This document shows, piece after piece, positions 1 to 64,000 of a stretch of DNA of 64,000 nt. The stretch is from Myxococcales bacterium (GTDB lineage: Bacteria; Myxococcota_A; Polyangia; Haliangiales; Haliangiaceae). The notes beneath the pieces were generated by a model, which saw only the letters and a program-made list of their open reading frames with translations, was not told the DNA's origin and ran no database searches. Location of the stretch: assembly GCA_016720595.1 (NCBI GenBank), contig JADKKI010000001.1:186001-250000 (forward strand), read 5' to 3'. The stretch's first letter is position 1, and each line of letters starts with the position of its first letter. Position numbers and translations under genes: made by a program.

Positions 1-54
1 GGCCTCCTTGCGGCCGAGGACGAGCTGCTTCAGCGAATGTGCGTCGGTCGCCAT
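1..54 (-). CDS. nuoD: NADH-quinone oxidoreductase subunit D, N-terminal fragment
   Basis: Only the first 18 codons are in the window; the rest lies beyond base 1. The ATG follows the nuoC stop by 2 bases, and an AAGGGAG Shine-Dalgarno sequence overlaps the end of nuoC, so translation is probably coupled. The peptide itself is too short to identify. The call rests on the usual nuoA-B-C-D order; subunit D is the quinone-site 49-kDa subunit of complex I. Confidence 0.5.
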   Translation of the reverse strand, partial: MATDAHSLKQLVLGRKEA

Positions 55-56
55 GA

Positions 57-632
57 CTACTTGGCGCTCCCTTCCCGGCGGTCGACCTTGATCGGATTGA
101 TCGGGAGGTCATCGCGCCGCACCAGCGGCTGGCGCTTGTCCTTCGGATAGTCCTTGCGCAGCGGGTGCCCGACGAACTCCTCGTACAGATAGATCCGGCG
201 CAGGTCGGGGTGACCCTCGAACCGGATCCCGTACATGTCGAACGTCTCGCGCTCCTGCCAGTTGAACGCCGGCCACAGCCCCGCGAGCGAGGCGCAGCGC
301 GGATCGGCCTCGGTCAGCTCGACCTCGATCCGGATCCGATGACGATGCTTGCTCGACCGCAGCTGGTACGCGACCGTGAACCGCGGCTTGCCACTCTCAT
401 CCGTCCACGCCGCGCTCGGCGGCTGGTGGAGCGGCTTGTAGTCGATCCAGTCGATGCAGGTGACGAACACGGGCGCATCGAACGCCATCGCCGGATCGTT
501 CTTGAGCCAGGTGGCGACCGCGAGCAGCTGATCGCGCTTGATCCAGGCGATCTCGTCCGTGTGCGAGGTGGCGGTACGTTCGACCGCGGCACCGTGCGCG
601 GCCTTGAGCGCGTCGAGGACTTTCTGCGACAT
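57..632 (-). CDS. nuoC: NADH-quinone oxidoreductase subunit C
   Basis: A 191-residue protein of the 30-kDa complex I subunit family, which helps build the peripheral arm that passes electrons from NADH to quinone at the cytoplasmic membrane. The family signature is present at residues 127-147 (ERETFDMYGI followed by GHPDLRRI), as is the GHPLRKDYP segment at 155-163. It is a stand-alone subunit, not the NuoCD fusion of enterobacteria. It lies 3 bases after nuoB and 2 bases before the next ATG, consistent with one transcript running nuoA to nuoD on the minus strand. Confidence 0.95.
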   Translation of the reverse strand: MSQKVLDALKAAHGAAVERTATSHTDEIAWIKRDQLLAVATWLKNDPAMAFDAPVFVTCIDWIDYKPLHQPPSAAWTDESGKPRFTVAYQLRSSKHRHRIRIEVELTEADPRCASLAGLWPAFNWQERETFDMYGIRFEGHPDLRRIYLYEEFVGHPLRKDYPKDKRQPLVRRDDLPINPIKVDRREGSAK

Positions 633-635
633 GAC

Positions 636-1181
636 CTAACCCTCGTCTTGCGACTTCGCCGCCATGACCTGCTCGCGCTTGTCACGCAGCTGGCTGTGGC
701 CGCGGCCTGCCTGGATCCGATCCATCAGCATGATCAGTGCGTCGAGCACCTGCTCGGGCCGCGGTGGGCAGCCCGGGATGTAGACGTCGACGGGGATGAC
801 CTGATCGCAGCCCGGCATCGTGTGATAGTTCTGGTAGAAGCCGCCGGTCGACGCGCACACGCCGAACGCGATGACCCACTTGGGCTCGGCCATCTGATCG
901 AACACGCGCTTGAGTGCTGGGCCCTGCTTCTCGGTGACCGTGCCGACGACCATCAGCAGATCGCTCTGGCGCGGCGAGAACCGAGGGAACTCGGCGCCGA
1001 ACCGCGCGAGGTCGTACTTCGGACCGGCGACCGACATGAACTCCATCCCGCAGCACGCCGTCACGAACGGGTAGCTGAACAGGCTGAACTTGCGGCCCCA
1101 GTTGGTGACCTTGTCGAGCGAGCTCTGCTTCGCCCACTTGGCGGCGTCCTCGAGTCGCGTGGTGGTGAGCTCTACTCCCAT
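636..1181 (-). CDS. nuoB: NADH-quinone oxidoreductase subunit B (N2 cluster)
   Basis: A 181-residue protein matching NuoB, the subunit that carries the terminal 4Fe-4S cluster N2 next to the quinone site. Ligand cysteines are visible as the tandem pair C43-C44, then C109 and C138; the 65- and 29-residue spacings equal those of the Escherichia coli protein (63/64, 129, 158). C125 is an additional cysteine. The start overlaps the end of nuoA by 10 bases, which supports translational coupling inside the operon. Confidence 0.96.
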   Translation of the reverse strand: MGVELTTTRLEDAAKWAKQSSLDKVTNWGRKFSLFSYPFVTACCGMEFMSVAGPKYDLARFGAEFPRFSPRQSDLLMVVGTVTEKQGPALKRVFDQMAEPKWVIAFGVCASTGGFYQNYHTMPGCDQVIPVDVYIPGCPPRPEQVLDALIMLMDRIQAGRGHSQLRDKREQVMAAKSQDEG

Positions 1182-1591
1182 CCGATCGCCTTCTTTCTCC
1201 AGACGTAGGCGAGCGCCACGACCAGGATCGCGACGAACACCAGCATCTCGGCGAAGCCGAACACGCTGACGATCGGACCGTTGGGGCCCATCGTGCGCGA
1301 CAGCTGGTTATAGAGGACCGCCCACGGGTACATGAACGCTGCTTCGATGTCGAACACCAGGAACAGGATCGCGACCTGGTAGAACTTCACGGAGTAGCGC
1401 CCACGTGGCGTGCCGATCGGCTCGCTGCCGCATTCGAACGGCTTGAGCTTCTCTGGACTGGTGGCCTTGGGACCGATCATCACGGCAAGCACCGTGAAGA
1501 GGCCGCAGAAGCCGAGGGCAAATGCGATCGCCAGCCCCGCTGGCATGTATGCCTGTAGCTGCAAAGCCAGCGCAGTATATGGCGGGCGCAC
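1172..1591 (-). CDS. nuoA: NADH-quinone oxidoreductase subunit A
   Basis: A 139-residue membrane subunit of complex I with three hydrophobic segments near residues 17-39, 70-92 and 109-131. The conserved ECGSEP loop motif is at 53-58 and the second helix has an acidic residue (VFDIE), as expected for NuoA/ND3. It is the first gene of the visible nuo cluster, so the promoter should lie in the roughly 100 bases between 1592 and 1693. An alternative start at Met16 is possible but would shorten the first helix. Confidence 0.94.
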   Translation of the reverse strand: MRPPYTALALQLQAYMPAGLAIAFALGFCGLFTVLAVMIGPKATSPEKLKPFECGSEPIGTPRGRYSVKFYQVAILFLVFDIEAAFMYPWAVLYNQLSRTMGPNGPIVSVFGFAEMLVFVAILVVALAYVWRKKAIGWE

Positions 1592-1693
1592 TGTCGGTCA
1601 ACGCGCGCGCGCCGCGATTTTCAGAGGGCGATCGCGCCCTTAGCAGGCGGTCTCCCTGCGACAAACCGCCTCGGTTGGATGCCGGAACAACGC

Positions 1694-2215
1694 CTAGAGG
1701 TTCGCCTGCGCGTTGCGCAAGGCCTCTTCGAGCGCGGCGATCATGTGCTCGTTGGTATCGACGAGATAGATCGTCTCGGGACACGGGCGGCGGTGCGCGC
1801 GGATCTCTTCGACGATCGCGCGGGCGGCCTCGTCGATCGGCACGTCGCCGAGGTCGGTCCCGATGCCGGGGATCGCGATCACCTTGAAGTTGTTGCGGTC
1901 GCTCGCGATCAGCGCGGCACGCGCGGCTCGGCGCACGTTCTCGGCGCCGATCTTCATCCCGGGCTCTTCCATCGTGGGGACGTGGATGACGTTCTTGGCC
2001 GGCAGCTGCCCAGCCGTGGTCACCAGCGCGGCGCCAACAGCGATCGGCGCGGCGGCCATGGCGGCCTGCTGGATCACATCACCACCCTGGCGGCGCAGCG
2101 CGCCTCCGATCCCACCGCCCATGATGCCCAGCGAGTTCGCCGGGTTGACCACAGCGTCCACCGGCAACGTCCAGATGTCCGCCTTCGCTACGTGAACCTG
2201 CATCGCGGGACCCAT
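1694..2215 (-). CDS. Macrodomain (ADP-ribose-binding) protein
   Basis: A 173-residue single-domain protein. The macrodomain signature is clear: VDAVVNPANS near residues 19-28 followed by a glycine run (MGGGIGGAL) that would contact ADP-ribose, and a second glycine loop (IPGIGTDLGD) later. Macrodomains bind ADP-ribose or remove it, or O-acetyl-ADP-ribose, from targets; which reaction applies here cannot be read from sequence. A start at Met5 (base 2203) is equally plausible. It stands between the nuo cluster and carD, on the same strand as both, without an obvious functional link. Confidence 0.85.
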   Translation of the reverse strand: MGPAMQVHVAKADIWTLPVDAVVNPANSLGIMGGGIGGALRRQGGDVIQQAAMAAAPIAVGAALVTTAGQLPAKNVIHVPTMEEPGMKIGAENVRRAARAALIASDRNNFKVIAIPGIGTDLGDVPIDEAARAIVEEIRAHRRPCPETIYLVDTNEHMIAALEEALRNAQANL

Positions 2216-2249
2216 AGCACCCGGGTCCGACGGTACGCAAGCAGATGCT

Positions 2250-2735
2250 TTACGCGCAGGCCTTCTCGAGCTCGGCCTCGACCTTGTCCTCGGCCCACTT
2301 CTTGGCCACCGCGAGCTCCTTGACGATCAGCTGCTTGGCGTTGTCGAGCATCTTGCGCTCGCCGAACGAGAGCACCTTGCTCGACTTCAGCCGGTAGAGG
2401 TCGCGATAGACCTCGGCGACATCGAACAGGGAGCCGGTCTTGATCTTCTCCATGAACCCGCGATAGCGGCGATTCCAGGTCTGCTTGTCGATGTGGACGT
2501 CCTTCTCCCGAAGGATGTCGAACACTTCGTCGATCTCGGAGGAGGTCGCTACGTGGCGCAGGCCGACCTGATCGGCCTTGTCCTTGGGCACCAGGATCTG
2601 CATGCCGGTCGCGAGGACCTTGAGCACGTAGAAGGAGCAGACCGACGTGTTGATCTCCTTCTTCTCGATTCCGATGACCTCGGCTACGCCATGGGCTGGG
2701 TAGACGGCCTTCTCACCGATCTTGAAGTCGTTCAT
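2250..2735 (-). CDS. carD: CarD/CdnL-family RNA polymerase-binding regulator
   Basis: A 161-residue protein with the CarD/TRCF RNAP-interaction domain at the N terminus (FKIGEKAVYPAHGVAEV at residues 4-20) and a helical C-terminal domain containing the DNA-contacting WNRRYR region. The length matches the short CdnL type, not the long HMGA-fused myxobacterial CarD. CdnL proteins stabilise open promoter complexes, especially rRNA promoters. The ATG is preceded by a strong GAGGAGAA ribosome-binding site. An upstream dyad at 2822-2839 could be a control element. Confidence 0.93.
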   Translation of the reverse strand: MNDFKIGEKAVYPAHGVAEVIGIEKKEINTSVCSFYVLKVLATGMQILVPKDKADQVGLRHVATSSEIDEVFDILREKDVHIDKQTWNRRYRGFMEKIKTGSLFDVAEVYRDLYRLKSSKVLSFGERKMLDNAKQLIVKELAVAKKWAEDKVEAELEKACA

Positions 2736-3064
2736 GCGTGTTGGTTCTCCTCGTAAGACTACTGGCTAGGTCGTCGTCGTCGAGTCGCAGTTACGGCCCA
2801 GCTGGAAAGCAATGCTGGTGCCATCGCGATTTCGCGATGTTATCGGTCAGGGAATCCGGTTGCTGCGTCAGCCTGTCACGGCTGCCTCGAGCTCGAGAAT
2901 CGGGGTTTCCCTAACGCGGGGCGCAGGATATCAGCGCAGGGGCAGATCGCCAGCCAATTCTCGCCACGGCGGGTCCACTAGCCGCCCCCGGATTGGGATT
3001 TCGGGGACTTGGATGAACGAGAAAATGTGCGATCTGGCGAGGTCTGATACCCTTTTGTGCACGT
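2736..3064. promoter_or_regulatory. Divergent intergenic region with a perfect dyad
   Basis: This 329-base gap separates carD (minus) from the receiver/TPR gene (plus), so it must hold both promoters. Bases 2822-2839 form a perfect inverted repeat (CATCGCGA, two T, TCGCGATG), a plausible operator. No credible ORF was found. Promoter elements cannot be assigned securely because the sigma preferences of the host are unknown. Confidence 0.45.
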
Positions 3065-4582
3065 GTGAGGGGTTCGATCGGGCAGCTGCTCATCCAGCAA
3101 GGCGTGATCAATGCCAGCGAGCTGTCCGATGCCCTGGCCCGCCAGAGCGGCCGACACCCGGTGGCCTCCGAGCTCTATGCGCTGGGCTATGCGGGCGAGC
3201 GGCAGCTGGCGATGGCCCTGTCCGCCCAGACCGGGTGGTCGGGCATCGTGCTCGACGAGTCCACGATCCGGCTCGAGGTGCTCGAGTACGTCTCGCTCGA
3301 ATGGGCGCGGATCTTCTCTGCCCTGGTGGTCTACGAGGACGAGCACACGCTGATCGTCGCGGCCGCGCGTCCCGAGGATGCGATCGTTCCCGCGCGCGAG
3401 CTGGGCGCGAGCCGAGGCAAGAGCGTGGAGCTGAGGATCGCGCTCGACATCACGCTTGCCCGGACCATTCGCGTCGCGTTCAAGCGCTGGAAGGTCGGTG
3501 AGCTGTTCCTGGTCGGGCCCGAATCGAGTCGCGCCGGCGCCTATCTCGCACAGGTCCACCCCGATGGCGGTGATCAGGACGAGCATCGCCGCGCGCAGCG
3601 CGCACTGGCCGAGGAGGCTGCGCGCAACATCGAGAGCTCCGAGGATCTGCCCTCCGAGGAGATCTCGATCGCCGGTGCGACCCTGACCGGCGACTGGCAG
3701 GTCAACACGATCACGAACGCGACTACCGGGTCCGCACATGACGCGCTCGTCGAGGAGAAGACGCAGATCATCGCGGCGGAGCTCGATCGGGTGGAGGAGC
3801 CCGATACCCACGTCGGTCGAACGCGCGCGCTGGTCGTCGATCCCGATCCGCCGGGTCGGATCCACCTCGTCGCGGAGCTCGAGCGGCTGGGCTACGAGTG
3901 TCAGGCGGCGGCGGCGGGCGCGCAGGCCCTCGACCTGATGTCCCAGCTCTACTTCGATCTCGTGTTCGCCGATATCGCCACGCCGGAGCTCGATGGCCTC
4001 CGGCTCTGTCGCGCGATCAAGCGGAGCCGCCGCCTCGGCCGCTGCAAGGTGATCGTGACGACCTCCGTCGTCGACTCGGGGCAGGTGCCGGATGCGGTGC
4101 TGCAGCAGCACGGCGCCGACGGCTACCTCGAGAAGCCGCTCGACAACCGCCGCCTGCATCGCCTGCTCCGCGAGCTGTCCACCGACGAGCGCAGCGATCA
4201 CGAGGCGCTGCTCGCCGACGCGCTCGGCCTCTATCACAACGGCGACATCGAGGGCGCGATCGGCCGGCTGCGCGGCGCGCTCGTCGGGGATCCTTCGAGC
4301 CCCAAGCTCCACTTCATGCTCGCGAACATGCTCCAGCGCGCCTCGCGCTGGGCCGAGGCGGTGGACGAGTACGAGGCCGTCGTCGATCTCCAGCCCGCCT
4401 ACTTCCCGGCGCTGACGCGGCTCGCGTACCTCTACTTCCGGCAGGGCCTCCACGCGCGTGCGGTGGAGACCTGGCGGCGCGCGCTGCCGGTGTGCGAGGA
4501 CCCGGCGCTCCGCCGCAACATCGAGCTGTTCATGCGCAAGCTCGTGGCCGACATGTCCAAGCAGGACGCCGCGTCGGGCTGA
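3065..4582 (+). CDS. MshEN-like N-domain, response-regulator receiver and TPR protein
   Basis: A 505-residue protein starting with GTG. Residues about 1-150 resemble the MshEN/type II secretion E N-terminal domain (GQLLIQQGVI, then LARQSGRH), which in relatives binds nucleotides such as cyclic di-GMP. A receiver domain occupies about 253-375, with D259/D261, phospho-acceptor D303 and K357 all present. Residues about 385-500 read as tetratricopeptide repeats. No output DNA-binding domain is present, so it probably acts by protein contacts, perhaps in motility or pilus control; that role is inferred. Confidence 0.8.
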   Translation: MRGSIGQLLIQQGVINASELSDALARQSGRHPVASELYALGYAGERQLAMALSAQTGWSGIVLDESTIRLEVLEYVSLEWARIFSALVVYEDEHTLIVAAARPEDAIVPARELGASRGKSVELRIALDITLARTIRVAFKRWKVGELFLVGPESSRAGAYLAQVHPDGGDQDEHRRAQRALAEEAARNIESSEDLPSEEISIAGATLTGDWQVNTITNATTGSAHDALVEEKTQIIAAELDRVEEPDTHVGRTRALVVDPDPPGRIHLVAELERLGYECQAAAAGAQALDLMSQLYFDLVFADIATPELDGLRLCRAIKRSRRLGRCKVIVTTSVVDSGQVPDAVLQQHGADGYLEKPLDNRRLHRLLRELSTDERSDHEALLADALGLYHNGDIEGAIGRLRGALVGDPSSPKLHFMLANMLQRASRWAEAVDEYEAVVDLQPAYFPALTRLAYLYFRQGLHARAVETWRRALPVCEDPALRRNIELFMRKLVADMSKQDAASG

Positions 4583-4583
4583 G

Positions 4584-5855
4584 CTACGCGAGCGTGCCGG
4601 GGTTCATGATGTGGTCGGGATCGATCTCCGCGCGCAGCGCGTCGAGGTAGGCGTCGAGCTTGACCGCGCGTCCGCCGAGCAGCCACGCGCCGGCGCCGGC
4701 GGCGACGGCCTCGGCCGACGTCGTGAGCTCCTCGGGGCCGATGATCGTGAAGAACACGACGGCGCCGTCGGCATCGAACCGCGAGATGTGCGCACGTGCG
4801 ATGCCACCGTGCGCGGCGACGTGCGCGGTGACGGCGTGATAGACGGCGCCGACCTTCGACGGTGTGGCCATCACCTGCAACGACGGACTCGGCCCGGGCG
4901 TGGGCTCACCCGCGTGCAGGCGGCGCCACCACAGCTCGGCCAGGGCGAGGTCGCCGGTGCGGCCACCCTCGGCATTGACGGCGCTCGTGATCAGATCGCG
5001 ATCACACGCGGCGAGATCCGTTGGCCCGGCGGTGCCCGCGCACAGGAGTGCGTGACCCGTAGGGAGCACGAGGCCGTCGAAGTGCTCGGCGGCCTCCGCG
5101 GCGTCGTAGATCCGGAGGCCCGAGGGGGCAGCCTCCTCGCGGAGCGACAGCAGCACGGCAGAGACCGCGGCATCGATCGACGGGAGGATGTACGCCGCGA
5201 GGAGCCGCGCCTCGGGCTTGACGTGGATCCGGAGCACCGCCGAGGTGATGAAGCCGATCGTGCCCTCGCTGCCGCACAGCGCACGCGCGAGATCCGGACC
5301 GGTCGCTCGGCGCGGCGCCACGCGCGTGTGCACGGTGCGCCCATCGGCGAGGACGGCCGACACGCCGACCACGGCCTCCTCGAAGAAGCCATGGCGCGCG
5401 CTCGACTTGCCGGGTGTGCGCACGGCGATCAAGCCGCCGAGTGAGGACGTCAGGACCACCGGTGGGTAGTCGCCGATCGAGAGGTTGCGCGGTGACAGGA
5501 TGCGCTCGAGCTCGAGGCCCGTGAGCCCGGCCTCGGCGTGGATCAGGAGCGAGGTCTCGTCGAGCTGGAGCACCTGATCGAGGCGGCGCGTGGAGATGAA
5601 CACGCGCGCGCGATCGAGCTCCTCGCCGGCGCGCTTGCCGCCGGGTCGGCCGCTCTGGGCCTGCCAGCGTCGCGGGCGCCCACCGGCGCCGACCGGATGT
5701 ACGGCGGCCTTGTGCGCCCCCGCGCGACGGATCACCTCGGCGACCTCGGCGGTCGAGCCGGGAGACACGCGCCAGTTGCCGGCATCGAGCTCCTCGACGT
5801 GCTCGCTGCCGACGGCGGTGACGAGGTCGCGTGCCAGGCTTGGCGTGGTCGTCAC
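4584..5855 (-). CDS. FAD-linked oxidase (GlcE/VAO-like), second subunit-like protein
   Basis: A 423-residue FAD-binding protein of the vanillyl-alcohol oxidase fold. Visible features are a PCMH-type FAD domain in the first half, the GSEGTIGFITSAVLRIHV segment typical of this family near the middle, and a C-terminal LRAEIDPDHIMNPG end motif. The GTG start overlaps the TGA stop of the upstream oxidase gene (GTGA), so the two are translationally coupled. It lacks the AGPS-type HHHGVG motif of its neighbour and looks more like the GlcE partner of glycolate oxidase. Substrate unknown. Confidence 0.8.
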   Translation of the reverse strand: MTTTPSLARDLVTAVGSEHVEELDAGNWRVSPGSTAEVAEVIRRAGAHKAAVHPVGAGGRPRRWQAQSGRPGGKRAGEELDRARVFISTRRLDQVLQLDETSLLIHAEAGLTGLELERILSPRNLSIGDYPPVVLTSSLGGLIAVRTPGKSSARHGFFEEAVVGVSAVLADGRTVHTRVAPRRATGPDLARALCGSEGTIGFITSAVLRIHVKPEARLLAAYILPSIDAAVSAVLLSLREEAAPSGLRIYDAAEAAEHFDGLVLPTGHALLCAGTAGPTDLAACDRDLITSAVNAEGGRTGDLALAELWWRRLHAGEPTPGPSPSLQVMATPSKVGAVYHAVTAHVAAHGGIARAHISRFDADGAVVFFTIIGPEELTTSAEAVAAGAGAWLLGGRAVKLDAYLDALRAEIDPDHIMNPGTLA

Positions 5856-7510
5856 GGCGGCGCCTCCCGGTCGCGCTCGCGGAGGCCCATCTTGCCCGGG
5901 TTGAAGATCCCATCGGGATCGAAGCTCGCCTTCGCGGCCTCGAAGATCGCCATCGCTTCGCGGTGCTCGCCCGCCATGTACGGCGCCTTGAGCAGGCCCA
6001 CGCCGTGGTGGTGGCTGATCGTCGCGCCGACGCGCGTCGTCGCCTCCATGCCGTCGCGCCAGATCGTGTCGTACAGCCGCTCGGCGGACGTGGCATCTGG
6101 AGCGGTGCCGGCGAACGTGAAGTAGATCGAGCAGCCATCGGCGTACGCGTGGGAGAAGTGCGCCATCACGACGGCGTGGCGACCGATCGCGGTGCGGACC
6201 GAGTGATAGAGGTCCATGAGGCGCTCCCAGCTCGACGCGACCTCCATCGTGTCGACGAACGCGCCGTCGCGGAACATCGGGCTCATCCGGTAGCTGACGT
6301 GGTAGCGGTGCTTGAGCCAGGCCCAGCCCGGATCCTCGCCCTTGTCGCGCGCGCCGAGGGTCTCCAGCTCGTGGAAGATCAGCGCGGCCTCGACCTCGGT
6401 GCGGATCCGCGCGCCTTCGAGGCCGATGATCAGCCGACAACCGCGACGCGCGATCTTCTCGGCGACCGTGCCGAACACCTTGTTGACGATCGAGGACCGG
6501 CCGAGCGCCGCGTTCATCGCGGTCTGGCGGGTGCCCTTGCCGCGGGCGAAGTCGAGCAGCCGAGCGACCACGCCATCGTCCTTCGGCGCCTCGGGCTCGG
6601 GCCAGGCGGGGAGGGCGCCGGTGGTCACGGGAGGCAGCGGGCCGCGGACCTCCTTCGCGGGGCCGTCCTCGTGATGGCCGAACGAGTTGATCAGCGTGTC
6701 GAGCTCGTCGTAGAGGCGGACCACTGCGGGGCGGAGCCCCTTCTGCAGGATGCGGCGGATCGCCTCGACCCCGGCGGCGACGTCATCGACCTCGAAGCCC
6801 CGGAACACGCGGAGCTGCGGCGCCGGCGACACGCGGAGGCGCGCCGAGGTGATGAGGCCGAGCGTGCCCTCGCTGCCGACCAGGAGCTGATTCCAGCTCG
6901 GACCGCGGAGCGCGCGATTGGGGCCATCGGTCTCGATCAGCTCGCCGCGCCCGGTCACCACCGAGAGGCCCGCGACGCGATCCTCGACCTTGCCGTACTT
7001 CGTGGACAGCTGCCCGGCGGCACGGGTCGCGAGCCAGCCGCCCACGGTCGAGCAATAGATCGACGACGGGAAGTGCCCGAACGTGTAGCCGCGCCGTGCG
7101 AGCTCGCGCTCGAAGCGCTCGCCCGACAGGCCGGCCTCGACGTCGCACACCAGCTCGTCGGAGTGGACCGAGCGGAACGCCTGCATGCGCTTGGTGTCGA
7201 TCGTGATCCCGCCGCGCAGCGGGACGGCGCCACCGCACACGCCCGAGCCGCCGCCGTACGGCACGATCGGGATGCGGTGCTGGCGCGCGAGCTTGACGAT
7301 GCTGATCACCTCGCGGACGTGCTCCGGCCAGACGATCGCGTACGGGCGCGGTCCGTCGTTCCTGCCCTCGCGATACGCGAGCAGGAGGCGTGGCCACATG
7401 TCGCGCGCGTAGGTGTCGAGATCGACGGCGCGGACGGAGACGCGTCGTGGCCCGACGATCACCTCGAGGTCGCGCTGCAGGCGATCGACATCGACACGCG
7501 CGGACATCAC
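5852..7510 (-). CDS. FAD-linked oxidase, alkyldihydroxyacetonephosphate synthase-like
   Basis: A 552-residue flavoprotein. The FAD-binding domain shows VPYGGGSGVCGG at residues 83-94 and a GSEGTLGLIT segment further on. The C-terminal half carries two motifs characteristic of alkyl-DHAP synthase (AGPS): a Tyr-containing HFSHAYADGCSIYFTF segment and HHHGVG. AGPS swaps the acyl chain of acyl-DHAP for a fatty alcohol to start ether-lipid synthesis, a pathway known in myxobacteria. GlcD-type glycolate oxidase is the alternative. It is the first gene of a two-oxidase operon, divergent from a 3-hydroxyacyl-CoA dehydrogenase. Confidence 0.8.
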   Translation of the reverse strand: MMSARVDVDRLQRDLEVIVGPRRVSVRAVDLDTYARDMWPRLLLAYREGRNDGPRPYAIVWPEHVREVISIVKLARQHRIPIVPYGGGSGVCGGAVPLRGGITIDTKRMQAFRSVHSDELVCDVEAGLSGERFERELARRGYTFGHFPSSIYCSTVGGWLATRAAGQLSTKYGKVEDRVAGLSVVTGRGELIETDGPNRALRGPSWNQLLVGSEGTLGLITSARLRVSPAPQLRVFRGFEVDDVAAGVEAIRRILQKGLRPAVVRLYDELDTLINSFGHHEDGPAKEVRGPLPPVTTGALPAWPEPEAPKDDGVVARLLDFARGKGTRQTAMNAALGRSSIVNKVFGTVAEKIARRGCRLIIGLEGARIRTEVEAALIFHELETLGARDKGEDPGWAWLKHRYHVSYRMSPMFRDGAFVDTMEVASSWERLMDLYHSVRTAIGRHAVVMAHFSHAYADGCSIYFTFAGTAPDATSAERLYDTIWRDGMEATTRVGATISHHHGVGLLKAPYMAGEHREAMAIFEAAKASFDPDGIFNPGKMGLRERDREAPP

Positions 7511-7554
7511 GCGAACGCTACCAGAGGACGTGATCGATGGGTTAGCTTCGGCGC

Positions 7555-8436
<882 letters not shown>

Positions 8437-8450
8437 TCGCTACGCGGGCG

Positions 8451-9335
8451 CTACGACGTGGGGCGAACGCGCTTGCCGCGGCCAGGACGCTCCGGCCGCT
8501 CGGGACGCGACGTTGCCTTGGCCTTCTTGCCCTTCGGCGGATCGAGATCCGAGAGCTCGAGGGCCTGCAGCTCGGGGCGCAGGGCGTAGGCGGCGAGGTG
8601 GCCTTCCGCCGGCGATTCGCGCTGCAGCTGGGCGACGGTCAGTGCGGTCCCGGGATCGACCGGGTGACCGTCGATCCGCACCTCGAAGTGCAGGTGCGGG
8701 CCGGTGGCGCGGCCTGTGGAGCCGACCTGGCCGATCTCGGTCCCCGCAGTGACCACGGCGGCCTTCTGGGTCTCGATCCGGCGGAGGTGGGCATAACGTG
8801 TGAGAACCCCGCCACCGTGGTCGACGTAGATCACGTTGCCGTAGCCGCCCTGGCGGCCGGCGAACGTCACGATGCCATCACCTGCGACCATCACCGGGGT
8901 GCCGGGCTGAGCGCGCTGATCGGCGCCGCTGTGGAACTTGCGGAAGTGGCGGTACGGGTCGTCGCGCCAGCCGAACCCCGAGGTCGCCCACGACGTGTTC
9001 GACGCGGGCAGTGGGTTCCAGGTCAAGACGCTGAGGTCGGGGATGGCCACGCCAGCATCGCCGGCCTGCTGGGCGAAGCTCGCCAGGCGGTCGGCGGCGT
9101 GGTGGAACACGTCGCGCATCCCGAGCTGCCAGCGCACCACACGCTCGGCCACGAGGTGAGGGATGAGATCGAGGTCGAACAGGTTCGCCAGCTGCGCCAC
9201 CAGCATGGAAGGCGAGGTGCTGGCCGTGTCCACTGCGGGGGCCGTGGTCAGCTGCGTGCGCGCGTACGCCGGCTGGGCCGACAGCGCGGGGAGCGCCGGG
9301 ATCGCAAGTCCGAGGACAACAAGTGCGCGGGACAT
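8451..9335 (-). CDS. Secreted M23-family peptidoglycan endopeptidase
   Basis: A 294-residue exported protein. I chose the Met at 9335 because it begins a clean signal peptide (MSRALVVLGLAIPALPALSA). The C-terminal half is a lysostaphin-like M23 domain with HSGADQ and HLHFEVRIDG zinc-site motifs and the usual GGYGNVIYVDHGGG stretch. Such enzymes cut peptide cross-links of the cell wall, or act as LytM activators of amidases; both zinc-ligand motifs are present, so activity is likely. The C-terminal tail is rich in Lys, Arg and Pro. Confidence 0.9.
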   Translation of the reverse strand: MSRALVVLGLAIPALPALSAQPAYARTQLTTAPAVDTASTSPSMLVAQLANLFDLDLIPHLVAERVVRWQLGMRDVFHHAADRLASFAQQAGDAGVAIPDLSVLTWNPLPASNTSWATSGFGWRDDPYRHFRKFHSGADQRAQPGTPVMVAGDGIVTFAGRQGGYGNVIYVDHGGGVLTRYAHLRRIETQKAAVVTAGTEIGQVGSTGRATGPHLHFEVRIDGHPVDPGTALTVAQLQRESPAEGHLAAYALRPELQALELSDLDPPKGKKAKATSRPERPERPGRGKRVRPTS

Positions 9336-9464
9336 CGGTGGAGGGTCAGTGTCTTTAGGGTGTGGTGGCGAGGTCAATGTAGGCACTGGGGTTTCGGCCG
9401 TTATGTAAGCCGATGACAGATTGGCGTTGCGCTCGTTCCTCGCGGTGAGCAGAATGCGCGCGCC

Positions 9465-9938
9465 GTGAAGTCCCGCTGGATCATCGTCGCGATCGCCCTC
9501 GTCGCGGCCTCGGCGTTCGCGGTCTCGGTCTGGGCAGGGCGGTGGTGGTCGATCGGCGACGTCGAGATCGGCCCGTTCGGCTCCAAGCAGTGCTTTGGCG
9601 GCGATTGTCGCCCCACGAGCCTGACCTGGATCGGCGGCAGCGAGCGCTGGATGCGCATGGGCATGGCGACCTGGGCCGGTGGCCTGATCGCGATGCTCGT
9701 GCTGCTGGTCGTCGCGGGCGGTGTCGCCGCGAAGCGGATTCCCAGGCTCGCAGCCCGCACCGCGCTGATCGCGATCGGCACCGCGGTGGTCGCCGGGATC
9801 GCGTTCGTGATGCAGTACCCCGGCGTCGATGGCGCCCGCGTCGATCGGGGGATGTGGCTGTTCGGCGGAGCGGTCGTGCTGGGCAGCGTGGCGGCGATCG
9901 GCGTGCTGCGCGCGCGGATCCCCGCCGCCGTCAGTTGA
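9465..9938 (+). CDS. Small integral membrane protein, unknown function
   Basis: A 157-residue protein with a GTG start and four hydrophobic segments (about residues 3-23, 66-88, 97-117 and 127-147). The extracytoplasmic loop between the first two contains two cysteines in a CFGGDC arrangement that could form a disulfide. I do not recognise the family. It overlaps the stop of the convergent PrsW-like gene by 8 bases. Confidence 0.65.
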   Translation: MKSRWIIVAIALVAASAFAVSVWAGRWWSIGDVEIGPFGSKQCFGGDCRPTSLTWIGGSERWMRMGMATWAGGLIAMLVLLVVAGGVAAKRIPRLAARTALIAIGTAVVAGIAFVMQYPGVDGARVDRGMWLFGGAVVLGSVAAIGVLRARIPAAVS

Positions 9939-10710
9939 GCTGACCGGGGCCGGCCTGGGCCGCTGCGACCGCGCGCGTCGCAGCCTCGGCGTCGTCGAGC
10001 CGCAGCGCGGTGCGCGCCATCGATCGGACCACGAAGAACGCGGTCAGCGTGAGGGCGATCGGGACGAGGATCATCATGCTCGAGGCCGCATCGTGTCCTT
10101 CGAAGTGGAGCGGCTGCTGGATGAACACGGCGCAGTCGTAGGCACCGTGGAACGCGACGGCGAGCAGGTAGCCACCGATCAGCCCCAGGCCCTTGCCGTC
10201 GAACCGCCGGCGAGCGGCCATGTAGCCGATCATGCCCGTCCACATCGCGTGGCCGGGAACGGCGAGCAGTGCTCGCGCCACCCACACATAGAGCTGGCCC
10301 TGGATCGACTCCTGCCCCAGAAGGTAGCCGACGTTCTCGACGAGGGCGAACCCGAGGCCCGCCCGCGCGGCGTAGACGATTCCGTCCATCCGCTCGTCGA
10401 ATTCGGGTCGGCGCCAGACGATCCAGTACACCACAGCGATCTTGCATGCCTCCTCGACGCCAGCGGCGACGACGAACGCGTGGTAGCTGGCGCCCTGGTA
10501 GGTGAACTGGGGGGCCACGCTCGCCCCGATGTCCGAGATCAGCCAGCGTTCGAGCAAGATAGCGGGGATCACCGACAGCATCCCCACGAACGCGACCAGC
10601 CGTCGCGTGCTGGCGGGCTCGGGGCGTTTGCGGTCCAGCCGATCGACGATCCACATCGCCACGAGGGCGGGAATGACGCCCGAAAGCGCAACCTGGACGT
10701 TTGCGTTCAC
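9931..10710 (-). CDS. PrsW-family intramembrane metalloprotease
   Basis: A multi-pass membrane protein of about 259 residues. The three PrsW motifs are present: EEACK (Glu pair at residues 86-87 from the GTG at 10710), FALVENVGY (E125), and the histidines of PGHAMW (H154) and AFHGAYD (H188, D192). PrsW clips anti-sigma factors in Bacillus; the target here is unknown. I start at GTG 10710 because the preceding 19 codons, from an ATG at 10767, are polar and delay the first helix. The upstream ATG remains possible. Confidence 0.85.
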   Translation of the reverse strand: MNANVQVALSGVIPALVAMWIVDRLDRKRPEPASTRRLVAFVGMLSVIPAILLERWLISDIGASVAPQFTYQGASYHAFVVAAGVEEACKIAVVYWIVWRRPEFDERMDGIVYAARAGLGFALVENVGYLLGQESIQGQLYVWVARALLAVPGHAMWTGMIGYMAARRRFDGKGLGLIGGYLLAVAFHGAYDCAVFIQQPLHFEGHDAASSMMILVPIALTLTAFFVVRSMARTALRLDDAEAATRAVAAAQAGPGQLN

Positions 10711-10790
10711 GCGCCCGTAAGTATGCCCGCGAACGGCGTCGTCGGGACCGGTAGCTTGACACATCACGGCAAGCAGCCGATTCTCTTGGT

Positions 10791-12548
10791 GTGGCGCCCC
10801 CGGAGCCCACTGCGGGCGCCCCTACCCGGGTCGGCCGGTACGAAGTGATTAGTCACCTCGCAACCGGCGGTATGGCGCAAATTTATCTGGCCCGACAGTC
10901 CGGCCTCGGATCATTCGAGCGCCATGTCGTGCTGAAGACGATCCTCCGGGAGCGCGCGAGTGATCAGCGCTTTGTCACCATGTTCCTCGACGAGGCCAAG
11001 CTCGCGGCCACGCTGAATCATCAGAACGTCGCGCAGGTCTACGAGGTCGATCAGGCCGACGGCGCCTACTTCATGGCGATGGAGTACGTCCACGGCGAGA
11101 ACGCCCGGGCGATCCTCGAGACCACGCTGCGCCGGGGCTGGACGATTCCTCTCGAGCTCGCGGTGATGATCATCAGCGGTGCCGCCGCGGGGCTCAATCA
11201 CGCGCACGAGCGGCGCGGCAAGAACGGCCAGCCGCTCAACATCGTTCATCGCGACGTGTCGCCGGCCAACATCATGGTCGGCTACGACGGCAGCGTGAAG
11301 GTCCTCGACTTCGGCATCGCGAAGGCCGAGGAGCGCGCCACCAAGACCGTCGGTGGGACGATCAAGGGCAAGTACGGTTACATGTCGCCCGAGCAGTGCA
11401 AGGGCAAGCCGATCGATCGGCGGAGCGACATCTTCGCGCTCGGCATCGTCCTCTACGAGCTGACGACGCTCCGCCGGGCCTTCAAGGGCAACGATGACTT
11501 CGAGACGATGAAGCGCATCGTCGCAGGCGATGTCGTGCTCCCCACGATCGCGGTGCCGGGATATCCGCGCGAGCTCGAGGCGATCGTGCTGACCGCGATG
11601 GCCAACGATCCGAACGCGCGCTTCCAGACCGGTCAGGAGCTGATCGAGGCGCTCGACGCGTTCGCGGTGCGCGCCAAGCTCACGGGCTCGAACACGGCGA
11701 TGGGTCGGTTCATGACCCAGCTGTTCGGCGCCAAGCGCGAGCCCTGGGTGGACGCGGCCCCCGGTGAGAAGACCGAGATCAGCATCGAGGCGGGTGCGGA
11801 CACCGACAACGAGAAGACCTCGGTGGTCGGGAATCAGTACATTCCACCCGAGGCGCGGCGCTCGCAGACCGAGAGCGACAACCCCGACACGATGCGCACG
11901 CCCGCCCAGCAGGTGGTGCCGCCGAAGATCCAGCCCGTCACGCCCGTCCACCTGCCGCAGGAGGCCGATGCTGCGGCGTGGCAGCAGATGGACTCCACGC
12001 ACCAGGCGCGGCAGAGCGCCCGCAACCAGCCGCAGCGGCTGGGCTCGCCGAGTGGTCACACGCCGCCGCCGCAGCTGCAGCGTCCGCCCGGCGAGCCTGA
12101 TGTCAGCGCGACCTTGACCGGCTCTGCGCCGCCACCGCAGCAGGGCCACTCGCAGCCCATGCAGATGCCGCAGATGCAGCCGCCGCCGTTTCAGCAGCCG
12201 CAGTATCCGGGCGCGCCGGTCGCGCAGCAGCCGTATCAGCAGCAGCCGTATCAGCAGCAGCCGCCGCAGGCGCAGCCACGAGCTGGTTCGGATCGTCAGC
12301 CGTTGATCGGCACCGACGAGATCTCGGAGGTCGGCGCCCAGCCGCTCGTCGACGATCCGCGGCTCGGCTGGAGCACCAACGTCAACCAGGCGATCACGGG
12401 CCCGATCTCCGCGCCGGGCGGCACCTCGAAGGGGATGTCGAACGATCTCGCGGACTACAAGATCCGCTCGAACAAGGGCTGGATCCTGCTCGCGATCTTC
12501 CTGGTGATCGGCGCCGCGGGCGCGATCGCGGCGATCGTCCTTTACTGA
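10791..12548 (+). CDS. Membrane-anchored Ser/Thr protein kinase
   Basis: A 585-residue Hanks-type kinase, GTG start. The kinase domain (about residues 15-285) has a glycine loop (LATGGMAQIYLA), catalytic lysine (HVVLKTI), the variant catalytic loop HRDVSPAN, DFGIA and the MSPEQ activation segment. A long Pro/Gln-rich linker with tandem QPYQQQ repeats follows, then one C-terminal helix (WILLAIFLVIGAAGAIAAIVLY) that places the kinase in the cytoplasm with no extracellular sensor. This architecture is common in myxobacteria. Substrate unknown. Confidence 0.93.
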   Translation: MAPPEPTAGAPTRVGRYEVISHLATGGMAQIYLARQSGLGSFERHVVLKTILRERASDQRFVTMFLDEAKLAATLNHQNVAQVYEVDQADGAYFMAMEYVHGENARAILETTLRRGWTIPLELAVMIISGAAAGLNHAHERRGKNGQPLNIVHRDVSPANIMVGYDGSVKVLDFGIAKAEERATKTVGGTIKGKYGYMSPEQCKGKPIDRRSDIFALGIVLYELTTLRRAFKGNDDFETMKRIVAGDVVLPTIAVPGYPRELEAIVLTAMANDPNARFQTGQELIEALDAFAVRAKLTGSNTAMGRFMTQLFGAKREPWVDAAPGEKTEISIEAGADTDNEKTSVVGNQYIPPEARRSQTESDNPDTMRTPAQQVVPPKIQPVTPVHLPQEADAAAWQQMDSTHQARQSARNQPQRLGSPSGHTPPPQLQRPPGEPDVSATLTGSAPPPQQGHSQPMQMPQMQPPPFQQPQYPGAPVAQQPYQQQPYQQQPPQAQPRAGSDRQPLIGTDEISEVGAQPLVDDPRLGWSTNVNQAITGPISAPGGTSKGMSNDLADYKIRSNKGWILLAIFLVIGAAGAIAAIVLY

Positions 12549-12619
12549 GCGCGCTCCACTAGCGCCGACCAGCGGGTTCGCACTCGACGGCGCCCGGGGC
12601 GAGGTGCCATGGTCGGCCC

Positions 12620-14143
12620 ATGGCCACTGCGACGAGCACCCCCACCACCGATCGGCTGTCCAGCTACAACCCCGCGACCGGCGAGGTCGTCGGCACGGTC
12701 GCCGTGCACACGCCCGCGGAGGTCGATGCGGCCGTCGCGCGTGCGCGGGTCGCCGCGCAGGCGTGGGGCGCGCTGTCGTTCGAGGCGCGAGGCGAGGAGT
12801 TGACCGCATTTCGCAAGGCGATCGCCGCGCACGCCGACGAGCTGGCCGAGCTGCTCCATCGCGAGAACGGCAAGCCCGAGCTCGAGGCTTATGTCGAGGT
12901 CATGATGGCGCTCGGTCACGTGCAACACGCCGCTGCGCGCGCCGAGTCCGCGATGGCGCCCAAGAAGGTGTCCGCGGGGATGCTGGCGAACTTCCGCGCG
13001 ACGATCAGCTACCACCCGCTGGGCGTGGTCGGCGTGATCGGCCCGTGGAACTATCCGCTGTACACGCCGATGGGCTCGATCGCTTATGCGCTCGCCGCCG
13101 GCAACGCGGTGGTGTTCAAGCCCTCGGAGCTCACGCCGCTGGTCGCGGTGAAGCTCGCGGAGATCGCGGCCAAGACGTTCGCGCTGCCGAACCTCCTGCA
13201 GGTCGTCACCGGTGCGGGCGCCACGGGCGCGGCGCTCGCGAAGTCCGCGGTCAACAAGATCGCGTTCACCGGCTCCGCCGGCACGGGCAAGCGCGTGATG
13301 ATGGCGGCGGCCGAGCGGCTGACGCCGGTGCTGCTCGAGCTCGGCGGCAAGGATCCGATGATCGTCGCCGACGATGCCGATCTCGAGAAGGCGGCGGAGG
13401 CGTGCGTGTATGGCGCACTGACCAACGCGGGCCAGGCGTGCATCTCGGTCGAGCGCGTCTACGTGGCCGACGCGGTCCACGACCGGTTCGTCGACGAGGT
13501 CGTGAAGCAGGTGCGTGCGCTCAAGGTCGGTGGCGATGATGGCGATCTCGGCGCGATGACCAGCACGGCGCAGGTCGCGATCGTGAAGGACCACCTCGAG
13601 GATGCGATCGCGAAGGGCGCCAAGGTCCTGACCGGCGGCCCCGGTGCGATCAGCGGCAACTACATCCAGCCCACGGTGCTCACCGAGGTCGATCACCGCA
13701 TGAAGGTGATGAGCGACGAGACGTTTGGTCCGGTGATCCCGATCAAGCGCGTCGATTCTCTCGACGAGGCGGTCAAGCTCGCGAACGACAGCACGTACGG
13801 GCTTGGCTCCACGGTGTTCGCGGGCAAGGCCGCCCGCTCGATCGCCGCGCGGCTGCGCGCCGGGATGACCTCGGTCAACTCGGTGATGGGCTTCGCCGGC
13901 ATTCCGAGCCTGCCGTTCGGCGGGATCGGGGACTCCGGGTTCGGCCGGATCCACGGCGACGAGGGCATCCGCGAGTTCACCCGCGTGAAGTCGACCGCAG
14001 AGCAGGTGATGTCGATCCCGATGAACATGATGTCGTTCCGTCAGCCCAAGGACATGACGAAGCGGCTGAAGGGCATGATCAAGCAGCTCTACGGCGACGG
14101 CGTGATCGCGAAGGCCGGCGACCTGTTCCGCCGGCTGCGCTAG
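12620..14143 (+). CDS. NAD(P)-dependent aldehyde dehydrogenase
   Basis: A 507-residue class I-type aldehyde dehydrogenase that oxidises an aldehyde to the acid. The catalytic Cys is C274 (GQACIS), the general base Glu is E240 (LLELGGKDP), the cofactor segment FTGSAGTGK precedes it, and the SLPFGGIGDSGFGR motif sits near the C terminus. An extra C-terminal basic tail follows the ALDH fold. The neighbouring convergent gene is a cell-wall peptidase, so context does not identify the aldehyde. Confidence 0.92.
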   Translation: MATATSTPTTDRLSSYNPATGEVVGTVAVHTPAEVDAAVARARVAAQAWGALSFEARGEELTAFRKAIAAHADELAELLHRENGKPELEAYVEVMMALGHVQHAAARAESAMAPKKVSAGMLANFRATISYHPLGVVGVIGPWNYPLYTPMGSIAYALAAGNAVVFKPSELTPLVAVKLAEIAAKTFALPNLLQVVTGAGATGAALAKSAVNKIAFTGSAGTGKRVMMAAAERLTPVLLELGGKDPMIVADDADLEKAAEACVYGALTNAGQACISVERVYVADAVHDRFVDEVVKQVRALKVGGDDGDLGAMTSTAQVAIVKDHLEDAIAKGAKVLTGGPGAISGNYIQPTVLTEVDHRMKVMSDETFGPVIPIKRVDSLDEAVKLANDSTYGLGSTVFAGKAARSIAARLRAGMTSVNSVMGFAGIPSLPFGGIGDSGFGRIHGDEGIREFTRVKSTAEQVMSIPMNMMSFRQPKDMTKRLKGMIKQLYGDGVIAKAGDLFRRLR

Positions 14144-14255
14144 GCGCGCGGGTGCGCTCAGACCGTTGACGCTGTTCGGCAGCGCCAGGGGCCCCGCGGT
14201 TCGCCCTCTGCGGCTCCTCGGCCCAGGCGACGCCCGTGTCCACGATCGTGGCCAA

Positions 14256-14305
14256 CCAAGGTCCGTCTCCGACCTTGGTTCCGTTTCCTGGTTTGAGTCT
14301 GGGCC
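14256..14305 (-). repeat. Dispersed intergenic repeat, copy 1 (convergent gap)
   Basis: In the gap between the aldehyde dehydrogenase and the convergent mepA-like gene, the minus strand reads CTCAAACCAGGAAACGG then AACCAAGGTCGGAGAC, about 80 percent like the copies near 37.7 and 46.7 kb. A 10-bp perfect inverted repeat (AACCAAGGTC, 7-nt loop, GACCTTGGTT) could act as a two-way terminator. The rest of the 14144-14357 gap shows no gene. Confidence 0.6.
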
Positions 14306-14357
14306 GAGCCCGGGGGAACGCCCGCGTGACCCAGTCGCCATGGTGGGTCGCGGCGGC

Positions 14358-15116
14358 TCAGCGGCAGCTGGTGTCGCGGTCGCGGCACTTGAAGCGGACG
14401 TGCACGTGGTTGTCGTGGTTCGGGAAGTGCCGCACCACGCCCGTCGCCGAGTCGCGACCGTTCGGATACTGGAACACGCGGTCGAGGCGCTTGGCGCTGA
14501 CGTCGTGGCCCTTGGCCCAGCGGTAGATGATGCCCTGGACGTTGTAGTCGAGGAACATGATCTGCGCGCCGCCATCCTCGGTCGAGGTCTTGGCGAGCTC
14601 CCAGACCAGCTTCCAGGTCGCGGCGGCGTCGAGGTTGGCCTCGGTGGCGCGTGCGAAGCTCGCCGGATACCCGGCGGGCTTGGTCTTGTAGAACAAGCCG
14701 AGGTCGGCATCGCGGCCCGATTGGTGAGAGTGGTGCTCGGTGATCTGGCCGCCGCTCTCTGCCGAGAGATCGCCGATCGCGAGCACGTGGACCTTCGGGA
14801 ACGCCTCGAGCGTGTTGGTCACCGCGTCGTGCACGTGGTCCACGGTGTCGCGCGTGCCGAACGCACGGGCGGGGCGGCGGATCACGTAGCCTTCGCCGCG
14901 AGGAAGGCGGGCCGGCGCGGTGAGCCGCCCGGACCACGGCGCGCCGATCGAGCGATCTCGATTGCGCACGGTCGGCTCGCGCTTGGTCGACGTGATCTCG
15001 CGTCTCGCCGGCGTGTCGACGGCCACCCGTTTCTTGGTGGAGCCGTGGCGCCGCGGGCGCGCCTCGGAGACGGTTGCCAGGCTCAGGATCACGGCGACGA
15101 GGGCAAACATCCGCAT
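14358..15116 (-). CDS. mepA: Penicillin-insensitive murein endopeptidase (M74, MepA-like)
   Basis: A 252-residue exported peptidase. The Met at 15116 begins a signal peptide (MRMFALVAVILSLATVSEA); a longer ORF start adds 26 polar residues and is rejected. Both zinc motifs of the family are seen: HHSHQSGRDADLGL and HDNHVHVRFKC. MepA-type enzymes cut the D-Ala-mDAP cross-link in the periplasm. A basic linker separates the signal peptide from the catalytic domain. The segment downstream to base 14158 stays open in another frame but is not part of this protein. Confidence 0.88.
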   Translation of the reverse strand: MRMFALVAVILSLATVSEARPRRHGSTKKRVAVDTPARREITSTKREPTVRNRDRSIGAPWSGRLTAPARLPRGEGYVIRRPARAFGTRDTVDHVHDAVTNTLEAFPKVHVLAIGDLSAESGGQITEHHSHQSGRDADLGLFYKTKPAGYPASFARATEANLDAAATWKLVWELAKTSTEDGGAQIMFLDYNVQGIIYRWAKGHDVSAKRLDRVFQYPNGRDSATGVVRHFPNHDNHVHVRFKCRDRDTSCR

Positions 15117-15186
15117 CAGAAACTGATCCTGCGGGTCCCGCCCGGCGAGGGGCAAGTTTTGACCGAGGTCACTCCCGTTCGGACCA

Positions 15187-16252
15187 CTACGCACGCTTCA
15201 GCTTGAGCTGCCGGCACCGCTCGCCGAGCAGCTTGCCGATCGGTGTCAGGTCGTCCTGGAGCGTCTTCGTGAAGTCGCCACGGGTCAGCGTCTTGCCCGC
15301 GAGGATGAGGCTCCGCAGGTCACCGCACGCGCGATGCGCGTCGACCAACGCCGCGGCGCCGCCGTTGTAGACCCGGGCCTCGGTCAGCGAGGCGTTGTTC
15401 GGGCGGCGACGCAGGTGGAGGTCGGCCACCAGCTCGTCGATGATCTTGGCCTTCTGCACGAGCTTGGCCTCGCGGGGCAGGGTTCCCTCGTACAGCTTCT
15501 TCAGCTGGGTGTACGTGTCGAGCGTGCGCGCCGTGCGGTGCAGGTGCGTGGCCTGACCAAGTGTCCAGGCCAGCTCCTCGGGGGAGCCTCGCCCGAACCG
15601 GTCGATGATCCAGTGATCGGTCAGGGTGTCGGCGACGTACGAGGCGAGGCTCTCGTTGAAGAACGGCTGATCCGGGACCAGCACCGTCGCGTGGACGCTC
15701 TCGTGGAGGATGACGTTGGCGAGCTCCGGAAAGGCGTCGTCCCCTCCGCCGAGCATCGTCGACAGCACCGGATCGGGGAACCACCCACCGGTGGAGTACG
15801 CCGAGGCCGGGCGCACGATGGCGTCGAAGCCGCGCGCCTCGAGCTCGAGCTTGTGCTTGACGCCATCATCCTCGTCAAACCAGCCGAGGCCGGCGAAGCA
15901 GCCGACGATCGGGAAGCACCACTTCAGCGGCTTGAACGCGACCGGATCCGCCGCGCCGACGAACCACACGGCGGCGGGGCGACCCAGCCAGGAGTACGAG
16001 TTGTAGTTGCGCTTGATCTTGAGGCCGTAGCTGCGCCCGTACAGCTTGATCGCAGGGATCTCGGCGAGCAATACCGCGGTGCGCAGCGGCGTGTTCGGAT
16101 CTGCGACGACCTGATCGATCGGCCGCGCGCGTGCCAGCAGATCGAGCTGGCCGTAGGCCGCCTGCCCGAGGTAGCGCGGCATCAGACAGCCGGTCAACGC
16201 ACCCGCGAGCGCGAGCGGCGGCTGTGGCGAGCGCGAGGGCAGGGCGGGTCAC
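15187..16252 (-). CDS. COG4324-type predicted aminopeptidase lipoprotein, frameshifted at its 5' end
   Basis: The body (15187-16197) encodes a metallopeptidase with HESVH (H165-E166-H169 counted from 16197) and a downstream NESLA Glu, as in the COG4324 predicted aminopeptidases. No usable ATG or GTG lies in this frame after the stop of the HIT gene. A GTG at 16252 overlaps that TGA (GTGA) and opens a signal peptide, MTRPALALATAA, in another frame, while the body frame preceding residue 1 reads LALAGALTGC with a lipobox. Joining them needs one indel near 16205-16225. This is either a sequencing error or a real inactivation. Confidence 0.75.
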
Positions 16253-16656
16253 AGCGCGCTCGCGATCGCCTTGGCCAGGGCGGCTCCCTCGGCCAGCGCG
16301 GTCGCCTTCCACCCGATGCCAAGCCCGCTGCCATCGTCGTGCTTCGGGATGATGTGGAAATGGACGTGGAACACGGCCTGGTGGGCCTCGACGCCGTTGT
16401 TCTGGAGGACGTTGAAGCTGGTCGCGCCGGTGGCGGCGAGAACCGCGCGCGCGATCCGCGGCAACGCCCGGCCCACCGCCGCGGCCGCATCGTCCGACAG
16501 CGCGTCGAGCGTGGCGGCCAGCTCCTTCGGGATCACCAGCGTGTGACCGCGGGAGATCGGGTTGACGTCGAGGAACGCGAGGACCTGGTCGTCCTCGTAG
16601 ACGCGGTGACAGGGAATCTCACCGCGGAGGATCTTGGCGAACACCGTCTCGGCCAT
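16249..16656 (-). CDS. HIT-family nucleotide hydrolase (Hint-like)
   Basis: A 135-residue histidine-triad protein. The Met at 16656 fits the family start (MAETVFAKILRGEIPC); six extra upstream codons are not needed. The HIT motif HVHFHIIP carries the active-site histidines, preceded by FNVLQNNG. Such proteins hydrolyse AMP-linked phosphoramidates or dinucleoside polyphosphates in the cytoplasm. It heads a pair with the aminopeptidase-like gene, whose GTG overlaps this stop codon. Confidence 0.92.
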   Translation of the reverse strand: MAETVFAKILRGEIPCHRVYEDDQVLAFLDVNPISRGHTLVIPKELAATLDALSDDAAAAVGRALPRIARAVLAATGATSFNVLQNNGVEAHQAVFHVHFHIIPKHDDGSGLGIGWKATALAEGAALAKAIASAL

Positions 16657-16670
16657 GGGCCGAGGGTAGC

Positions 16671-17768
16671 TCACATCGCGGCGCGGTCGCCGGCGGTGGG
16701 CACGTTGCGCGACGTCCCGGCGCTGGTCGGGGTGATCGGCGTGGTCGAGAGTGCCGCCGCACCGACGAGGACGTTGATCGCGACGGTCTTGCCGCCCGCG
16801 GAGGCAGTCACCGGGATCGAACCGGAGGTCTTCCCGGCCGACGAGACGGAGATGCAGTTCCGGCTGAGCGTGTCCCGGCCGTTCACCGTGGTGACGCCGT
16901 TCGTCACGAACGTCCAGGTCAGGCCATAGATGTAGCGACCGTTGCTCGTGGCCTCGAAGCAGACCGAGGCCGAGGAGTTCGCGGGCACGGTGGGCTGTGC
17001 GTCGAGCGGGGCGATCGCGTCGGCGCCGGCCACCACCTCGATCGGCATCGTCGCGGCGGGCTTGTCACCCGCGGTCACCACGAGCGGGTAGGTCCCGACG
17101 GTCGCGCTCGGGATCTTGATCGAGTCCCAGCTCGTCCGCGTGCTGCCGGGCAGGTCGAGGATCATCGACGTGTCGACGATCCGCTCGGGGGTGGTGCCAC
17201 CGCTCTCCTGGACGTCACCCACGAGCGCGACGCCGATCTCCTGCTCGCCGGTGGCGAACACGAGGTCCGGTCGGTTGGTCGGCGTGACCTCGAAGCTCGT
17301 GCCGACCAGGCGCATCGACTTGAGCGCGGCGCCGGTGAGCATGTAGCGATCGTAGAGCTCGCCCGTGGCCGGATCCGTGATCCGCAGGTAGTTCGAGCGG
17401 CTGCGCGCACCCTTGACGGTGACGATGGAGCCGCTATGCCCGACCACGGAGACGCCGAGGCCGCCGTCGTCATCCGCGTCGTACGGCAGGTTGAGCGCGA
17501 TCCGGGCGCCATCGGCGCGCACGTACTCGAGCGAGACTTCCTGGGTGCCGCCGATCGCGGTGGCCGCTGGCCCGAGCCCGCCGAACAGCTGATCGGCGAG
17601 CGAGTTGCCGATGAAGTGGACGCCGTTGGGCGTGTTCGGCGAGCAGACCTCGCCGGCGGGGCACTCGCCCGTGTCCGCGCGCTCGCCAGCGGTGTTGCAG
17701 GCAACCAGCGGGGCCAGCAAGGGTACGGTGAGCAAGGCGCGCGACAGATAGGTGGAGGCTCGATTCAT
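16671..17768 (-). CDS. Secreted lipoprotein with Ig-like/IPT-type domains, unknown role
   Basis: A 365-residue predicted lipoprotein; the Met at 17768 opens a signal peptide ending in the lipobox LVAC. Beta-rich, Gly/Thr/Ser-rich segments follow, with a final bacterial Ig-like stretch (IPVTASAGGKTVAINVLVG), but I cannot name a family. Residues just after the lipid cysteine contain several further cysteines (GECPAGEVCS). It ends 14 bases before the HIT gene start and may be cotranscribed with it. Confidence 0.65.
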   Translation of the reverse strand: MNRASTYLSRALLTVPLLAPLVACNTAGERADTGECPAGEVCSPNTPNGVHFIGNSLADQLFGGLGPAATAIGGTQEVSLEYVRADGARIALNLPYDADDDGGLGVSVVGHSGSIVTVKGARSRSNYLRITDPATGELYDRYMLTGAALKSMRLVGTSFEVTPTNRPDLVFATGEQEIGVALVGDVQESGGTTPERIVDTSMILDLPGSTRTSWDSIKIPSATVGTYPLVVTAGDKPAATMPIEVVAGADAIAPLDAQPTVPANSSASVCFEATSNGRYIYGLTWTFVTNGVTTVNGRDTLSRNCISVSSAGKTSGSIPVTASAGGKTVAINVLVGAAALSTTPITPTSAGTSRNVPTAGDRAAM

Positions 17769-17891
17769 GACGTGGGAAAGAGCACTGGTCGTGCCACCGA
17801 ACCCATCCGGGATCCGCACACTTGCGCCCACCATCGTCAACGGTTGCCGCCAGGACAGGACATCCGTGTCGCGGCGCTCGCCAGGCGGTGG

Positions 17892-18590
17892 TCAGGGATC
17901 GAAGCGATAGCCAGAGCCGCGCACCGTGATGAAGTGGCGCGGATGCTCGGGGTTGTCCTCGAGCCGCTTGCGCAGCTGCCCCACGAAGTTATCGACGGTG
18001 CGGACCGAGCCCGCCGACTGCCCCCAGACCAGCTGGAACAGCTGGGCCCGGGAGAACACCTGGCTCGGATGACGGACGAAGAACGCGAGCAGCTCGAGCT
18101 CGAGGTGGGTCAGCTTCACCTCCTCCCCGGCGCGCGTGACGAGCCGCTGCGTCAGATCGATCGCGACGTCACCGAAGCCGTAGGCCGCGCTCGGTGGAGC
18201 GGGGATCGGCACCACCGTGATCGGCTGGACCCGGCGGAGCACGGCTTCGATCCGTGCGAGCAGCTCGGCGAGCGCGAACGGCTTGGTGACGTAGTCGTCC
18301 GCGCCGAGCCGGAGCGCGGCGACCTTGTCGAACTCGCCGCCACGCGCCGACACCACGATCACGGGGACCAGGTTGTCGGAGGCGCGCAGCGCCGACAGCA
18401 CCTCGAGGCCATTGCGCTTGGGGAGGTTGATGTCGAGCAGCACGAGCGCGAAGTCCTCGGTCTCGAGCTGCGCGAGCGCCTCTTCGCCATCGCGCGCGAT
18501 CTGGGTGGAGCGTCCGGCGAGCTTGAGGTTGAGTGCGAGCCCCGTGGCGATCGCCTCGTCATCCTCGACGATCAAGATCCTGCCGCTCAC
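17892..18590 (-). CDS. OmpR/PhoB-family response regulator
   Basis: A 232-residue two-domain regulator. The receiver has the acidic pair in VEDDE, phospho-acceptor D53 (LLDINLPKRNG), and the YVTKPFA lysine. The C-terminal winged helix shows LTHLELELLAFFVRHPSQV and GSGYRFDP at the extreme C terminus. Its start overlaps the stop of the upstream kinase gene by 4 bases, so the pair is cotranscribed. Target genes cannot be told from this sequence. Confidence 0.94.
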   Translation of the reverse strand: MSGRILIVEDDEAIATGLALNLKLAGRSTQIARDGEEALAQLETEDFALVLLDINLPKRNGLEVLSALRASDNLVPVIVVSARGGEFDKVAALRLGADDYVTKPFALAELLARIEAVLRRVQPITVVPIPAPPSAAYGFGDVAIDLTQRLVTRAGEEVKLTHLELELLAFFVRHPSQVFSRAQLFQLVWGQSAGSVRTVDNFVGQLRKRLEDNPEHPRHFITVRGSGYRFDP

Positions 18591-19543
18591 GAGCGCGCCT
18601 CGCGGAGTGCGGCCGAGCTGAGATGTGCGGGCCGGGGCACGGGCTTGCGGCGGCGCTTGAGGCGGATCCGGAACGTGGTCTCGCCGGGGCGCGACGTGAA
18701 GTCGATCTTGCCCTTGTGGCCGCGGACGATCGCGCGCACGAAGGCGAGACCGAGCCCGACGCCGGGGACGCCGCTCTGGCTCGCAGCGCGGCCGCGATTG
18801 AACTGCTCGAAGATCGCGCCCTGTTCGCCTCGCTCGATGCCGACCCCGTTGTCGGTCACCGTGATCTCGATCCGTCGGCCCGCGGTGTATGCGGCGATCG
18901 CGATCCGCTTGTCCTCCCCCGAATACTTCCAGGCGTTGGTGAGGAGGTTGGCGAGCGCGCTCACCAGCGTGGGGCGATCGCCGACCACGACCAGCCCGGG
19001 CTCCACCGACGCGGTGACGGCGGTGGGCCGGGTCAGCGTGAGCGCATGGAACGAGGCGATCGCCTCCTCGACGAGCGCGGCGACATCGATCTGCTCACGC
19101 AGGTAGACGTGGCTCGATTCCAGGCGCGACAGCTCGAGCACGCGATCGACGAGGACCTCCAGGCGATCGGTCTCGCGACCGAGCAGCGAGAGCACCTGCT
19201 CCTGGTCGGCCGCATCGAGCCGGCCGGTGCGAAGGGACTCGATGAGGAGGCGCAGCGAGGTCACGGGGGTCCGGAGCTCGTGCGAGACACTCGAGACGAA
19301 GTCGTTCTGCAGACGCACGAGCGACGCGCCCTTGCCCACGAAGATCGTGACCAGGATGAAGCCGGTGATGCCGCTGCCGGTCAGGGCGAGCACGAGGATC
19401 CCGAGGACCGCCGTGGTCACGCTCGGCTCCATCGCGAGCAGGATGATGCCGATCGCCGACATCATCACCGTGGGGACCAGCACGGCGATCATCAACACGA
19501 GCTGCGCGCGTCGCAGCTGCATGTTCGCCGGCGGGAAGCGCAT
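18587..19543 (-). CDS. Membrane sensor histidine kinase
   Basis: A 318-residue kinase with two N-terminal transmembrane helices (about residues 15-37 and 45-70) and almost no periplasmic loop, so it probably senses a membrane or cytoplasmic signal. The HisKA box has H88 (SSVSHELRTP), followed by the N box (LLTNAWKYSG), DNGVGI and GVGLGLAFVRAIV ATP-lid motifs. It precedes and overlaps its cognate response regulator (17892-18590). No HAMP or PAS domain is visible. Confidence 0.93.
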   Translation of the reverse strand: MRFPPANMQLRRAQLVLMIAVLVPTVMMSAIGIILLAMEPSVTTAVLGILVLALTGSGITGFILVTIFVGKGASLVRLQNDFVSSVSHELRTPVTSLRLLIESLRTGRLDAADQEQVLSLLGRETDRLEVLVDRVLELSRLESSHVYLREQIDVAALVEEAIASFHALTLTRPTAVTASVEPGLVVVGDRPTLVSALANLLTNAWKYSGEDKRIAIAAYTAGRRIEITVTDNGVGIERGEQGAIFEQFNRGRAASQSGVPGVGLGLAFVRAIVRGHKGKIDFTSRPGETTFRIRLKRRRKPVPRPAHLSSAALREARS

Positions 19544-19546
19544 GGT

Positions 19547-20440
19547 TCAGGCCACGTCGGCGAGGCGAGGGGCTTCGTCCGCCGCGGTTGCGGCCGGCGT
19601 GACGTCGGCGCGGACGTGCGCGGGCACGCCGTGGAGATCCCAGACGATGCCAACCAGGGAGAGCGCGCGCAGCACGTAGTACGTGACGTCGATCTCCCAC
19701 CAGAAGAAGCCCTTGCGAGCCGACGACTGGTAGTGGTGGTGGTTGTTGTGCCAGCCCTCGCCCATGGTCACCACGGCGAGCACGGGGTTGTTGCGCGAGT
19801 CATCATCCGTGGTGTAGCGGCGGGCGCCCCAGAGATGGGAGAGCGAGTTGATCGTGAACGTGCCGTGCCAGCACAGCACCTGCGCCACGGCGAAGCCCCA
19901 GACCAGCGCGAAGAAGCCGCCGATCAGGAACGTCACGACGCCGGCCGCCACGGCGGGCAGCATCCAGTACGTGTTGAGCCAGCGCAGCTCGGGGTACTTC
20001 GAGAAGTCCTTGATCCGCGAGTAGTCGGTGTCCTCGAGATCGGTGGAGAGGATCCAGCCCATGTGCGCCCACCAGAAGCCCTGCTGGATCACCGAATGGA
20101 GATCGCCCGGCTGATCCGAGAGCTTGTGGTGCTGCCGGTGATGCGCGGCCCACCATAGCGGTCCCTTCTGCGCGGTCAGCGTGCAGCCGAGCGCGAGCAC
20201 GAACTGAAACCACCGCGAGGTCTTGTAGCTGCGGTGCGAGAAGTAGCGGTGATACCCGCCGGTGACGAAGAACATCCGCGGCCAGTAGAGGGCGAGCGCG
20301 AGCGCGACCCCCCACCACGAGAACCCGGTGATCGCGATGCCGACGACCGCGAGGATGTGGACGCCCCAGAACGGGATCGCCGGCGCGTTGAAGTAGATCC
20401 GCCGCCAGCTCTTCGCGGCGGCCTGGGCGACGGACGACAT
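19547..20440 (-). CDS. Acyl-CoA delta-9-type fatty-acid desaturase
   Basis: A 297-residue integral membrane di-iron desaturase that would introduce a double bond into acyl chains. The three histidine boxes are intact: HRYFSH, HRQHH and HNNHHH, with hydrophobic helix pairs between them. Length matches compact bacterial stearoyl-CoA desaturase relatives. It lies 3 bases upstream of the histidine kinase start, so the kinase pair may be transcribed with it and could govern membrane fluidity; that link is inferred from position only. Confidence 0.92.
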   Translation of the reverse strand: MSSVAQAAAKSWRRIYFNAPAIPFWGVHILAVVGIAITGFSWWGVALALALYWPRMFFVTGGYHRYFSHRSYKTSRWFQFVLALGCTLTAQKGPLWWAAHHRQHHKLSDQPGDLHSVIQQGFWWAHMGWILSTDLEDTDYSRIKDFSKYPELRWLNTYWMLPAVAAGVVTFLIGGFFALVWGFAVAQVLCWHGTFTINSLSHLWGARRYTTDDDSRNNPVLAVVTMGEGWHNNHHHYQSSARKGFFWWEIDVTYYVLRALSLVGIVWDLHGVPAHVRADVTPAATAADEAPRLADVA

Positions 20441-20560
20441 CGTGCTCGGGAGATACCGCGAACGAGCCCTGGGCGGAAGCGCTGGGTTTGCGGGTGACCG
20501 ATTCCTGACAAAACCGTTGAACTCCGCGGACGTGCGGTGGTTCTGCGCTAGGGTCCGGGC

Positions 20561-21586
20561 ATGAAATACCGGAACCTCGGGAGCGCCGGCGTCAAGGTCT
20601 CGAGCCTGTGCCTCGGCGCGATGACGTTCGGCGAAGCCGACGAGAAGTCGTTCATGCACAAGGTCGGGTCGGACGAGGACACGTCCCACGCCGTGCTCGA
20701 CCGGGCCCTCGAGAAGGGCATCAACTTCGTGGACACCGCGGATGTCTACGGCCAGGACGGGCTGTCCGAGCGCGTGCTCGGCAACTGGTTCGAGAAGCGC
20801 AAGACCCGAGACAAGATCGTCCTCGCCACCAAGTTCCGCTTCACGATGGGGGACGGCCCCAACCGCACCGGCGCGTCGCGCTACCGGATCGTGAAGTGCT
20901 GCGAGGAGTCGCTGCGGCGGCTCAAGACCGATCGCATCGACCTCTACCAGATCCACATGCAGGACATCACCGTGCCCGAGGAGGAGACGCTGCGCGCGCT
21001 CGATGACCTCGTCCGCGCCGGCAAGGTCCTCTACATCGGCTGCTCGAACTACGCGGCGTACCGACTGATGGACAGCCTGTGGCTCGCGAAGACCAACCAC
21101 CTCTCGCGCTACGTCACGCTGCAGGCGCAGTACAACCTGCTCGTGCGCGATCTCGAGCGCGAGCACGGCCCGCTGTGTCGCGAGGAGGGGCTCGGGATCC
21201 TGCCGTGGTCGCCGCTCGCGGGCGGCTTCCTCACGGGCAAGTTCGAGCAGGGCAAGCCACCGGCCGGTGGTACGCGGCTCGGCGAGAAGGCGGAGCGGTT
21301 CACCCGCTACGACGTGCCGCGTAACTGGACGATCCTCGACGCGGTGCGCGCGGTGGCCACCGAGACCGGCGCCACGCCCTCGGCGGTCAGTCTCGCGTGG
21401 TTGCTCGCCAAGCCGCAGGTCACGTCGGTGATCTTCGGTGCACGGAACCTCGAGCAGCTCGATGCGAACCTCGCGGGCGCAGATCTCGAGCTCTCGGCCA
21501 AGCACGTCGAGGTGCTCGACAAGGCCTCCGCGTTCGACCTCGGCTATCCGTACGCGTTCATCCAGTCGACGCAAGCGACCTGGTGA
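20561..21586 (+). CDS. Aldo/keto reductase
   Basis: A 341-residue NADPH-dependent oxidoreductase of the AKR superfamily. The N-terminal signature is present (GSAGVKVSSLCLGAMTFG), then DTADVYG with the catalytic Asp/Tyr, a later ATKFRF Lys, the substrate-helix motif YIGCSNY, and the C-terminal cofactor motif SVIFGARNLEQL. The mid-length loop and LPWSPLAGGFLTGK segment resemble the YajO/Kv-beta-like group. Substrate unknown. Its promoter should share the 120-base gap with the divergent desaturase. Confidence 0.93.
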   Translation: MKYRNLGSAGVKVSSLCLGAMTFGEADEKSFMHKVGSDEDTSHAVLDRALEKGINFVDTADVYGQDGLSERVLGNWFEKRKTRDKIVLATKFRFTMGDGPNRTGASRYRIVKCCEESLRRLKTDRIDLYQIHMQDITVPEEETLRALDDLVRAGKVLYIGCSNYAAYRLMDSLWLAKTNHLSRYVTLQAQYNLLVRDLEREHGPLCREEGLGILPWSPLAGGFLTGKFEQGKPPAGGTRLGEKAERFTRYDVPRNWTILDAVRAVATETGATPSAVSLAWLLAKPQVTSVIFGARNLEQLDANLAGADLELSAKHVEVLDKASAFDLGYPYAFIQSTQATW

Positions 21587-21595
21587 ACCCGACGC

Positions 21596-23923
<2,328 letters not shown>

Positions 23924-23954
23924 TCGCCCGGGCGATCATAGCCCCCTTCGAGGA

Positions 23955-24464
23955 CTAACTGCGCATCGGAACGCCGCCGATATAGTCCCGCTTCCCGAGC
24001 TCGACCCCGTTGTTGCGCAGGATCGAGTACGCGGTGACCGCGTGGAAATAGAAGTTCGCGAGGGCGAACTGCGTGACGTACTCGTCGCCGCGCATCCACT
24101 TCCCTTCCATCCACGGCAGCGAGATCTTGCGGTCCTCGGCGCCGACGAAGTCCTCGGGGGTGAACGTGTCGAGGTAGGTGATGACCAGCGCGATCCGAGA
24201 GCGCAGCTGCTCGAATGTGGTCTCGGTGTCGGGGTGGTTGGGCCACTCCTTGCCGGTCAGGCGACCGGCGATGAACTTCGCGTTGTCGCACATGGTCTGG
24301 ACCTGGCGATCGAAGGCCAGCTGGTCCGGTGCGAGGCGGAACTTGATGAGGTTGTTGACGTCGAACTTCTTCTTCTCGGCGTACGAGATCGCCGCCTCGA
24401 GCCAGCGGTCCACGTTCTTCAGCATCTTCACGAGCTGCGGGACGGTGAGGTCGTAGACGTTCAT
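23955..24464 (-). CDS. DUF1993-type small helical protein
   Basis: A 169-residue protein starting at MNVYDLTVPQL; the longer ORF start is rejected because the family begins with this segment. It resembles DUF1993 proteins, related in fold to DinB-like four-helix bundles, with a conserved NFYFHAVTAYSILRNNGV end. Members occur widely in proteobacteria without a proven activity. Divergent from the pterin dehydratase gene with only 36 bases between the start codons. Confidence 0.75.
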   Translation of the reverse strand: MNVYDLTVPQLVKMLKNVDRWLEAAISYAEKKKFDVNNLIKFRLAPDQLAFDRQVQTMCDNAKFIAGRLTGKEWPNHPDTETTFEQLRSRIALVITYLDTFTPEDFVGAEDRKISLPWMEGKWMRGDEYVTQFALANFYFHAVTAYSILRNNGVELGKRDYIGGVPMRS

Positions 24465-24500
24465 GGGGCGAAGCCTAGCTGAAGTGCTAGCGTCGGGCGA

Positions 24501-24845
24501 ATGCCGACCCGTGACCTGGAGACGCTCGCGAACCACACGATCAGCAAGAGCGGGCTGTCAGCCGAGGAGCTGGCGCGCGAGCTGGCGGCGCTCGGCGCCC
24601 GCTGGACCGTGGTCCCACCGGACCTGCGGCTCGTGCTTCCCGGGCCGATGACGAAGACCGGTGTGGTCGCGGCCCACGCAGGCGCGCTGGCCGACGAGCT
24701 CGATCACCATCCGACGATCCTGCTCGAGTACGCGGGGCTGACGCTGTCGATCCACACGCATGATGCGAAGGCGCTGACCGTGATCGACCTGATCTTCGCG
24801 GCGCGCCTCGAGCAGTGGCTGCGGGCGAACGGCTGGCCGGTCTGA
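24501..24845 (+). CDS. Pterin-4a-carbinolamine dehydratase
   Basis: A 114-residue protein matching the PhhB/PCD family, which dehydrates 4a-hydroxytetrahydrobiopterin during aromatic amino-acid hydroxylation. The active-site pattern is visible as DELDHHPTILLEY followed by LSIHTHDAKALTVID, giving the paired histidines and the T-H-x-x spacing of the family. The usual glycine pair after the second His is replaced by Ala-Lys, a mild deviation. Some members act as transcription-factor dimerisation partners instead. Confidence 0.85.
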   Translation: MPTRDLETLANHTISKSGLSAEELARELAALGARWTVVPPDLRLVLPGPMTKTGVVAAHAGALADELDHHPTILLEYAGLTLSIHTHDAKALTVIDLIFAARLEQWLRANGWPV

Positions 24846-24855
24846 TCGAGCGAGG

Positions 24856-25449
24856 CTAGAGCGCGTGCAGGGCGCGGAGCGCGATGCTCCCGTCGCCGAT
24901 CACGAACACCGTGAGCTCGTCGAGCTGACGCCCATCCACCAACCCGGCCGCCAGCTCGCCGAGGCCCGGGACCTCGCGCGTGACGGTGGCGAGCTTCGTC
25001 AGATCGCTATCGAGCGTGGCGTTCGCCAGCACGTTGACGTGGGTGCCGCGGCGGAGCTGCGCGGCCGCGATCGCGATCGGCGCATGGACGCACACGATGT
25101 CGCACGCGAGCGCCTCCTCGAGTGGGACCACGTGGCCGCCAAGCGAGTGCGCGAGGCCATCCGCACCCAGACCGGTGACCCGCACGTCGCGCGGTAGAAA
25201 CCAGGTGGCGTGCGCTGCGTGGGACAGCGCGCCGGCCTCGGCGGACTCCGCGCCGTGGACCACGAGGCCCAGGCTGCGCGGCGTGCCGACCGCGAGGTAC
25301 CGCGAGGCGACCGCGCCCGCGGCGGCGTACGCCTTCGGGAGCAGCTCGTCGTGCAGCGAGGGCGGCGAGGGCGCGCCGATCTCCGTGGGTGCCACACCTG
25401 TCGCGGCGGCCACGTAGGCGCGCTCGACGGCGAACACCCAGTCGGCCAT
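24856..25449 (-). CDS. Ornithine cyclodeaminase/mu-crystallin-like short protein
   Basis: A 197-residue protein that starts at MADWVFAVERAY, 2 bases after the asnS stop. Its C-terminal half resembles the NAD-binding core and tail of the ornithine cyclodeaminase/mu-crystallin family (DIVCVHAPIAIAAAQLRRG, then GRQLDELTVFVIGDGS). It is far shorter than the normal 310-330 residues and has no convincing GxGxxG nucleotide loop, so catalytic function is doubtful; it may be a reduced paralogue. Confidence 0.5.
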   Translation of the reverse strand: MADWVFAVERAYVAAATGVAPTEIGAPSPPSLHDELLPKAYAAAGAVASRYLAVGTPRSLGLVVHGAESAEAGALSHAAHATWFLPRDVRVTGLGADGLAHSLGGHVVPLEEALACDIVCVHAPIAIAAAQLRRGTHVNVLANATLDSDLTKLATVTREVPGLGELAAGLVDGRQLDELTVFVIGDGSIALRALHAL

Positions 25450-25451
25450 CG

Positions 25452-26854
<1,403 letters not shown>

Positions 26855-26858
<4 letters not shown>

Positions 26859-27091
26859 TCGCGCGGGGCTTCCTTGCTGCCGACGACCGTCATGTTCATG
26901 CCGATCTGGACGGAGACCGCCTTGCCGTCGATCGAGATCACGGTCTTGCCGTTGAGGTACCAGCCGAAGCTGCCGGTGGAGAACTGCTTGACCTCGGCGA
27001 GCATGTCCTGACCGTTGATCGTGATCTTGAGCGGTTCGGCCTTGTCGGCGAACTGGGCAGCATTGACGGGACACGAGGTCTTGGGCGGCAT
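26855..27091 (-). CDS. Small conserved-looking protein of unknown function
   Basis: A 78-residue ORF whose stop overlaps the asnS start (ATGA), arguing that it is translated. The sequence is beta-strand-like ([33 protein letters not shown]) with no signal peptide, cysteine pair or known motif. I do not recognise it. Confidence 0.55.
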
Positions 27092-27167
27092 AGGGGCGCA
27101 TTCTTCACCAGAACGCCGCCCCCGCGCTACACCGGCCCCGTGCGTTGTACGTCGATCGTCCGGAGCG

Positions 27168-28337
27168 CTACTTGCTGGCGGCCGCGGTCGCGACCTTGCG
27201 GTGGTACGGCGCCAGGAGCTTGTTCCAGGCCTGGTAGCGCTGGCCATAGTCGCGGGTGCACTTGGCGAGGCGCGTGGGCGGGATGCCCTTCTTCTTCATC
27301 AGGGGCTCGTAGCGGGCCTTGTCGGCGCCATAGAGCAAGCACGTGATCGCGACCGAGCGCTGATCGTTGAACGAGTGCTCGTCCCAGAACGGGTTCTTGT
27401 AGCCCTTGGCCACCATCGATTCGAACCAGAACGCGGCCTCGAGCGCGGCCTCGTGGCCCTTCGCGCCCACGCCCGACAGCATCAGCGTGGCGAGCTCGTC
27501 GGCGGCATCCTCGCCCTTGCCGGTGATCGGGAGCCCGAGCTCGAACACCAGCGCGTGCCCGAACTCGTGGAAGAACGTGAACACGTAGACGCCCCGCGCC
27601 ACGCGCGTGGCCTTCGCCTCGTCGAGCCCCACCGAGGTGAACAGCTTGATGAAGTCATCCCACAGCTCGTGGCACATCGTGATCGAGTGCGTCGCCGGCG
27701 AGTAGAACGCGTTGATCTTGCCGCACGACATGATGTTGACCGGCAGCGGGCCGGGCAGGAACAGCATCGCGTCGAGCTTGGGGACCAGCACGTTCATCGC
27801 ATCGGCGAAGTCCTTCGGGATCCCCCCGGTGCCGCTCTTGGGGGGCGTGAACGTGACGGACATCCGCGGCCCGGCGAGGCGTGCGGACAGCAGGACGGTG
27901 GCGTTGGCCTGGCGCAGCACCGGATCCTGATCCGCCATGATGAAGGAGATGATCATCACCGCGCCGTCCTTCACCGGGACGACGAGGAGATCCATGTCGA
28001 CGTTGCCCTTGGGCGTCGCGACCTGGCCCACCACGGCGACGCCCTTCCAGCCATTGCGCTCCAGCGGGGCCACCTTCTTCACGGTGATCTTCTCGGAGCC
28101 GAGCAGCTTCTGCACGCCCTCGACGGTGGCCTCCGGCATCTTCGGGATCGCGAACACCTCGATGCCGCGCCCCTTGAATGCCTTCGGCGCGAGCATCGTG
28201 GCCTTGCCCTTGGTCGCCTTGCCCCAGCCAGCCGGAACCGAGAGCTCGATCCCGTTGATCTCGACCAGCTCCGCGCGCGCGGTGGCGGTGAACACACACA
28301 GTGCGACGACGATCGAACCCACCCAGGTCTTCGACAT
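27168..28337 (-). CDS. Secreted DUF4344-type putative zinc metallopeptidase
   Basis: A 389-residue exported protein with a signal peptide (MSKTWVGSIVVALCVFTATARA). The C-terminal half carries the zinc motif FFHEFGHALVFELGLP and a following acidic DAADELATLML segment, the pattern of DUF4344 putative peptidases. The N-terminal half is an unassigned beta-rich domain. Periplasmic or extracellular location is expected; substrate unknown. It is followed by a 76-base gap before the small asnS-linked ORF. Confidence 0.75.
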   Translation of the reverse strand: MSKTWVGSIVVALCVFTATARAELVEINGIELSVPAGWGKATKGKATMLAPKAFKGRGIEVFAIPKMPEATVEGVQKLLGSEKITVKKVAPLERNGWKGVAVVGQVATPKGNVDMDLLVVPVKDGAVMIISFIMADQDPVLRQANATVLLSARLAGPRMSVTFTPPKSGTGGIPKDFADAMNVLVPKLDAMLFLPGPLPVNIMSCGKINAFYSPATHSITMCHELWDDFIKLFTSVGLDEAKATRVARGVYVFTFFHEFGHALVFELGLPITGKGEDAADELATLMLSGVGAKGHEAALEAAFWFESMVAKGYKNPFWDEHSFNDQRSVAITCLLYGADKARYEPLMKKKGIPPTRLAKCTRDYGQRYQAWNKLLAPYHRKVATAAASK

Positions 28338-28370
28338 GGGCCTATCGTAACGAAGATCTCGGGCGCGTGG

Positions 28371-28940
28371 TCACGGCCGGCGCAGCGCCCCGAGCTCGAG
28401 GGCCAGGTGCGCGAAGGCGGTCACCACCAGCGCGTGATCGATCCGGCCCGAGCGCAGCATCGCCTGGACGTCGGCGAGCGGGTGGGTCTCGAGCGCGAGG
28501 ATCTCCCCGCCATCGGGTCGCGGCGCGGTGGTCGGCTCGGCATCGAGCGCGAGGAAGGTATGCAGGTGGTTGTTCTGGATCGCGGGGTTCGGTGCCACCG
28601 TGCCGAGCAGCCGCCAGGTCGGCGCGGTGTAGCCGGTCTCCTCGGCGAGCTCGCGTGCCGCCCCGGTCTGCGCGTCCTCTCCCGGGTCGACCATGCCACC
28701 GGGGATCTCGATGCACACCCGATCGATGCCCGGGCGGTACTGGCGGATCAGCACCACGTGGTCGTCACGGGTCAGGGCGATCACGTTGACCCAGTCCACC
28801 GCCTCGATCAGCGAGAACCGCTTCGCCACCCCGGTCGCACGGTGGGAGGCCTCGACGAAGTGCGTGGTGAAGATCTTGTAGTCGTGGCCCGGGTGGCGTG
28901 CCCCGAGCTGCCACGCGAGGTCGTCGTCGGAGATCGGCAT
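28371..28940 (-). CDS. NUDIX hydrolase, ADP-ribose pyrophosphatase-like
   Basis: A 189-residue protein with a complete NUDIX box: GGMVDPGEDAQ followed by AARELAEETGY, where the RE..EE glutamates bind Mg. The preceding VVLIRQYRPGI segment is typical of the ADP-ribose/GDP-mannose branch. The start is at 28940 (MPISDDDLAW); the longer ORF runs into the divergent promoter region. Divergent from the outer-membrane protein operon with 55 bases between. Confidence 0.9.
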   Translation of the reverse strand: MPISDDDLAWQLGARHPGHDYKIFTTHFVEASHRATGVAKRFSLIEAVDWVNVIALTRDDHVVLIRQYRPGIDRVCIEIPGGMVDPGEDAQTGAARELAEETGYTAPTWRLLGTVAPNPAIQNNHLHTFLALDAEPTTAPRPDGGEILALETHPLADVQAMLRSGRIDHALVVTAFAHLALELGALRRP

Positions 28941-28995
28941 CGAGGGAAGATAGCCCTTTCTTCCCGGAGGGATACTTTCTGCCACGGCTCGGATC

Positions 28996-30348
28996 GTGCT
29001 GGCGAAGCTCCAGCGGTTCCCGCAGATTGCGTGGATGTCGTCGCGCCTCGCACTCGGCCTCGTCGTGGTCGCCGCCGCCCTGCCGGCCGCCACCGCGTCC
29101 GCGGGCGGCTTCGGCATCCCGGAGATCGGGGTCCGGCGCACCGCGATGGGCTCGATCATCGGGCGCCCAGATGATCCGTCGGCGATCTATCACAACCCCG
29201 CGGGCCTCTCGCTGCAGCACGGTTGGAACGTCTACGTGTCGATGGGCGTCGCGCTGATCAACACCGAGTTCCAGCTCTCGCCGTGGGATCAGAGTGATCG
29301 GTTCCTCGGCGTCTCGCCCGAGAGCGATGGCTACTACAAGGCGATCAAGCCGAGCCGCGCGATGGGCGTGATCCCGATGCTCGCGGTCACCGGCGAGATC
29401 CTGCCGAACAAGCTGACGCTCGGCGCCGCCCTGTTCGTCGGCAATGCGCAGGGCGCGGCGTTCGACAAGAACGCGGTCACCCACTACCACCTGATCGATG
29501 GCTACGTCGTCGCGCCGCAGGCCGTGCTCGCCGGCGCGTACAAGATCAACGAGCAGATCAGCGTCGGCGGCTCGGTCGGCATGATCAACATGCGCATCCA
29601 CGGGAAGCGCTACATCTATCCGATCATCAACGGCGCCGACCTCAGCAACTACGCGGGGACCAAGCCCGAGCTCGTCCTCGATGGCGAGGCGTGGGCGCCG
29701 ACCTGGCAGGTCTCGGCGTTCGGCAAGCCGCACCCGAAGGTCACCTGGGGCGCCACGATCAACGGCCGCGTCGACGCGACGCTCGAGGGTCCCGTGGAGA
29801 TCACGTTCTCCGACGATGCGCAGGTCCCCGGCGACATGCTGATCGGGACGCACAAGACGGCTCAGCTGATCCCGTGGTCGTTCATGGCCGGGCTGTGCGT
29901 CGACGTCGCGCCGAACGTCGAGATCGGGACGGAGTTCCGCTACTGGCTCTATCGCCAGTACAAGACCCAGCTCACCGACGTCAGCGGCATCGCGATCGTC
30001 GACAAGCTCGAGACCAAGAAGGACTACCACGACTCGTGGGAGGTCTCTGGCGGGGTCCGCGTCCACGATCTGCCCGCCGCACCGAAGCTCGAGATGATGC
30101 TCGGTGGTCAGTTCGATCGGTCACCGGCCCCATCGAAGACCGTGACGCTCGATCAGCCGAGCTTCTCTCACCCCGCGCTGCACACCGGGGTCCGCTACCA
30201 GCTCGGCCGGTTCCGCCTCGGCGCGAGCTACGTCCACTACTGGTACCTGATCCCCACCGTCGACGACTCCACCACGTCGCCGCCCTCGAACTTCAAGGGC
30301 CACGGCGCGAACAACATCTTCACGCTCTCGCTCGAGGCAAAGCTATGA
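28996..30348 (+). CDS. Outer-membrane beta-barrel protein, FadL/OmpP1-like
   Basis: A 450-residue protein with a signal sequence (LALGLVVVAAALPAATASA). The start could be GTG 28996 or ATG 29035; the latter gives a more standard signal peptide. After it comes GGFGIPEIGVRRTAMG and SAIYHNPAGLSL, the plug-region pattern of FadL/Toluene_X long-chain transporters, then alternating barrel strands ending in a C-terminal FTLSLEAKL. FadL-type porins import fatty acids or other hydrophobic compounds. It leads a four-gene overlapping operon. Confidence 0.8.
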   Translation: MLAKLQRFPQIAWMSSRLALGLVVVAAALPAATASAGGFGIPEIGVRRTAMGSIIGRPDDPSAIYHNPAGLSLQHGWNVYVSMGVALINTEFQLSPWDQSDRFLGVSPESDGYYKAIKPSRAMGVIPMLAVTGEILPNKLTLGAALFVGNAQGAAFDKNAVTHYHLIDGYVVAPQAVLAGAYKINEQISVGGSVGMINMRIHGKRYIYPIINGADLSNYAGTKPELVLDGEAWAPTWQVSAFGKPHPKVTWGATINGRVDATLEGPVEITFSDDAQVPGDMLIGTHKTAQLIPWSFMAGLCVDVAPNVEIGTEFRYWLYRQYKTQLTDVSGIAIVDKLETKKDYHDSWEVSGGVRVHDLPAAPKLEMMLGGQFDRSPAPSKTVTLDQPSFSHPALHTGVRYQLGRFRLGASYVHYWYLIPTVDDSTTSPPSNFKGHGANNIFTLSLEAKL

Positions 30349-31688
30349 CCAGCATCCCACGCACCGGCCGCACCACCGACGACATCCTCGCCGAGCTCGA
30401 GCAACGCAAGGCCAAGGACACGCGGTGGCGCGAGGGACGCGTGTTCTCGCTCGTCTATCACGTGCCCGGCTCGGCGGGAGAGGCGCACGAGAAGCTGATG
30501 CAGCGCGCGCACGCGCTGTACGCGAGCACGAACTTGTTGAACCCGATGGCGTTCGGGAGCCTCAAGCAGATGGAGACCGACATCATCGAGATGACGGGGC
30601 GGCTGTTTCACTGCTCCGGCGCGGTGGGGACCGTGACCTCGGGCGGCACCGAATCCATCCTGTGCGCCGTGGCGGCCTATCGCGATCGCGCTCGTCGCGA
30701 GCGCCCGTGGGTGCTGCGGCCCGAGCTGATCGTCCCGACGACGATCCACCCGGCGTTCGACAAGGCGGCTCACTACTTCGGGGTGAAGCTGGTCAAGGTC
30801 CCGATCGGCGATGACCTTCGGGCCGACGTGCCGGCGATGGCGAAGAAGATCTCTCGCCGCACGATCGGTCTCGTGGCCTCGGCGCCCCAGTATCCGCACG
30901 GCGTCGTCGATCCGATCGCCGAGCTCGGCGAGCTGGCGCAGAAGCACAAGCTGCCGCTCCACGTCGACGCGTGCGTCGGCGGGTTCGTGCTGCCGTGGAT
31001 CGAGAAGCTCGGCCGCCGGGTCCCGCGCTGGGACTTCCGGGTTCCCGGCGTGACCTCGATCAGCGCCGACCTGCACAAGTTCGGCTATGCCGCGAAGGGC
31101 GCGAGCGTCCTGATCTGGCGCTCGATCGATGCGATGCGACACCAGATCTTCGTCGCCACCGACTTCCCTGGCGGGATCTACGCGTCCCCGACCTTGATCG
31201 GCACGCGCCCCGGCGGACCGATCGCCGCGGCGTGGGCGGCGCTCAACTCGTTCGGCGAGCAGGGCTACATCGAGCTGGCGAAGCAGGCGCTCGACGCCGC
31301 GGATCGGCTGCGGCTCGGGATCGAGGCGATCCCCGGGCTCGCGCTGCTCGGCAAGGGTGATGCCACCATCGTGACGTACGCGGCACTTGGCATGAACGTC
31401 TATGCGATCGCCGATCGCATGGAGCTGCGCGGCTGGACGCTCGATCGCCAGCACAAGCCGGCGTCGATCCATCTCACGGTCACGGCGAACCACGGCCAGA
31501 TCGTCGACGAGTACCTCGCGGATCTCCGTGCGTGCGTGGCAGAAGTTCGCAGCGACCCTTCGCTCGCGAAGAGTGGCAGCGCGCCGATGTACGGGATGGC
31601 GGCGAAGATGCCGATCCGTGGCTTCGTGGCGGCCAAGGTCCGCAAGGTGATGGCGGAGATGTACTCGCGGAGCGGGGGCGTGTCGTGA
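30345..31688 (+). CDS. PLP-dependent lyase, sphingosine-1-phosphate lyase/GadB-like
   Basis: A 447-residue fold-type I PLP enzyme. The cofactor lysine is K245 (SADLHKFGYAAKG) and the ring-contacting Asp is D208 (LHVDACVGG); TSGGTESI is the phosphate-loop motif. Overall order and YHVPGSA/NLLNPMAFGSLKQME segments match sphingosine-1-phosphate lyases, which split phosphorylated long-chain bases into an aldehyde and phosphoethanolamine. Its ATG overlaps the porin stop (ATGA). A decarboxylase role on another amine is the alternative. Confidence 0.82.
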   Translation: MTSIPRTGRTTDDILAELEQRKAKDTRWREGRVFSLVYHVPGSAGEAHEKLMQRAHALYASTNLLNPMAFGSLKQMETDIIEMTGRLFHCSGAVGTVTSGGTESILCAVAAYRDRARRERPWVLRPELIVPTTIHPAFDKAAHYFGVKLVKVPIGDDLRADVPAMAKKISRRTIGLVASAPQYPHGVVDPIAELGELAQKHKLPLHVDACVGGFVLPWIEKLGRRVPRWDFRVPGVTSISADLHKFGYAAKGASVLIWRSIDAMRHQIFVATDFPGGIYASPTLIGTRPGGPIAAAWAALNSFGEQGYIELAKQALDAADRLRLGIEAIPGLALLGKGDATIVTYAALGMNVYAIADRMELRGWTLDRQHKPASIHLTVTANHGQIVDEYLADLRACVAEVRSDPSLAKSGSAPMYGMAAKMPIRGFVAAKVRKVMAEMYSRSGGVS

Positions 31689-33235
31689 AGCGGATCGCCT
31701 TCGCCCGGATCGCGCAGGAGACCAACGCCCTGTCGCCGGTCCCGACCGTGATGAAGGACTTCGAGACGGCGCACTACTTCGAGGGGGACAAGCTGCTCGA
31801 GATCGCGACCAAGGGTCCCGAGGTCGCGGGGTTCTTCAAGCGCGCGGAGCTCGGCGGCTTCATCCAGGCGGTGACCGAGCGCAAGGCCGAGATCGAGCCG
31901 GTGCCGCTGCTCTCCGCGTGGGCGTCCTCCGGTGGTCCGCTCTCGAAGGAGTGCTTCGAGACCCTCGAGGGGCGGCTGCTCGAGCAGGTGCGCGCGGCCG
32001 GCAAGATCGATGCGCTCTACTTCTGCCTGCACGGCGCGATGGGGGCGATCGGCATCGCCGATCCGGAGAGCCGCCTGCTCCGCAGCGTGCGCGGCGTGCT
32101 CGGCGGGGTGCCGATCGTCGTGTCGCACGATCTCCATGGCAACGTGACCCGGGCGCGGATCGACGCCTGCGACGCCCTGGTCGCGTACCAGACCAACCCG
32201 CATCGTGATCACGCGAAGATCGGCAAGAAGGCCGGCGCGATCGCGATCGGCACCGTGCTCGGCGAGATCAAGCCGACCATGGCGTGGCGCACGCTGCCGA
32301 TGATCCTCGGCGGCGGGCGCACGATCGATTTCCTCGCGCCGATGCGAGCGGTGTTCCGGCGCATGCACAAGGCCGAGAAGGCGGGCGACGTGCTCGCCGC
32401 GTCGAGCCTGATGTGCCACCCGTGGAACGACGATCCCGCGCTCGGGTGGTCGACGGTGACCGTCACCAACAACGATCACGCCACGGCGGAGCGCCTCGCG
32501 GAGGAGCTCGCGGAGATGTGCTGGGAGCGCCGCCACGAGCAGCCTCCGACGTTCCCCGATGCGACGGAGGCGATCGCGCGTGCCCGCAAGGCGAGCGTCC
32601 GCCGCAAGCTCGGTTGCGTGACGATGGCCGATGCCTCCGACGTCGTCACGGCAGGTGCCCCCGGCGACTCGACGCACCTGCTGCGCGCGCTGCTCTCGGA
32701 GGCCACCGGGCTCCTCACCTATGCCGCGGTCCGCGATCCCCATGCGATCGAGACGCTGTGGAGCCATGCGGCAGGTGATCGCGTGGCGCTCTCGATCGGC
32801 GGCACGCTGGATCCGGCGCGGTCGACGCCGCTGCCGGTCTCCGGGGAGCTCGTCAGCAAGCACGATCGCCACGGCTTCGGGCGCACCGCCGTGCTCGCGG
32901 TCGAGCACATGCGCATCGTGATCACCGAGGGGCCGTCGATGGTGATGCGCCCTTCGTTCTACTCGGAGGTCGGGCTGTCACTGTGGAAGGCGGACATCGT
33001 GATGGTGAAGAACTTCTTCCCGTTCCTGATGTTCTTCCTCCCGTACAACCGCAAGACGATCTTCGTCCGCACGCATGGCACCACGGACTTCGACGCGGCG
33101 TTCCAGCTCCGGTTCGATGGGCCGATGCACCCGCGTGATCCGGTCGCAGACTGGCATGAACGCGATCGGCTGCGCCGCGGGCTCGTCGCGCCGGCCCACC
33201 CGAGCCCCTCCGCGGGCGCGCCCGCACACGCATGA
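31685..33235 (+). CDS. M81-family (MlrC/microcystinase-like) metallopeptidase
   Basis: A 516-residue protein starting at a GTG that overlaps the PLP-lyase stop. Family marks are the N-terminal RIAQETNALSPV, LHGAMGAIG, VSHDLHGN with zinc-ligand His/Asp, YQTNPHRD, and the C-terminal GPSMVMRPSFY region. M81 members include MlrC, which hydrolyses linearised microcystin, and many uncharacterised amidohydrolase-like enzymes. Placement between a lyase and an exporter-like permease suggests a catabolic or detoxifying pathway; the substrate is not evident. Confidence 0.82.
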   Translation: MKRIAFARIAQETNALSPVPTVMKDFETAHYFEGDKLLEIATKGPEVAGFFKRAELGGFIQAVTERKAEIEPVPLLSAWASSGGPLSKECFETLEGRLLEQVRAAGKIDALYFCLHGAMGAIGIADPESRLLRSVRGVLGGVPIVVSHDLHGNVTRARIDACDALVAYQTNPHRDHAKIGKKAGAIAIGTVLGEIKPTMAWRTLPMILGGGRTIDFLAPMRAVFRRMHKAEKAGDVLAASSLMCHPWNDDPALGWSTVTVTNNDHATAERLAEELAEMCWERRHEQPPTFPDATEAIARARKASVRRKLGCVTMADASDVVTAGAPGDSTHLLRALLSEATGLLTYAAVRDPHAIETLWSHAAGDRVALSIGGTLDPARSTPLPVSGELVSKHDRHGFGRTAVLAVEHMRIVITEGPSMVMRPSFYSEVGLSLWKADIVMVKNFFPFLMFFLPYNRKTIFVRTHGTTDFDAAFQLRFDGPMHPRDPVADWHERDRLRRGLVAPAHPSPSAGAPAHA

Positions 33236-33957
33236 TCCTCGTCGCGCTCGCGGTGATCGCGCTGGTCGCGTTCGGAACCGAGGGCGCGATCGGCTTCGGC
33301 GGCACCGTGATCGCCGCGTGCATCGGCGCGCAGCTGATCCCTCTCGACGAGCTGCTCCCCGCGTTCGTGCCCATCAACCTCGCGATGTCGGCGTGGCTGT
33401 TGATCAGCGGCTGGGAGGCGATCGCGTGGCGCGTCCTCGTGCGCACGATCGCGCTGCCGGTGGCGATCGGCGCCGCCGCAGGCCTCGCCCTGTTCCACGT
33501 GCCGGCGAAGACCGTCCTGGCGGCCGTGTTCGGTGGCTTCGTGGCCTTGCTCGCGATCGTCCAGCTGGTACGCCCCGCGGCGGGCCCCCTGCCGCGCGTC
33601 TGGCAGCGGGTGTTCCTCGTGCTCGGAGGTGTGGCGCACGGGCTGTTCGGGACGGGCGGTCCGATGATCGTCTACGTCACGCGGCGCGAGCTGGCGGACA
33701 AGCGAGCGTTCCGCGCCACGCTGGCGGTGCTGTGGCTCGTGCTCAACGTGGCGCTGCTCGTGAACTTCCTCGCGCTCGGGCTGTACGGGCGCCACACGTT
33801 GGAGACCGGCGGGGTGGTCGGGCTCGCCCTGATCCCCGGCCTGTGGATCGGGCAGCGGATCCACGATGCGCTCGATGGCGCGCGGTTCGAGCGCGTGGTC
33901 TGGAGCCTGCTCCTGGTCGCAGGCCTCGCGCTCGCGATCCGCTCCGCGCTCAGCTAA
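33232..33957 (+). CDS. TauE/SafE-family membrane permease
   Basis: A 241-residue membrane protein with about seven to eight hydrophobic helices and the TauE/SafE repeat layout, including GAIGFGGTVIAACIGAQLIPLD near the N terminus and GLFGTGGPMIVYV in the second half. Members move sulfite, sulfoacetate or other organic anions. Its ATG overlaps the M81 stop by 4 bases; its own stop overlaps that of the convergent helicase gene. Confidence 0.85.
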   Translation: MILVALAVIALVAFGTEGAIGFGGTVIAACIGAQLIPLDELLPAFVPINLAMSAWLLISGWEAIAWRVLVRTIALPVAIGAAAGLALFHVPAKTVLAAVFGGFVALLAIVQLVRPAAGPLPRVWQRVFLVLGGVAHGLFGTGGPMIVYVTRRELADKRAFRATLAVLWLVLNVALLVNFLALGLYGRHTLETGGVVGLALIPGLWIGQRIHDALDGARFERVVWSLLLVAGLALAIRSALS

Positions 33958-35756
33958 GGGGAGGTTGCCGCCACCAGCGGCGACCAGGTGTCTGGCGTGA
34001 GCAGCCACAGCCAGTCACGTGCGCGGGTGGCGGCGACGTACAGCGAACGCGCGAGCTCGGGCGCCTTGGGATAGAACGCGGGGGTCAGATCGGGGATCAC
34101 GACGCAATCGAACTCGAGGCCCGAGACTGCCGCGGCCGTGGTGACGATGAGGCCCGGCTCGAACCGGAAGTCTCCGTCGAGGACGAGCAGCGGATCGAGC
34201 CCGCGCTGCAGCTCGGCGCACAGTCGGCGCGCGTGCTCCGGGGTGCGTGCGATCACCGCGATCTGACGCCACGGATCGCGCGTGATCAGCGCATCGAGGT
34301 GCCAGCACAGCGCGGCGGCCTGCGCGAGCGCGGAGCCACAAGCGCTCGCCCACACCGCGGGATCTGCGGGTGGCTCGGCGGGCAGGGTCGCCGTGCCCGT
34401 GGTGATCGCGCGGCCGAGGTCGCTGATCGAAGGCACCGAGCGATAGGTGATCGCGAGCGTGGTCTCCTCCCAGTGCTCGCGGCGCAGCTCGCCGCGCGCG
34501 GCCGTCCAGCCGGCGAACCACGCGCTCTCGTCCGTGGCCTGGCGGTGATCGCCGGCCAGGGTGATGGTGCCCTGTGGCGCGATCGCATCGCCGATCGCTG
34601 CGAGCTCCATCGGCGCGCGCAGCTGGGCCTCGTCGACCACGATGTGATCGTAGAGCGGGAGCTTGCTCGCGGGGAGGGCGCCACGCCGCACCAGCTCGAA
34701 CAGCACCGGGACATCCTCGGCGTCGATCGTGTGGGCATCTTCCGCCGGGGTACCGGCGTCGAGCGATCGACCGTCGAGCGCGACCAAGCGCGCGGCGTCG
34801 ACATGCCGGTGCGCCTTCTCCGTGGTGCTCTCGAACTGGGCGCGCGTGTGCGCGATCACGGCGGCGATCGCACGGTCGGGGAGGGCACCCTCCGAGGCGG
34901 CGACGATCCGCTGTAACCGATCGCGATCTCCGAACAGGTGGAGGAGTCGTGCGCGCGAGCGGGCCAGCTTCTCGTCGTCCTTCGGAGGTCTCCACCCCAC
35001 GAACGCATCGAGCTCTGTGCGGACCGCGGGATGGCGCTTGAGCCCGATCACCTGGGCGCGCGCACTCTCGCTCAGCCGCTTCGGCAGCCCGGGGAACGCC
35101 GTGTGCGCACGCTCGACCAGCCAGTCGTCGAACACCGTGATCTCGAGCTTCTCGATCCCGAGGCGCTCGGCGAGCAAGCGCACGAGACGGCGCAGCCCTT
35201 CGGTCGGAACCAGCACCAGGGCGCGGAACCGCTGTCCCTTCTGCTTCGCGCGGCGGTCGAGAGCGGCCACCCGGTACAGCGCCACCAGCGTCTTTCCCAC
35301 GCCGGCCTCGCCGTCGAGGATCAGCGAAGTATCCGCCGGGAGGTCCACCGCATCCTGCTGCTCGGGATCGAGCACGATCACCGCATCCCGATCGCGCGCG
35401 GGTGCGAGCACGGGCTGGGGGCGTGCGCGCAGGTGCTCGCCATCCGCGAGCATGCTCCGGTCATCGCCGAGCAGGGCCTCGAGTGCCGCGCCGCGCCGGG
35501 CGATCACCCAGCGCTCGACCACGCGACCCTCTGTGGCGCGCTCGCCGGTCTCGAGCTCGTAGCTCTCGCCGGGCGCATGGCGGAAGAACACCGAAGCGAG
35601 AGGCGCGGTCCGCCAGTCGAGCATCGGGATCTCCGCATCGAGCACCGTCTTCGGACCGAGGACGTACTGCCGCTCGCCCCGGGCGGTGGTGACCGCGAGG
35701 TAGCCCTGAGCCGCCGGTGCCTGGGCGAGGACGCGGGCGAGATCGTCGAACGTCAC
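33954..35756 (-). CDS. UvrD/HelD-like superfamily 1 ATPase
   Basis: A 600-residue protein with GTG start. Walker A is GEAGVGKT at residues 149-156, Walker B is VVDEAQL, motif III lies at ITLAGDHRQ, and the C-terminal helicase motif VAATRARDWLWLL is present. The N-terminal PMLDWRTAPLASVFFRH stretch resembles HelD, the RNA-polymerase recycling factor, more than classical UvrD, but the protein is shorter than typical HelD (about 700-770). It may remodel RNA polymerase; a DNA helicase role is the alternative. Confidence 0.8.
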   Translation of the reverse strand: MTFDDLARVLAQAPAAQGYLAVTTARGERQYVLGPKTVLDAEIPMLDWRTAPLASVFFRHAPGESYELETGERATEGRVVERWVIARRGAALEALLGDDRSMLADGEHLRARPQPVLAPARDRDAVIVLDPEQQDAVDLPADTSLILDGEAGVGKTLVALYRVAALDRRAKQKGQRFRALVLVPTEGLRRLVRLLAERLGIEKLEITVFDDWLVERAHTAFPGLPKRLSESARAQVIGLKRHPAVRTELDAFVGWRPPKDDEKLARSRARLLHLFGDRDRLQRIVAASEGALPDRAIAAVIAHTRAQFESTTEKAHRHVDAARLVALDGRSLDAGTPAEDAHTIDAEDVPVLFELVRRGALPASKLPLYDHIVVDEAQLRAPMELAAIGDAIAPQGTITLAGDHRQATDESAWFAGWTAARGELRREHWEETTLAITYRSVPSISDLGRAITTGTATLPAEPPADPAVWASACGSALAQAAALCWHLDALITRDPWRQIAVIARTPEHARRLCAELQRGLDPLLVLDGDFRFEPGLIVTTAAAVSGLEFDCVVIPDLTPAFYPKAPELARSLYVAATRARDWLWLLTPDTWSPLVAATSP

Positions 35757-35876
35757 GCGCCCATCCTCGCCAACGGCGCCCACAAGACAAGCTGTTCTGG
35801 AACGCAGGCTTGCGGTATTGTCGCTGCACGGTCGATGCGGATGGCCTCCGGCCTGCGGATCGAGTAGAAGTCCGGC

Positions 35877-36758
35877 ATGACCGAGGTGGTCCGTCGGCTC
35901 GAGCAGCGTCTCTATCGGGACGTCAAGGACACCAGCGAGCGCTACGAGCTCCTGGCCCCCGGCGACCGGATCATGGTCGCGATGTCGGGCGGCAAGGACA
36001 GCTACGTGCTGTTCCACCTCCTGACCAAGCTCGTCCCGCGGCTCCCCTTCCCGCTCGAGATCATCGCCGTCCACCTCGATCAGGCTCAGCCAGGCTATGA
36101 CGGCGCGGGGCTGCGCGCGTTCCTCGAGGCTTCGGGGCAGCGCTTCGAGATCCTCCGGGAGGACACCTACTCGGTGGTCACCTCGCACCTCCCCGAGACC
36201 GCCACGTACTGCTCGCTGTGTTCGCGTCTGCGCCGCGGGATCCTCTACACGGCGGCCGAGCGGCTCGGCTGCAACAAGATCGCCCTCGGTCATCATCGCG
36301 ATGACTCGCTCGAGACGTTCCTCCTCAACCTGTTCTACTCGGGCAAGCTCCAGGCGATGCCGGCGAGCTATCGCACCGACGATGGGCGCTTCGAGGTGAT
36401 CCGCCCGCTGATCGAGTGCGCCGAGGCCGACATCGCGGAGTACGCCGCGCAACTCTCGTTCCCGATCATCCCGTGCAACCTGTGCGGTTCGCAGGAAGGC
36501 CTCAAGCGAGATGCGATGACCGAGCTCCTCGCGAAGCTCGAGGCCGATCATCCGCACGTGCGCTCCGTGATGGCGAATGCGCTCCGCAACGTGCGTCCCA
36601 CGCACTTGCTCGATCGCGAGGTCGCCCGCGCGTGGGCCGAGCGCGCGCCGGACATCCGTCCCACCACGCTCAGCACGCCGCGCAAGGCGCACGCCGCCGC
36701 GATGCCGATCGCCTCCGGCGGTGTCGACCCGCGCCGGCGCTTGCCGGTCGTCGACTGA
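35877..36758 (+). CDS. ttcA: tRNA 2-thiocytidine biosynthesis protein TtcA
   Basis: A 293-residue PP-loop ATPase that thiolates C32 of certain tRNAs. The PP-loop SGGKDS is intact, and the two cysteine pairs that hold the iron-sulfur cluster are visible as CSLCSRLRRG and CNLCGSQ. Length and order match bacterial TtcA. Many tRNA units in the 52-59 kb array have C32 in the anticodon loop, so they are possible substrates. The next gene starts 10 bases downstream. Confidence 0.93.
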   Translation: MTEVVRRLEQRLYRDVKDTSERYELLAPGDRIMVAMSGGKDSYVLFHLLTKLVPRLPFPLEIIAVHLDQAQPGYDGAGLRAFLEASGQRFEILREDTYSVVTSHLPETATYCSLCSRLRRGILYTAAERLGCNKIALGHHRDDSLETFLLNLFYSGKLQAMPASYRTDDGRFEVIRPLIECAEADIAEYAAQLSFPIIPCNLCGSQEGLKRDAMTELLAKLEADHPHVRSVMANALRNVRPTHLLDREVARAWAERAPDIRPTTLSTPRKAHAAAMPIASGGVDPRRRLPVVD

Positions 36759-36768
36759 GCATCGCGTC

Positions 36769-37629
36769 GTGACCTCGTCGGCGATCATCGTCGAAGGTGG
36801 CGCGATGCGCGGCATCTTCGCGGCAGGCGTCCTCGACGTGTTGCTCGAGCACGGCACCGGTCCGTTCGATCTCGCGATCGGCAGCTCCGCCGGGGCCTGC
36901 AACCTCGCCTCGCACCTGGCGGGGCAGCACGGTCGCAATCGGCGGTGCTACCTGACGCAGATGCGGCGTCGCCAGTTCTCCGACGGACGGCGGTTCCTGC
37001 GCGGCGGTCATTGGTTCGACATCGACTATCTGTGGGATGCGTTCGGGCGCGAGGATCCACTCGATGCGGTGGCGGCCACGGGCCACGACACGAAGCTCGT
37101 GGTGGGCACCACCTCGGTCGAGCGCGGCGTGGCGGAGTTCTTCGAGCCGACCCAGGATGACCTGGTCGAGGTGTTGCGCGCGTCCTCGGCGGTGCCGCTG
37201 CTGTACCGGAAGTTCGTCGAGCTGCAGGGTCAGCGCTTCACGGATGGCGGGGTCGCCGCACCGATCCCTGCCTACGAGGCGTATCGGCGCGGAGCTCGAC
37301 GGCTGCTCGTGATCCGGTCCCGCCCGGCCGAGTTCCCGGGGCCCTCGCGCCTCGAGTGCGCCGTGGTCGCCGCGGCGCTGCGCTCGCACGGCAAGCTGCC
37401 GCATGCCTTTCTCCGCTATCGCTCGGTCTATGGTCGCGCGGTCGAGTTCCTCCGCACGCCGCCGCGAGACTGCACCGTGGTTCACGTGGCGCCGGAGCGG
37501 CAGCTCCGCACCACGCGGATGACGCGCGATGTCGCCACGCTGGAGAACGACTACGCGCGCGGCCGCGCTGCGGGACTTCTGGCCGTGCGCGCGTGGAGCA
37601 CGGGCGCGAGCGCGCGCGTCCCGGGGTAG
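36769..37629 (+). CDS. Patatin-like phospholipase
   Basis: A 286-residue protein, GTG start just after ttcA. The patatin oxyanion loop is EGGAMRGIFAAG, the nucleophile Ser lies in GSSAGA, and the catalytic Asp is in FTDGGVAAPIPA. The DUF-type C-terminal tail resembles YjjU/RssA-like proteins. These enzymes hydrolyse acyl esters of phospholipids in the cytoplasm. The last residues are Arg/Ala-rich and may be poorly conserved. Confidence 0.9.
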   Translation: MTSSAIIVEGGAMRGIFAAGVLDVLLEHGTGPFDLAIGSSAGACNLASHLAGQHGRNRRCYLTQMRRRQFSDGRRFLRGGHWFDIDYLWDAFGREDPLDAVAATGHDTKLVVGTTSVERGVAEFFEPTQDDLVEVLRASSAVPLLYRKFVELQGQRFTDGGVAAPIPAYEAYRRGARRLLVIRSRPAEFPGPSRLECAVVAAALRSHGKLPHAFLRYRSVYGRAVEFLRTPPRDCTVVHVAPERQLRTTRMTRDVATLENDYARGRAAGLLAVRAWSTGASARVPG

Positions 37630-37703
37630 CGCGTCCTGTCAGCATCGCGACCTGAGTCCACGCTGTCTGCCAGCCTGCGCGTGTTCACAGGGCGTAGGTC
37701 CGG

Positions 37704-37797
37704 ATCAAACCCAGGAAGCCAGGAACCAAGGTCGGAGGATTTCTATCCAGTCTGCTGCCTAGCTTCCTAGCTTCCTTGCTTTGAACTCTGGTGCACA
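37704..37797 (+). repeat. Dispersed intergenic repeat, copy 2 (convergent gap)
   Basis: Starts with CAAACCCAGGAAGCCAGGAA and continues CCAAGGTCGGAG, then after about 25 variable bases comes CTGCCTAGCTTCCTAG, CTTCCTTG and a CTCTGGTGCACA end. The first and second parts are partly complementary, giving an imperfect hairpin. It lies between the patatin gene and the convergent kinase, like its two sister copies. The rest of the 37630-37851 gap holds nothing recognisable. Confidence 0.65.
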
Positions 37798-37851
37798 GGT
37801 CTGGCGTGCTTGCGTGGCGGCGACACCGGATGCACACGCGATGTCCTTGAT

Positions 37852-40422
37852 CTAGAATCGCTCGCCCGGCAGCGCCGGGATCGCGAACAGGTCTCCCGCC
37901 CACACCTGCTGCGTCGCGAGGACGTGGCCCAGGTTGGTGATGCTCACGGCGGTGACGGTGATCCCGGGCCGATACGTGTAGACGTGCTCCGGTGGGCCTG
38001 CGCTCTCGGTCGGCACGCGCCACAGCTCCTGGCCGTTGAAGCCGATCGCGACCGCGATCCAGGCCCCGTCGGGCGAGGTGGTCATCGCCTTGATGTAGCC
38101 CGCGGGGCGGATCGGGCCCGCGCGCTCGGCGCCGGTCGTCACGTCGAGCCAGCGGAGCGAGCTGGTCTCGGGCTCGCCGGTATCGACGAGGAGCTCGTTG
38201 CCACGACCGCCGTACACCGTGCGCGTTCCGGGGACCAGCTGGCGCGCGGCGGTGCCATCGTTGGTCGCCACGAACGCATGGTTCGTGGTCGCGTCCCCTC
38301 GGTAGAAGCCGATCGCGCCGCTCGTGGTCCACACCGGCGTCTGGTCGGCGGCGTTGTTCGTCACCTCGTGCGGTGCACCGGGGGTCGAGATCCGGAGGGT
38401 GTGGATGCCCGGATTCGGGGCACTGGTACCGAACGCGATCCGGGTGCCATCGGGCGAGAACGCCGGGGCGCGCACGGAGCCGAACGCGGGATCGGTGAGC
38501 TGGAGCTCGCGTCCATCGGGCGTGCGCGCGACCAGCGTCTGGATGCCGCCCACGTCCTTGACCCACGCCACCACCCCGGTCGACGAGGTCACCGCCTGCG
38601 TGGCATCGCCGTCGACGATGACCTTCGGCGGGGTGACGCTGACATCGACCACGCTCGTGACTCCCCGACACGTCGAATAGACCAGCGTGCTGCCATCGGG
38701 CGCTACGGCGACGCCGCCCTCCGCCCACACCTCGGGCAGAAACGTGGTCTCTGCGCCCGTGTCGAGATCGTGACGATGCAGCCCATCGGTGGCAGCGAAG
38801 TACAGGCTGTGACCGTCGGCGCCGAACGCCAGGCGGCCATCGGTGGACTGCGTGGGCAGGCAGGTGATCACGGAGGTCGCCACGTCGACGATGCACGGGT
38901 GTGTGGGGCCATCGTTGGAGGTCGTCTCGGTCACCGCGAGGCGATCCGCGGAGGGCGATGCGGTGAGCAACATGTACGAGTGAGCGGGCGGAGGATCGAG
39001 GTACGGCAGATCCTTGTGATCGACGATGCGCCGGATCCCACTCGGCTCGTCGGGCGAGTAGGCGAGCGTGGCCCCGAGCGTGACCGCATCCCACGCGTAC
39101 TTCTCGATCGCCGTGGTCTCGGCGCCGGTCGCGAGGTCTCGGTACACGAGCTTCGCCACCGTATCGGTCCTGGCATCGTGGACGAGGTGGACGATCTCGC
39201 CGGGACGGCGCCCGGTGTTCGGCCGCCACTCCCAGGTCGGCGCCGAGGTCAGCTGCTTCACGGGGCCGCCGGCGAGTGGCACCGAGTAGAGGTCGACCTC
39301 GTCGCGGATCGTCCGCCCGAACACCACGACGCCACTCGCATCGATCACCGGAGAGTCATCGCAGGCGTCCTTCGTGAGCTGGCGCTGGTGCACCACGTCG
39401 GCGCCGCGCCAGACCACGGGTGCCGCAGGACGTGAGAGCACCCAGATCGTGAGGCTCGCCGCGGCGAGCACCAGCACACCGATCGCGACCACCACGGCCG
39501 TGCGGCGGCGAGGGGTGTGCTGGAGCGCCGCAAGCAGTGCTTCCATCGAGGGGAACCGGTCGGCGGGATCGGGGGAGAGGCCGCGCGCGAGGGCGGCGGC
39601 CACGTGGGGCGGGATCCGGTTCGAGCGCGGGAGCTCGCGGCGCTGGCCACGCGCGGCCGCGAGATCGAGCACGTGGAGCGAGGAGTCCGCGAACGGTCGC
39701 TCGCCGGCGAGCAGCTCCCACAGCGAGACGCAGAACGCGAACTGGTCCGCCGCTGCCGTCGCGTGCCCATCGAACTGCTCCGGGGCCATGTACGCCGGCG
39801 TTCCGGCGATGCTGATCATCGATTGCGAGGCGATCGCATCGTGAGAGGGCGTGTCCGCATCGCGTGTGGTCCGCGCGAGGCCGAAATCGGAGACCCGCAC
39901 CACGCCCTGGCGATCGACCAGGACGTTGGCCGGCTTGAAGTCGCAGTGCACGAGGCCAGCGGCGTGCGCAGCGGCAAGGCCCTGACCCGCCTGGACCATC
40001 ATCGCCAGGATCTCGCGCGGGCTCGTCGAGCGCGCGGCCACCCAGCGATCGAGTGTCTCGCCTTCCACGAGCTGCATGACCAGGAACACGGCGCCGTCGG
40101 CGATCCCGACATCGTGAACCGTGACCACGTGCGGGTGGACGAGACGGCCCAGCGCCTGCGCCTCGCCACGGAGCGCCTCTGCATCGCCGTCGCGGTCATC
40201 GCGGAGCACCTTGATCGCCACCCGTCGCCCGACCTCTGGATCCTCGGCCTCGTACACCGCGCCCACGCCGCCCCGCCCGAGCAACCTCTTCACCGTGTAG
40301 CGGCCGAGCTTGGTCGGGATCGATGGTCGCGAGCGCCGCTCGCCGTCGGCGCGCTCGGCGCCGGACGCCGGTGTGTGCGTCTGCACGGTCTCGGCGTTGC
40401 GGTCGTCGTGGTCGTTCGGCAT
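37852..40422 (-). CDS. Ser/Thr protein kinase with extracytoplasmic TolB/WD-like beta-propeller
   Basis: An 856-residue protein. The kinase domain (about residues 40-300) has LLGRGGVGAVYEA, VAIKVL, the variant catalytic loop HCDFKPAN (Cys in place of Arg of HRD), DFGLA and MAPEQ. One transmembrane helix at about 312-332 (TAVVVAIGVLVLAAASLTIWVL) is followed by about 500 residues of repeated APDGSTL/SPDGTRI-type blades, a TolB-like propeller facing the periplasm. The missing catalytic-loop Arg suggests activation without classical loop phosphorylation. Confidence 0.92.
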   Translation of the reverse strand: MPNDHDDRNAETVQTHTPASGAERADGERRSRPSIPTKLGRYTVKRLLGRGGVGAVYEAEDPEVGRRVAIKVLRDDRDGDAEALRGEAQALGRLVHPHVVTVHDVGIADGAVFLVMQLVEGETLDRWVAARSTSPREILAMMVQAGQGLAAAHAAGLVHCDFKPANVLVDRQGVVRVSDFGLARTTRDADTPSHDAIASQSMISIAGTPAYMAPEQFDGHATAAADQFAFCVSLWELLAGERPFADSSLHVLDLAAARGQRRELPRSNRIPPHVAAALARGLSPDPADRFPSMEALLAALQHTPRRRTAVVVAIGVLVLAAASLTIWVLSRPAAPVVWRGADVVHQRQLTKDACDDSPVIDASGVVVFGRTIRDEVDLYSVPLAGGPVKQLTSAPTWEWRPNTGRRPGEIVHLVHDARTDTVAKLVYRDLATGAETTAIEKYAWDAVTLGATLAYSPDEPSGIRRIVDHKDLPYLDPPPAHSYMLLTASPSADRLAVTETTSNDGPTHPCIVDVATSVITCLPTQSTDGRLAFGADGHSLYFAATDGLHRHDLDTGAETTFLPEVWAEGGVAVAPDGSTLVYSTCRGVTSVVDVSVTPPKVIVDGDATQAVTSSTGVVAWVKDVGGIQTLVARTPDGRELQLTDPAFGSVRAPAFSPDGTRIAFGTSAPNPGIHTLRISTPGAPHEVTNNAADQTPVWTTSGAIGFYRGDATTNHAFVATNDGTAARQLVPGTRTVYGGRGNELLVDTGEPETSSLRWLDVTTGAERAGPIRPAGYIKAMTTSPDGAWIAVAIGFNGQELWRVPTESAGPPEHVYTYRPGITVTAVSITNLGHVLATQQVWAGDLFAIPALPGERF

Positions 40423-40436
40423 CGCCGCGCGCGGTA

Positions 40437-41456
40437 CTACAGGCGGCCGCTCGCGCCGATGGCGGGGATCAACGCGGCCTTCAGGATGTTGTCCTCGGGG
40501 TTCAGCATCACCTCGACGCCGACCTCGGCGATCAGCGAGACGTGCCGCGTGATCACGATCTCGGCTCCGCCCGCGGCGCGCACGCCGACGCGCGCCCCGT
40601 TGGAGAAGAAGATCGGCATCCCGGCCGCAAGGTACGGGCGTAGCCGGCCATCGAGGAAGGCGAAGGCGGCCCCGCCGTAGGCGCCATAGGTGGGGCCGAG
40701 GATCGCGGTGCCCTGGATCTGCAGCGCGCCCGAGATGTCGAACGACAGCCCGACGAGTGCAGCCGCACCACCGCGCGGAATATCGAGGTGCGCGACCGCG
40801 AGGCCCGCGAGGCGCGAGCGCTCCTCCTCCGGCTCGCTCGCGATGCTCGGGACATCACTGGGGGTGCTGGTGCCGGTGAACACGGCGGTCTCGCGGGGCA
40901 GGGCGGTCAGGCTGATCACGATGGCGGCCTTCTCGCCGGTGGAGATACTCGCGGACTTGGCCTCGCTGCCGAACTTGTCCTTGCGCGCTCGCACGGTGAA
41001 CTGGCCCGCCGCGAGCCGAACCACGTGTGCGCTCGCTGCGGGGATCCAGTCACCGTCGTTGATCTGGACCTCCGCGTCCGCTGGCGTCACCGAGATCTCG
41101 AGCTTGCCGACGGCCTTGTCGAGCTCGAACAGTGCCGTCGTCACGTCGGACTGCTTCGTGGGATCCGCATCGGGCGAATCGAGGTAGCGCTGATACGCGT
41201 TCGCGGCGTCGACCTTCCGATCGAGCAGCTTGTACGTGGTGCCGATGTTGAGGAGGATCTTCGCGCTGGGGAAGCGTCCGTAGGCATCCTTGAACACCGC
41301 GAGGGCGCCCAGGTAGTCCTTGGTCTCGAGCAGCTTCACGCCGGATTGCATGAGCGACTACGCGTCGATCTTGTCGGCTTGCTGCGGCTGGGCGATAGCC
41401 AGTCCTTCGCCAAGGAGGCAGATCGCGACGAACAGGGAGCGTGGAGGTCGGCGCAT
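40437..41456 (-). pseudogene. TPR/PEGA-type exported protein interrupted by an in-frame TAG
   Basis: From ATG 41456, directly after the kinase stop, the frame reads a signal peptide (MRRPPRSLFVAICLLGEG, then LAIAQPQQADKIDA), then TAG at 41358-41360, then continues in the same frame as SLMQSGVKLLETKDYLGAL. The 304-residue remainder from Met 41351 has TPRs, a PEGA-like beta domain (LEISVTPADAEVQINDGDW) and a glycine-rich C-terminal barrel-like part. Without the signal peptide it could not be exported. The TAG may be a sequence error, a recent mutation or read through. Confidence 0.75.
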
Positions 41457-42884
<1,428 letters not shown>

Positions 42885-42961
42885 GTCCGTCCATGATCCG
42901 GGTGACGTCCGCAGCTGTCAAACCGATCGGTTCGACAGTGGGCGGTGTGTGCGACACGCGC

Positions 42962-43729
42962 TTACTGGCAGAACGCGGCTTGAAACGCAGCGGGCTCGTC
43001 CTGGGTGGTCAAACCGGGACAGCGCTGGTTGGCGTTCGGATCTCGGGCGATCGGTCCCGACAGCTTGCAGGCCTGCGCGTTGTTCGACTGACACGCGTTG
43101 TCCCAGCCGCACATGCAGTCGAGCGGATCGGTGGTCGCGGTGAGCCCGAGGCCGAAGCCGATCGCGCCGACGGCGAAGTTGACGACGCGCTGATTCGGCG
43201 TGACGACGTCCGCGATCCACGCGACATCGCTCTTCGCGCCATCGCCACAATCGAGCGTGGTGACGGCGCCACCGAAGCGCGAGCCGACCTGCTGTGACGT
43301 TCCGCCGAACACGATCATGACGTAGGGGCCCGCGGCCGGGCGCGTGGTGACCACCGTGACCGGGAACTGCGAGAGCTGTGCGCGCACGCCGGTGGTGATC
43401 TCGGCGATGTCGGTGAGCCGCGTGCCGACCTGCGCGCGATATGCGGGCGCCGCGCCGTTCGCGATCTGCATCCAGCTCGCGCGGTTCTGCGTGGCATCGC
43501 TCGCTGCGGCCGCAGTCAGCGCTTGACCGTCGAAGTTCAGGTACACGACACGACCGTTCATGCACATCGGTGCATCGGGGCCGAGCGCTGCGTCGATCGC
43601 GCCGCCGCCTCCGCCGCCGCCACCACCACCACCGCCGCCACCGCCACCGTCCGGTCCATTGCCATTGGCGTCGGAGAGCTCGGCGTGACACGCGCCAAGC
43701 GCGAGCACGATCAACACGAGGGCCCTCAT
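42962..43729 (-). CDS. Lipoprotein with polyglycine linker, unknown function
   Basis: A 255-residue predicted lipoprotein; the Met at 43729 opens a signal peptide with lipobox LGAC. A run of about sixteen glycines follows, encoded by a GCC/ACC-rich minus-strand tract likely prone to slippage. The mature domain begins VVYLNFDGQAL, a start common to secreted myxobacterial proteins related to metalloproteases, but I see no HExxH. Several cysteines near the C terminus (CMCGWDNAC) suggest disulfides. Confidence 0.6.
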   Translation of the reverse strand: MRALVLIVLALGACHAELSDANGNGPDGGGGGGGGGGGGGGGGAIDAALGPDAPMCMNGRVVYLNFDGQALTAAAASDATQNRASWMQIANGAAPAYRAQVGTRLTDIAEITTGVRAQLSQFPVTVVTTRPAAGPYVMIVFGGTSQQVGSRFGGAVTTLDCGDGAKSDVAWIADVVTPNQRVVNFAVGAIGFGLGLTATTDPLDCMCGWDNACQSNNAQACKLSGPIARDPNANQRCPGLTTQDEPAAFQAAFCQ

Positions 43730-43815
43730 ACGATCATTGTGACCATGACCTATGTCCGCGACAACTGGGACGATTCGCCCCGATGTGGGGTGGTGCACCC
43801 CAGATAGGCGAAGGC

Positions 43816-46101
43816 TCAGCCCAGCTGGTCGCGAACGACCTGATTGACCGCAGCTGCGTCGGCGTTGGGCGAGGCCTTCATGACCTGGCCGACGAAGAAC
43901 CCGAGGAGCCCGGTCTTACCCGCCCGGTATTGCGCGGCTTTCTCGGGGTTTGCGGCGATCACGGCCGTGACGGTGGCCCCGAGATCGATGGTCGGCGTCG
44001 TCGCTGCACCCTGGAGCTCGCTGAACGGCCGCCCAGTACGCACCAGCTCCGCGAGCAGCGCCTTGCCGGCGGTGGGGGCCACGGACCCAGCGTGGATGGC
44101 CGCGAGCAGCTTCCCGAGCTCCGCGGCGTCGATGGCGGCGATCGTGCGATCGCCGAGCGCGCGAGGCAGCTCGTTGATCATCCACTTCGCCGCGAGCTCG
44201 GCCGGGACGCTCGTGACGACGGTGCGGAACACGTTTGCCGTCGCGAGATCGGCGGTCAGGAGATCCGCGGTGTCCGCGGTGATCCCGTCGAGCGCGGCGA
44301 TCGCGGCGTACGCGGCGGCGAGCTCGGGATCACGAGCGCGCGTCTCGGCGCGATACTCGGCCGGGGACTTCCCCTTGGGGCGAGACTGCGCCTTCGGGTT
44401 CTTCTCGCGGGCGTTCGGGTCGGAGACCGGTGCGGTCTCGAGCTTCTTCTCGCGCGTATCACGCAGCGTGATCGTCCGGTTCATCACGATCGCGCCCGGC
44501 TGGGTGTCCTGGTCGACCACGAAGTATCCCACGCGCTCGAGCTGCCACCGCGATCCGATCGCGGCGGTGGCGAGGCTCGCCTCCACGCGCGCGCCCGTCA
44601 CGACCTCGAGTGACTTCGGATCGAGGTGCTCGAGGAAATCCTGCCCGCCCTCTTCAGGGCTCGCGACCTTGAACAGCCGGTCGTAGAGGCGCAGCTCCAC
44701 GGGCAGCGAGCTCGCGGCATCGACCCAGTGGATCACGCCGGAGGGCTTGCTCCCATCCGCGAGGTTCTTGCCGCCCTTGGTCTCGAGATGCACCGTGGCC
44801 TTGAGCCTGGTGACCTCCCCGCTGGCGTTGCGCGCGAGCACCTCGCCGGCGGTGATGCAGTAGCCATAGCGCAGGCGCACGGTGCGGCCGGGGGCGAGCC
44901 GCTGGTAGTCCTTCGGTGCTTCGTCGCGCCAGTCGTCGCGATCGATGAGGATCCGACCGCTGAACGCCACCGGCCGCGACCCGGGCGTGCCGGCATCGGC
45001 GGGGAAGAACGGCGCATCGATCATCTCGGTGCCGCCGGGCCAGCCTTCGAGCTCCACCTCGATCGGGCGCACCACACCGAGCACGCGCGCGGCCGTCTTG
45101 TTGAGATCGTCGCGGATGCAGTACTCGAGCTTGCCGATGTCGACGGCGGAGTTCGCCTTCGCGATGCCGATCATGTCGCAGAACGCGCGGATCGCCTCCG
45201 GGCTGTACCCGCGGCGGCGCATCGCCGCGATCGTCGGCATCCGTGGATCGTCCCAGCCGTGGACGTGCTTGCCGGTGACGAGCGTGAGCAGCTTGCGCTT
45301 GCTCATCACGGTGTAGTCGAGGACGAGCCGCGCCATCTCGTACTGATGCGGGCGCGGGCTCCACGGCCCGGTGTTGTCGAGGACCCAGTCGTACAGCTCG
45401 CGGTTGTTCTCGAACTCGAGCGTGCAGATCGAGTGCGTGATGCCTTCGATGCCGTCCTCGAGCGGATGGGCCCAGTCGTACATCGGATAGATCACCCACG
45501 CGTCGCCGCTGCGATGGTGATGCGCGTGGCGGATCCGGTAGAGCAGCGGATCGCGCATCTTCATGTTCGCCGACGCCATGTCGATCTTCGCGCGCAGCAC
45601 GCGAGCTCCATCGGGGAACTCGCCGGCCTTCATCCGGCGCAGGAGATCGAGGTTCTCGGCGACGCTGCGCTCGCGGAACGGGCTCGGCGTGCCGGCCTCC
45701 GACAGGGTGCCGCGGTGTTCGCGGATCTGCTCCTCCGTCAGATCGCAGACGTAGGCCTTGCCCTCGGTGACGAGGCGCTCGGCGAGCGCGTACATCTGCG
45801 GGAAGTAGTCGGCCGAGAACAGCACCGCAGCGGGCTCGAAGCCGAGCCAGCGCACGTCGCGCTCGATCGAATCCACGTACTCGACGTCCTCTTTGGTGGG
45901 GTTGGTATCGTCGTAGCGGAGGTTCGTCTTGCCCTGGTAGTCGAGGGCGACGCCGAAGTTCACACAGATCGACTTGGCGTGACCGATGTGAAGGTAGCCG
46001 TTCGGCTCCGGGGGGAACCGCGTGACGACCCGGGTGTGGCGACCTGCGGCGAGATCCTCGTCGATGATGTCGCGGATGAAGTCGGTGCGCTCGACGGACA
46101 T
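43816..46101 (-). CDS. glnS: Glutaminyl-tRNA synthetase with C-terminal YqeY/GatB-like domain
   Basis: A 761-residue class I synthetase. The HIGH motif appears as PNGYLHIGHAK near residue 33 and the KMSKS-like motif as VMSKRKLL. The beta-barrel anticodon-binding region follows, and beyond about residue 590 a helical YqeY/GatB C-terminal-type domain (AAKWMINELPRAL, then GLLGFFVGQVMK) is appended. This fusion is known from Deinococcus GlnRS, where the tail helps tRNA-Gln binding. The start at 46101 gives the standard N terminus. Two tRNA-Gln units sit in the array at 58.6 kb. Confidence 0.93.
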   Translation of the reverse strand: MSVERTDFIRDIIDEDLAAGRHTRVVTRFPPEPNGYLHIGHAKSICVNFGVALDYQGKTNLRYDDTNPTKEDVEYVDSIERDVRWLGFEPAAVLFSADYFPQMYALAERLVTEGKAYVCDLTEEQIREHRGTLSEAGTPSPFRERSVAENLDLLRRMKAGEFPDGARVLRAKIDMASANMKMRDPLLYRIRHAHHHRSGDAWVIYPMYDWAHPLEDGIEGITHSICTLEFENNRELYDWVLDNTGPWSPRPHQYEMARLVLDYTVMSKRKLLTLVTGKHVHGWDDPRMPTIAAMRRRGYSPEAIRAFCDMIGIAKANSAVDIGKLEYCIRDDLNKTAARVLGVVRPIEVELEGWPGGTEMIDAPFFPADAGTPGSRPVAFSGRILIDRDDWRDEAPKDYQRLAPGRTVRLRYGYCITAGEVLARNASGEVTRLKATVHLETKGGKNLADGSKPSGVIHWVDAASSLPVELRLYDRLFKVASPEEGGQDFLEHLDPKSLEVVTGARVEASLATAAIGSRWQLERVGYFVVDQDTQPGAIVMNRTITLRDTREKKLETAPVSDPNAREKNPKAQSRPKGKSPAEYRAETRARDPELAAAYAAIAALDGITADTADLLTADLATANVFRTVVTSVPAELAAKWMINELPRALGDRTIAAIDAAELGKLLAAIHAGSVAPTAGKALLAELVRTGRPFSELQGAATTPTIDLGATVTAVIAANPEKAAQYRAGKTGLLGFFVGQVMKASPNADAAAVNQVVRDQLG

Positions 46102-46166
46102 GGCGTCGCGCACTCTACCGCAGCCAGGCCTCGCGGACATCCGACGCACCGGTGTACGGTCGGTCC

Positions 46167-46616
46167 ATGCGCTGGGTGATCGTCTCGACCATCGTCTCGG
46201 TCCTTGTCGCGCTCCAGGTCTCGGCGTGCGGTGGCAAGCCTTCGCCGAGGGCGAGGAGCTCGGAGATCCCGGTGACCGGGACCGCGACCCTGGCCGGGAC
46301 CTGGCTCACCAACGACGACATGGACTGGGGCTATCGCCTCGTTCTGGTGCCCGACGGCAGGTTCGCGATGTACATCGATCGCGGAAAGATGGGCGCCTGT
46401 CAGCAGAAGGGTCGGCTCACCCAGGGTGCGGGTCCGTCGACGTTCACGCTCACGGTGAACACGGATGGCTGCAACCCTACGGGCGCCACCGGCGGTCAGC
46501 TCACGATCTCGGTGCCGTCGTACACCGGCGAATCGCTGACCCTCATGTACATGGTCGGCGCGAACCAGGTTCGCCGGGTCTACCAGCGCGATCCCAAGGT
46601 CCCGCGTCCGAACTAA
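46167..46616 (+). CDS. Small lipoprotein, unknown function
   Basis: A 149-residue predicted lipoprotein from Met 46167, with lipobox VSAC after a clean hydrophobic stretch. The mature part (GTWLTNDDMDWGYRLVLVPDGRF) is beta-rich and resembles small lipocalin-like extracytoplasmic domains, but no family can be named. Divergent from glnS. Confidence 0.6.
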   Translation: MRWVIVSTIVSVLVALQVSACGGKPSPRARSSEIPVTGTATLAGTWLTNDDMDWGYRLVLVPDGRFAMYIDRGKMGACQQKGRLTQGAGPSTFTLTVNTDGCNPTGATGGQLTISVPSYTGESLTLMYMVGANQVRRVYQRDPKVPRPN

Positions 46617-46657
46617 CGCTGTGGTCAGTGCTCGCGTTGATCGGGGCCGGATCCCGG

Positions 46658-46755
46658 AGATCAAACCCAGGAAGCCAGGAACCAGGGTCAGAGACTGTTG
46701 ACCAAGTCCGCTGCCTGGCTTCCTCGGTTCCTTGGTTCGAGTTCTGTGCACACGT
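46658..46755 (+). repeat. Dispersed intergenic repeat, copy 3 (convergent gap)
   Basis: Begins ATCAAACCCAGGAAGCCAGG, then AACCAGGGTCAGAG, a short variable middle, CTGCCTGGCTTCCTCGG, TTCCTTGGTTCGAG and TTCTGTGCACACG. It aligns over its full length with the copy at 37704. It lies between two convergent lipoprotein genes, and the halves can pair (AGGAAGCCAGG with CCTGGCTTCCT). Confidence 0.65.
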
Positions 46756-46782
46756 TAGGTTGGCGCCTCGGCGTCGTCGCGG

Positions 46783-46986
46783 TCAGGGGCGCGCCGGCGT
46801 CGCTGGCGCGGCAGGGACAGGTGCGTCGGGGATCCCGCCCGAAGGATCGGGGATCGTGGGTGACACCGGCTCCGCCGCAGGGACCTCGGGGGCGCGTGCC
46901 GGAGGCTGAGCCGGCGGCTTCGCCGGCGAGGTGGGTGCTCCGCCACAGGCCGCGAGGACGAGCAGGAGTCCGGGCAGCCATCGCAT
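46783..46986 (-). CDS. Very small Pro/Ala-rich lipoprotein
   Basis: A 67-residue ORF with a convincing lipoprotein signal (MRWLPGLLLVLAAC) followed only by a low-complexity Pro/Ala linker. No folded domain can fit, so it may be a periplasmic tether or a non-functional remnant. Cotranscribed, if real, with the next lipoprotein gene upstream at 47390. Confidence 0.45.
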   Translation of the reverse strand: MRWLPGLLLVLAACGGAPTSPAKPPAQPPARAPEVPAAEPVSPTIPDPSGGIPDAPVPAAPATPARP

Positions 46987-47009
46987 GACACGGTGATACC
47001 CGATCCGCG

Positions 47010-47390
47010 TCAGCGAAGCAGGCTGTAGGCGACGATCGTGACCAGCGTCCCGAACAGGCTCTTGAGGAAGCCCGAGCTCGCATCCGGGACGCCGAGCGGA
47101 ATGGTCGTGGCGTGATCGGTGCCGATGTAGACGCGCATCGCCTTGTCGCTGCCATTGGCGGTCATCAGGATGTCCTGATTGCCGGCCGGTGCGTTGGCGA
47201 TCACGATCCGGCTGGTGTGAGCGTCCTCGACCACGAGGATGCCGTTGATCGCGACGTTGACGTCGCTCGCGGGCTGGGACAGCAGCAGCACGACCGTCCC
47301 GGTGGGCTCGTCGGGCGCGGCGGGATACCGCACATGGACGTCATGGGAGCAGGCGGCGAGGCAGAGGAGCGCGACGACAGCGAGACGCAT
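47010..47390 (-). CDS. Small lipoprotein with PEGA-like domain and C-terminal hydrophobic segment
   Basis: A 126-residue protein from Met 47390 with lipobox LAAC. The body reads [30 protein letters not shown], the pattern of a PEGA-type beta-sandwich. The C terminus ([18 protein letters not shown]) could be a membrane helix. Function unknown. It shares the divergent gap with dapL. Confidence 0.6.
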
Positions 47391-47499
47391 GGTCGTTGGT
47401 CCGCGCCGGCCGGCTGCGGGTTGCACGCTGGCCCACCGCTGCACCAGGCAACGCGCCGACGGTCGCGCGCGTCCGACGTTTCGGCTACCTTGCGCGCCC

Positions 47500-48732
47500 A
47501 TGGCGCGTATCAACGAGCACTACGCCAAGCTGCCAGCCAGCTATCTGTTCCCCGAGATCGGGCGCCGCGTCCGCGCCTATGCGGCGGCGCACCCGGAGGC
47601 CAAGGTGATCCGCCTCGGCATCGGCGATGTCACCGAGCCGCTCGCGCCCGCGATCGTCGACGCCATGCACGCGGCCGTCGACGAGATGGGCAAGCGCGAG
47701 ACGTTCCGTGGGTATGGCCCGGAGCAGGGCTACGACTTCCTCGTCGAGGCGATCCGGCAGAACGACTACGCCGCACGCGGGGTGGAGATCGCCGCCGACG
47801 AGATCTTCGTCAGCGATGGCAGCAAGTGCGACAGCGGCAACATCCAGGAGATCTTCTCGCTCGCGGCGCGGATCGCGGTCACCGATCCGGTCTATCCGGT
47901 GTACGTCGACTCCAACGTGATGGCGGGGCGCACCGCAGCGGTCGGCGCCGACGGCCGCTATCCGGGCCTCACCTACCTCGTCGGCAACGAGGCGAATGGC
48001 TTCCAGCCCGAGCCGCCCGCCGAGGGCGTCGACGTCGTCTACCTCTGCTCGCCGAACAACCCGACCGGCACGGTGGCCACGCGGGCGCAGCTCGAGCGCT
48101 GGGTCGCGTGGGCCAAGCAGCACGACGCGATCATCCTGTTCGACGCGGCGTACGAGTCGTACATCTCGGACCCAGCGCTGCCGCGCTCGATCTACGAGAT
48201 CCCCGGCGCGCGGGACTGCGCCCTCGAGCTGAGGAGCTTCTCCAAGCGGGCGGGGTTCACCGGCGTGCGCTGCGCGTTCCTCGTGGTGCCGAAGACGGTG
48301 ACCGGGGTCGGTGCGGATGGCGCGCGCGTCTCGCTCAATGCGCTGTGGGCGCGCCGGCACACCACGAAGTTCAACGGTGCGTCGTACGTGGTGCAGCGCG
48401 GCGCGGCGGCGGCGTACTCCCGGGCCGGGCTCGCACAGACCACCGCACAGATCGCGTTCTACATGGAGAATGCGCGGCTCCTGCGTGAAGGGCTCAGCGC
48501 GGCGGGCTTCACGGTGTTCGGAGGCGTTCACGCGCCGTACATCTGGCTCCGCACACACGGCGGCGCAACCTCGTGGGAGTTCTTCGACCGGCTGCTCACC
48601 GAGACCCAGGTGGTCGGCACACCGGGTTCCGGGTTCGGACCTGCAGGGGAGGGCTACTTTCGGCTCTCGGGGTTCAACTCGCGCGCGAACATCGAGGAAG
48701 CGATCCAGCGGATCCGTCGCGTGTTCGGGTAG
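47500..48732 (+). CDS. dapL: LL-diaminopimelate aminotransferase
   Basis: A 410-residue PLP enzyme that makes LL-diaminopimelate directly from tetrahydrodipicolinate in lysine and cell-wall synthesis. The start [20 protein letters not shown] and [12 protein letters not shown] are hallmarks of Dap[17 protein letters not shown] and the cofactor lysine in [13 protein letters not shown] follow. A longer in-frame ORF extends upstream but the Met at 47500 matches the family start. Presence of DapL indicates the short aminotransferase variant of the lysine pathway. Confidence 0.95.
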
Positions 48733-48782
48733 CGGATCGCTCGCCCCGAGGACGGCGGGGCGCATTCATGTACAATGACGAC

Positions 48783-49247
48783 ATGCGTGCCGTCGTGGTG
48801 CTCGTGGTGCTGGTCGGGTGTACGGGAGATGACGGCGGAGGCGCTGGGGGCGATACCTCGGCCCACGCCGTGTGCGTCACCGAGACCAATCGGTATCGCG
48901 CGATGAACGGCAAGGCGGATGTCGTCCGCTCCACCGCGCTCGAAGACTTCGCCGACACGGGTGCGATGGTCGACTTCGGCGGCTCGCCGCATCAGCACTT
49001 CTCGAGCACCAACGGGGGCGGCATCGCGTTCGCGGAGAACGAGTGTCCGCACTGGAGCACGAACCAGACCGGCGGTGATCTCTCGATGCTCGTCGTCCAA
49101 TGCATCGCAGCGTTCTACTCGGAGGGTCCGGGAACCGGGAACGCGCACGGCCACTACAACAACATGATGGGTGCCTACGGCACGCTCGGCTGCGGGATCT
49201 TCCAGTCGGGGACGGACGTCACCATCGTGCAGGACTACGGCCGCTGA
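48783..49247 (+). CDS. CAP/SCP-superfamily lipoprotein
   Basis: A 154-residue predicted lipoprotein (lipobox LVGC). The mature part follows the CAP pattern: ETNRYRAMNGKADVV, a His in SPHQHFSS, AENEC, HGHYNNMMG and CGIF...VQDYG, giving the conserved His/Glu/His cavity residues. CAP proteins are secreted and bind lipids or act as proteases in some hosts; here the role is unknown. I start at the second ATG (48783), which gives the compact signal peptide. Confidence 0.75.
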   Translation: MRAVVVLVVLVGCTGDDGGGAGGDTSAHAVCVTETNRYRAMNGKADVVRSTALEDFADTGAMVDFGGSPHQHFSSTNGGGIAFAENECPHWSTNQTGGDLSMLVVQCIAAFYSEGPGTGNAHGHYNNMMGAYGTLGCGIFQSGTDVTIVQDYGR

Positions 49248-49273
49248 TCGCGCTCGCCCACGAGGAGCACGGC

Positions 49274-50047
49274 ATGGTGGTCCGCCGCTTCGCGCGCGGG
49301 CCGGCCGAGCGCGTTCCGGAGCTCGTGTGGATCCATGGGCTCGGCGAGCGTGCGAGCTGCTTCGATGCGGTCGCCGGCCATCGGCTGCTCGACGGCATGG
49401 TCCACGTGCTTCCCGATCTCCCCGGCTATGGCGATTCCCAACCACCGGTGCTCCCGCCGTCGGGAGACTCGCTCGAGCATCTCGCCGGCCACCTCGCCGA
49501 GTGGTTGACCACGTGGCCCGCGCGCCCGGCTCCGATCCTGATCGGGCACTCGATGGGTGGCGTGCTCGCGACCCTGGTCGCGGAGCGGATCCCCGTGCGC
49601 GGGGTGATCGACATCGACGGGAACCTGACGCGCGGAGACTGTACGTTCAGCGCCGAAGCGGCTGCGTTCACGCCACCCGAGTTCATCGCGCGCGGGTTTG
49701 CCGAGATGCAAACCTCGGTCGCGGCACATGGGGCCACCGATCCGGCGTTGCGAGGCTATGCGTCGGCGCTCGGCGTGGCGAACGCCGAGGTGTTTCATCG
49801 GCACTCGATCGATCTCGTCGCGCTGAGCTCGACGGAGACGCTGGTCGGTCGCCTGGCCGCGCTGACCACACCCGTGCTGTTCATCGCGGGAATGCCTGGG
49901 GGCATCTGCGAGCCCAGCCGCCGCGCGCTGGGCCGCGCGGGCGTGCCGTGGCTCGGGCTCGAGCCGGCGGGCCACTGGCCGTTCATCGATCAGCTCGATC
50001 TGTTCGCCGCCACGGTTCGCGCCTTCGTGCGCGAGCTGGTCAGCTGA
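49274..50047 (+). CDS. Alpha/beta-hydrolase
   Basis: A 257-residue alpha/beta-hydrolase. The oxyanion HGLGE segment is near the N terminus, the nucleophile elbow is GHSMGG, and the C-terminal AGHWPFIDQ contains the catalytic His. Asp candidates precede it. No lid domain is recognisable. Substrate unknown; the preceding CAP gene ends 26 bases upstream, so the two may share a transcript. Confidence 0.85.
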   Translation: MVVRRFARGPAERVPELVWIHGLGERASCFDAVAGHRLLDGMVHVLPDLPGYGDSQPPVLPPSGDSLEHLAGHLAEWLTTWPARPAPILIGHSMGGVLATLVAERIPVRGVIDIDGNLTRGDCTFSAEAAAFTPPEFIARGFAEMQTSVAAHGATDPALRGYASALGVANAEVFHRHSIDLVALSSTETLVGRLAALTTPVLFIAGMPGGICEPSRRALGRAGVPWLGLEPAGHWPFIDQLDLFAATVRAFVRELVS

Positions 50048-50065
50048 CCGGACCGGCGCTCACAC

Positions 50066-51040
50066 TCACGACGGCGGTGCAGGAACCGGTGGACCGGATT
50101 CGGGCGATTCGGGCGATGGGTTCGGGGCCGCGGGTGTCGCCGCATCCGCCTCGGGTGGCGTCGGCGCCGGGGCGGTTGGTGTCGCGGGTGCAGGTGGGCT
50201 CTTGAGGTCGGGCGAGTCCGGGTCGGCGCCGCCGTCGGGGGTGTAGCGGGTGGGCAGGACCTGAAGGTTGGTCGCGCCCACGGCGTCGAGCGCGGTCCGC
50301 TCCTGCGCGGCATCGAGCAAGCCCTGGAGACGGAGCAGGCGGATCAGGCGCACCTCCTTGGCGACGAGCTCAGGCGTATGGACCGCCGGTGAGCGCGTGA
50401 ACGGGTTGGGGAGGGCGGTCGCGAGGCGGGCAGCCTCCGCAGGGGTCAACGTCTGCGCCGAGTGACCGAACCAGTGCCGGGCGGCGGCCTCGGCGCCGAA
50501 CACCCCGTCGCCCCACTCCACGACGTTCAGGTACAGCTCGAGGATCCGCTGCTTGCTCAGGTGATCCTCGAGCGAGTAGGCGATCAGCAGCTCGCGCAGC
50601 TTGCGGACGAAGCTACGCGACGGCGACAGGTAGAGGTTCTTCGCGAGCTGCTGCGTGATCGTGCTCCCGCCGACCGCGAGCGCGCCCTTGTCGAGGTTCC
50701 GATCGATCGCGTTCTCGATCGCGCGCCAGTCCACGCCATCGTGCCGGTAGAAGTGATCGTCCTCGGCGTAGACCACCGCAGCGCGCAGGTAGCGCGAGAT
50801 CTTGCCCAGCGGGCGCCACTGCCACTCCAGCTTGAACGGCTTGCCGGCGGCCTCGGCCTGCGCGCGCCTGAGATCGATGAACGCGGTCGAGGTCGGGTTC
50901 TCCGTCGCCAGCGGGGCGGTGTTGGGCACCGAGCACCACAGCGCGAGGCCACCGAGGGCCACCAGGAGGGTGCCGACCTCGATCACCCGCAGCACGATCC
51001 GTGGCCACCGGCGAGGCGGACGCGGTGGAGGGGCGGCCAT
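50066..51040 (-). CDS. mtgA: Monofunctional biosynthetic peptidoglycan transglycosylase
   Basis: A 324-residue GT51 enzyme that polymerises lipid II. It has one N-terminal membrane helix (VLRVIEVGTLLVALGGLALWC), then the GT51 motifs: AAVVYAEDDHFYRHDGVD with catalytic Glu, GGSTITQQLAKNLYLS, and LELYLNVVEWGDGVFGAEAA. No transpeptidase domain follows; instead there is a Pro/Ala/Thr-rich tail of about 60 residues not found in typical MtgA. Start taken at MAAPPP (51040). Confidence 0.93.
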   Translation of the reverse strand: MAAPPPRPPRRWPRIVLRVIEVGTLLVALGGLALWCSVPNTAPLATENPTSTAFIDLRRAQAEAAGKPFKLEWQWRPLGKISRYLRAAVVYAEDDHFYRHDGVDWRAIENAIDRNLDKGALAVGGSTITQQLAKNLYLSPSRSFVRKLRELLIAYSLEDHLSKQRILELYLNVVEWGDGVFGAEAAARHWFGHSAQTLTPAEAARLATALPNPFTRSPAVHTPELVAKEVRLIRLLRLQGLLDAAQERTALDAVGATNLQVLPTRYTPDGGADPDSPDLKSPPAPATPTAPAPTPPEADAATPAAPNPSPESPESGPPVPAPPS

Positions 51041-51114
51041 GCGGGGAGCATACGACTCCATCGCCCGAATGCCCGGTTTTCGCGATGCGTGCGGCGCTGC
51101 GGTATCGTGCCGGC

Positions 51115-52104
51115 GTGAGAGCCGTCGCGATCGTCAACGGAAACGCGCGCGGGGTGCGCGGCCGGATCCGCAAGCGGCTCGACCGGGCCCTGCCCGGCGG
51201 GGTGCGGTTCACCGATTCCCTCGTGCACGCGCGCGCCACGATCCGGGCCGAGATCGCACGCGGTGTGGATCTGGTGATCCTCGGCGGAGGCGATGGCACC
51301 GTGGTGATGGGACTGACGCTGATCGCGGAGGCCTGCCGCGGGACGGGGCGCCCCGAGCCCGCGATCGGCGTGCTGCGGCTTGGCTCGGGGAACGCGATCG
51401 CGGACACGCTCGGAGCGAGCGACGAGCCCGAAGCGGATCTGGTGGCGCTGGCAGCGGGTCGCGGCACGTGGCGCAAGGTCCCGATGCTCGATGTGCTCGG
51501 TGTGCGAGCGCCGTTCGTGGGTGTGGGGCTCGATGCGCAGCTGCTCGAGGATCAGGAGGCAGTCGGGCGCGTGGTCGATCGCGTGCCGGGCGTGCGCCGG
51601 CTGGTCGGCGGCGGTGCGCGCTATGCACTCTCGGTCGCGCTTCGCTCGGTGCCGAGGTTCGCCACCGCCACCAGGCCCAACGCGGTGGTCACGAACCTGG
51701 GCGCGCCCGCGATCGTCATGAAGCGTGGCGGTGCGACCGGCGCGACGATCCCTGCTGGACAGCCGCTGTGGTCGGGCGCGTGCACGCTGGTCGCCGGCGC
51801 CACGATTCCGTACTTCGGCTTTGGACTCAAGATGTTCGCGTTCGCAGGCGCCCAGTCCGGGCGCTTCCATCTGCGCTGTGGCGATGCCGGCCTGTTCGAG
51901 ATCCTCCGCAATACGCCTGCGGCCTTCCGCGGCGACTACTTCTCGGATCACGTGACCGACTTCCTCTGTGATCGCGTGGCGATCGAGCTCGATCGCGAGG
52001 CCGCGATCGAGGCGGGCGGCGAGCTGCTCGGTCGTCGCACCCGGATCGAGCTGGCGCTGACCGAGCCGGTCACGCTGGTTTCGCTGGCGAAAGTTCCGTT
52101 CTGA
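51115..52104 (+). CDS. Diacylglycerol kinase-family lipid kinase (YegS/DagK-like)
   Basis: A 329-residue protein. The catalytic-domain motifs are the N-terminal VAIVNGNARG loop, the GGGDGT nucleotide motif (VILGGGDGTV), and LRLGSGNAIADTLG. A C-terminal beta domain is present as in YegS. It phosphorylates diacylglycerol, sphingoid bases or related lipids. GTG 51115 matches the family start; ATG 51085 would add ten residues. It is the last ordinary gene before the tRNA array. The next 82 bases show nothing. Confidence 0.88.
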   Translation: MRAVAIVNGNARGVRGRIRKRLDRALPGGVRFTDSLVHARATIRAEIARGVDLVILGGGDGTVVMGLTLIAEACRGTGRPEPAIGVLRLGSGNAIADTLGASDEPEADLVALAAGRGTWRKVPMLDVLGVRAPFVGVGLDAQLLEDQEAVGRVVDRVPGVRRLVGGGARYALSVALRSVPRFATATRPNAVVTNLGAPAIVMKRGGATGATIPAGQPLWSGACTLVAGATIPYFGFGLKMFAFAGAQSGRFHLRCGDAGLFEILRNTPAAFRGDYFSDHVTDFLCDRVAIELDREAAIEAGGELLGRRTRIELALTEPVTLVSLAKVPF

Positions 52105-52186
52105 CGGATCGCTGCATCGACACCGCGAAACTGCTCGGGAACTTCGTACTCACGATCTCGAACAAATAATCTCTTCGTAAAAGGCT

Positions 52187-52215
52187 TTGACAGATCGAAG
52201 TAGCGCTGTTATCCG
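52187..52215 (+). promoter_or_regulatory. Candidate sigma-70-type promoter upstream of the array
   Basis: A perfect -35 hexamer TTGACA (52187-52192) is followed after 17 bases by TATCCG (52210-52215), a partial -10 match, inside an unusually AT-rich stretch (52150-52190) for this genome. It points into the tRNA/Ro60 region and is 82 bases past the lipid-kinase stop. Seen by eye only. Confidence 0.5.
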
Positions 52216-52221
52216 TATCAA

Positions 52222-52490
52222 CCATCGGCGGCTCGTTCTCGAGCGGTCGACCTACCAGGAACCCTCCGTGCGTCAACTCCACCCAAATAGCCCCAAACTG
52301 CCGGAAAGGACTTCGCCATCTTGGCGGCGAGCCTTTACGTCGGGTTGCTTGCTTACCTCCGCCTACGGCGTGGGAAGCGAGGATCAGGGTATTCGCGCTG
52401 GGGGCCCCCACCGCTAGTCTCAGTATGAACTGCGACTAGTCCGTCAGGGCCGCCCAGGGGAAGACCTCCCCCAAGCGGCCCTCATCGTTT
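52222..52490 (+). ncRNA. Candidate untranslated leader or small RNA between promoter and terminator
   Basis: Between the candidate promoter and a terminator-like hairpin lies about 270 bases with no ORF that looks coding. It contains several local hairpins (CGCC ATCTT GGCG near 52316-52328; a CTCCGCC/GGCGTGGG pairing near 52357-52374). I found no motif of tmRNA, SRP RNA, RNase P RNA or 6S RNA. It could be an independent RNA or the 5' part of the array transcript. Confidence 0.35.
52447..52490 (+). terminator. Rho-independent terminator-like hairpin
   Basis: A GGGCCGC/GCGGCCC stem (52447-52453 with 52475-52481) encloses a second GGGG/CCCC pairing and is followed by TCATCG and four T. It may end the short upstream RNA or attenuate transcription into the array. 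Confidence 0.5.
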
Positions 52491-52566
52491 TCGGCTTCGT
52501 CCTTCTGGTTCGGCGTTCCGGGTCCGGCATCCGACGCCAACACACAATCTGACTTTGCGACTCGTG

Positions 52567-52588
52567 ATCTGAACTACGTAGTTCAGAT
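52567..52588. promoter_or_regulatory. Perfect 22-bp palindrome within a longer dyad
   Basis: ATCTGAACTAC is followed directly by its exact reverse complement. Flanks continue with imperfect symmetry (GCGACTCG left, CGAATCGC right) to give a dyad of about 42 bases, 52557-52598. It could be an operator for the array or a cruciform/long-hairpin RNA. Confidence 0.55.
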
Positions 52589-52695
52589 GTCGAATCGCGA
52601 CAGGTGCGCCCGCGATCGCCGCGGATGCATCGAGGCCCGAGGTGCGCGCTGCGCACGACGGGACATCTCTGACAATCGAAGAGCTTTGATGATGC

Positions 52696-52755
52696 GGTGC
52701 CCTGGCAAGGGCACCATGAAACCAGCGCTGCGCGGTCAACGTGATCGCGCAGCGC
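52696..52755 (+). other. Two strong hairpins ahead of the first tRNA
   Basis: Bases 52696-52715 form an 8-bp stem (GGTGCCCT/AGGGCACC) with loop GGCA, and 52725-52755 a perfect 10-bp stem (GCGCTGCGCG/CGCGCAGCGC) with an 11-nt loop. They lie 7 bases before the first tRNA and may guide processing of the precursor or be small structured RNAs. Confidence 0.5.
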
Positions 52756-52761
52756 AAACTT

Positions 52762-52834
52762 CCCGCTCTTGCGTAGTTGGTCTGCGCGCTCGGCTGAAGC
52801 CCGAGAGGTTCTGGTTCGATTCCAGAGGGTGGGA
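52762..52834 (+). tRNA. tRNA-Phe (GAA)
   Basis: A cloverleaf folds by hand: acceptor CCCGCTC/GGGTGGG, D-loop with TTGG, anticodon stem CTCGG/CCGAG with loop CTGAAGC (anticodon 52796-52798), T-loop TTCGATT, A73. It starts with C1-G72, unlike ordinary bacterial tRNA-Phe. No CCA is encoded. First unit of the array. Confidence 0.85.
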
Positions 52835-52838
52835 CTGC

Positions 52839-52896
52839 GTGCGCGCGCCTCGTGCCGGCTAGACAACCGGCCCCTTCCCCCACGAGGCGCGCGCAC
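52839..52896 (+). ncRNA. Long perfect hairpin RNA, possible Y-RNA-like element
   Basis: A perfect 16-bp stem (GTGCGCGCGCCTCGTG at 52839-52854 with its complement at 52881-52896) encloses a 26-nt loop that has its own CCGG/CCGG hairpin. There is no T-run, so it is not a standard terminator. Its position between tRNA-Phe and tRNA-Lys and near a Ro60 gene makes a Y-RNA-like ligand worth testing; the known bacterial Ro-binding motif was not found. Confidence 0.4.
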
Positions 52897-52910
52897 TGCC
52901 AGGAGTGTTC

Positions 52911-52982
52911 GGGTTGGTAGCAACAAGGTGATGCACCGGTTTCTTAAACCGCGCGAGGTGGGTTCGATTCCCACTCAACCCA
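52911..52982 (+). tRNA. tRNA-Lys (CTT)
   Basis: Acceptor GGGTTGG/TCAACCC, D-stem GCA/TGC with GG in the loop, anticodon loop TTCTTAA (anticodon 52943-52945), T-arm GTGGG/CCCAC with TTCGATT, A73. The first anticodon-stem pair (27-43) is a C-C mismatch. No CCA encoded. Three small palindromic hairpins follow at 52999-53048 (GCGCC/GGCGC, TTGGTTCGAACCAA, GGTCTC/GAGACC). Confidence 0.85.
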
Positions 52983-53052
52983 CGAAGGATCAGCGAACGC
53001 GCCGATGGCGCCGACGTTGGTTCGAACCAAAGGTCTCGAACGAGACCGCCAA

Positions 53053-53124
53053 GCAGGTGAAGTGTTGTGGTGACACACCGGTGCGCCACACCGGAGTCGG
53101 AGGGTTCAATTCCCCCCACCTGCT
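53053..53124 (+). tRNA. tRNA-Gly (GCC)
   Basis: Acceptor GCAGGTG/CACCTGC with U73, the expected glycine discriminator; D-stem GTG/CAC, loop with GG; anticodon stem CCGGT/ACCGG with loop GCGCCAC (anticodon 53085-53087). Position 33 is C rather than the near-universal U. T-loop TTCAATT with one A-C mismatch in the T-stem. Confidence 0.78.
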
Positions 53125-53145
53125 CTAACTGCGTCGACTTCACTT

Positions 53146-53218
53146 TGCGTCCGAGCCCCAGCGGCTCGGGCCGGGCTGTTCGTCTCAGGTTCCCCGGGAA
53201 CACGACGAGAGCGACGCA
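53146..53218 (+). ncRNA. Branched structured RNA of unknown type
   Basis: The ends pair (TGCGTC/GACGCA) and enclose two arms: a CGAGCC/GGCTCG hairpin at 53151-53167 and a TCGTC/GACGA arm topped by GTTCC/GGAAC. Size is tRNA-like (73 nt), but there is no T-loop or recognisable anticodon. It could be a degenerate tRNA or a Ro60-associated RNA. Confidence 0.35.
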
Positions 53219-53232
53219 CCTTTCCTTCTCTT

Positions 53233-53303
53233 GCGGGCTTGGCCGATCGGTTAGGCAACGGGCTTCCACCCCGCCCAGGCCGGTTCGACTCCGGTGGTCC
53301 GCA
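53233..53303 (+). tRNA. tRNA-Gly (TCC)
   Basis: Acceptor GCGGGCT/GGTCCGC, D-stem GCC/GGC with GG in loop, anticodon loop CTTCCAC (anticodon 53265-53267), T-loop TTCGACT. The discriminator is A73 instead of the glycine U73, and the 27-43 pair is A-C. No CCA encoded. Confidence 0.82.
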
Positions 53304-53312
53304 CGATTCTTC

Positions 53313-53386
53313 GCCTCTCTAGCTCAGCAGGCAGCAGCAGCTGTTTCGTAAACAGCCGGTCGTCGGTTCGATTCCGACGGGAGGCA
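53313..53386 (+). tRNA. tRNA-Thr (CGT)
   Basis: A well-formed cloverleaf: acceptor GCCTCTC/GGGAGGC, D-stem GCT/AGC, anticodon stem GCTGT/ACAGC with loop TTCGTAA (anticodon 53347-53349), T-arm GTCGG/CCGAC with TTCGATT, A73. D-loop has GG. Last unit before the Ro60 gene. Confidence 0.88.
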
Positions 53387-53418
53387 CTCGCGATGACATG
53401 CACGTTCCCAACACTTCC

Positions 53419-53503
53419 GTCGCCACCCGGCGACGAGCCGCGTTGACTCGCGGCTGATCGCCACCCGGCGGTCGCTCTCACCAATGCCGCCCAGGTCCCT
53501 GGG
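53419..53503 (+). promoter_or_regulatory. Hairpin-rich leader of the Ro60 gene
   Basis: Four stem-loops in 85 bases: GTCGCC-ACCC-GGCGAC, GCCGCG-TTGACT-CGCGGC, GATCGCC-ACCC-GGCGGTC, and GCCCAG-GTCC-CTGGGC ending 2 bases before the GGAGG Shine-Dalgarno. The first and third share stem core and ACCC loop. This could autoregulate Ro60 translation or be a Ro60-binding RNA. Confidence 0.45.
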
Positions 53504-53517
53504 CCGGAGGAAAGCTC

Positions 53518-55179
53518 ATGTTCAAGTTCACCAAGTTCTTCTCGACCAAGGCCACCTCGCAGGATCAGCCGATCCCCGGAACCAGCCAGGTCCCCAACTC
53601 GGCCGGCGGCTATGGCTGGCAGCTCGATGACTGGGCGCGCCTCGATCGCTTCCTGGTGCTCGGGAGTGAGGGCGGCACCTACTACGTCGGAGAGCGCGAG
53701 CTGACCATCGAGAATGCCTCCACCGTCCAGCGGTGTCTCGCTGCCGACGGACTTCGTACCCTCGCTCGGATCGTTGATATCTCTCACTCGGGACGTGCGC
53801 CCAAGAACGATCCGGCGATCTTTTCCCTCGCGATGGCCGCCAAGCTCGGCGACGAGGCCACGCGTCGTGCGGCGTATGCCGCGCTGCCCAAGGTCTGCCG
53901 CACCGGCACCCACCTGATGCACTTCGCGGAGTACGCGCAGGGCTTCGGGGGATGGGGTCGCGGCATGCGCAAGGCGGTGGGCTCGTGGTTCAACGACAAG
54001 CCGGCCGAGGACCTCGCGTTCCAGCTCGCGAAGTACCAGTCCCGCGATGGCTGGTCGAACCGTGACCTGCTTCGTCTCGCGCACCCGCGCGCGGCGTCGC
54101 CGTCGCACGATCGGCTGTTCGCGTGGGCGGTGAAGGGCGAGCTGCCGGCCGGTGCCGAGTCGGATCCGGCGTGCCAGCTGATCGTGGCCATGACCGAGCT
54201 CAAGTCGGCCGGTGATGTCCATGCCGTGGCAACGCTCGTCCGCGAGCGTCGGATCCCGCGCGAGTGCGTGCCGACCGAGTGGCTCACGCGAGCCGAGGTC
54301 TGGGAGGCGCTGCTCGAGGCGATGCCGATGACGGCGATGATCCGGAACCTCGCGACGATGACTCGCGCGGGGCTCTTGGTCGCCGGCTCGAGCGCCGCCG
54401 CGCGCGTCGCCGCGCAGCTCCGCGATCCGCAGCGCCTCGCGAAGGCGCGCGTCCACCCGATCTCCGTGCTGTCCGCGCTCATGACCTACAAGTCGGGGCG
54501 AGGCGTGCGTGGGTCGGGGACGTGGGAGCCGGTGGCGTCGGTCGTCGACGCTCTCGACGCCGCGTTCTACGCGAGCTTCGGGGCGATCGAGCCGGCCGGC
54601 AAGCGCATGTTGCTCGCGCTCGATGTCTCGGGCTCGATGGGTTCGGGTGCCGTCTCGGGCATCCCGAGCCTGACCCCGCGTGTGGCGAGTGCCGCGATGG
54701 CACTCGTGACCGCGGCGACCGAGCGCGATCACACGTTCATCGCCTTCACCGCTGCGAGTGGTGGGTACGGTGGCCAGTGGGGTGGCGGTCAGTCGGGGAT
54801 CACCACGCTGCCGATCTCACCGCGGCAGCGTCTCGACGATGTGGTGAACGCAGTCGCGGCTCTCCCGATGGGTGGCACCGACTGTGCGCTGCCGATGATC
54901 TGGGCGGAGCAAAACCGAGTCGATGTGGATACGTTCTGTATCTACACCGACAACGAGACCTGGGCGGGGAACGTGCACCCGTCTCAGGCGCTGCGCTCGT
55001 ACCGAGATGCACGGGGAATTCCGGCCAAGCTGGTCGTGGTCGGAATGACGTCGAACGGGTTCAGCATTGCTGACCCGAACGACGCCGGTATGGTCGATGT
55101 TGTCGGCTTCGACACGTCGACTCCGCCGGTGATCGCCGACTTTGCTCGCGCGTCAGGGTCCCACCCGATCCTGTCGTAG
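53518..55179 (+). CDS. rsr: Ro60/Rsr RNA-binding protein (TROVE and vWA domains)
   Basis: A 553-residue orthologue-like member of the Ro 60-kDa autoantigen family. Residues about 25-340 form the alpha-helical TROVE ring (SKPKND-like SGRAPKNDPAIFSLAMAAKLGD; THLMHFAEYAQG; GWGRGMRKAVGSWF), which in relatives holds the 3' ends of misfolded RNAs in its hole and Y RNAs on its outer face. Residues about 360-553 are a vWA domain with an intact MIDAS: D369-x-S371-x-S373, T454 and D478. In Deinococcus, Rsr works with exonucleases in 23S rRNA maturation and stress rRNA turnover. The gene lies inside the tRNA array, has a GGAGG site and ends before a hairpin terminator. Confidence 0.93.
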   Translation: MFKFTKFFSTKATSQDQPIPGTSQVPNSAGGYGWQLDDWARLDRFLVLGSEGGTYYVGERELTIENASTVQRCLAADGLRTLARIVDISHSGRAPKNDPAIFSLAMAAKLGDEATRRAAYAALPKVCRTGTHLMHFAEYAQGFGGWGRGMRKAVGSWFNDKPAEDLAFQLAKYQSRDGWSNRDLLRLAHPRAASPSHDRLFAWAVKGELPAGAESDPACQLIVAMTELKSAGDVHAVATLVRERRIPRECVPTEWLTRAEVWEALLEAMPMTAMIRNLATMTRAGLLVAGSSAAARVAAQLRDPQRLAKARVHPISVLSALMTYKSGRGVRGSGTWEPVASVVDALDAAFYASFGAIEPAGKRMLLALDVSGSMGSGAVSGIPSLTPRVASAAMALVTAATERDHTFIAFTAASGGYGGQWGGGQSGITTLPISPRQRLDDVVNAVAALPMGGTDCALPMIWAEQNRVDVDTFCIYTDNETWAGNVHPSQALRSYRDARGIPAKLVVVGMTSNGFSIADPNDAGMVDVVGFDTSTPPVIADFARASGSHPILS

Positions 55180-55209
55180 CTGAGCGAAGGCGCGGCCCTG
55201 CGACCGCTG

Positions 55210-55229
55210 CCGGTGGGGCAACCCACCGG
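55210..55229 (+). terminator. Hairpin after the Ro60 gene
   Basis: A perfect 8-bp stem (CCGGTGGG/CCCACCGG) with a GCAA tetraloop, followed by TATTT and, 6 bases later, the next tRNA. It probably ends or separates the Ro60 mRNA from the following tRNA precursor. Confidence 0.55.
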
Positions 55230-55234
55230 TATTT

Positions 55235-55308
55235 GGGATCGAAGCTGAGCTGGTGCTAGCGGCCGATTGTTAATCGGACGGTGGTTGGTTCAATTCCAAC
55301 CGATCCCG
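55235..55308 (+). tRNA. tRNA-Asn (GTT)
   Basis: Acceptor GGGATCG/CGATCCC with G73 as expected for asparagine; D-stem GCT/AGC with GG in loop; anticodon loop TTGTTAA (anticodon 55269-55271); T-arm GTTGG/CCAAC with TTCAATT. The 27-43 pair is G-A. No CCA encoded. Confidence 0.87.
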
Positions 55309-55362
55309 CGTGTGTGCGTGTCCTTCCGTCCTCGTCTCAACGGGCCGAAAGGCGTCGATTAT

Positions 55363-55392
55363 CCGTAACTATAACGGTCCTAAGGTAGCGAA
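55363..55392 (+). other. Isolated 23S rRNA helix 69/71 fragment (I-CeuI target sequence)
   Basis: Thirty bases starting CCGTAACTATAACGG and ending CCTAAGGTAGCGAA are identical to the most conserved stretch of bacterial 23S rRNA (about E. coli 1908-1937, from memory), which spans helix 69 and the start of helix 71 and contains the full I-CeuI homing-endonuclease target. Flanking bases do not continue as 23S rRNA, so this is not part of an rRNA gene. It can still fold as the H69 hairpin (CCGT, 7-nt loop, ACGG). Confidence 0.85.
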
Positions 55393-55593
55393 CCTCCGGC
55401 GACGGAGTTAGCGAAGCAGCAGGCTCTCTCGTCGCGCGAGTGACGAGCAACGCTTCGGCCAGAGCTCATTGCGTGCCCACTGCCGTCAACCCGGAAACGG
55501 GCGCGGTAAGAGCGACTGGTTCGGGATCACCGGGCGACCGGTGCGAACGAGCCATCTTCGACGCCGATCCTTGTCCGTGCTTTTTCCTGCGCT
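55393..55593 (+). other. Structured spacer without an identifiable tRNA
   Basis: About 200 bases with local hairpins (CTCCG-GCGA-CGGAG at 55394-55407; CTCGTC/GACGAG at 55427-55446; ACCCGGAAACGGGC near 55489-55502; GTTCG/CGAAC at 55519-55549). No anticodon arm plus T-loop combination could be assembled. It may hold further degenerate tRNA or rRNA-like pieces. Confidence 0.35.
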
Positions 55594-55677
55594 GGAAGAT
55601 GATCTCGCGGTGGCGCGAGCGCCGGTTGCTAACCGGATGGTCCCGTGAGGGATGCAGTTCGACTCTGCCGTCTTCCG
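55594..55677 (+). tRNA. tRNA-Ser (GCT)
   Basis: A class II tRNA: acceptor GGAAGAT/GTCTTCC, G73 (serine), D-loop with GG, anticodon arm CCGG-TTGCTAA-CCGG (anticodon 55628-55630), long variable arm with TCCC-GTGA-GGGA, T-loop TTCGACT. One extra base separates acceptor and D-stem, and the 27-43 pair is G-A. Confidence 0.85.
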
Positions 55678-55686
55678 CGCGATCCT

Positions 55687-55758
55687 GTCCGTGTCGTACA
55701 GCAGCAAGTACTCCGGTCTCTCTAACCGGCTACGCGGGTGCAAGTCCCGCCACGGATA
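55687..55758 (+). tRNA. tRNA-Glu (CTC)
   Basis: Acceptor GTCCGTG/CACGGAT, D-stem GTAC/GTAC, anticodon stem CCGGT/ACCGG with loop CTCTCTA (anticodon 55720-55722), T-arm GCGGG/CCCGC. The D-loop is AGCAGCAA (GC, not GG) and the T-loop is TGCAAGT (TGC, not TTC): the first of the exchanged-loop class. Confidence 0.83.
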
Positions 55759-55770
55759 CCAACCTCTCTG

Positions 55771-55852
55771 GCCTTCGGCGCTTCCCGCGGCGTCGCGATT
55801 CTCCGCAGCTGCTGGCGTGGTCGCCAGCTCCGCAGCTCGTGCTGGGCACCGC
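55771..55852 (+). repeat. Spacer repeat copy and truncated tRNA-Met 5' half
   Basis: Bases 55771-55793 (GCCTTCGGCGCTTCCCGCGG + CGT) recur at 56111 and 56291. Bases 55811-55852 duplicate, with a 7-base insertion, the segment 55875-55908 that forms the 5' half of the next tRNA, so this is a remnant of an unequal duplication. Confidence 0.6.
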
Positions 55853-55887
55853 CGGGCGGGGTGGCGGGGGCGGGGCTGGCGTGGTCG

Positions 55888-55956
55888 CGCAGCTCGTGCT
55901 GGGCACCGACGCGGCCCATAACCGCGTACGCGAGGGTTCAATTCCCTCAGCTGCGA
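55888..55956 (+). tRNA. tRNA-Met-like (CAT), shortened D-arm
   Basis: Acceptor CGCAGCT/AGCTGCG, anticodon stem CGCGG/CCGCG with loop CCCATAA (anticodon 55917-55919), T-arm GAGGG/CCCTC with TTCAATT, A73. The D region is only about 13 bases (TGC-TGG-GCA core) and position 33 is C. C1 pairs with G72, unlike the mismatch of bacterial initiator tRNA. The anticodon could also be that of a tRNA-Ile2. Confidence 0.65.
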
Positions 55957-56056
55957 CCGCAGTGCTTCCGGTGAAGCGACGATCGATCGCGTTAGCCGCG
56001 CGATCGATCCGTTCGTCCGCGCGAACGAACGATGGGTTCAACTCCCTCCACTGCGG
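55957..56056 (+). ncRNA. tRNA-like RNA with an 11-bp anticodon-type stem (loop TTAGCCG)
   Basis: Begins directly after the previous discriminator. Ends pair over 8 bp (CCGCAGTG/CACTGCGG). Inside are a short arm CTTC-CGGT-GAAG, an 11-bp perfect stem (GATCGATCGCG with its complement, 55981-55991 and 55999-56009) with 7-nt loop TTAGCCG, an extra CGTTCG/CGAACG arm in the variable position, and a T-arm TGGG-TTCAACT-CCCT. The loop would give anticodon AGC (Ala). Too large to be an ordinary tRNA; structured like a multi-arm tRNA mimic. Confidence 0.55.
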
Positions 56057-56080
56057 CCAGTCAGATCGAATCGCTCGATC

Positions 56081-56108
56081 ACACGTTCGATGACACGTTC
56101 GATGACAC
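56081..56108 (+). repeat. Tandem 12-mer repeat
   Basis: ACACGTTCGATG occurs twice in tandem plus a partial third copy (ACAC), in the spacer before the duplicated tRNA-Ser block. Likely a replication-slippage product. Confidence 0.7.
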
Positions 56109-56409
56109 GCGCCTTCGGCGCTTCCCGCGGCGTTGCGACTCCTCGGAACGACAATTTCGCTTTGGAAGGTAAGGTCGCGGTTGGCGCGACGCCGGTCTCG
56201 AGTACCGGATGCCCTGATGGGACGGGTTCTTCGGCCGCACTCCGAGTCCGTACTCTTCCGCGACGGGGCCTGGAGACCGGCGGGGAACGCGCCTTCGGCG
56301 CTTCCCGCGGCGTTACGACTCCTCGGAACGACAAGTTCGCTTTGGAAGGTAAGGTCGCGGTTGGCGCGACGCCGGTCTCGAGTACCGGATGCCCTGATGG
56401 GACGGGTTC
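56107..56409 (+). repeat. 180-bp offset tandem duplication (two 123-bp copies)
   Basis: Copies 56107-56229 and 56287-56409 differ at only 2 of 123 bases. Each contains the spacer repeat and the first three quarters of a tRNA-Ser(CGA). The copies then diverge abruptly inside the T-loop. The near identity indicates a recent event. Confidence 0.85.
56164..56260 (+). pseudogene. tRNA-Ser (CGA) copy with an insertion in the T-arm
   Basis: Identical to the intact copy at 56344 through GACGGGTTC, then about 20 extra bases interrupt the T-loop before a slightly altered 3' acceptor (ACTCTTCCG against ACCTTCCG). As written, no T-arm of normal size forms. Either a dead copy or a precursor whose insert is removed. 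Confidence 0.65.
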
Positions 56410-56426
56410 GACTCCTGTACCTTCCG
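56344..56426 (+). tRNA. tRNA-Ser (CGA)
   Basis: Class II tRNA: acceptor GGAAGGT/ACCTTCC, G73, D-stem GTCG/CGAC with GG, anticodon stem CCGGT/ACCGG with loop CTCGAGT (anticodon 56379-56381), variable arm with CCC-TGAT-GGG, T-loop TTCGACT. Confidence 0.85.
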
Positions 56427-56431
56427 CGACG

Positions 56432-56531
56432 CGAGGTATTACGTGGCGTAGCTCAAGCAGCAGAGCGCGTGGTCCAAGAGAGCGCGTGGTCGGGGACCAC
56501 GAGGCCGCTGGTGCGATTCCAGTCATCTCGA
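56432..56531 (+). tRNA. tRNA-Pro (GGG) with two insertions
   Basis: Removing 10 bases after acceptor position 6 (ATTACGTGGC) and one copy of an 18-base direct repeat (AGAGCGCGTGGTC core) leaves a perfect tRNA: acceptor CGAGGTG/CATCTCG, D-arm GCTC-AAGCAGCA-GAGC, anticodon stem CGTGG/CCACG with loop TCGGGGA (anticodon 56492-56494), T-loop TGCGATT. GC/TGC loop class. Position 33 is C. As encoded it is 100 nt. Confidence 0.65.
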
Positions 56532-56532
56532 C

Positions 56533-56656
56533 GAACAGGTGTCGTCCAACAGCAGGACACCGAGCACAGCGTCGGTCGTCACTTTGCCCGGGTCCGGGCC
56601 GTAGCTCGATGCTTATCTCACCTCGGAGATGCCGGTGCGACTCCGGCCACCTGTTC
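56533..56656 (+). tRNA. tRNA-like gene with a 57-nt anticodon loop (intron-like insertion)
   Basis: A 9-bp end stem (GAACAGGTG/CACCTGTTC) includes acceptor ACAGGTG/CACCTGT. D-arm GTCC-AACAGCA-GGAC, anticodon stem CCGAG/CTCGG, 4-base variable loop and T-arm GCCGG-TGCGACT-CCGGC are all perfect, but the anticodon loop spans 56565-56621 (57 nt, containing a GCCCGG/CCGGGC hairpin) instead of 7. If the insert lies 5' of the anticodon, the loop end TCTCAC gives CTC; isotype unresolved. Confidence 0.6.
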
Positions 56657-56662
56657 ATGCAC

Positions 56663-56733
56663 GCCACCGTTCCGCGGAACGGGACACGATTCTGCGAAGA
56701 TCGTCGGCAGAGGTTCAACTCCTCTCGGTGGCA
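56663..56733 (+). tRNA. tRNA-Arg (GCG)
   Basis: Acceptor GCCACCG/CGGTGGC, anticodon stem CGATT/GATCG with loop CTGCGAA (anticodon 56694-56696), T-arm AGAGG/CCTCT with TTCAACT, A73. The D region (CCGCGGAACGG) forms only a 3-bp stem or an alternative pairing, so the D-arm is unusual. Confidence 0.75.
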
Positions 56734-56749
56734 CTTTCGGTTTTGCGTC

Positions 56750-56814
56750 GCGCCGTCTGGGACGGTGCCGGATTCCAACCCCGGCTATGCAGCGTTCGAT
56801 TCGCTGGCGGCGTG
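56750..56814 (+). tRNA. tRNA-Trp (CCA) with almost no D-arm
   Basis: Acceptor GCGCCGT/GCGGCGT, G73 (correct for Trp), anticodon arm CCGG(A)-TTCCAAC-(C)CCGG (anticodon 56775-56777, A-C at 31-39), T-arm CAGCG/CGCTG with TTCGATT. Only nine bases lie between positions 9 and 27, too few for a normal D-arm; total length 65 nt. Confidence 0.7.
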
Positions 56815-56820
56815 CCACGT

Positions 56821-56891
56821 GCGTGGAGGTCTGGAAACCACGTCGGCATTCGAAGCCGACCGTCATTCGGGTTCGATTCCCGATTCACGCG
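56821..56891 (+). tRNA. tRNA-Arg (TCG), minimal D-arm
   Basis: Acceptor GCGTGGA/TTCACGC, G73, anticodon stem of 6 bp GTCGGC/GCCGAC with loop ATTCGAA (anticodon 56850-56852), T-arm TCGGG/CCCGA with TTCGATT. The D region is reduced to about 13 bases with a TGG-AAA-CCA core. Confidence 0.75.
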
Positions 56892-56987
56892 CTCTCGTTT
56901 CGCCTGGTCGCTCTCACGAGCGGACGGGCCGCCGTGTGGTGTGACAGCCGCTGGATCATCTCTGGCCTTTCGACACGGCAACTCTTC
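56892..56987 (+). other. Spacer with two paired elements, no clear tRNA
   Basis: CGCTC-TCAC-GAGCG (56910-56923) is a simple hairpin. Bases 56931-56937 (GCCGTGT) pair perfectly with 56973-56979 (ACACGGC) like an acceptor stem, but the 35 bases between do not fold into tRNA arms. Possibly a truncated unit. Confidence 0.3.
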
Positions 56988-57059
56988 CTAGGTGTGGCTC
57001 AAGAGCGGAGCACTCGGTTCGGGACCGAGACAATGCAGGTGCGACTCCTGTCACCTAGA
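56988..57059 (+). tRNA. tRNA-Pro (CGG)
   Basis: Acceptor CTAGGTG/CACCTAG, D-arm GCTC-AAGAGCG-GAGC, anticodon stem CTCGG/CCGAG with loop TTCGGGA (anticodon 57020-57022), T-arm GCAGG/CCTGT with loop TGCGACT, A73. GC/TGC loop class; otherwise complete. Confidence 0.85.
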
Positions 57060-57064
57060 CGCAT

Positions 57065-57173
57065 GCGGACGTAGCTCAACGGGTAGAGCACCTTCCCCGG
57101 CCGATAGTTCGCCCGCTCGCGGGCCGATGATTCGGGGTTCTCGCGGTTGTCGGTTCGAGTCCGATCGTCTGCA
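57065..57173 (+). tRNA. tRNA-Ile-like (GAT) with duplicated anticodon-loop segment
   Basis: Acceptor GCGGACG/CGTCTGC, D-arm GCTC-AACGGGTA-GAGC, T-arm GTCGG/CCGAT with TTCGAGT, A73 are all normal. The anticodon region is enlarged: a CCCCG/CGGGG stem encloses two similar 13-mers (GGCCGATAGTTCG, GGCCGATGATTCG) around a CCCG-CTCG-CGGG hairpin; each 13-mer could present GAT. Total 109 nt. Confidence 0.5.
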
Positions 57174-57184
57174 CGTTCTTCGCT

Positions 57185-57291
57185 CGCATCTCGAATCCGT
57201 CTGCACTCACCTCGCTCGCTTCGGCGAGCCGACCGTGGACGGTTACCTGGTAAGGCCGCAAGGCCCGTGGTTCGAAGCCACACGAGATGCG
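57185..57291 (+). ncRNA. tRNA-like RNA with 9-bp end stem, isotype unresolved
   Basis: Ends pair perfectly (CGCATCTCG/CGAGATGCG). A T-arm (GTGG-TTCGAAG-CCAC) and a class II-style variable hairpin (GGCC-GCAA-GGCC) precede the 3' end. The 5' half instead has a very stable GCTCGC-TTCG-GCGAGC hairpin and a CCGTC/GACGG pairing; no 7-nt anticodon loop is evident. Perhaps a Leu-type tRNA mimic. Confidence 0.4.
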
Positions 57292-57300
57292 CGCGTTCCT

Positions 57301-57371
57301 CCGCCCTTAGCTCAACAGCAGAGTGCCCGGCAGATAACCGGGCGATCGGGGTGCGATTCCTCGAGGGCGGA
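57301..57371 (+). tRNA. tRNA-Ile (GAT)
   Basis: Acceptor CCGCCCT/AGGGCGG, D-arm GCTC-AACAGCA-GAGT, anticodon stem CCCGG/CCGGG with loop CAGATAA (anticodon 57333-57335), T-arm CGGGG/CCTCG with TGCGATT, A73. GC/TGC class. Position 33 is A, which is very rare in working tRNAs. Confidence 0.75.
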
Positions 57372-57373
57372 CT

Positions 57374-57447
57374 GTGATCGAGGCCGAAGTAGTCGAGGCA
57401 CGTGGATGTGGACCACGGCGAAGCGGGTGCGAGTCCCGTCGATCACC
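57374..57447 (+). tRNA. tRNA-His (GTG)
   Basis: Acceptor GTGATCG/CGATCAC with C73, the histidine discriminator; D-stem GCC/GGC with loop GAAGTAGTCGA; anticodon stem CGTGG/CCACG with loop ATGTGGA (anticodon 57408-57410); T-arm with TGCGAGT. The extra G-1 usually encoded for tRNA-His is absent (T at that position). Confidence 0.82.
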
Positions 57448-57461
57448 CCATGCATGCACAC

Positions 57462-57546
57462 GGAGGCGTTGACGGTAGAGATCACCGAGGCTGCCTGTAA
57501 AGCAGTCGCCCTTGCGGACAACTGGGTGCGAGTCCCAGCGCCTCCA
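57462..57546 (+). tRNA. tRNA-Tyr (GTA)
   Basis: Acceptor GGAGGCG/CGCCTCC, anticodon stem GCTGC/GCAGT with loop CTGTAAA (anticodon 57497-57499), a long variable region as expected for Tyr, T-arm CTGGG/CCCAG with TGCGAGT, A73. The D-arm (CGGT-AGAGATC-ACCG) is set two bases off the usual position and has no GG. Confidence 0.8.
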
Positions 57547-57571
57547 CGAACGAGCTCGAGTTGCTGCTTTT

Positions 57572-57643
57572 TGCGGAGAGAGTGCGAGTTCTCAGCCAGG
57601 TCTCATACGCCAGGCCACGCCGGTGCGACTCCGGCCTCCGCTA
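57572..57643 (+). tRNA. tRNA-Met (CAT)
   Basis: Acceptor TGCGGAG/CTCCGCT (the first pair is T-T), anticodon loop CTCATAC (anticodon 57604-57606) on a stem with an A-A mismatch, T-arm GCCGG/CCGGC with TGCGACT, A73. D region GAG-TGCGAGTT-CTC. The weak first pair recalls initiator tRNA, but the anticodon stem lacks the three G-C pairs. Confidence 0.65.
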
Positions 57644-57644
57644 C

Positions 57645-57717
57645 GCCGCCGTAGACCAACAGCAGAGTCAGTGGTCTGAGAGGCCATCCAGTGGAGGTGC
57701 AAATCCTCTCGGCGGCA
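57645..57717 (+). tRNA. tRNA-Leu (GAG), class I form
   Basis: Acceptor GCCGCCG/CGGCGGC, D-arm GAC-CAACAGCAGA-GTC, anticodon stem GTGGT/GCCAT with loop CTGAGAG (anticodon 57678-57680), 5-base variable loop, T-arm GGAGG/CCTCT with TGCAAAT, A73. Bacterial tRNA-Leu normally has a long variable arm; this one does not. Close paralogue of 57737-57809 but with GC/TGC loops. Confidence 0.8.
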
Positions 57718-57736
57718 CGCCTGCGTTTGACGTCCT

Positions 57737-57809
57737 GCCGCCGTAGACCAACGGAAGAGTCGGTGGTCTCAGAAGCCATTCAGTGGAGGTTCGAATCCTC
57801 TCGGCGGCA
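57737..57809 (+). tRNA. tRNA-Leu (CAG), class I form
   Basis: Same acceptor and stems as the previous unit, anticodon loop CTCAGAA (anticodon 57770-57772), 5-base variable loop, but D-loop CAACGGAAGA (GG) and T-loop TTCGAAT (TTC). The pair shows both loops switching together on one tRNA backbone. Confidence 0.82.
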
Positions 57810-57912
57810 CCCCATCAGCTTGCCCGCGTCGTGCGGGCCGGTGAAGCGAAGCGGTCCGGCGCTCGCTCCACATCAAATCCCGGACCAGCCCAGATCGAAA
57901 AGGGTACGAGCC

Positions 57913-58473
57913 ATGATGCACGTCGACACGACTCGGACGCTACTGCTGACCATGGGCTACGAGCCCATCAAGATCATCTCGTGGCAGCGCGCGATGACGC
58001 TCCTCACGCTCGACAAGGTCGAGGTCGTCGAGGAGTACGACATGGAGATTCGCGGCACGTCGATGATCCTCAACGTGCCGGCGGTCGTCCGTCTCCGCAA
58101 GGCGTTCCGCCGCTTCGCGAAGCCGGTGAAGTTCTCGCGCGTGAACATCTACGCGCGTGACGAGTACCGCTGCCAGTACTGCGGTGTGAAGTGCTCGATC
58201 GCGCAGCTCACGTACGACCACGTGGTCCCGCGTTCGCGCGGCGGTCGGACGTCGTGGGACAACATCGTGTCGTGCTGCTACGTGTGCAACGCCAAGAAGG
58301 CGAACCGCACGCCGGCAGAGGCGAAGATGGTGCTCCGCTCGACGCCGGTTCGTCCGACGTGGATGCCGGCGATCCAGATCCGCGTGAGCACGAAGTCGGT
58401 CCCGGACGCGTGGCGTGACTACGTGTACTGGACAGGCGAGATCGACACGGACGAGGGGACGGAGATCGTGTGA
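57913..58473 (+). CDS. HNH endonuclease
   Basis: A 186-residue protein. The N-terminal domain (LLLTMGYEPIKIISWQRAMTLL, then VEVVEEYD) is the conserved lead-in of a widespread solitary HNH family; the nuclease core is C87-x2-C90, DHVVPRSRGG (D102, H103), WDNIV (N117) and C122-x2-C125-N, so the zinc-bound beta-beta-alpha-metal site is intact. The product is probably a DNA nicking or cutting enzyme; tRNA-array homing or phage-defence roles are open. It sits inside the tRNA array with about 100 bases on each side before the next tRNA and is followed by a strong terminator. Confidence 0.9.
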   Translation: MMHVDTTRTLLLTMGYEPIKIISWQRAMTLLTLDKVEVVEEYDMEIRGTSMILNVPAVVRLRKAFRRFAKPVKFSRVNIYARDEYRCQYCGVKCSIAQLTYDHVVPRSRGGRTSWDNIVSCCYVCNAKKANRTPAEAKMVLRSTPVRPTWMPAIQIRVSTKSVPDAWRDYVYWTGEIDTDEGTEIV

Positions 58474-58480
58474 GTGATGA

Positions 58481-58516
58481 CGGCGGTCGCGGGTGCGGCA
58501 ACGCGCGCGACCGCCG
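58481..58516 (+). terminator. Terminator-like hairpin after the HNH gene
   Basis: A perfect 11-bp GC stem (CGGCGGTCGCG with its complement) and a 14-base loop begin 7 bases after the HNH stop. No T-run follows, so it may slow or process rather than strictly terminate. Confidence 0.5.
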
Positions 58517-58558
58517 CATCCAGGTGTCTTCCCGGTTTCACATCATCAAGGCTCGCGA

Positions 58559-58630
58559 GCGGGTGTGCGTCCAACGGCACGACGGCGGACTTTGACTCCG
58601 ACGATGCAGGTTCGACTCCTGCCACCCGTA
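58559..58630 (+). tRNA. tRNA-Gln (TTG)
   Basis: Acceptor GCGGGTG/CACCCGT, D-stem CGTC/GACG with CAACGGCAC loop, anticodon arm CGGA-CTTTGAC-TCCG (anticodon 58592-58594), T-arm GCAGG/CCTGC with TTCGACT, A73. Position 26 is missing and 27-43 is G-A. Confidence 0.8.
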
Positions 58631-58640
58631 CTCGCTACCT

Positions 58641-58714
58641 GGGGGAGTAGTTCAACTGGCAGAACACAGCGCTCTGAACGCTCGAGGTTGATCGTTCGAA
58701 TCGATCCTCCCCTT
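58641..58714 (+). tRNA. tRNA-Gln (CTG)
   Basis: Acceptor GGGGGAG/CTCCCCT, D-arm GTTC-AACTGGCA-GAAC, anticodon stem AGCG/CGCT with loop CTCTGAA (anticodon 58674-58676), T-arm GATCG/CGATC with TTCGAAT. The 27-43 pair is C-C. Discriminator is T rather than the usual G73 of tRNA-Gln. Confidence 0.8.
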
Positions 58715-58732
58715 CCAACGCCTTCCAACACT

Positions 58733-58803
58733 GGGCCTATCGTCGAATGGGAAGACGCTGCGCTTGCAACGCAGAGATCAGGGTTCGATTCCCTGTCGGT
58801 CCA
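58733..58803 (+). tRNA. tRNA-Ala (TGC)
   Basis: Acceptor GGGCCTA/TCGGTCC carrying G3-U70, the alanine identity pair, with one T-C mismatch at 6-67. D-stem GTC/GAC with GG, anticodon stem CTGCG/CGCAG with loop CTTGCAA (anticodon 58765-58767), T-arm CAGGG/CCCTG with TTCGATT, A73. Confidence 0.88.
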
Positions 58804-58815
58804 CGAAGTTTGTCT

Positions 58816-58888
58816 GCCCCTGGAGTCGTCTGGTGACGACGCCTGATTGTCGATCAGTAGTAGGCCGGTTCAATCCCGGTCAGGGGCG
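58816..58888 (+). tRNA. tRNA-Asp (GTC)
   Basis: Acceptor GCCCCTG/CAGGGGC with G73 (aspartate), D-stem GTCG/CGAC with GG, anticodon loop TTGTCGA (anticodon 58849-58851), T-arm GCCGG/CCGGT with TTCAATC. The 27-43 pair is C-T. Confidence 0.87.
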
Positions 58889-58899
58889 CGCGTCGTTCT

Positions 58900-58970
58900 G
58901 GGCCTGTCGTTCAACAGCAGGATGTTCCCCTCGCACGGGAGCGATACGGGTGCGACTCCCGTCTGGTCCA
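58900..58970 (+). tRNA. tRNA-Ala (CGC)
   Basis: Acceptor GGGCCTG/CTGGTCC with G3-U70 and a T-T mismatch at 6-67; D-loop CAACAGCAG; anticodon stem TTCCC/GGGAG with loop CTCGCAC (anticodon 58932-58934); T-arm ACGGG/CCCGT with TGCGACT; A73. GC/TGC class, in contrast to the TTC-class tRNA-Ala(TGC) nearby. Confidence 0.85.
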
Positions 58971-58974
58971 CCAC

Positions 58975-59045
58975 GCACTCGTGGCCGAGTAGTCAGGCCT
59001 GCGGCTGCAACCCGCATCACCTCGGTGCAACTCCGAGCGAGTGCT
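58975..59045 (+). tRNA. tRNA-Cys (GCA)
   Basis: Acceptor GCACTCG/CGAGTGC with U73, the cysteine discriminator; D-stem GCC/GGC with loop GAGTAGTCA; anticodon stem TGCGG/CCGCA with loop CTGCAAC (anticodon 59007-59009); T-arm CTCGG/CCGAG with TGCAACT. Shares the GTAGTC D-loop with tRNA-His. Confidence 0.86.
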
Positions 59046-59060
59046 CCAGCTCTTCGTCTT

Positions 59061-59133
59061 CCGGGCCAGCTCACCTAGGGGTGAGACCGTTCTTACAAAG
59101 CGGCCGTGCAGGGTGCGATTCCCTGGGTCCGGA
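59061..59133 (+). tRNA. tRNA-Val (TAC)
   Basis: Acceptor CCGGGCC/GGTCCGG, D-arm CTCA-CCTAGGGG-TGAG, anticodon stem CCGTT/AGCGG with loop CTTACAA (anticodon 59094-59096), T-arm CAGGG/CCCTG with TGCGATT, A73. The one unit that has GG in the D-loop together with a TGC T-loop. Confidence 0.85.
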
Positions 59134-59141
59134 CCACACTT

Positions 59142-59209
59142 GCCTCCGCGCACAGATGCGACCCGGGTCTCCGAAGCCTGGTGAGGTGGTGCGATTCCAC
59201 CCGGTGGCA
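59142..59209 (+). tRNA. tRNA-Arg (CCG), short D-arm
   Basis: Acceptor GCCTCCG/CGGTGGC with one T-T mismatch, anticodon stem CGGGT/GCCTG with loop CTCCGAA (anticodon 59171-59173), T-arm GGTGG/CCACC with TGCGATT, A73. The D region is about 13 bases (CGC-ACAGAT-GCG). Last unit of the array; the next gene's stop is 13 bases away. Confidence 0.78.
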
Positions 59210-59222
59210 CGAAGCGCTGCGA

Positions 59223-59693
59223 TCAGTCCATGTCGACGTCGACGGACTCGGCCTTTTTTTTCGGCGGCGGCGGCGGGCCCTTGCGGACCTTCTCGAACGT
59301 CTCGCGGAGCTCCTCGACCTCGACGTCGACGGTGAGACCGGCGAGCGCATCGGCGGGGAGGAACAGCGCCCCGGCGAGATCGCGGAGGTACTCGTCCTCC
59401 GAGAAATCGACCTCTTCGTCGGCGTCGTTCACGGCGGCGACGAGGAACAGGATCTTGCGGCGATCGTCATCGCTGTCCGAGGCGAACGCTCCGGCGGTGC
59501 GCAGCAGATCGAACTTCTTCGGATCGAAGGCGTCGATCTGCTTCTCGATATCGGCGGGCAACGTGCCGCCGCTCAGGTCGGCGAGCATCCCCTTGACCTC
59601 ATCGCGCTCCCCATCCTTGAACTGCGCATCCGCGTACGCGGCGCCGAGCAAGAGATCACACAGGGGTCCGATCCGATCCGAGAGCGAGGACAT
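59223..59693 (-). CDS. TerB-like acidic protein
   Basis: A 156-residue protein that runs toward the array. Helical segments DLLLGAAYADAQFKDGERDEVKGML and ILFLVAAVNDADEEVDFSEDEYLRDLA match the TerB/tellurite-resistance helical domain with its acidic metal-binding residues. The tail is Pro/Lys/Asp-rich. Start at 59693 removes a long unsupported extension. Role unknown; TerB-like domains occur in stress and phage-response modules. Confidence 0.75.
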   Translation of the reverse strand: MSSLSDRIGPLCDLLLGAAYADAQFKDGERDEVKGMLADLSGGTLPADIEKQIDAFDPKKFDLLRTAGAFASDSDDDRRKILFLVAAVNDADEEVDFSEDEYLRDLAGALFLPADALAGLTVDVEVEELRETFEKVRKGPPPPPKKKAESVDVDMD

Positions 59694-59774
59694 GCCTGGA
59701 ACATACAGCGATGCTCGGCTTCCGCTACGCTGAGGCGTGCCATATCGCGAGCCGAGCACCGGACCGGGCGTCCC

Positions 59775-61382
59775 ATGAGGCGCCTCGCTTTCAGCCTCGC
59801 GCTGTTCGCCGCGTGTCACGGATCTCCGCGCTCTCCGCGTGTTCCTCCGCCGGTGCCCAAGCTCGTGGTGATGATCGTGATCGATCAGCTCCCTAGTTGG
59901 GCGTTCGAGCGCGATCGTGCGCTGTTCCACGGTGGTCTCGGTCGCTTGCTGCGCGAGGGCGCCTACGTCAAGCGTGCCACGCTCCCGTACGCCAGCACGT
60001 TCACCGCTCCCGGGCACGCCACGATCGCCACCGGCACCACCCCGAGCGTTCACGGCGTGGTCGGCAACCAGTGGTGGCGTCGCGCCGAGGCGCGCGAACG
60101 TCCCGCCGAGTTCGATCCGGCCGCGGCCGTGCTCCCGGTGGGCCCGCTCGAGGCGCCGCTCCCCGCGGACGATGTGGCTTCGGCGCGCGTGCTTCGCGTT
60201 GCTGGCGTGGCGGATGCGCTGCGCACGGCGACCCACGGGCGCGGTCATGCGATCGCGGTCGCGCTCAAGCCGCGATCGGCGTGCCTGGTCTCGGGGCAAC
60301 ATCCGGAGCTCGCGATCTGGTTCGACTCCGGAGCGGGCGGGATGACGACGAGCACGGCATATGCGACCGCCGCACCCGCCTGGCTCGTGGAGCATGCGCG
60401 CACGCATCCAGCGAATCACTTCATCGGTCAGACCTGGTCCCCCCTCGATCCGGACGTGCTCGCGAAGCACACCGGGATCGTGGACGATGCGCCGGGCGAG
60501 GGCAGCCTCCACGGCATGGGCACCGCGTTCCCGCACGTGGTGCACGACCCCGAGGAGCTGCTGCACACGCCGTTTGGCGATCAGCTGGTGATGGGCGCGG
60601 CGCTGGCTGCGCTCGATCCCACCCAGCTCGGCGCCGATGACGTCCCCGATCTCCTCGCCATCAGCTTCTCGGCGCACGACTATGCCGGCCACAACTGGGG
60701 GCCGGATTCGTGGGAGGTCCTCGATCTCACGCTCCGGCTCGATGCCGCTCTCGGTGAGCTGTTCACCACCCTCGATCGGCGCCTGGGCAAGGATGGCTGG
60801 GCCGTCGTGTTGACGAGCGATCACGGCGCGACCCCGCTCGTCGAGCGCTCGCCCGTCGTCGGGGCGCGCCGGCTCGTTCCGTCGGAGATCGCCACGGCGG
60901 GTGGCCCGCTGGTCGCGAAGGTCAGCTCGAATCAGGTCTACATGTCCGCGGCATGGGGCCAGCTCCCCGCGGCGGAGCAGCGTGCCGCGCTCGCGACCAC
61001 GGCCTCGGAGATCCGCGCCGCGTTCCCTGCACTCGACGTGTTCGACACCGCGGATGCGTCGCACTGCCGTGAACCCGGGCTCGCCGGTGACATCTGTCGC
61101 TCGGTCGTCACGGGCGAATCGGGCGAGCTCTACCTCGCGCCTCACCGCGGCTTCGTGGTGACCGAGTACAAGACCGGTACGCACCACGATGCACCGAACG
61201 CCGACAACCAGGAGGTCCCGATCCTGGTGCGGGCGCCGGGCGTGGCTCCGCAGACCATCGAGCGCGCCTCGTTCCTGCAGATCGCGCCCACGGTCGCGGC
61301 GCTGCTCGGCGTGCCGCCACCGGCGTCTGCTACCGCGTCGACGCTGTTCGGGATCGTGGCTCGCTCGCCAGCTGGGCCTTGA
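59775..61382 (+). CDS. Alkaline-phosphatase-superfamily lipoprotein (PafA-like)
   Basis: A 535-residue predicted lipoprotein (lipobox FAAC). The core has LVVMIVIDQL with the first metal Asp, the nucleophile Thr in STFTAPGHATIATGT, GVVGNQWW, and later SFSAHDYAGH and LTSDHGA metal-ligand motifs. This matches PafA/type I phosphodiesterase-phosphatases that act on phosphate esters in the periplasm. Its 3' end overlaps the convergent AlkB-like gene by 53 bases. Confidence 0.88.
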   Translation: MRRLAFSLALFAACHGSPRSPRVPPPVPKLVVMIVIDQLPSWAFERDRALFHGGLGRLLREGAYVKRATLPYASTFTAPGHATIATGTTPSVHGVVGNQWWRRAEARERPAEFDPAAAVLPVGPLEAPLPADDVASARVLRVAGVADALRTATHGRGHAIAVALKPRSACLVSGQHPELAIWFDSGAGGMTTSTAYATAAPAWLVEHARTHPANHFIGQTWSPLDPDVLAKHTGIVDDAPGEGSLHGMGTAFPHVVHDPEELLHTPFGDQLVMGAALAALDPTQLGADDVPDLLAISFSAHDYAGHNWGPDSWEVLDLTLRLDAALGELFTTLDRRLGKDGWAVVLTSDHGATPLVERSPVVGARRLVPSEIATAGGPLVAKVSSNQVYMSAAWGQLPAAEQRAALATTASEIRAAFPALDVFDTADASHCREPGLAGDICRSVVTGESGELYLAPHRGFVVTEYKTGTHHDAPNADNQEVPILVRAPGVAPQTIERASFLQIAPTVAALLGVPPPASATASTLFGIVARSPAGP

Positions 61383-62166
61383 AGAACGTCGAGCTGGCGG
61401 CGAGCGTCTCGACGTAGCCGCGCACGTCGTCGCGGGTGCGCTCGGGGAGCTTCGCGAACGGGACCACGTGCTCGTCCGGCACGTAGCGGAACGTGAAGTT
61501 CACGCGGCGCGTGCGGAACCCTTCGATGCTCGGCGGCAGATCGAGATCGTGCTTGTCCTCCACCCGCTGCACGCGGTGCAGGAGGTCATCCTTCCACTTT
61601 GGGCCCCCGAAGATCTGGAGTGATCGATCCTCGAGCCACTGCGTGCGCACGGGCGGGGCATCACGCGCGCCCCGGCGCACGAACTGGAACCGCGCTCGCT
61701 CGCCGAGCGACAGCGACGCCACGGGCCCGGGCTCGAAGTCCCGATGCTCGCCGACCCGCGCGGCATCGACGGTCTTGCCGTCCTGCTCGCGATCCCCATA
61801 GAAGTTCACCAGGCACGTGTTGAGGTGCCAGCGCCGCGGAACGTAGGGCGGCGGGAACCCTGCGCGAACGCGCTTCTCGATGATCGCCACCAGCTTCGCG
61901 AGCACCTTCGGGAGCGGCTCGGCCGCGACCGCCACATCGAAGATCCGCCGCGGCGGCTCGTAGTATCCGAGGCAGGCGAACTGCCAGTTGCCGAGCCAGT
62001 ACACCGGGCGAAGGAGCTGGCGCTGCTGCTTGCCCGACGGGATCGGCCGCAAGGTCGAGTAGCGCTGCTCCCAGAGTGGCCGCAACGTCGCGAGCCAGCT
62101 CAGGATCTCGGCGTTCGCCGCATCATCGATGAACGCGGGCTCGTAGACGTACGTCTTGTCGATCAC
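61330..62166 (-). CDS. AlkB-like 2-oxoglutarate/Fe(II) dioxygenase
   Basis: A 278-residue protein from a GTG at 62166. Iron ligands are visible as GEHRDFEPG (H-x-D) and LLHRVQ, and the 2-oxoglutarate-binding Arg pair in RTRRVNFTFR. The order and the FGGPKWKDDLLHRV segment fit AlkB-family demethylases of alkylated DNA or RNA. With many tRNAs nearby, an RNA substrate is imaginable but unproven. A longer ORF upstream is in a different, unsupported region. Confidence 0.85.
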   Translation of the reverse strand: MIDKTYVYEPAFIDDAANAEILSWLATLRPLWEQRYSTLRPIPSGKQQRQLLRPVYWLGNWQFACLGYYEPPRRIFDVAVAAEPLPKVLAKLVAIIEKRVRAGFPPPYVPRRWHLNTCLVNFYGDREQDGKTVDAARVGEHRDFEPGPVASLSLGERARFQFVRRGARDAPPVRTQWLEDRSLQIFGGPKWKDDLLHRVQRVEDKHDLDLPPSIEGFRTRRVNFTFRYVPDEHVVPFAKLPERTRDDVRGYVETLAASSTFFKAQLASEPRSRTASTR

Positions 62167-62229
62167 GCCGGAGCCGTCTTTAGCACTGTGCGCACGCAAC
62201 CGCGCAGCGGTGTGGCCGAAACCCGTCCC

Positions 62230-62919
62230 ATGCCCACCTGGTTGACCTGGATGTTCCGTCCGCAGTGCGCCGCCTGCGGGAGCCTCGCCACCACCCTGTG
62301 CGAGCCATGCGCGGGCACGCTCGTCGAGCTGGGGCCGGCCTGTCCTCGGTGTGCCGAGCCCACGACGGCCGGGCGGCTGTGCCCGCGGTGTACGACGGTG
62401 CCGCTCCCCCTCGAACAGATCCTCGTCCCGTGGCGGTTCGGTGGGCAGCTGGCATCCGCGATCCGCCGCCTCAAGTTCGCCCACAAGACCCATGTCGCGC
62501 GCGATCTCGCGCCGCTGTGGGCACCGCTGGTCGCCGCCGCGGCGTCGTCGGCCGGTGCTCTCGTCGTGCCGGTCCCGTTGCACTGGCGACGCCGGCTTCG
62601 CCGCGGCTACGACCAGACGTGGCTGCTCGCGACGCATGCGTGCCGGACCGCAAACCTCGCACCGCCGCGCGCGCTGCTCCGGCGGATCCGTGACGCGCCA
62701 CCGCAGAGCACGCTGTCCGCCGCGCAGCGCCTGGTGAACCTCGAAGGCGCGTTCGAGGTGCGTGATCCACGTCCGATCGCGGGGCGGACGATCATCCTGC
62801 TCGATGATGTGGTGACCACCGGCGCCACGCTCGCCGCGGCCGCGGTGCCGCTGATCGCCGCAGGAGCCACCGCGGTGATCGGCGTGGCGCTCGCCCGGGC
62901 TACTTCCGCTCCAGGATGA
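62230..62919 (+). CDS. comF: ComF-family phosphoribosyltransferase-like protein
   Basis: A 229-residue protein. The N terminus has the ComF zinc-ribbon (CAACGSLATTLCEPC, then CPRCAEP and CPRC), and the C-terminal half is a type I PRTase with the PRPP loop ILLDDVVTTGATL and the RRGYDQ segment. ComF proteins support DNA uptake in competent bacteria; the biochemical role is unsettled. Divergent from the AlkB-like gene with 63 bases between; its end overlaps the next gene by 20 bases. Confidence 0.92.
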   Translation: MPTWLTWMFRPQCAACGSLATTLCEPCAGTLVELGPACPRCAEPTTAGRLCPRCTTVPLPLEQILVPWRFGGQLASAIRRLKFAHKTHVARDLAPLWAPLVAAAASSAGALVVPVPLHWRRRLRRGYDQTWLLATHACRTANLAPPRALLRRIRDAPPQSTLSAAQRLVNLEGAFEVRDPRPIAGRTIILLDDVVTTGATLAAAAVPLIAAGATAVIGVALARATSAPG

Positions 62920-64000
62920 TCATCTCGATGCGCTCGTTGATCAGCGCGGCGTTCTTGGTGGTCCGTGGCACCAGCGGCTTGGTTCCGCCGAGGCCCATCG
63001 CCGAGAGTCGGGCCGGCTGGATGCCCCACTGCACGAGCCAGTCGCGCACCACCTGCGCACGCTTGTCGGACAGCTCCTGATCCTTGTCGGCATCGCCGCT
63101 CGGCTGGACGTGCGCGACGAGCTTCACGCGCACGATCTCCTGATGCGCCCGCAGCGTGGCCGCGATCTGGCCGAGCACGTTCGTGCTCGACTTCGCGATC
63201 TTCGTCCCGGTGAACTGCACGGCCTCGATGGTCTCGATGCCGGCGGGGGTCACCACCACGAGCGCGTCGCCGCGATCGGGGCAGCCGTCGTCATCGGTGT
63301 TGCCGTTGATGGTCTCGGGCTCGTTCGGGCACATGTCCTGGCCGTCGAGCAGCCCGTCGGAGTCGTTGTCGGCCTCCGGGCAGCCGTCGATGTCCTGGAA
63401 CCCGTCCTTGTCCTCCGCCTGGTCGGGGCACTTGTCCTGGGCGTCGGGGATCCCGTCGCTGTCGTTGTCCTTGTCGGGGCAGCCGTCGTCGTCCTGAAAC
63501 CCGTCCTTGTCCTCCGGGTCGAGCGGGCACTTGTCCTGCGCGTCGAGGAAGCCATCGAGGTCGTTGTCGGGGTCGGGACACCCATCGGTGTCGTCGAACA
63601 TGTCCTTGTCCTCGGCCTGCTCCGGACAGCGATCGACGCTGTCGCGGATCCCATCCCCATCGGCGTCGCCATCGACCTTCGGCGGCGGCGGCAGATGGAT
63701 CGGCGGGAGCTCGGAGGTGCCGGGCACGAACGACAGCGCGAACACGCCGCGCACGTCGGGCGTTCCCACGCCGGCGATCAGCCCGCGCCCGGCGGCGAGC
63801 CCGATCGAGAACCGAGGATCCGGGCGGTAGCTGAGCCCGAGGAGGAACTCGGCGGGAGCGAGGGTGGAGCGCGAGGACGTGGCGCTGTCCGAGCGCCCCG
63901 AGGGCACGACCTCGCCGAACATCTCGCCCGTGGTCCACAGCCGATCGAGCACGCGGACCGAGCCGCCGAGCCCCCAGACCAGGCCGTTGCCCTGCTGGAT
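62900..64000 (-). CDS. OmpA-family protein with thrombospondin type 3 repeats (5' part outside window)
   Basis: At least 366 residues are encoded; the reading frame stays open to base 64000, so the N terminus is missing. The visible barrel strands (FLLGLSYRPDPRFSIGLAAG) lead into five Ca-binding type 3 repeats (DxDxDGIxDxxDxCP pattern) and a C-terminal OmpA peptidoglycan-binding domain (LSDKRAQVVRDWLVQWGI, INERIEMII). It would tether the outer membrane to the cell wall. Confidence 0.93.
   Translation of the reverse strand: MQQGNGLVWGLGGSVRVLDRLWTTGEMFGEVVPSGRSDSATSSRSTLAPAEFLLGLSYRPDPRFSIGLAAGRGLIAGVGTPDVRGVFALSFVPGTSELPPIHLPPPPKVDGDADGDGIRDSVDRCPEQAEDKDMFDDTDGCPDPDNDLDGFLDAQDKCPLDPEDKDGFQDDDGCPDKDNDSDGIPDAQDKCPDQAEDKDGFQDIDGCPEADNDSDGLLDGQDMCPNEPETINGNTDDDGCPDRGDALVVVTPAGIETIEAVQFTGTKIAKSSTNVLGQIAATLRAHQEIVRVKLVAHVQPSGDADKDQELSDKRAQVVRDWLVQWGIQPARLSAMGLGGTKPLVPRTTKNAALINERIEMIILERK

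Follow-up and report, generated by a model that had tools for sequence, protein, structure and literature searches.

What tRNA arrays are for is an open question, and the 64,000-nucleotide window of DNA analysed here, probably from a relative of the myxobacteria, raises it in a particular form: why should genes for Ro60 and an HNH endonuclease lie inside one? The original prediction of about 34 tRNA or tRNA-like units on a single strand in 6.4 kb was right to within two: we find 29 short and 3 long units, all on the plus strand. ARAGORN called 22 tRNA genes, all on that strand, between 52762 and 59048 (6.3 kb), a density that, like the 29 short units of our own scan, is that of a tRNA array. 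Covariance models, suggested as a check, accepted many units: cmscan of positions 50000-64000 gave 18 RF00005 matches, each above the gathering score of 29 bits and one of them a long unit, and relatives gave further matches. A scan for T-arm and acceptor stem, in which rows with fewer than six acceptor pairs were dropped before counting, returned 32 rows, namely the 29 short units, two long units and one spurious overlap (53093); the third long unit (57187-57290) is additional to these two. The overlap at 53093 and a row at 56432 that the anticodon-folding script misreads were retained in the unit counts for scan, elbow and anticodon. Pfam bore out both genes inside the array. We therefore confirm as real a 6.4-kb array of tRNA-like units with Ro60 and HNH genes inside, made up as follows.

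52762-52834, 52911-52982 and 53053-53124, plus strand: tRNA-like units Phe GAA, Lys CTT and Gly GCC (ARAGORN, cmscan, scan, anticodon fold)
53233-53303 and 53313-53386, plus strand: tRNA-like units Gly TCC and Thr CGT (ARAGORN, cmscan, scan, anticodon fold)
53518-55179, plus strand: Ro60/Rsr gene, 553 aa, TROVE and vWA_Ro60 (Pfam, NCBIfam, solved relatives)
55235-55308, plus strand: tRNA-Asn GTT unit (ARAGORN, cmscan)
55338-55440, plus strand: mimic of 23S helix 69-71 (exact motif, E. coli 23S match, model R2, pair counts)
55594-55677, 55687-55758 and 55888-55956, plus strand: tRNA-like units Ser GCT, Glu CTC and Met CAT (ARAGORN, scan, anticodon fold)
About 56164-56245, plus strand: truncated copy of the Ser CGA unit (repeat read from the sequence)
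56344-56426, plus strand: tRNA-Ser CGA unit (ARAGORN, scan, anticodon fold)
56432-56532, plus strand: Pro(GGG)-like unit as judged by eye; its D-arm holds a 17-base tandem duplication (sequence, scan)
56535-56655, plus strand: tRNA-Y RNA hybrid B, Ro60-strand motif at 56596 (R1 model, fold, motif)
56663-56733, 56745-56814 and 56821-56891, plus strand: units Arg GCG, Trp CCA and Arg TCG (ARAGORN, scan, anticodon fold)
56988-57059, plus strand: tRNA-Pro CGG unit with A18/G55 elbow (ARAGORN, cmscan, anticodon fold)
57065-57173, plus strand: tRNA-Y RNA hybrid A, without a clear anticodon arm (RF00005, R1 model)
57187-57290, plus strand: tRNA-Y RNA hybrid C, which lacks a D-arm but keeps acceptor and T-arm; motif variant at 57226 (fold, loose motif)
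57301-57371, 57374-57447 and 57462-57546, plus strand: units Ile GAT, His GTG and Tyr GTA (ARAGORN, cmscan, scan, anticodon fold)
57572-57643, 57645-57717 and 57737-57809, plus strand: units Met CAT, Leu GAG and Leu CAG (ARAGORN, cmscan, scan, anticodon fold)
57913-58473, plus strand: HNH endonuclease gene, 186 aa (Pfam HNH; start by alignment)
58559-59209, plus strand: units Gln TTG, Gln CTG, Ala TGC, Asp GTC, Ala CGC, Cys GCA, Val TAC and Arg CCG (ARAGORN, cmscan, scan, anticodon fold)

ARAGORN reads 56442-56532, within the Pro(GGG)-like unit, as Leu AAG; the relative L001 has a Pro GGG unit at the matching place. A promoter scan showed no sigma-70 promoter for the array. Terminator-like sites numbered 3 against 4.5 expected, and one of them, at 59238, lies directly past the array end.

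As had been claimed, the script-folded anticodon loops include at least one for each of the 20 amino acids (F K G T N S E M R W P I H Y L Q A D C V). The unit sequences also contain the predicted discriminators (G73 in Asp, Asn, Ser and Trp; U73 in Cys and one Gly; C73 in His) and G3-U70 in both tRNA-Ala. The statement that no CCA is encoded was not quite right, since CCA directly follows the discriminator in 7 of the 29 short units. By script, the acceptor stem has seven pairs in 24 of these units and six in the other 5; stems are thus retained in an array in which 12 of the 29 carry G55. Position 55 is described as universally conserved in the available text of one source (PMC4810234). In a count of 321 units, from which those longer than 100 nt were left out, elbow positions 18-55 were G18-U55 (GG with T55) in 196 and A18-G55 (AG with G55) in 81, with 8 and 2 mixed and 34 unclassed; the Fisher value of this coupling (3e-59) should not be read as a probability, since related units enter it as if independent. 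Both states occur in 12 of 32 anticodon groups, and A18-G55 is absent from all 38 housekeeping tRNAs of G001, a close relative. A coupled switch across many isotypes is a natural experiment on the elbow pair.

Those 38 ordinary tRNA genes lie outside the array contig of G001, so a separate ordinary set, of the kind that the prediction had asked about, exists there and may be fully redundant with the array; 17 isotypes were assigned in this incomplete bin, with Ile, Tyr and Trp not among them. Array units share the housekeeping discriminator in 15 of 19 same-anticodon pairs, while only 45% of the acceptor stem is shared, and the anticodon loop, counted with its anticodon, matches the housekeeping loop at 75% identity. 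Array tRNAs score lower with the covariance model than the housekeeping tRNAs of G001. U33 is absent from 5 of 21 array tRNAs in L001, with the anticodon as placed by ARAGORN, compared with none of the 38 housekeeping tRNAs. This loss argues against ordinary decoding by some array tRNAs, and G55 may do so too.

The Ro60 protein has the TROVE ring and vWA domain of the Ro60/Rsr family (Pfam) and matches solved Ro60/Rsr relatives at E values of 1e-125 to 1e-127; its NCBIfam Rsr match, at 593 bits, lies below the equivalog cut-off of 900. The Pfam HNH match sits in a longer frame, 57691-58473, and the start at 57913 was picked by alignment with relatives. A search of 35 genomes of a related order found tRNA genes near Ro60 in all 20 that bear it, with at least four in 18 of the 20. 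A tRNA array around Ro60 is therefore not unique to the window. Three related arrays also hold an RNA ligase gene.

The hybrid units, 104-133 nt long, are tRNAs with an extra hairpin that bears a Ro60-strand motif and is predicted to bind Ro60. In them, as in YrlA, tRNA-like arms (D, T and acceptor) are joined to a stem that we call Ro60-type by its motif only. Double changes occur in 19 of 29 pairs of a structure derived from the same alignment, and none of 500 shuffles was as high on any measure. Hybrid B scores 92.8 bits with model R1, of which it is a training sequence, and folds with z -1.59; hybrid A, also an R1 training sequence, scores 91.9 bits, and 43.3 bits with RF00005, its fold being no better than shuffles (z 0.19); hybrid C has a fold z of -2.68 and a loose motif match. 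The motif, chosen after several of the sequences later counted had been viewed, was counted 47 times across 33 Ro60 loci, without exception on the strand of Ro60, and 45 of these lie within 5 kb; 9 of the 33 loci have no strict motif within that distance. An intron in the 109-nt unit was considered and rejected, since relatives place the insert ahead of the anticodon arm rather than within it. By topology, the hybrids are predicted to be un-permuted Y RNAs. Because RNAs with a Ro60-type arm belong to the array, Ro60 looks, at the level of sequence, like more than a neighbour of it.

The second unexpected component is a copy of 23S helix 69-71, which runs from a Ro60-strand-like motif (55342-55363) through the helix 69 copy (55363-55377) and the CCTAAGGTAGCGA strand to a GNRA-type hairpin. 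The window has the 29-base motif exactly, and 30-33 bases match E. coli 23S exactly. Model R2 gives the window element, one of its training sequences, 106.8 bits; 11 elements (10 of them training sequences) score 85-110 against 30.7 for a true 23S gene, and elements found later score 91.9, 73.1, 54.8 and 45.4. With the LSU rRNA model, cmscan of positions 50000-64000 gave no match up to E = 1. The first structure from RNAalifold (GGGCCG with CGGNCC) competes with helix 69 and has no double changes there, so the 23S-like pairing was counted. The number of pairs with double changes was reached by 127 of 500 shuffles; the number of double-change cells and the covariation score were not reached. 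A partner strand for the Ro60 motif within the element was sought and not found.

Among the best 100-116 candidates scored per genome, the element occurs in at least 13 of the 35 genomes of the order, 12 of them with Ro60, and no match was found in 8 of the 20 Ro60-bearing genomes; such absences are weak, because only the best candidates were scored (10 in the distant-genome search). A distant genome of the same phylum has an array with a 26%-identical Ro60, a 51%-identical HNH protein and the helix 69 element. Among viruses, the helix 69 pattern matched once, in a true 23S gene, and 23S genes sought in 10 relatives gave no match. Other rRNA landmarks (sarcin-ricin loop, decoding site, 530 loop, peptidyl-transferase loops, A-loop and others; 21 sequences) gave few weak matches, outside arrays. 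Within arrays, the exceptions were one 14-base match with two mismatches, in L010, and tRNA T-arms that fit the tmRNA pattern.

As judged from sequence, then, a locus with Ro60, HNH, divergent tRNA-like units, hybrids and a 23S helix 69-71 copy is conserved. The reading we favour, with a probability of roughly 40%, is that it would serve survival of translation damage, as a Ro60-centred reserve and surveillance kit for damaged translation RNAs. Translation stress would lead to transcription and processing of the array, whose tRNAs, with discriminators and anticodons kept and the elbow changed in many, might stand in for cut or inactivated housekeeping tRNAs. Both the hybrids and the helix 69 RNA would load onto Ro60 and are predicted to function there as Y RNAs, with an entire tRNA or a stretch of 23S as display module; by way of these modules the Ro60 complex would be guided to the enzymes or substrates of tRNA and of large-subunit rRNA. 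Accessory repair or processing would be the role of the HNH protein and of the RNA ligase in the three related arrays. A more specific idea, which we put forward as distinctly doubtful, is that Ro60, by means of interchangeable display modules shaped like tRNA and like 23S helix 69, senses, shields or clears damage to both, amid a tRNA set with the A18-G55 elbow. If so, the ends of these Y RNAs mimic two RNAs that come together in the ribosome, and the elbow sets many array tRNAs apart from housekeeping tRNAs. The helix 69 copy and the Ro60-type arms suggest that at least such arrays are not merely spare tRNAs, and the RNAs that carry them are concrete molecules for pull-down.

The units could instead be baits that soak up nucleases or modifying enzymes attacking tRNAs and 23S helix 69-71, with Ro60 holding or clearing used baits, and this we regard as possible if rather doubtful. 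An isolated 23S fragment cannot serve as a spare ribosome part, yet it is retained inside tRNA arrays; the elbow change and loss of U33 suit RNAs that need not decode; and in one relative, L006, Ro60, the helix 69 element and HNH persist alongside a single ARAGORN tRNA. However, discriminators and anticodons are largely kept, beyond the need of a generic bait. The anticodon loop is the usual nuclease target, and at 75% identity it is not copied exactly.

It is unlikely that the array is an anti-defence or mobile-element relic that arrived with a phage or plasmid, as in tRNA-bearing phages with Ro60, and stayed. The proposed search of phages did find Ro60 relatives, in 340 phage records, with four tRNAs by Ro60 in phage Sparky, and plasmids of Nostoc and Acidiphilium carry arrays (2 of 8 plasmid loci examined, all with HNH relatives; none of the 8 has a helix 69 match, the Nostoc array included). 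Nevertheless, a Ro60 relative is present in only 8 of 72,556 plasmid records, and none of the seven flanking genes tested is an integrase or phage gene. Moreover, because the flanking genes are shared by L001-L005, L016, L102 and L108, the locus is old and fixed in its clade.

A role for the helix 69 element as a target site in DNA, instead of an RNA mimic, is very improbable. The conserved core of the element spans the I-CeuI homing site, an HNH gene is near, and the folding energy of the element is no better than that of shuffles. Against this, the mid-site base varies, conservation reaches the 5' strand of helix 69, a Ro60-type motif precedes the helix 69 copy and a hairpin with compensatory changes follows it, and L012 can be read as having a helix 69 U-A pair swapped to A-U, with the loop one base shorter. 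Least probable of all is a decaying, functionless pseudogene array, to which the unit with a duplication, the truncated copy and the lower model scores might point, since covariation (coupled 18-55 changes and compensatory changes in the hybrids), alongside mostly full acceptor stems, largely refutes it.

How much of this is new? The proposal of a back-up or decoy set tied to RNA surveillance fits the separate set in a relative, the covariance matches and the RNAs with Ro60-type arms, but the array itself is less novel than claimed, because arrays with TROVE or HNH genes are already in print, as far as the available text of the sources goes. In archaea, 20 of 29 tRNA gene clusters have a TROVE gene (PMC6333295); they belong to another domain of life, and the available text mentions no Y RNA hybrids or rRNA copies. 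Mycobacterial arrays, also found in phages and plasmids, carry an HNH gene (PMC5966550, PMC12803027) and, like ours, are dense (19-20 amino acids in M. avium) and divergent from chromosomal tRNAs, whereas Ro60, tRNA-Y hybrids and an rRNA mimic are not mentioned for them in that text, and the window array differs in having flanking genes conserved in one clade. The Anabaena trn operon, a separate tRNA set and a precedent for the reading we favour, is silent until translation stress and repressed by TrcR; its HNH and RtcB genes are de-repressed with it and translation inhibitors induce it, but the word Ro60 is absent from the main text as available (PMC10272220). The Ro60-RtcB repair operon likewise places Ro60 with RNA-repair genes, as the ligase does in three related arrays, although its ligase is of another family and the available text mentions no tRNA array (PMC7790460, PMC8394870). 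For the hybrids, the rRNA mimic and the elbow switch, no earlier description was found in the literature listings as far as these give the sources, and they are the real finding, beyond the array itself.

The nearest known relative of the hybrids is YrlA (RF02553; PMC8394870), which also joins a Ro60-binding stem to tRNA-like D, T and acceptor arms. According to the available text, YrlA is circularly permuted, its ends forming the Ro60 stem, whereas the hybrids have their ends paired in the acceptor stem and close the Ro60-type stem as a hairpin; they suggest how tRNAs could have given rise to the permuted Y RNAs of bacteria. At its gathering score of 69 bits, RF02553, with its own order of arms, had no match in window positions 50000-64000 or the relatives scanned, the scores being 30.5 across two neighbouring L009 hybrids and 22.7 for the window. 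In all four non-myxobacterial loci scanned at a relaxed threshold, the region upstream of Ro60 holds YrlA matches that fall short of the gathering score, and viruses and an actinobacterium likewise have the hairpin motif of the hybrids upstream of their Ro60 genes.

The tRNA genes of the window array lie on the + strand. ARAGORN placed 22 of them at 52762-59048, cmscan gave 18 tRNA matches over the gathering score, and a scan for a T-arm with a matching acceptor stem returned 32 rows, comprising 29 short units, 2 long units and 1 spurious overlap. Script-folded loops bore out the original prediction that the anticodons cover all 20 amino acids, and Pfam recognizes the Ro60 and HNH genes that it had placed inside the array, Ro60 being additionally supported by the solved Ro60 and Rsr sequences. 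The claim that no CCA is encoded held for most short units and failed in 7 of the 29, where CCA directly follows the discriminator. One of the 29, at 56432, carries a 17-base tandem duplication, and a direct repeat at 56090-56430 contains a second copy, truncated, of the unit for Ser(CGA). Further features of the window array are:

55338-55440, Ro60 strand, element resembling helices 69-71 of 23S rRNA (helix 69 element)
57065-57173, hybrid A, a tRNA-Y RNA hybrid
57187-57290, third long unit, 104 nt without a D-arm, a hybrid variant

With the window Ro60 protein as query, a one-genome-per-species collection yielded 16 loci. One is in Tautonia, a planctomycete, and the other 15 are in bins that carry the name Myxococcales, Kofleriaceae or Deltaproteobacteria. 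We then sampled 35 genomes of the order to which one of these 16 belongs, and 20 contained Ro60. In the fetched stretches, ARAGORN tRNA genes surround Ro60 in all 20 and number at least four in 18, the fewest being at loci L006 (1) and L016 (2). An HNH relative shares the stretch in 15 of the 20, a count to be read with the fact that the stretches of L002, L003, L011 and L104 end shortly past Ro60; L013 has no HNH relative in its Ro60 stretch. One genome, G020, has the array and hybrids and no Ro60 match, the contig ending there. The genes flanking the window array are common to L001-L005, L016, L102 and L108, and are unmatched in the fetched stretches of the remaining loci. Judged by these shared flanks, the array site is old and chromosomal in the clade that they and the window form. 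At L006 (10001-12600), Ro60, the helix 69 element and HNH are kept with one ARAGORN tRNA; this reduced locus may display the core of the system.

How do the array tRNAs relate to the ordinary ones? G001, a close relative of the window's genome, has 56 tRNA matches, 17 on the array contig and 39 elsewhere. We took 38 of the latter as the housekeeping set, leaving out the 39th (30.2 bits). They span 17 isotypes by name plus one gene without an isotype; Ile, Tyr and Trp are unassigned among the 38, possibly through gaps in the bin. Each of the 38 carries GG in its D-loop, and their T-loops, as parsed, read TTC in 36, TCC in 2 and TGC in none. Nineteen same-anticodon pairs of array and housekeeping tRNAs were compared with a baseline of 779 unmatched pairs: identity was 45% versus 37% in the acceptor stem, 67% versus 62% in the T-arm, and 75% versus 43% in the anticodon loop, anticodon included. 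The discriminator is the same in 15 of the 19 pairs, and U33 is absent from 5 of 21 array tRNAs versus none of the 38 housekeeping ones. By these measures of sequence the array tRNAs are distant from being housekeeping copies, yet retain features commonly read by synthetases. They are predicted to be transcribed and charged.

The elbow changes in a coupled manner. Among 321 scan rows from 16 arrays, none longer than 100 nt, 196 have G18G19 with U55 and 81 have A18G19 with G55; the other combinations are GG/G55 (8), AG/T55 (2) and GG/C55 (1), and in 33 the D-loop is of neither class. The switch is likely to have arisen repeatedly, because both states occur within 12 of the 32 anticodon groups with at least four members, a count in which the Met group possibly mixes different tRNAs. 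As excerpted, a review (PMC4810234) describes the G18-psi55 pair, treats psi55 as universally conserved and names RNase P and RNase Z among the readers of the elbow; an A18-G55 version is not described in that excerpt.

The hybrids, 109-133 nt long, carry a hairpin inserted between D-arm and anticodon arm. They have the same parts as YrlA in circularly permuted order: in YrlA, a Ro60 stem encloses T-arm, acceptor hairpin and D-arm (excerpt of PMC8394870; the Rfam alignment agrees). In an alignment of 13 sequences, from which the structure was itself taken, the 29 pairs are 95.8% formed and 19 show changes on both sides, a level that 0 of 500 shuffles reached; the inserted lower stem has double changes in all 8 pairs. 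Folded singly, seven of eight hybrids are better than the shuffle mean (z -1.54 to -2.23), the exception being hybrid A. R1, a model trained on the 13 sequences, has long matches in 14 of the order's 35 genomes, 8 of which had supplied training sequences, and matches Tautonia beside Ro60 at a sequence that is itself a training member.

Many hybrids have GGGCCG...GGTTATC as the 3' strand of their insert, similar to the strand through which vertebrate Y RNAs bind Ro60. This motif was defined after part of the counted sequences had been inspected, and its counts are therefore descriptive: 49 across the 716 kb of sequence fetched, where block-shuffled copies average 3.4, and, in a separate count, 47 in 33 Ro60 loci, all 47 on the Ro60 strand and 45 within 5 kb. 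A looser form gave 71 on the Ro60 strand versus 3 on the opposite one. At least one motif lies within 5 kb in 24 of the 33 loci and none in 9; among those with hits are the viral loci L017-L020, phage Sparky and Nonomuraea. The hybrids are predicted to bind Ro60. The four loci scanned at a relaxed threshold, L017, L023, L025 and L027, all have YrlA matches upstream of Ro60, each under the gathering score; L025 lacks the strict motif despite its match. On the viral contig L017, four motifs (9290-9710) lie upstream of the viral Ro60 along with these YrlA matches.

At 55363, the window reads CCGTAACTATAACGG, one base, then CCTAAGGTAGCGA, that is, helix 69 and the following strand of 23S rRNA; among the matches listed, 30-33 bases are identical to E. 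coli 23S. The element occurs in 11 of 16 fetched arrays (window, L001, L003, L005-L010, L012 and L015), each time on the Ro60 strand, and directly follows tRNA-Asn or Glu in 10 of them, the exception being L006, with no ARAGORN tRNA there. Its helix 69 part is nearly invariant, and a GNRA-type hairpin 3' of it, at the helix 71 position, has both-side changes in 3 of 5 pairs. None of 500 shuffles reaches the covariation score or the changed-cell number, but some reach the number of changed pairs, and folding energies are no better than those of shuffles. With R2, a model of the element, 11 elements (ten used in training) score 85-110 bits versus 30.7 bits for a true 23S gene. Matches occur in 13 of the 35 genomes of the order, 12 of which have Ro60; the 13th, G019, holds a variant element (L105, 5910-6015) on an 8 kb contig without tRNAs and has no Ro60 match genome-wide. 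Under stricter filters, 7 of 377 phylum genomes have the element, six of the same order plus G377, where it lies inside a 35-tRNA array with an HNH 51% identical and a Ro60 relative 26% identical. The element starts with the Ro60-strand motif in the window, L001 and L003, and with a TTACC variant in most others; a partner strand for the motif within the element was sought and not found. In L016 (8964-9034), a plain Y-RNA-like stem with the motif stands right after tRNA-Asn, at the position of the relatives' element (fold z -2.24), and L002 has, by eye, a motif variant without helix 69 at the corresponding place.

The sequences show what the locus is composed of, its conservation, the coupled change of the elbow and the association of the motif with Ro60; transcription, charging, binding by Ro60 and any role are predictions. 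Most economically, the locus would be a kit centred on Ro60 for damage to translation RNAs, in which the array tRNAs would be a reserve when those RNAs are damaged, and the hybrids and helix 69 RNA would be display RNAs of Ro60. That the array is instead a decoy comes close behind, because the 23S piece could not serve as a spare part. As far as excerpts of the papers go, tRNA arrays with HNH (PMC5966550, PMC12803027) and tRNA clusters with TROVE (PMC6333295) are already published; among the matches listed from the open-access literature, no title or abstract start concerns tRNA-Y hybrids, tRNA arrays that contain a copy of helix 69, or Myxococcota arrays of this type.

ATP-dependent RNA ligase genes of the DRB0094 kind lie inside the array at:

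L007, 8940-9941
L008, 14174-15175
L010, 4956-5957

They score 72.8 bits with Pfam RNA_ligase, above its cut-off, and 138.5 bits with TIGR02306, below its cut-off of 151. In an Acidiphilium plasmid (L116), 37 ARAGORN tRNA genes surround an HNH relative over 16.6 kb, with no helix 69 match; in an Acaryochloris plasmid (L110, 7989-10379), an HNH relative adjoins a methionyl-tRNA ligase gene, with no ARAGORN tRNA in the 16 kb stretch; and in a Bosea plasmid (L025, 7968-17000), Ro60 has an upstream YrlA-like RNA, and nearby annotations are aminoacyl-tRNA hydrolase, seryl-tRNA ligase and a GIY-YIG nuclease.
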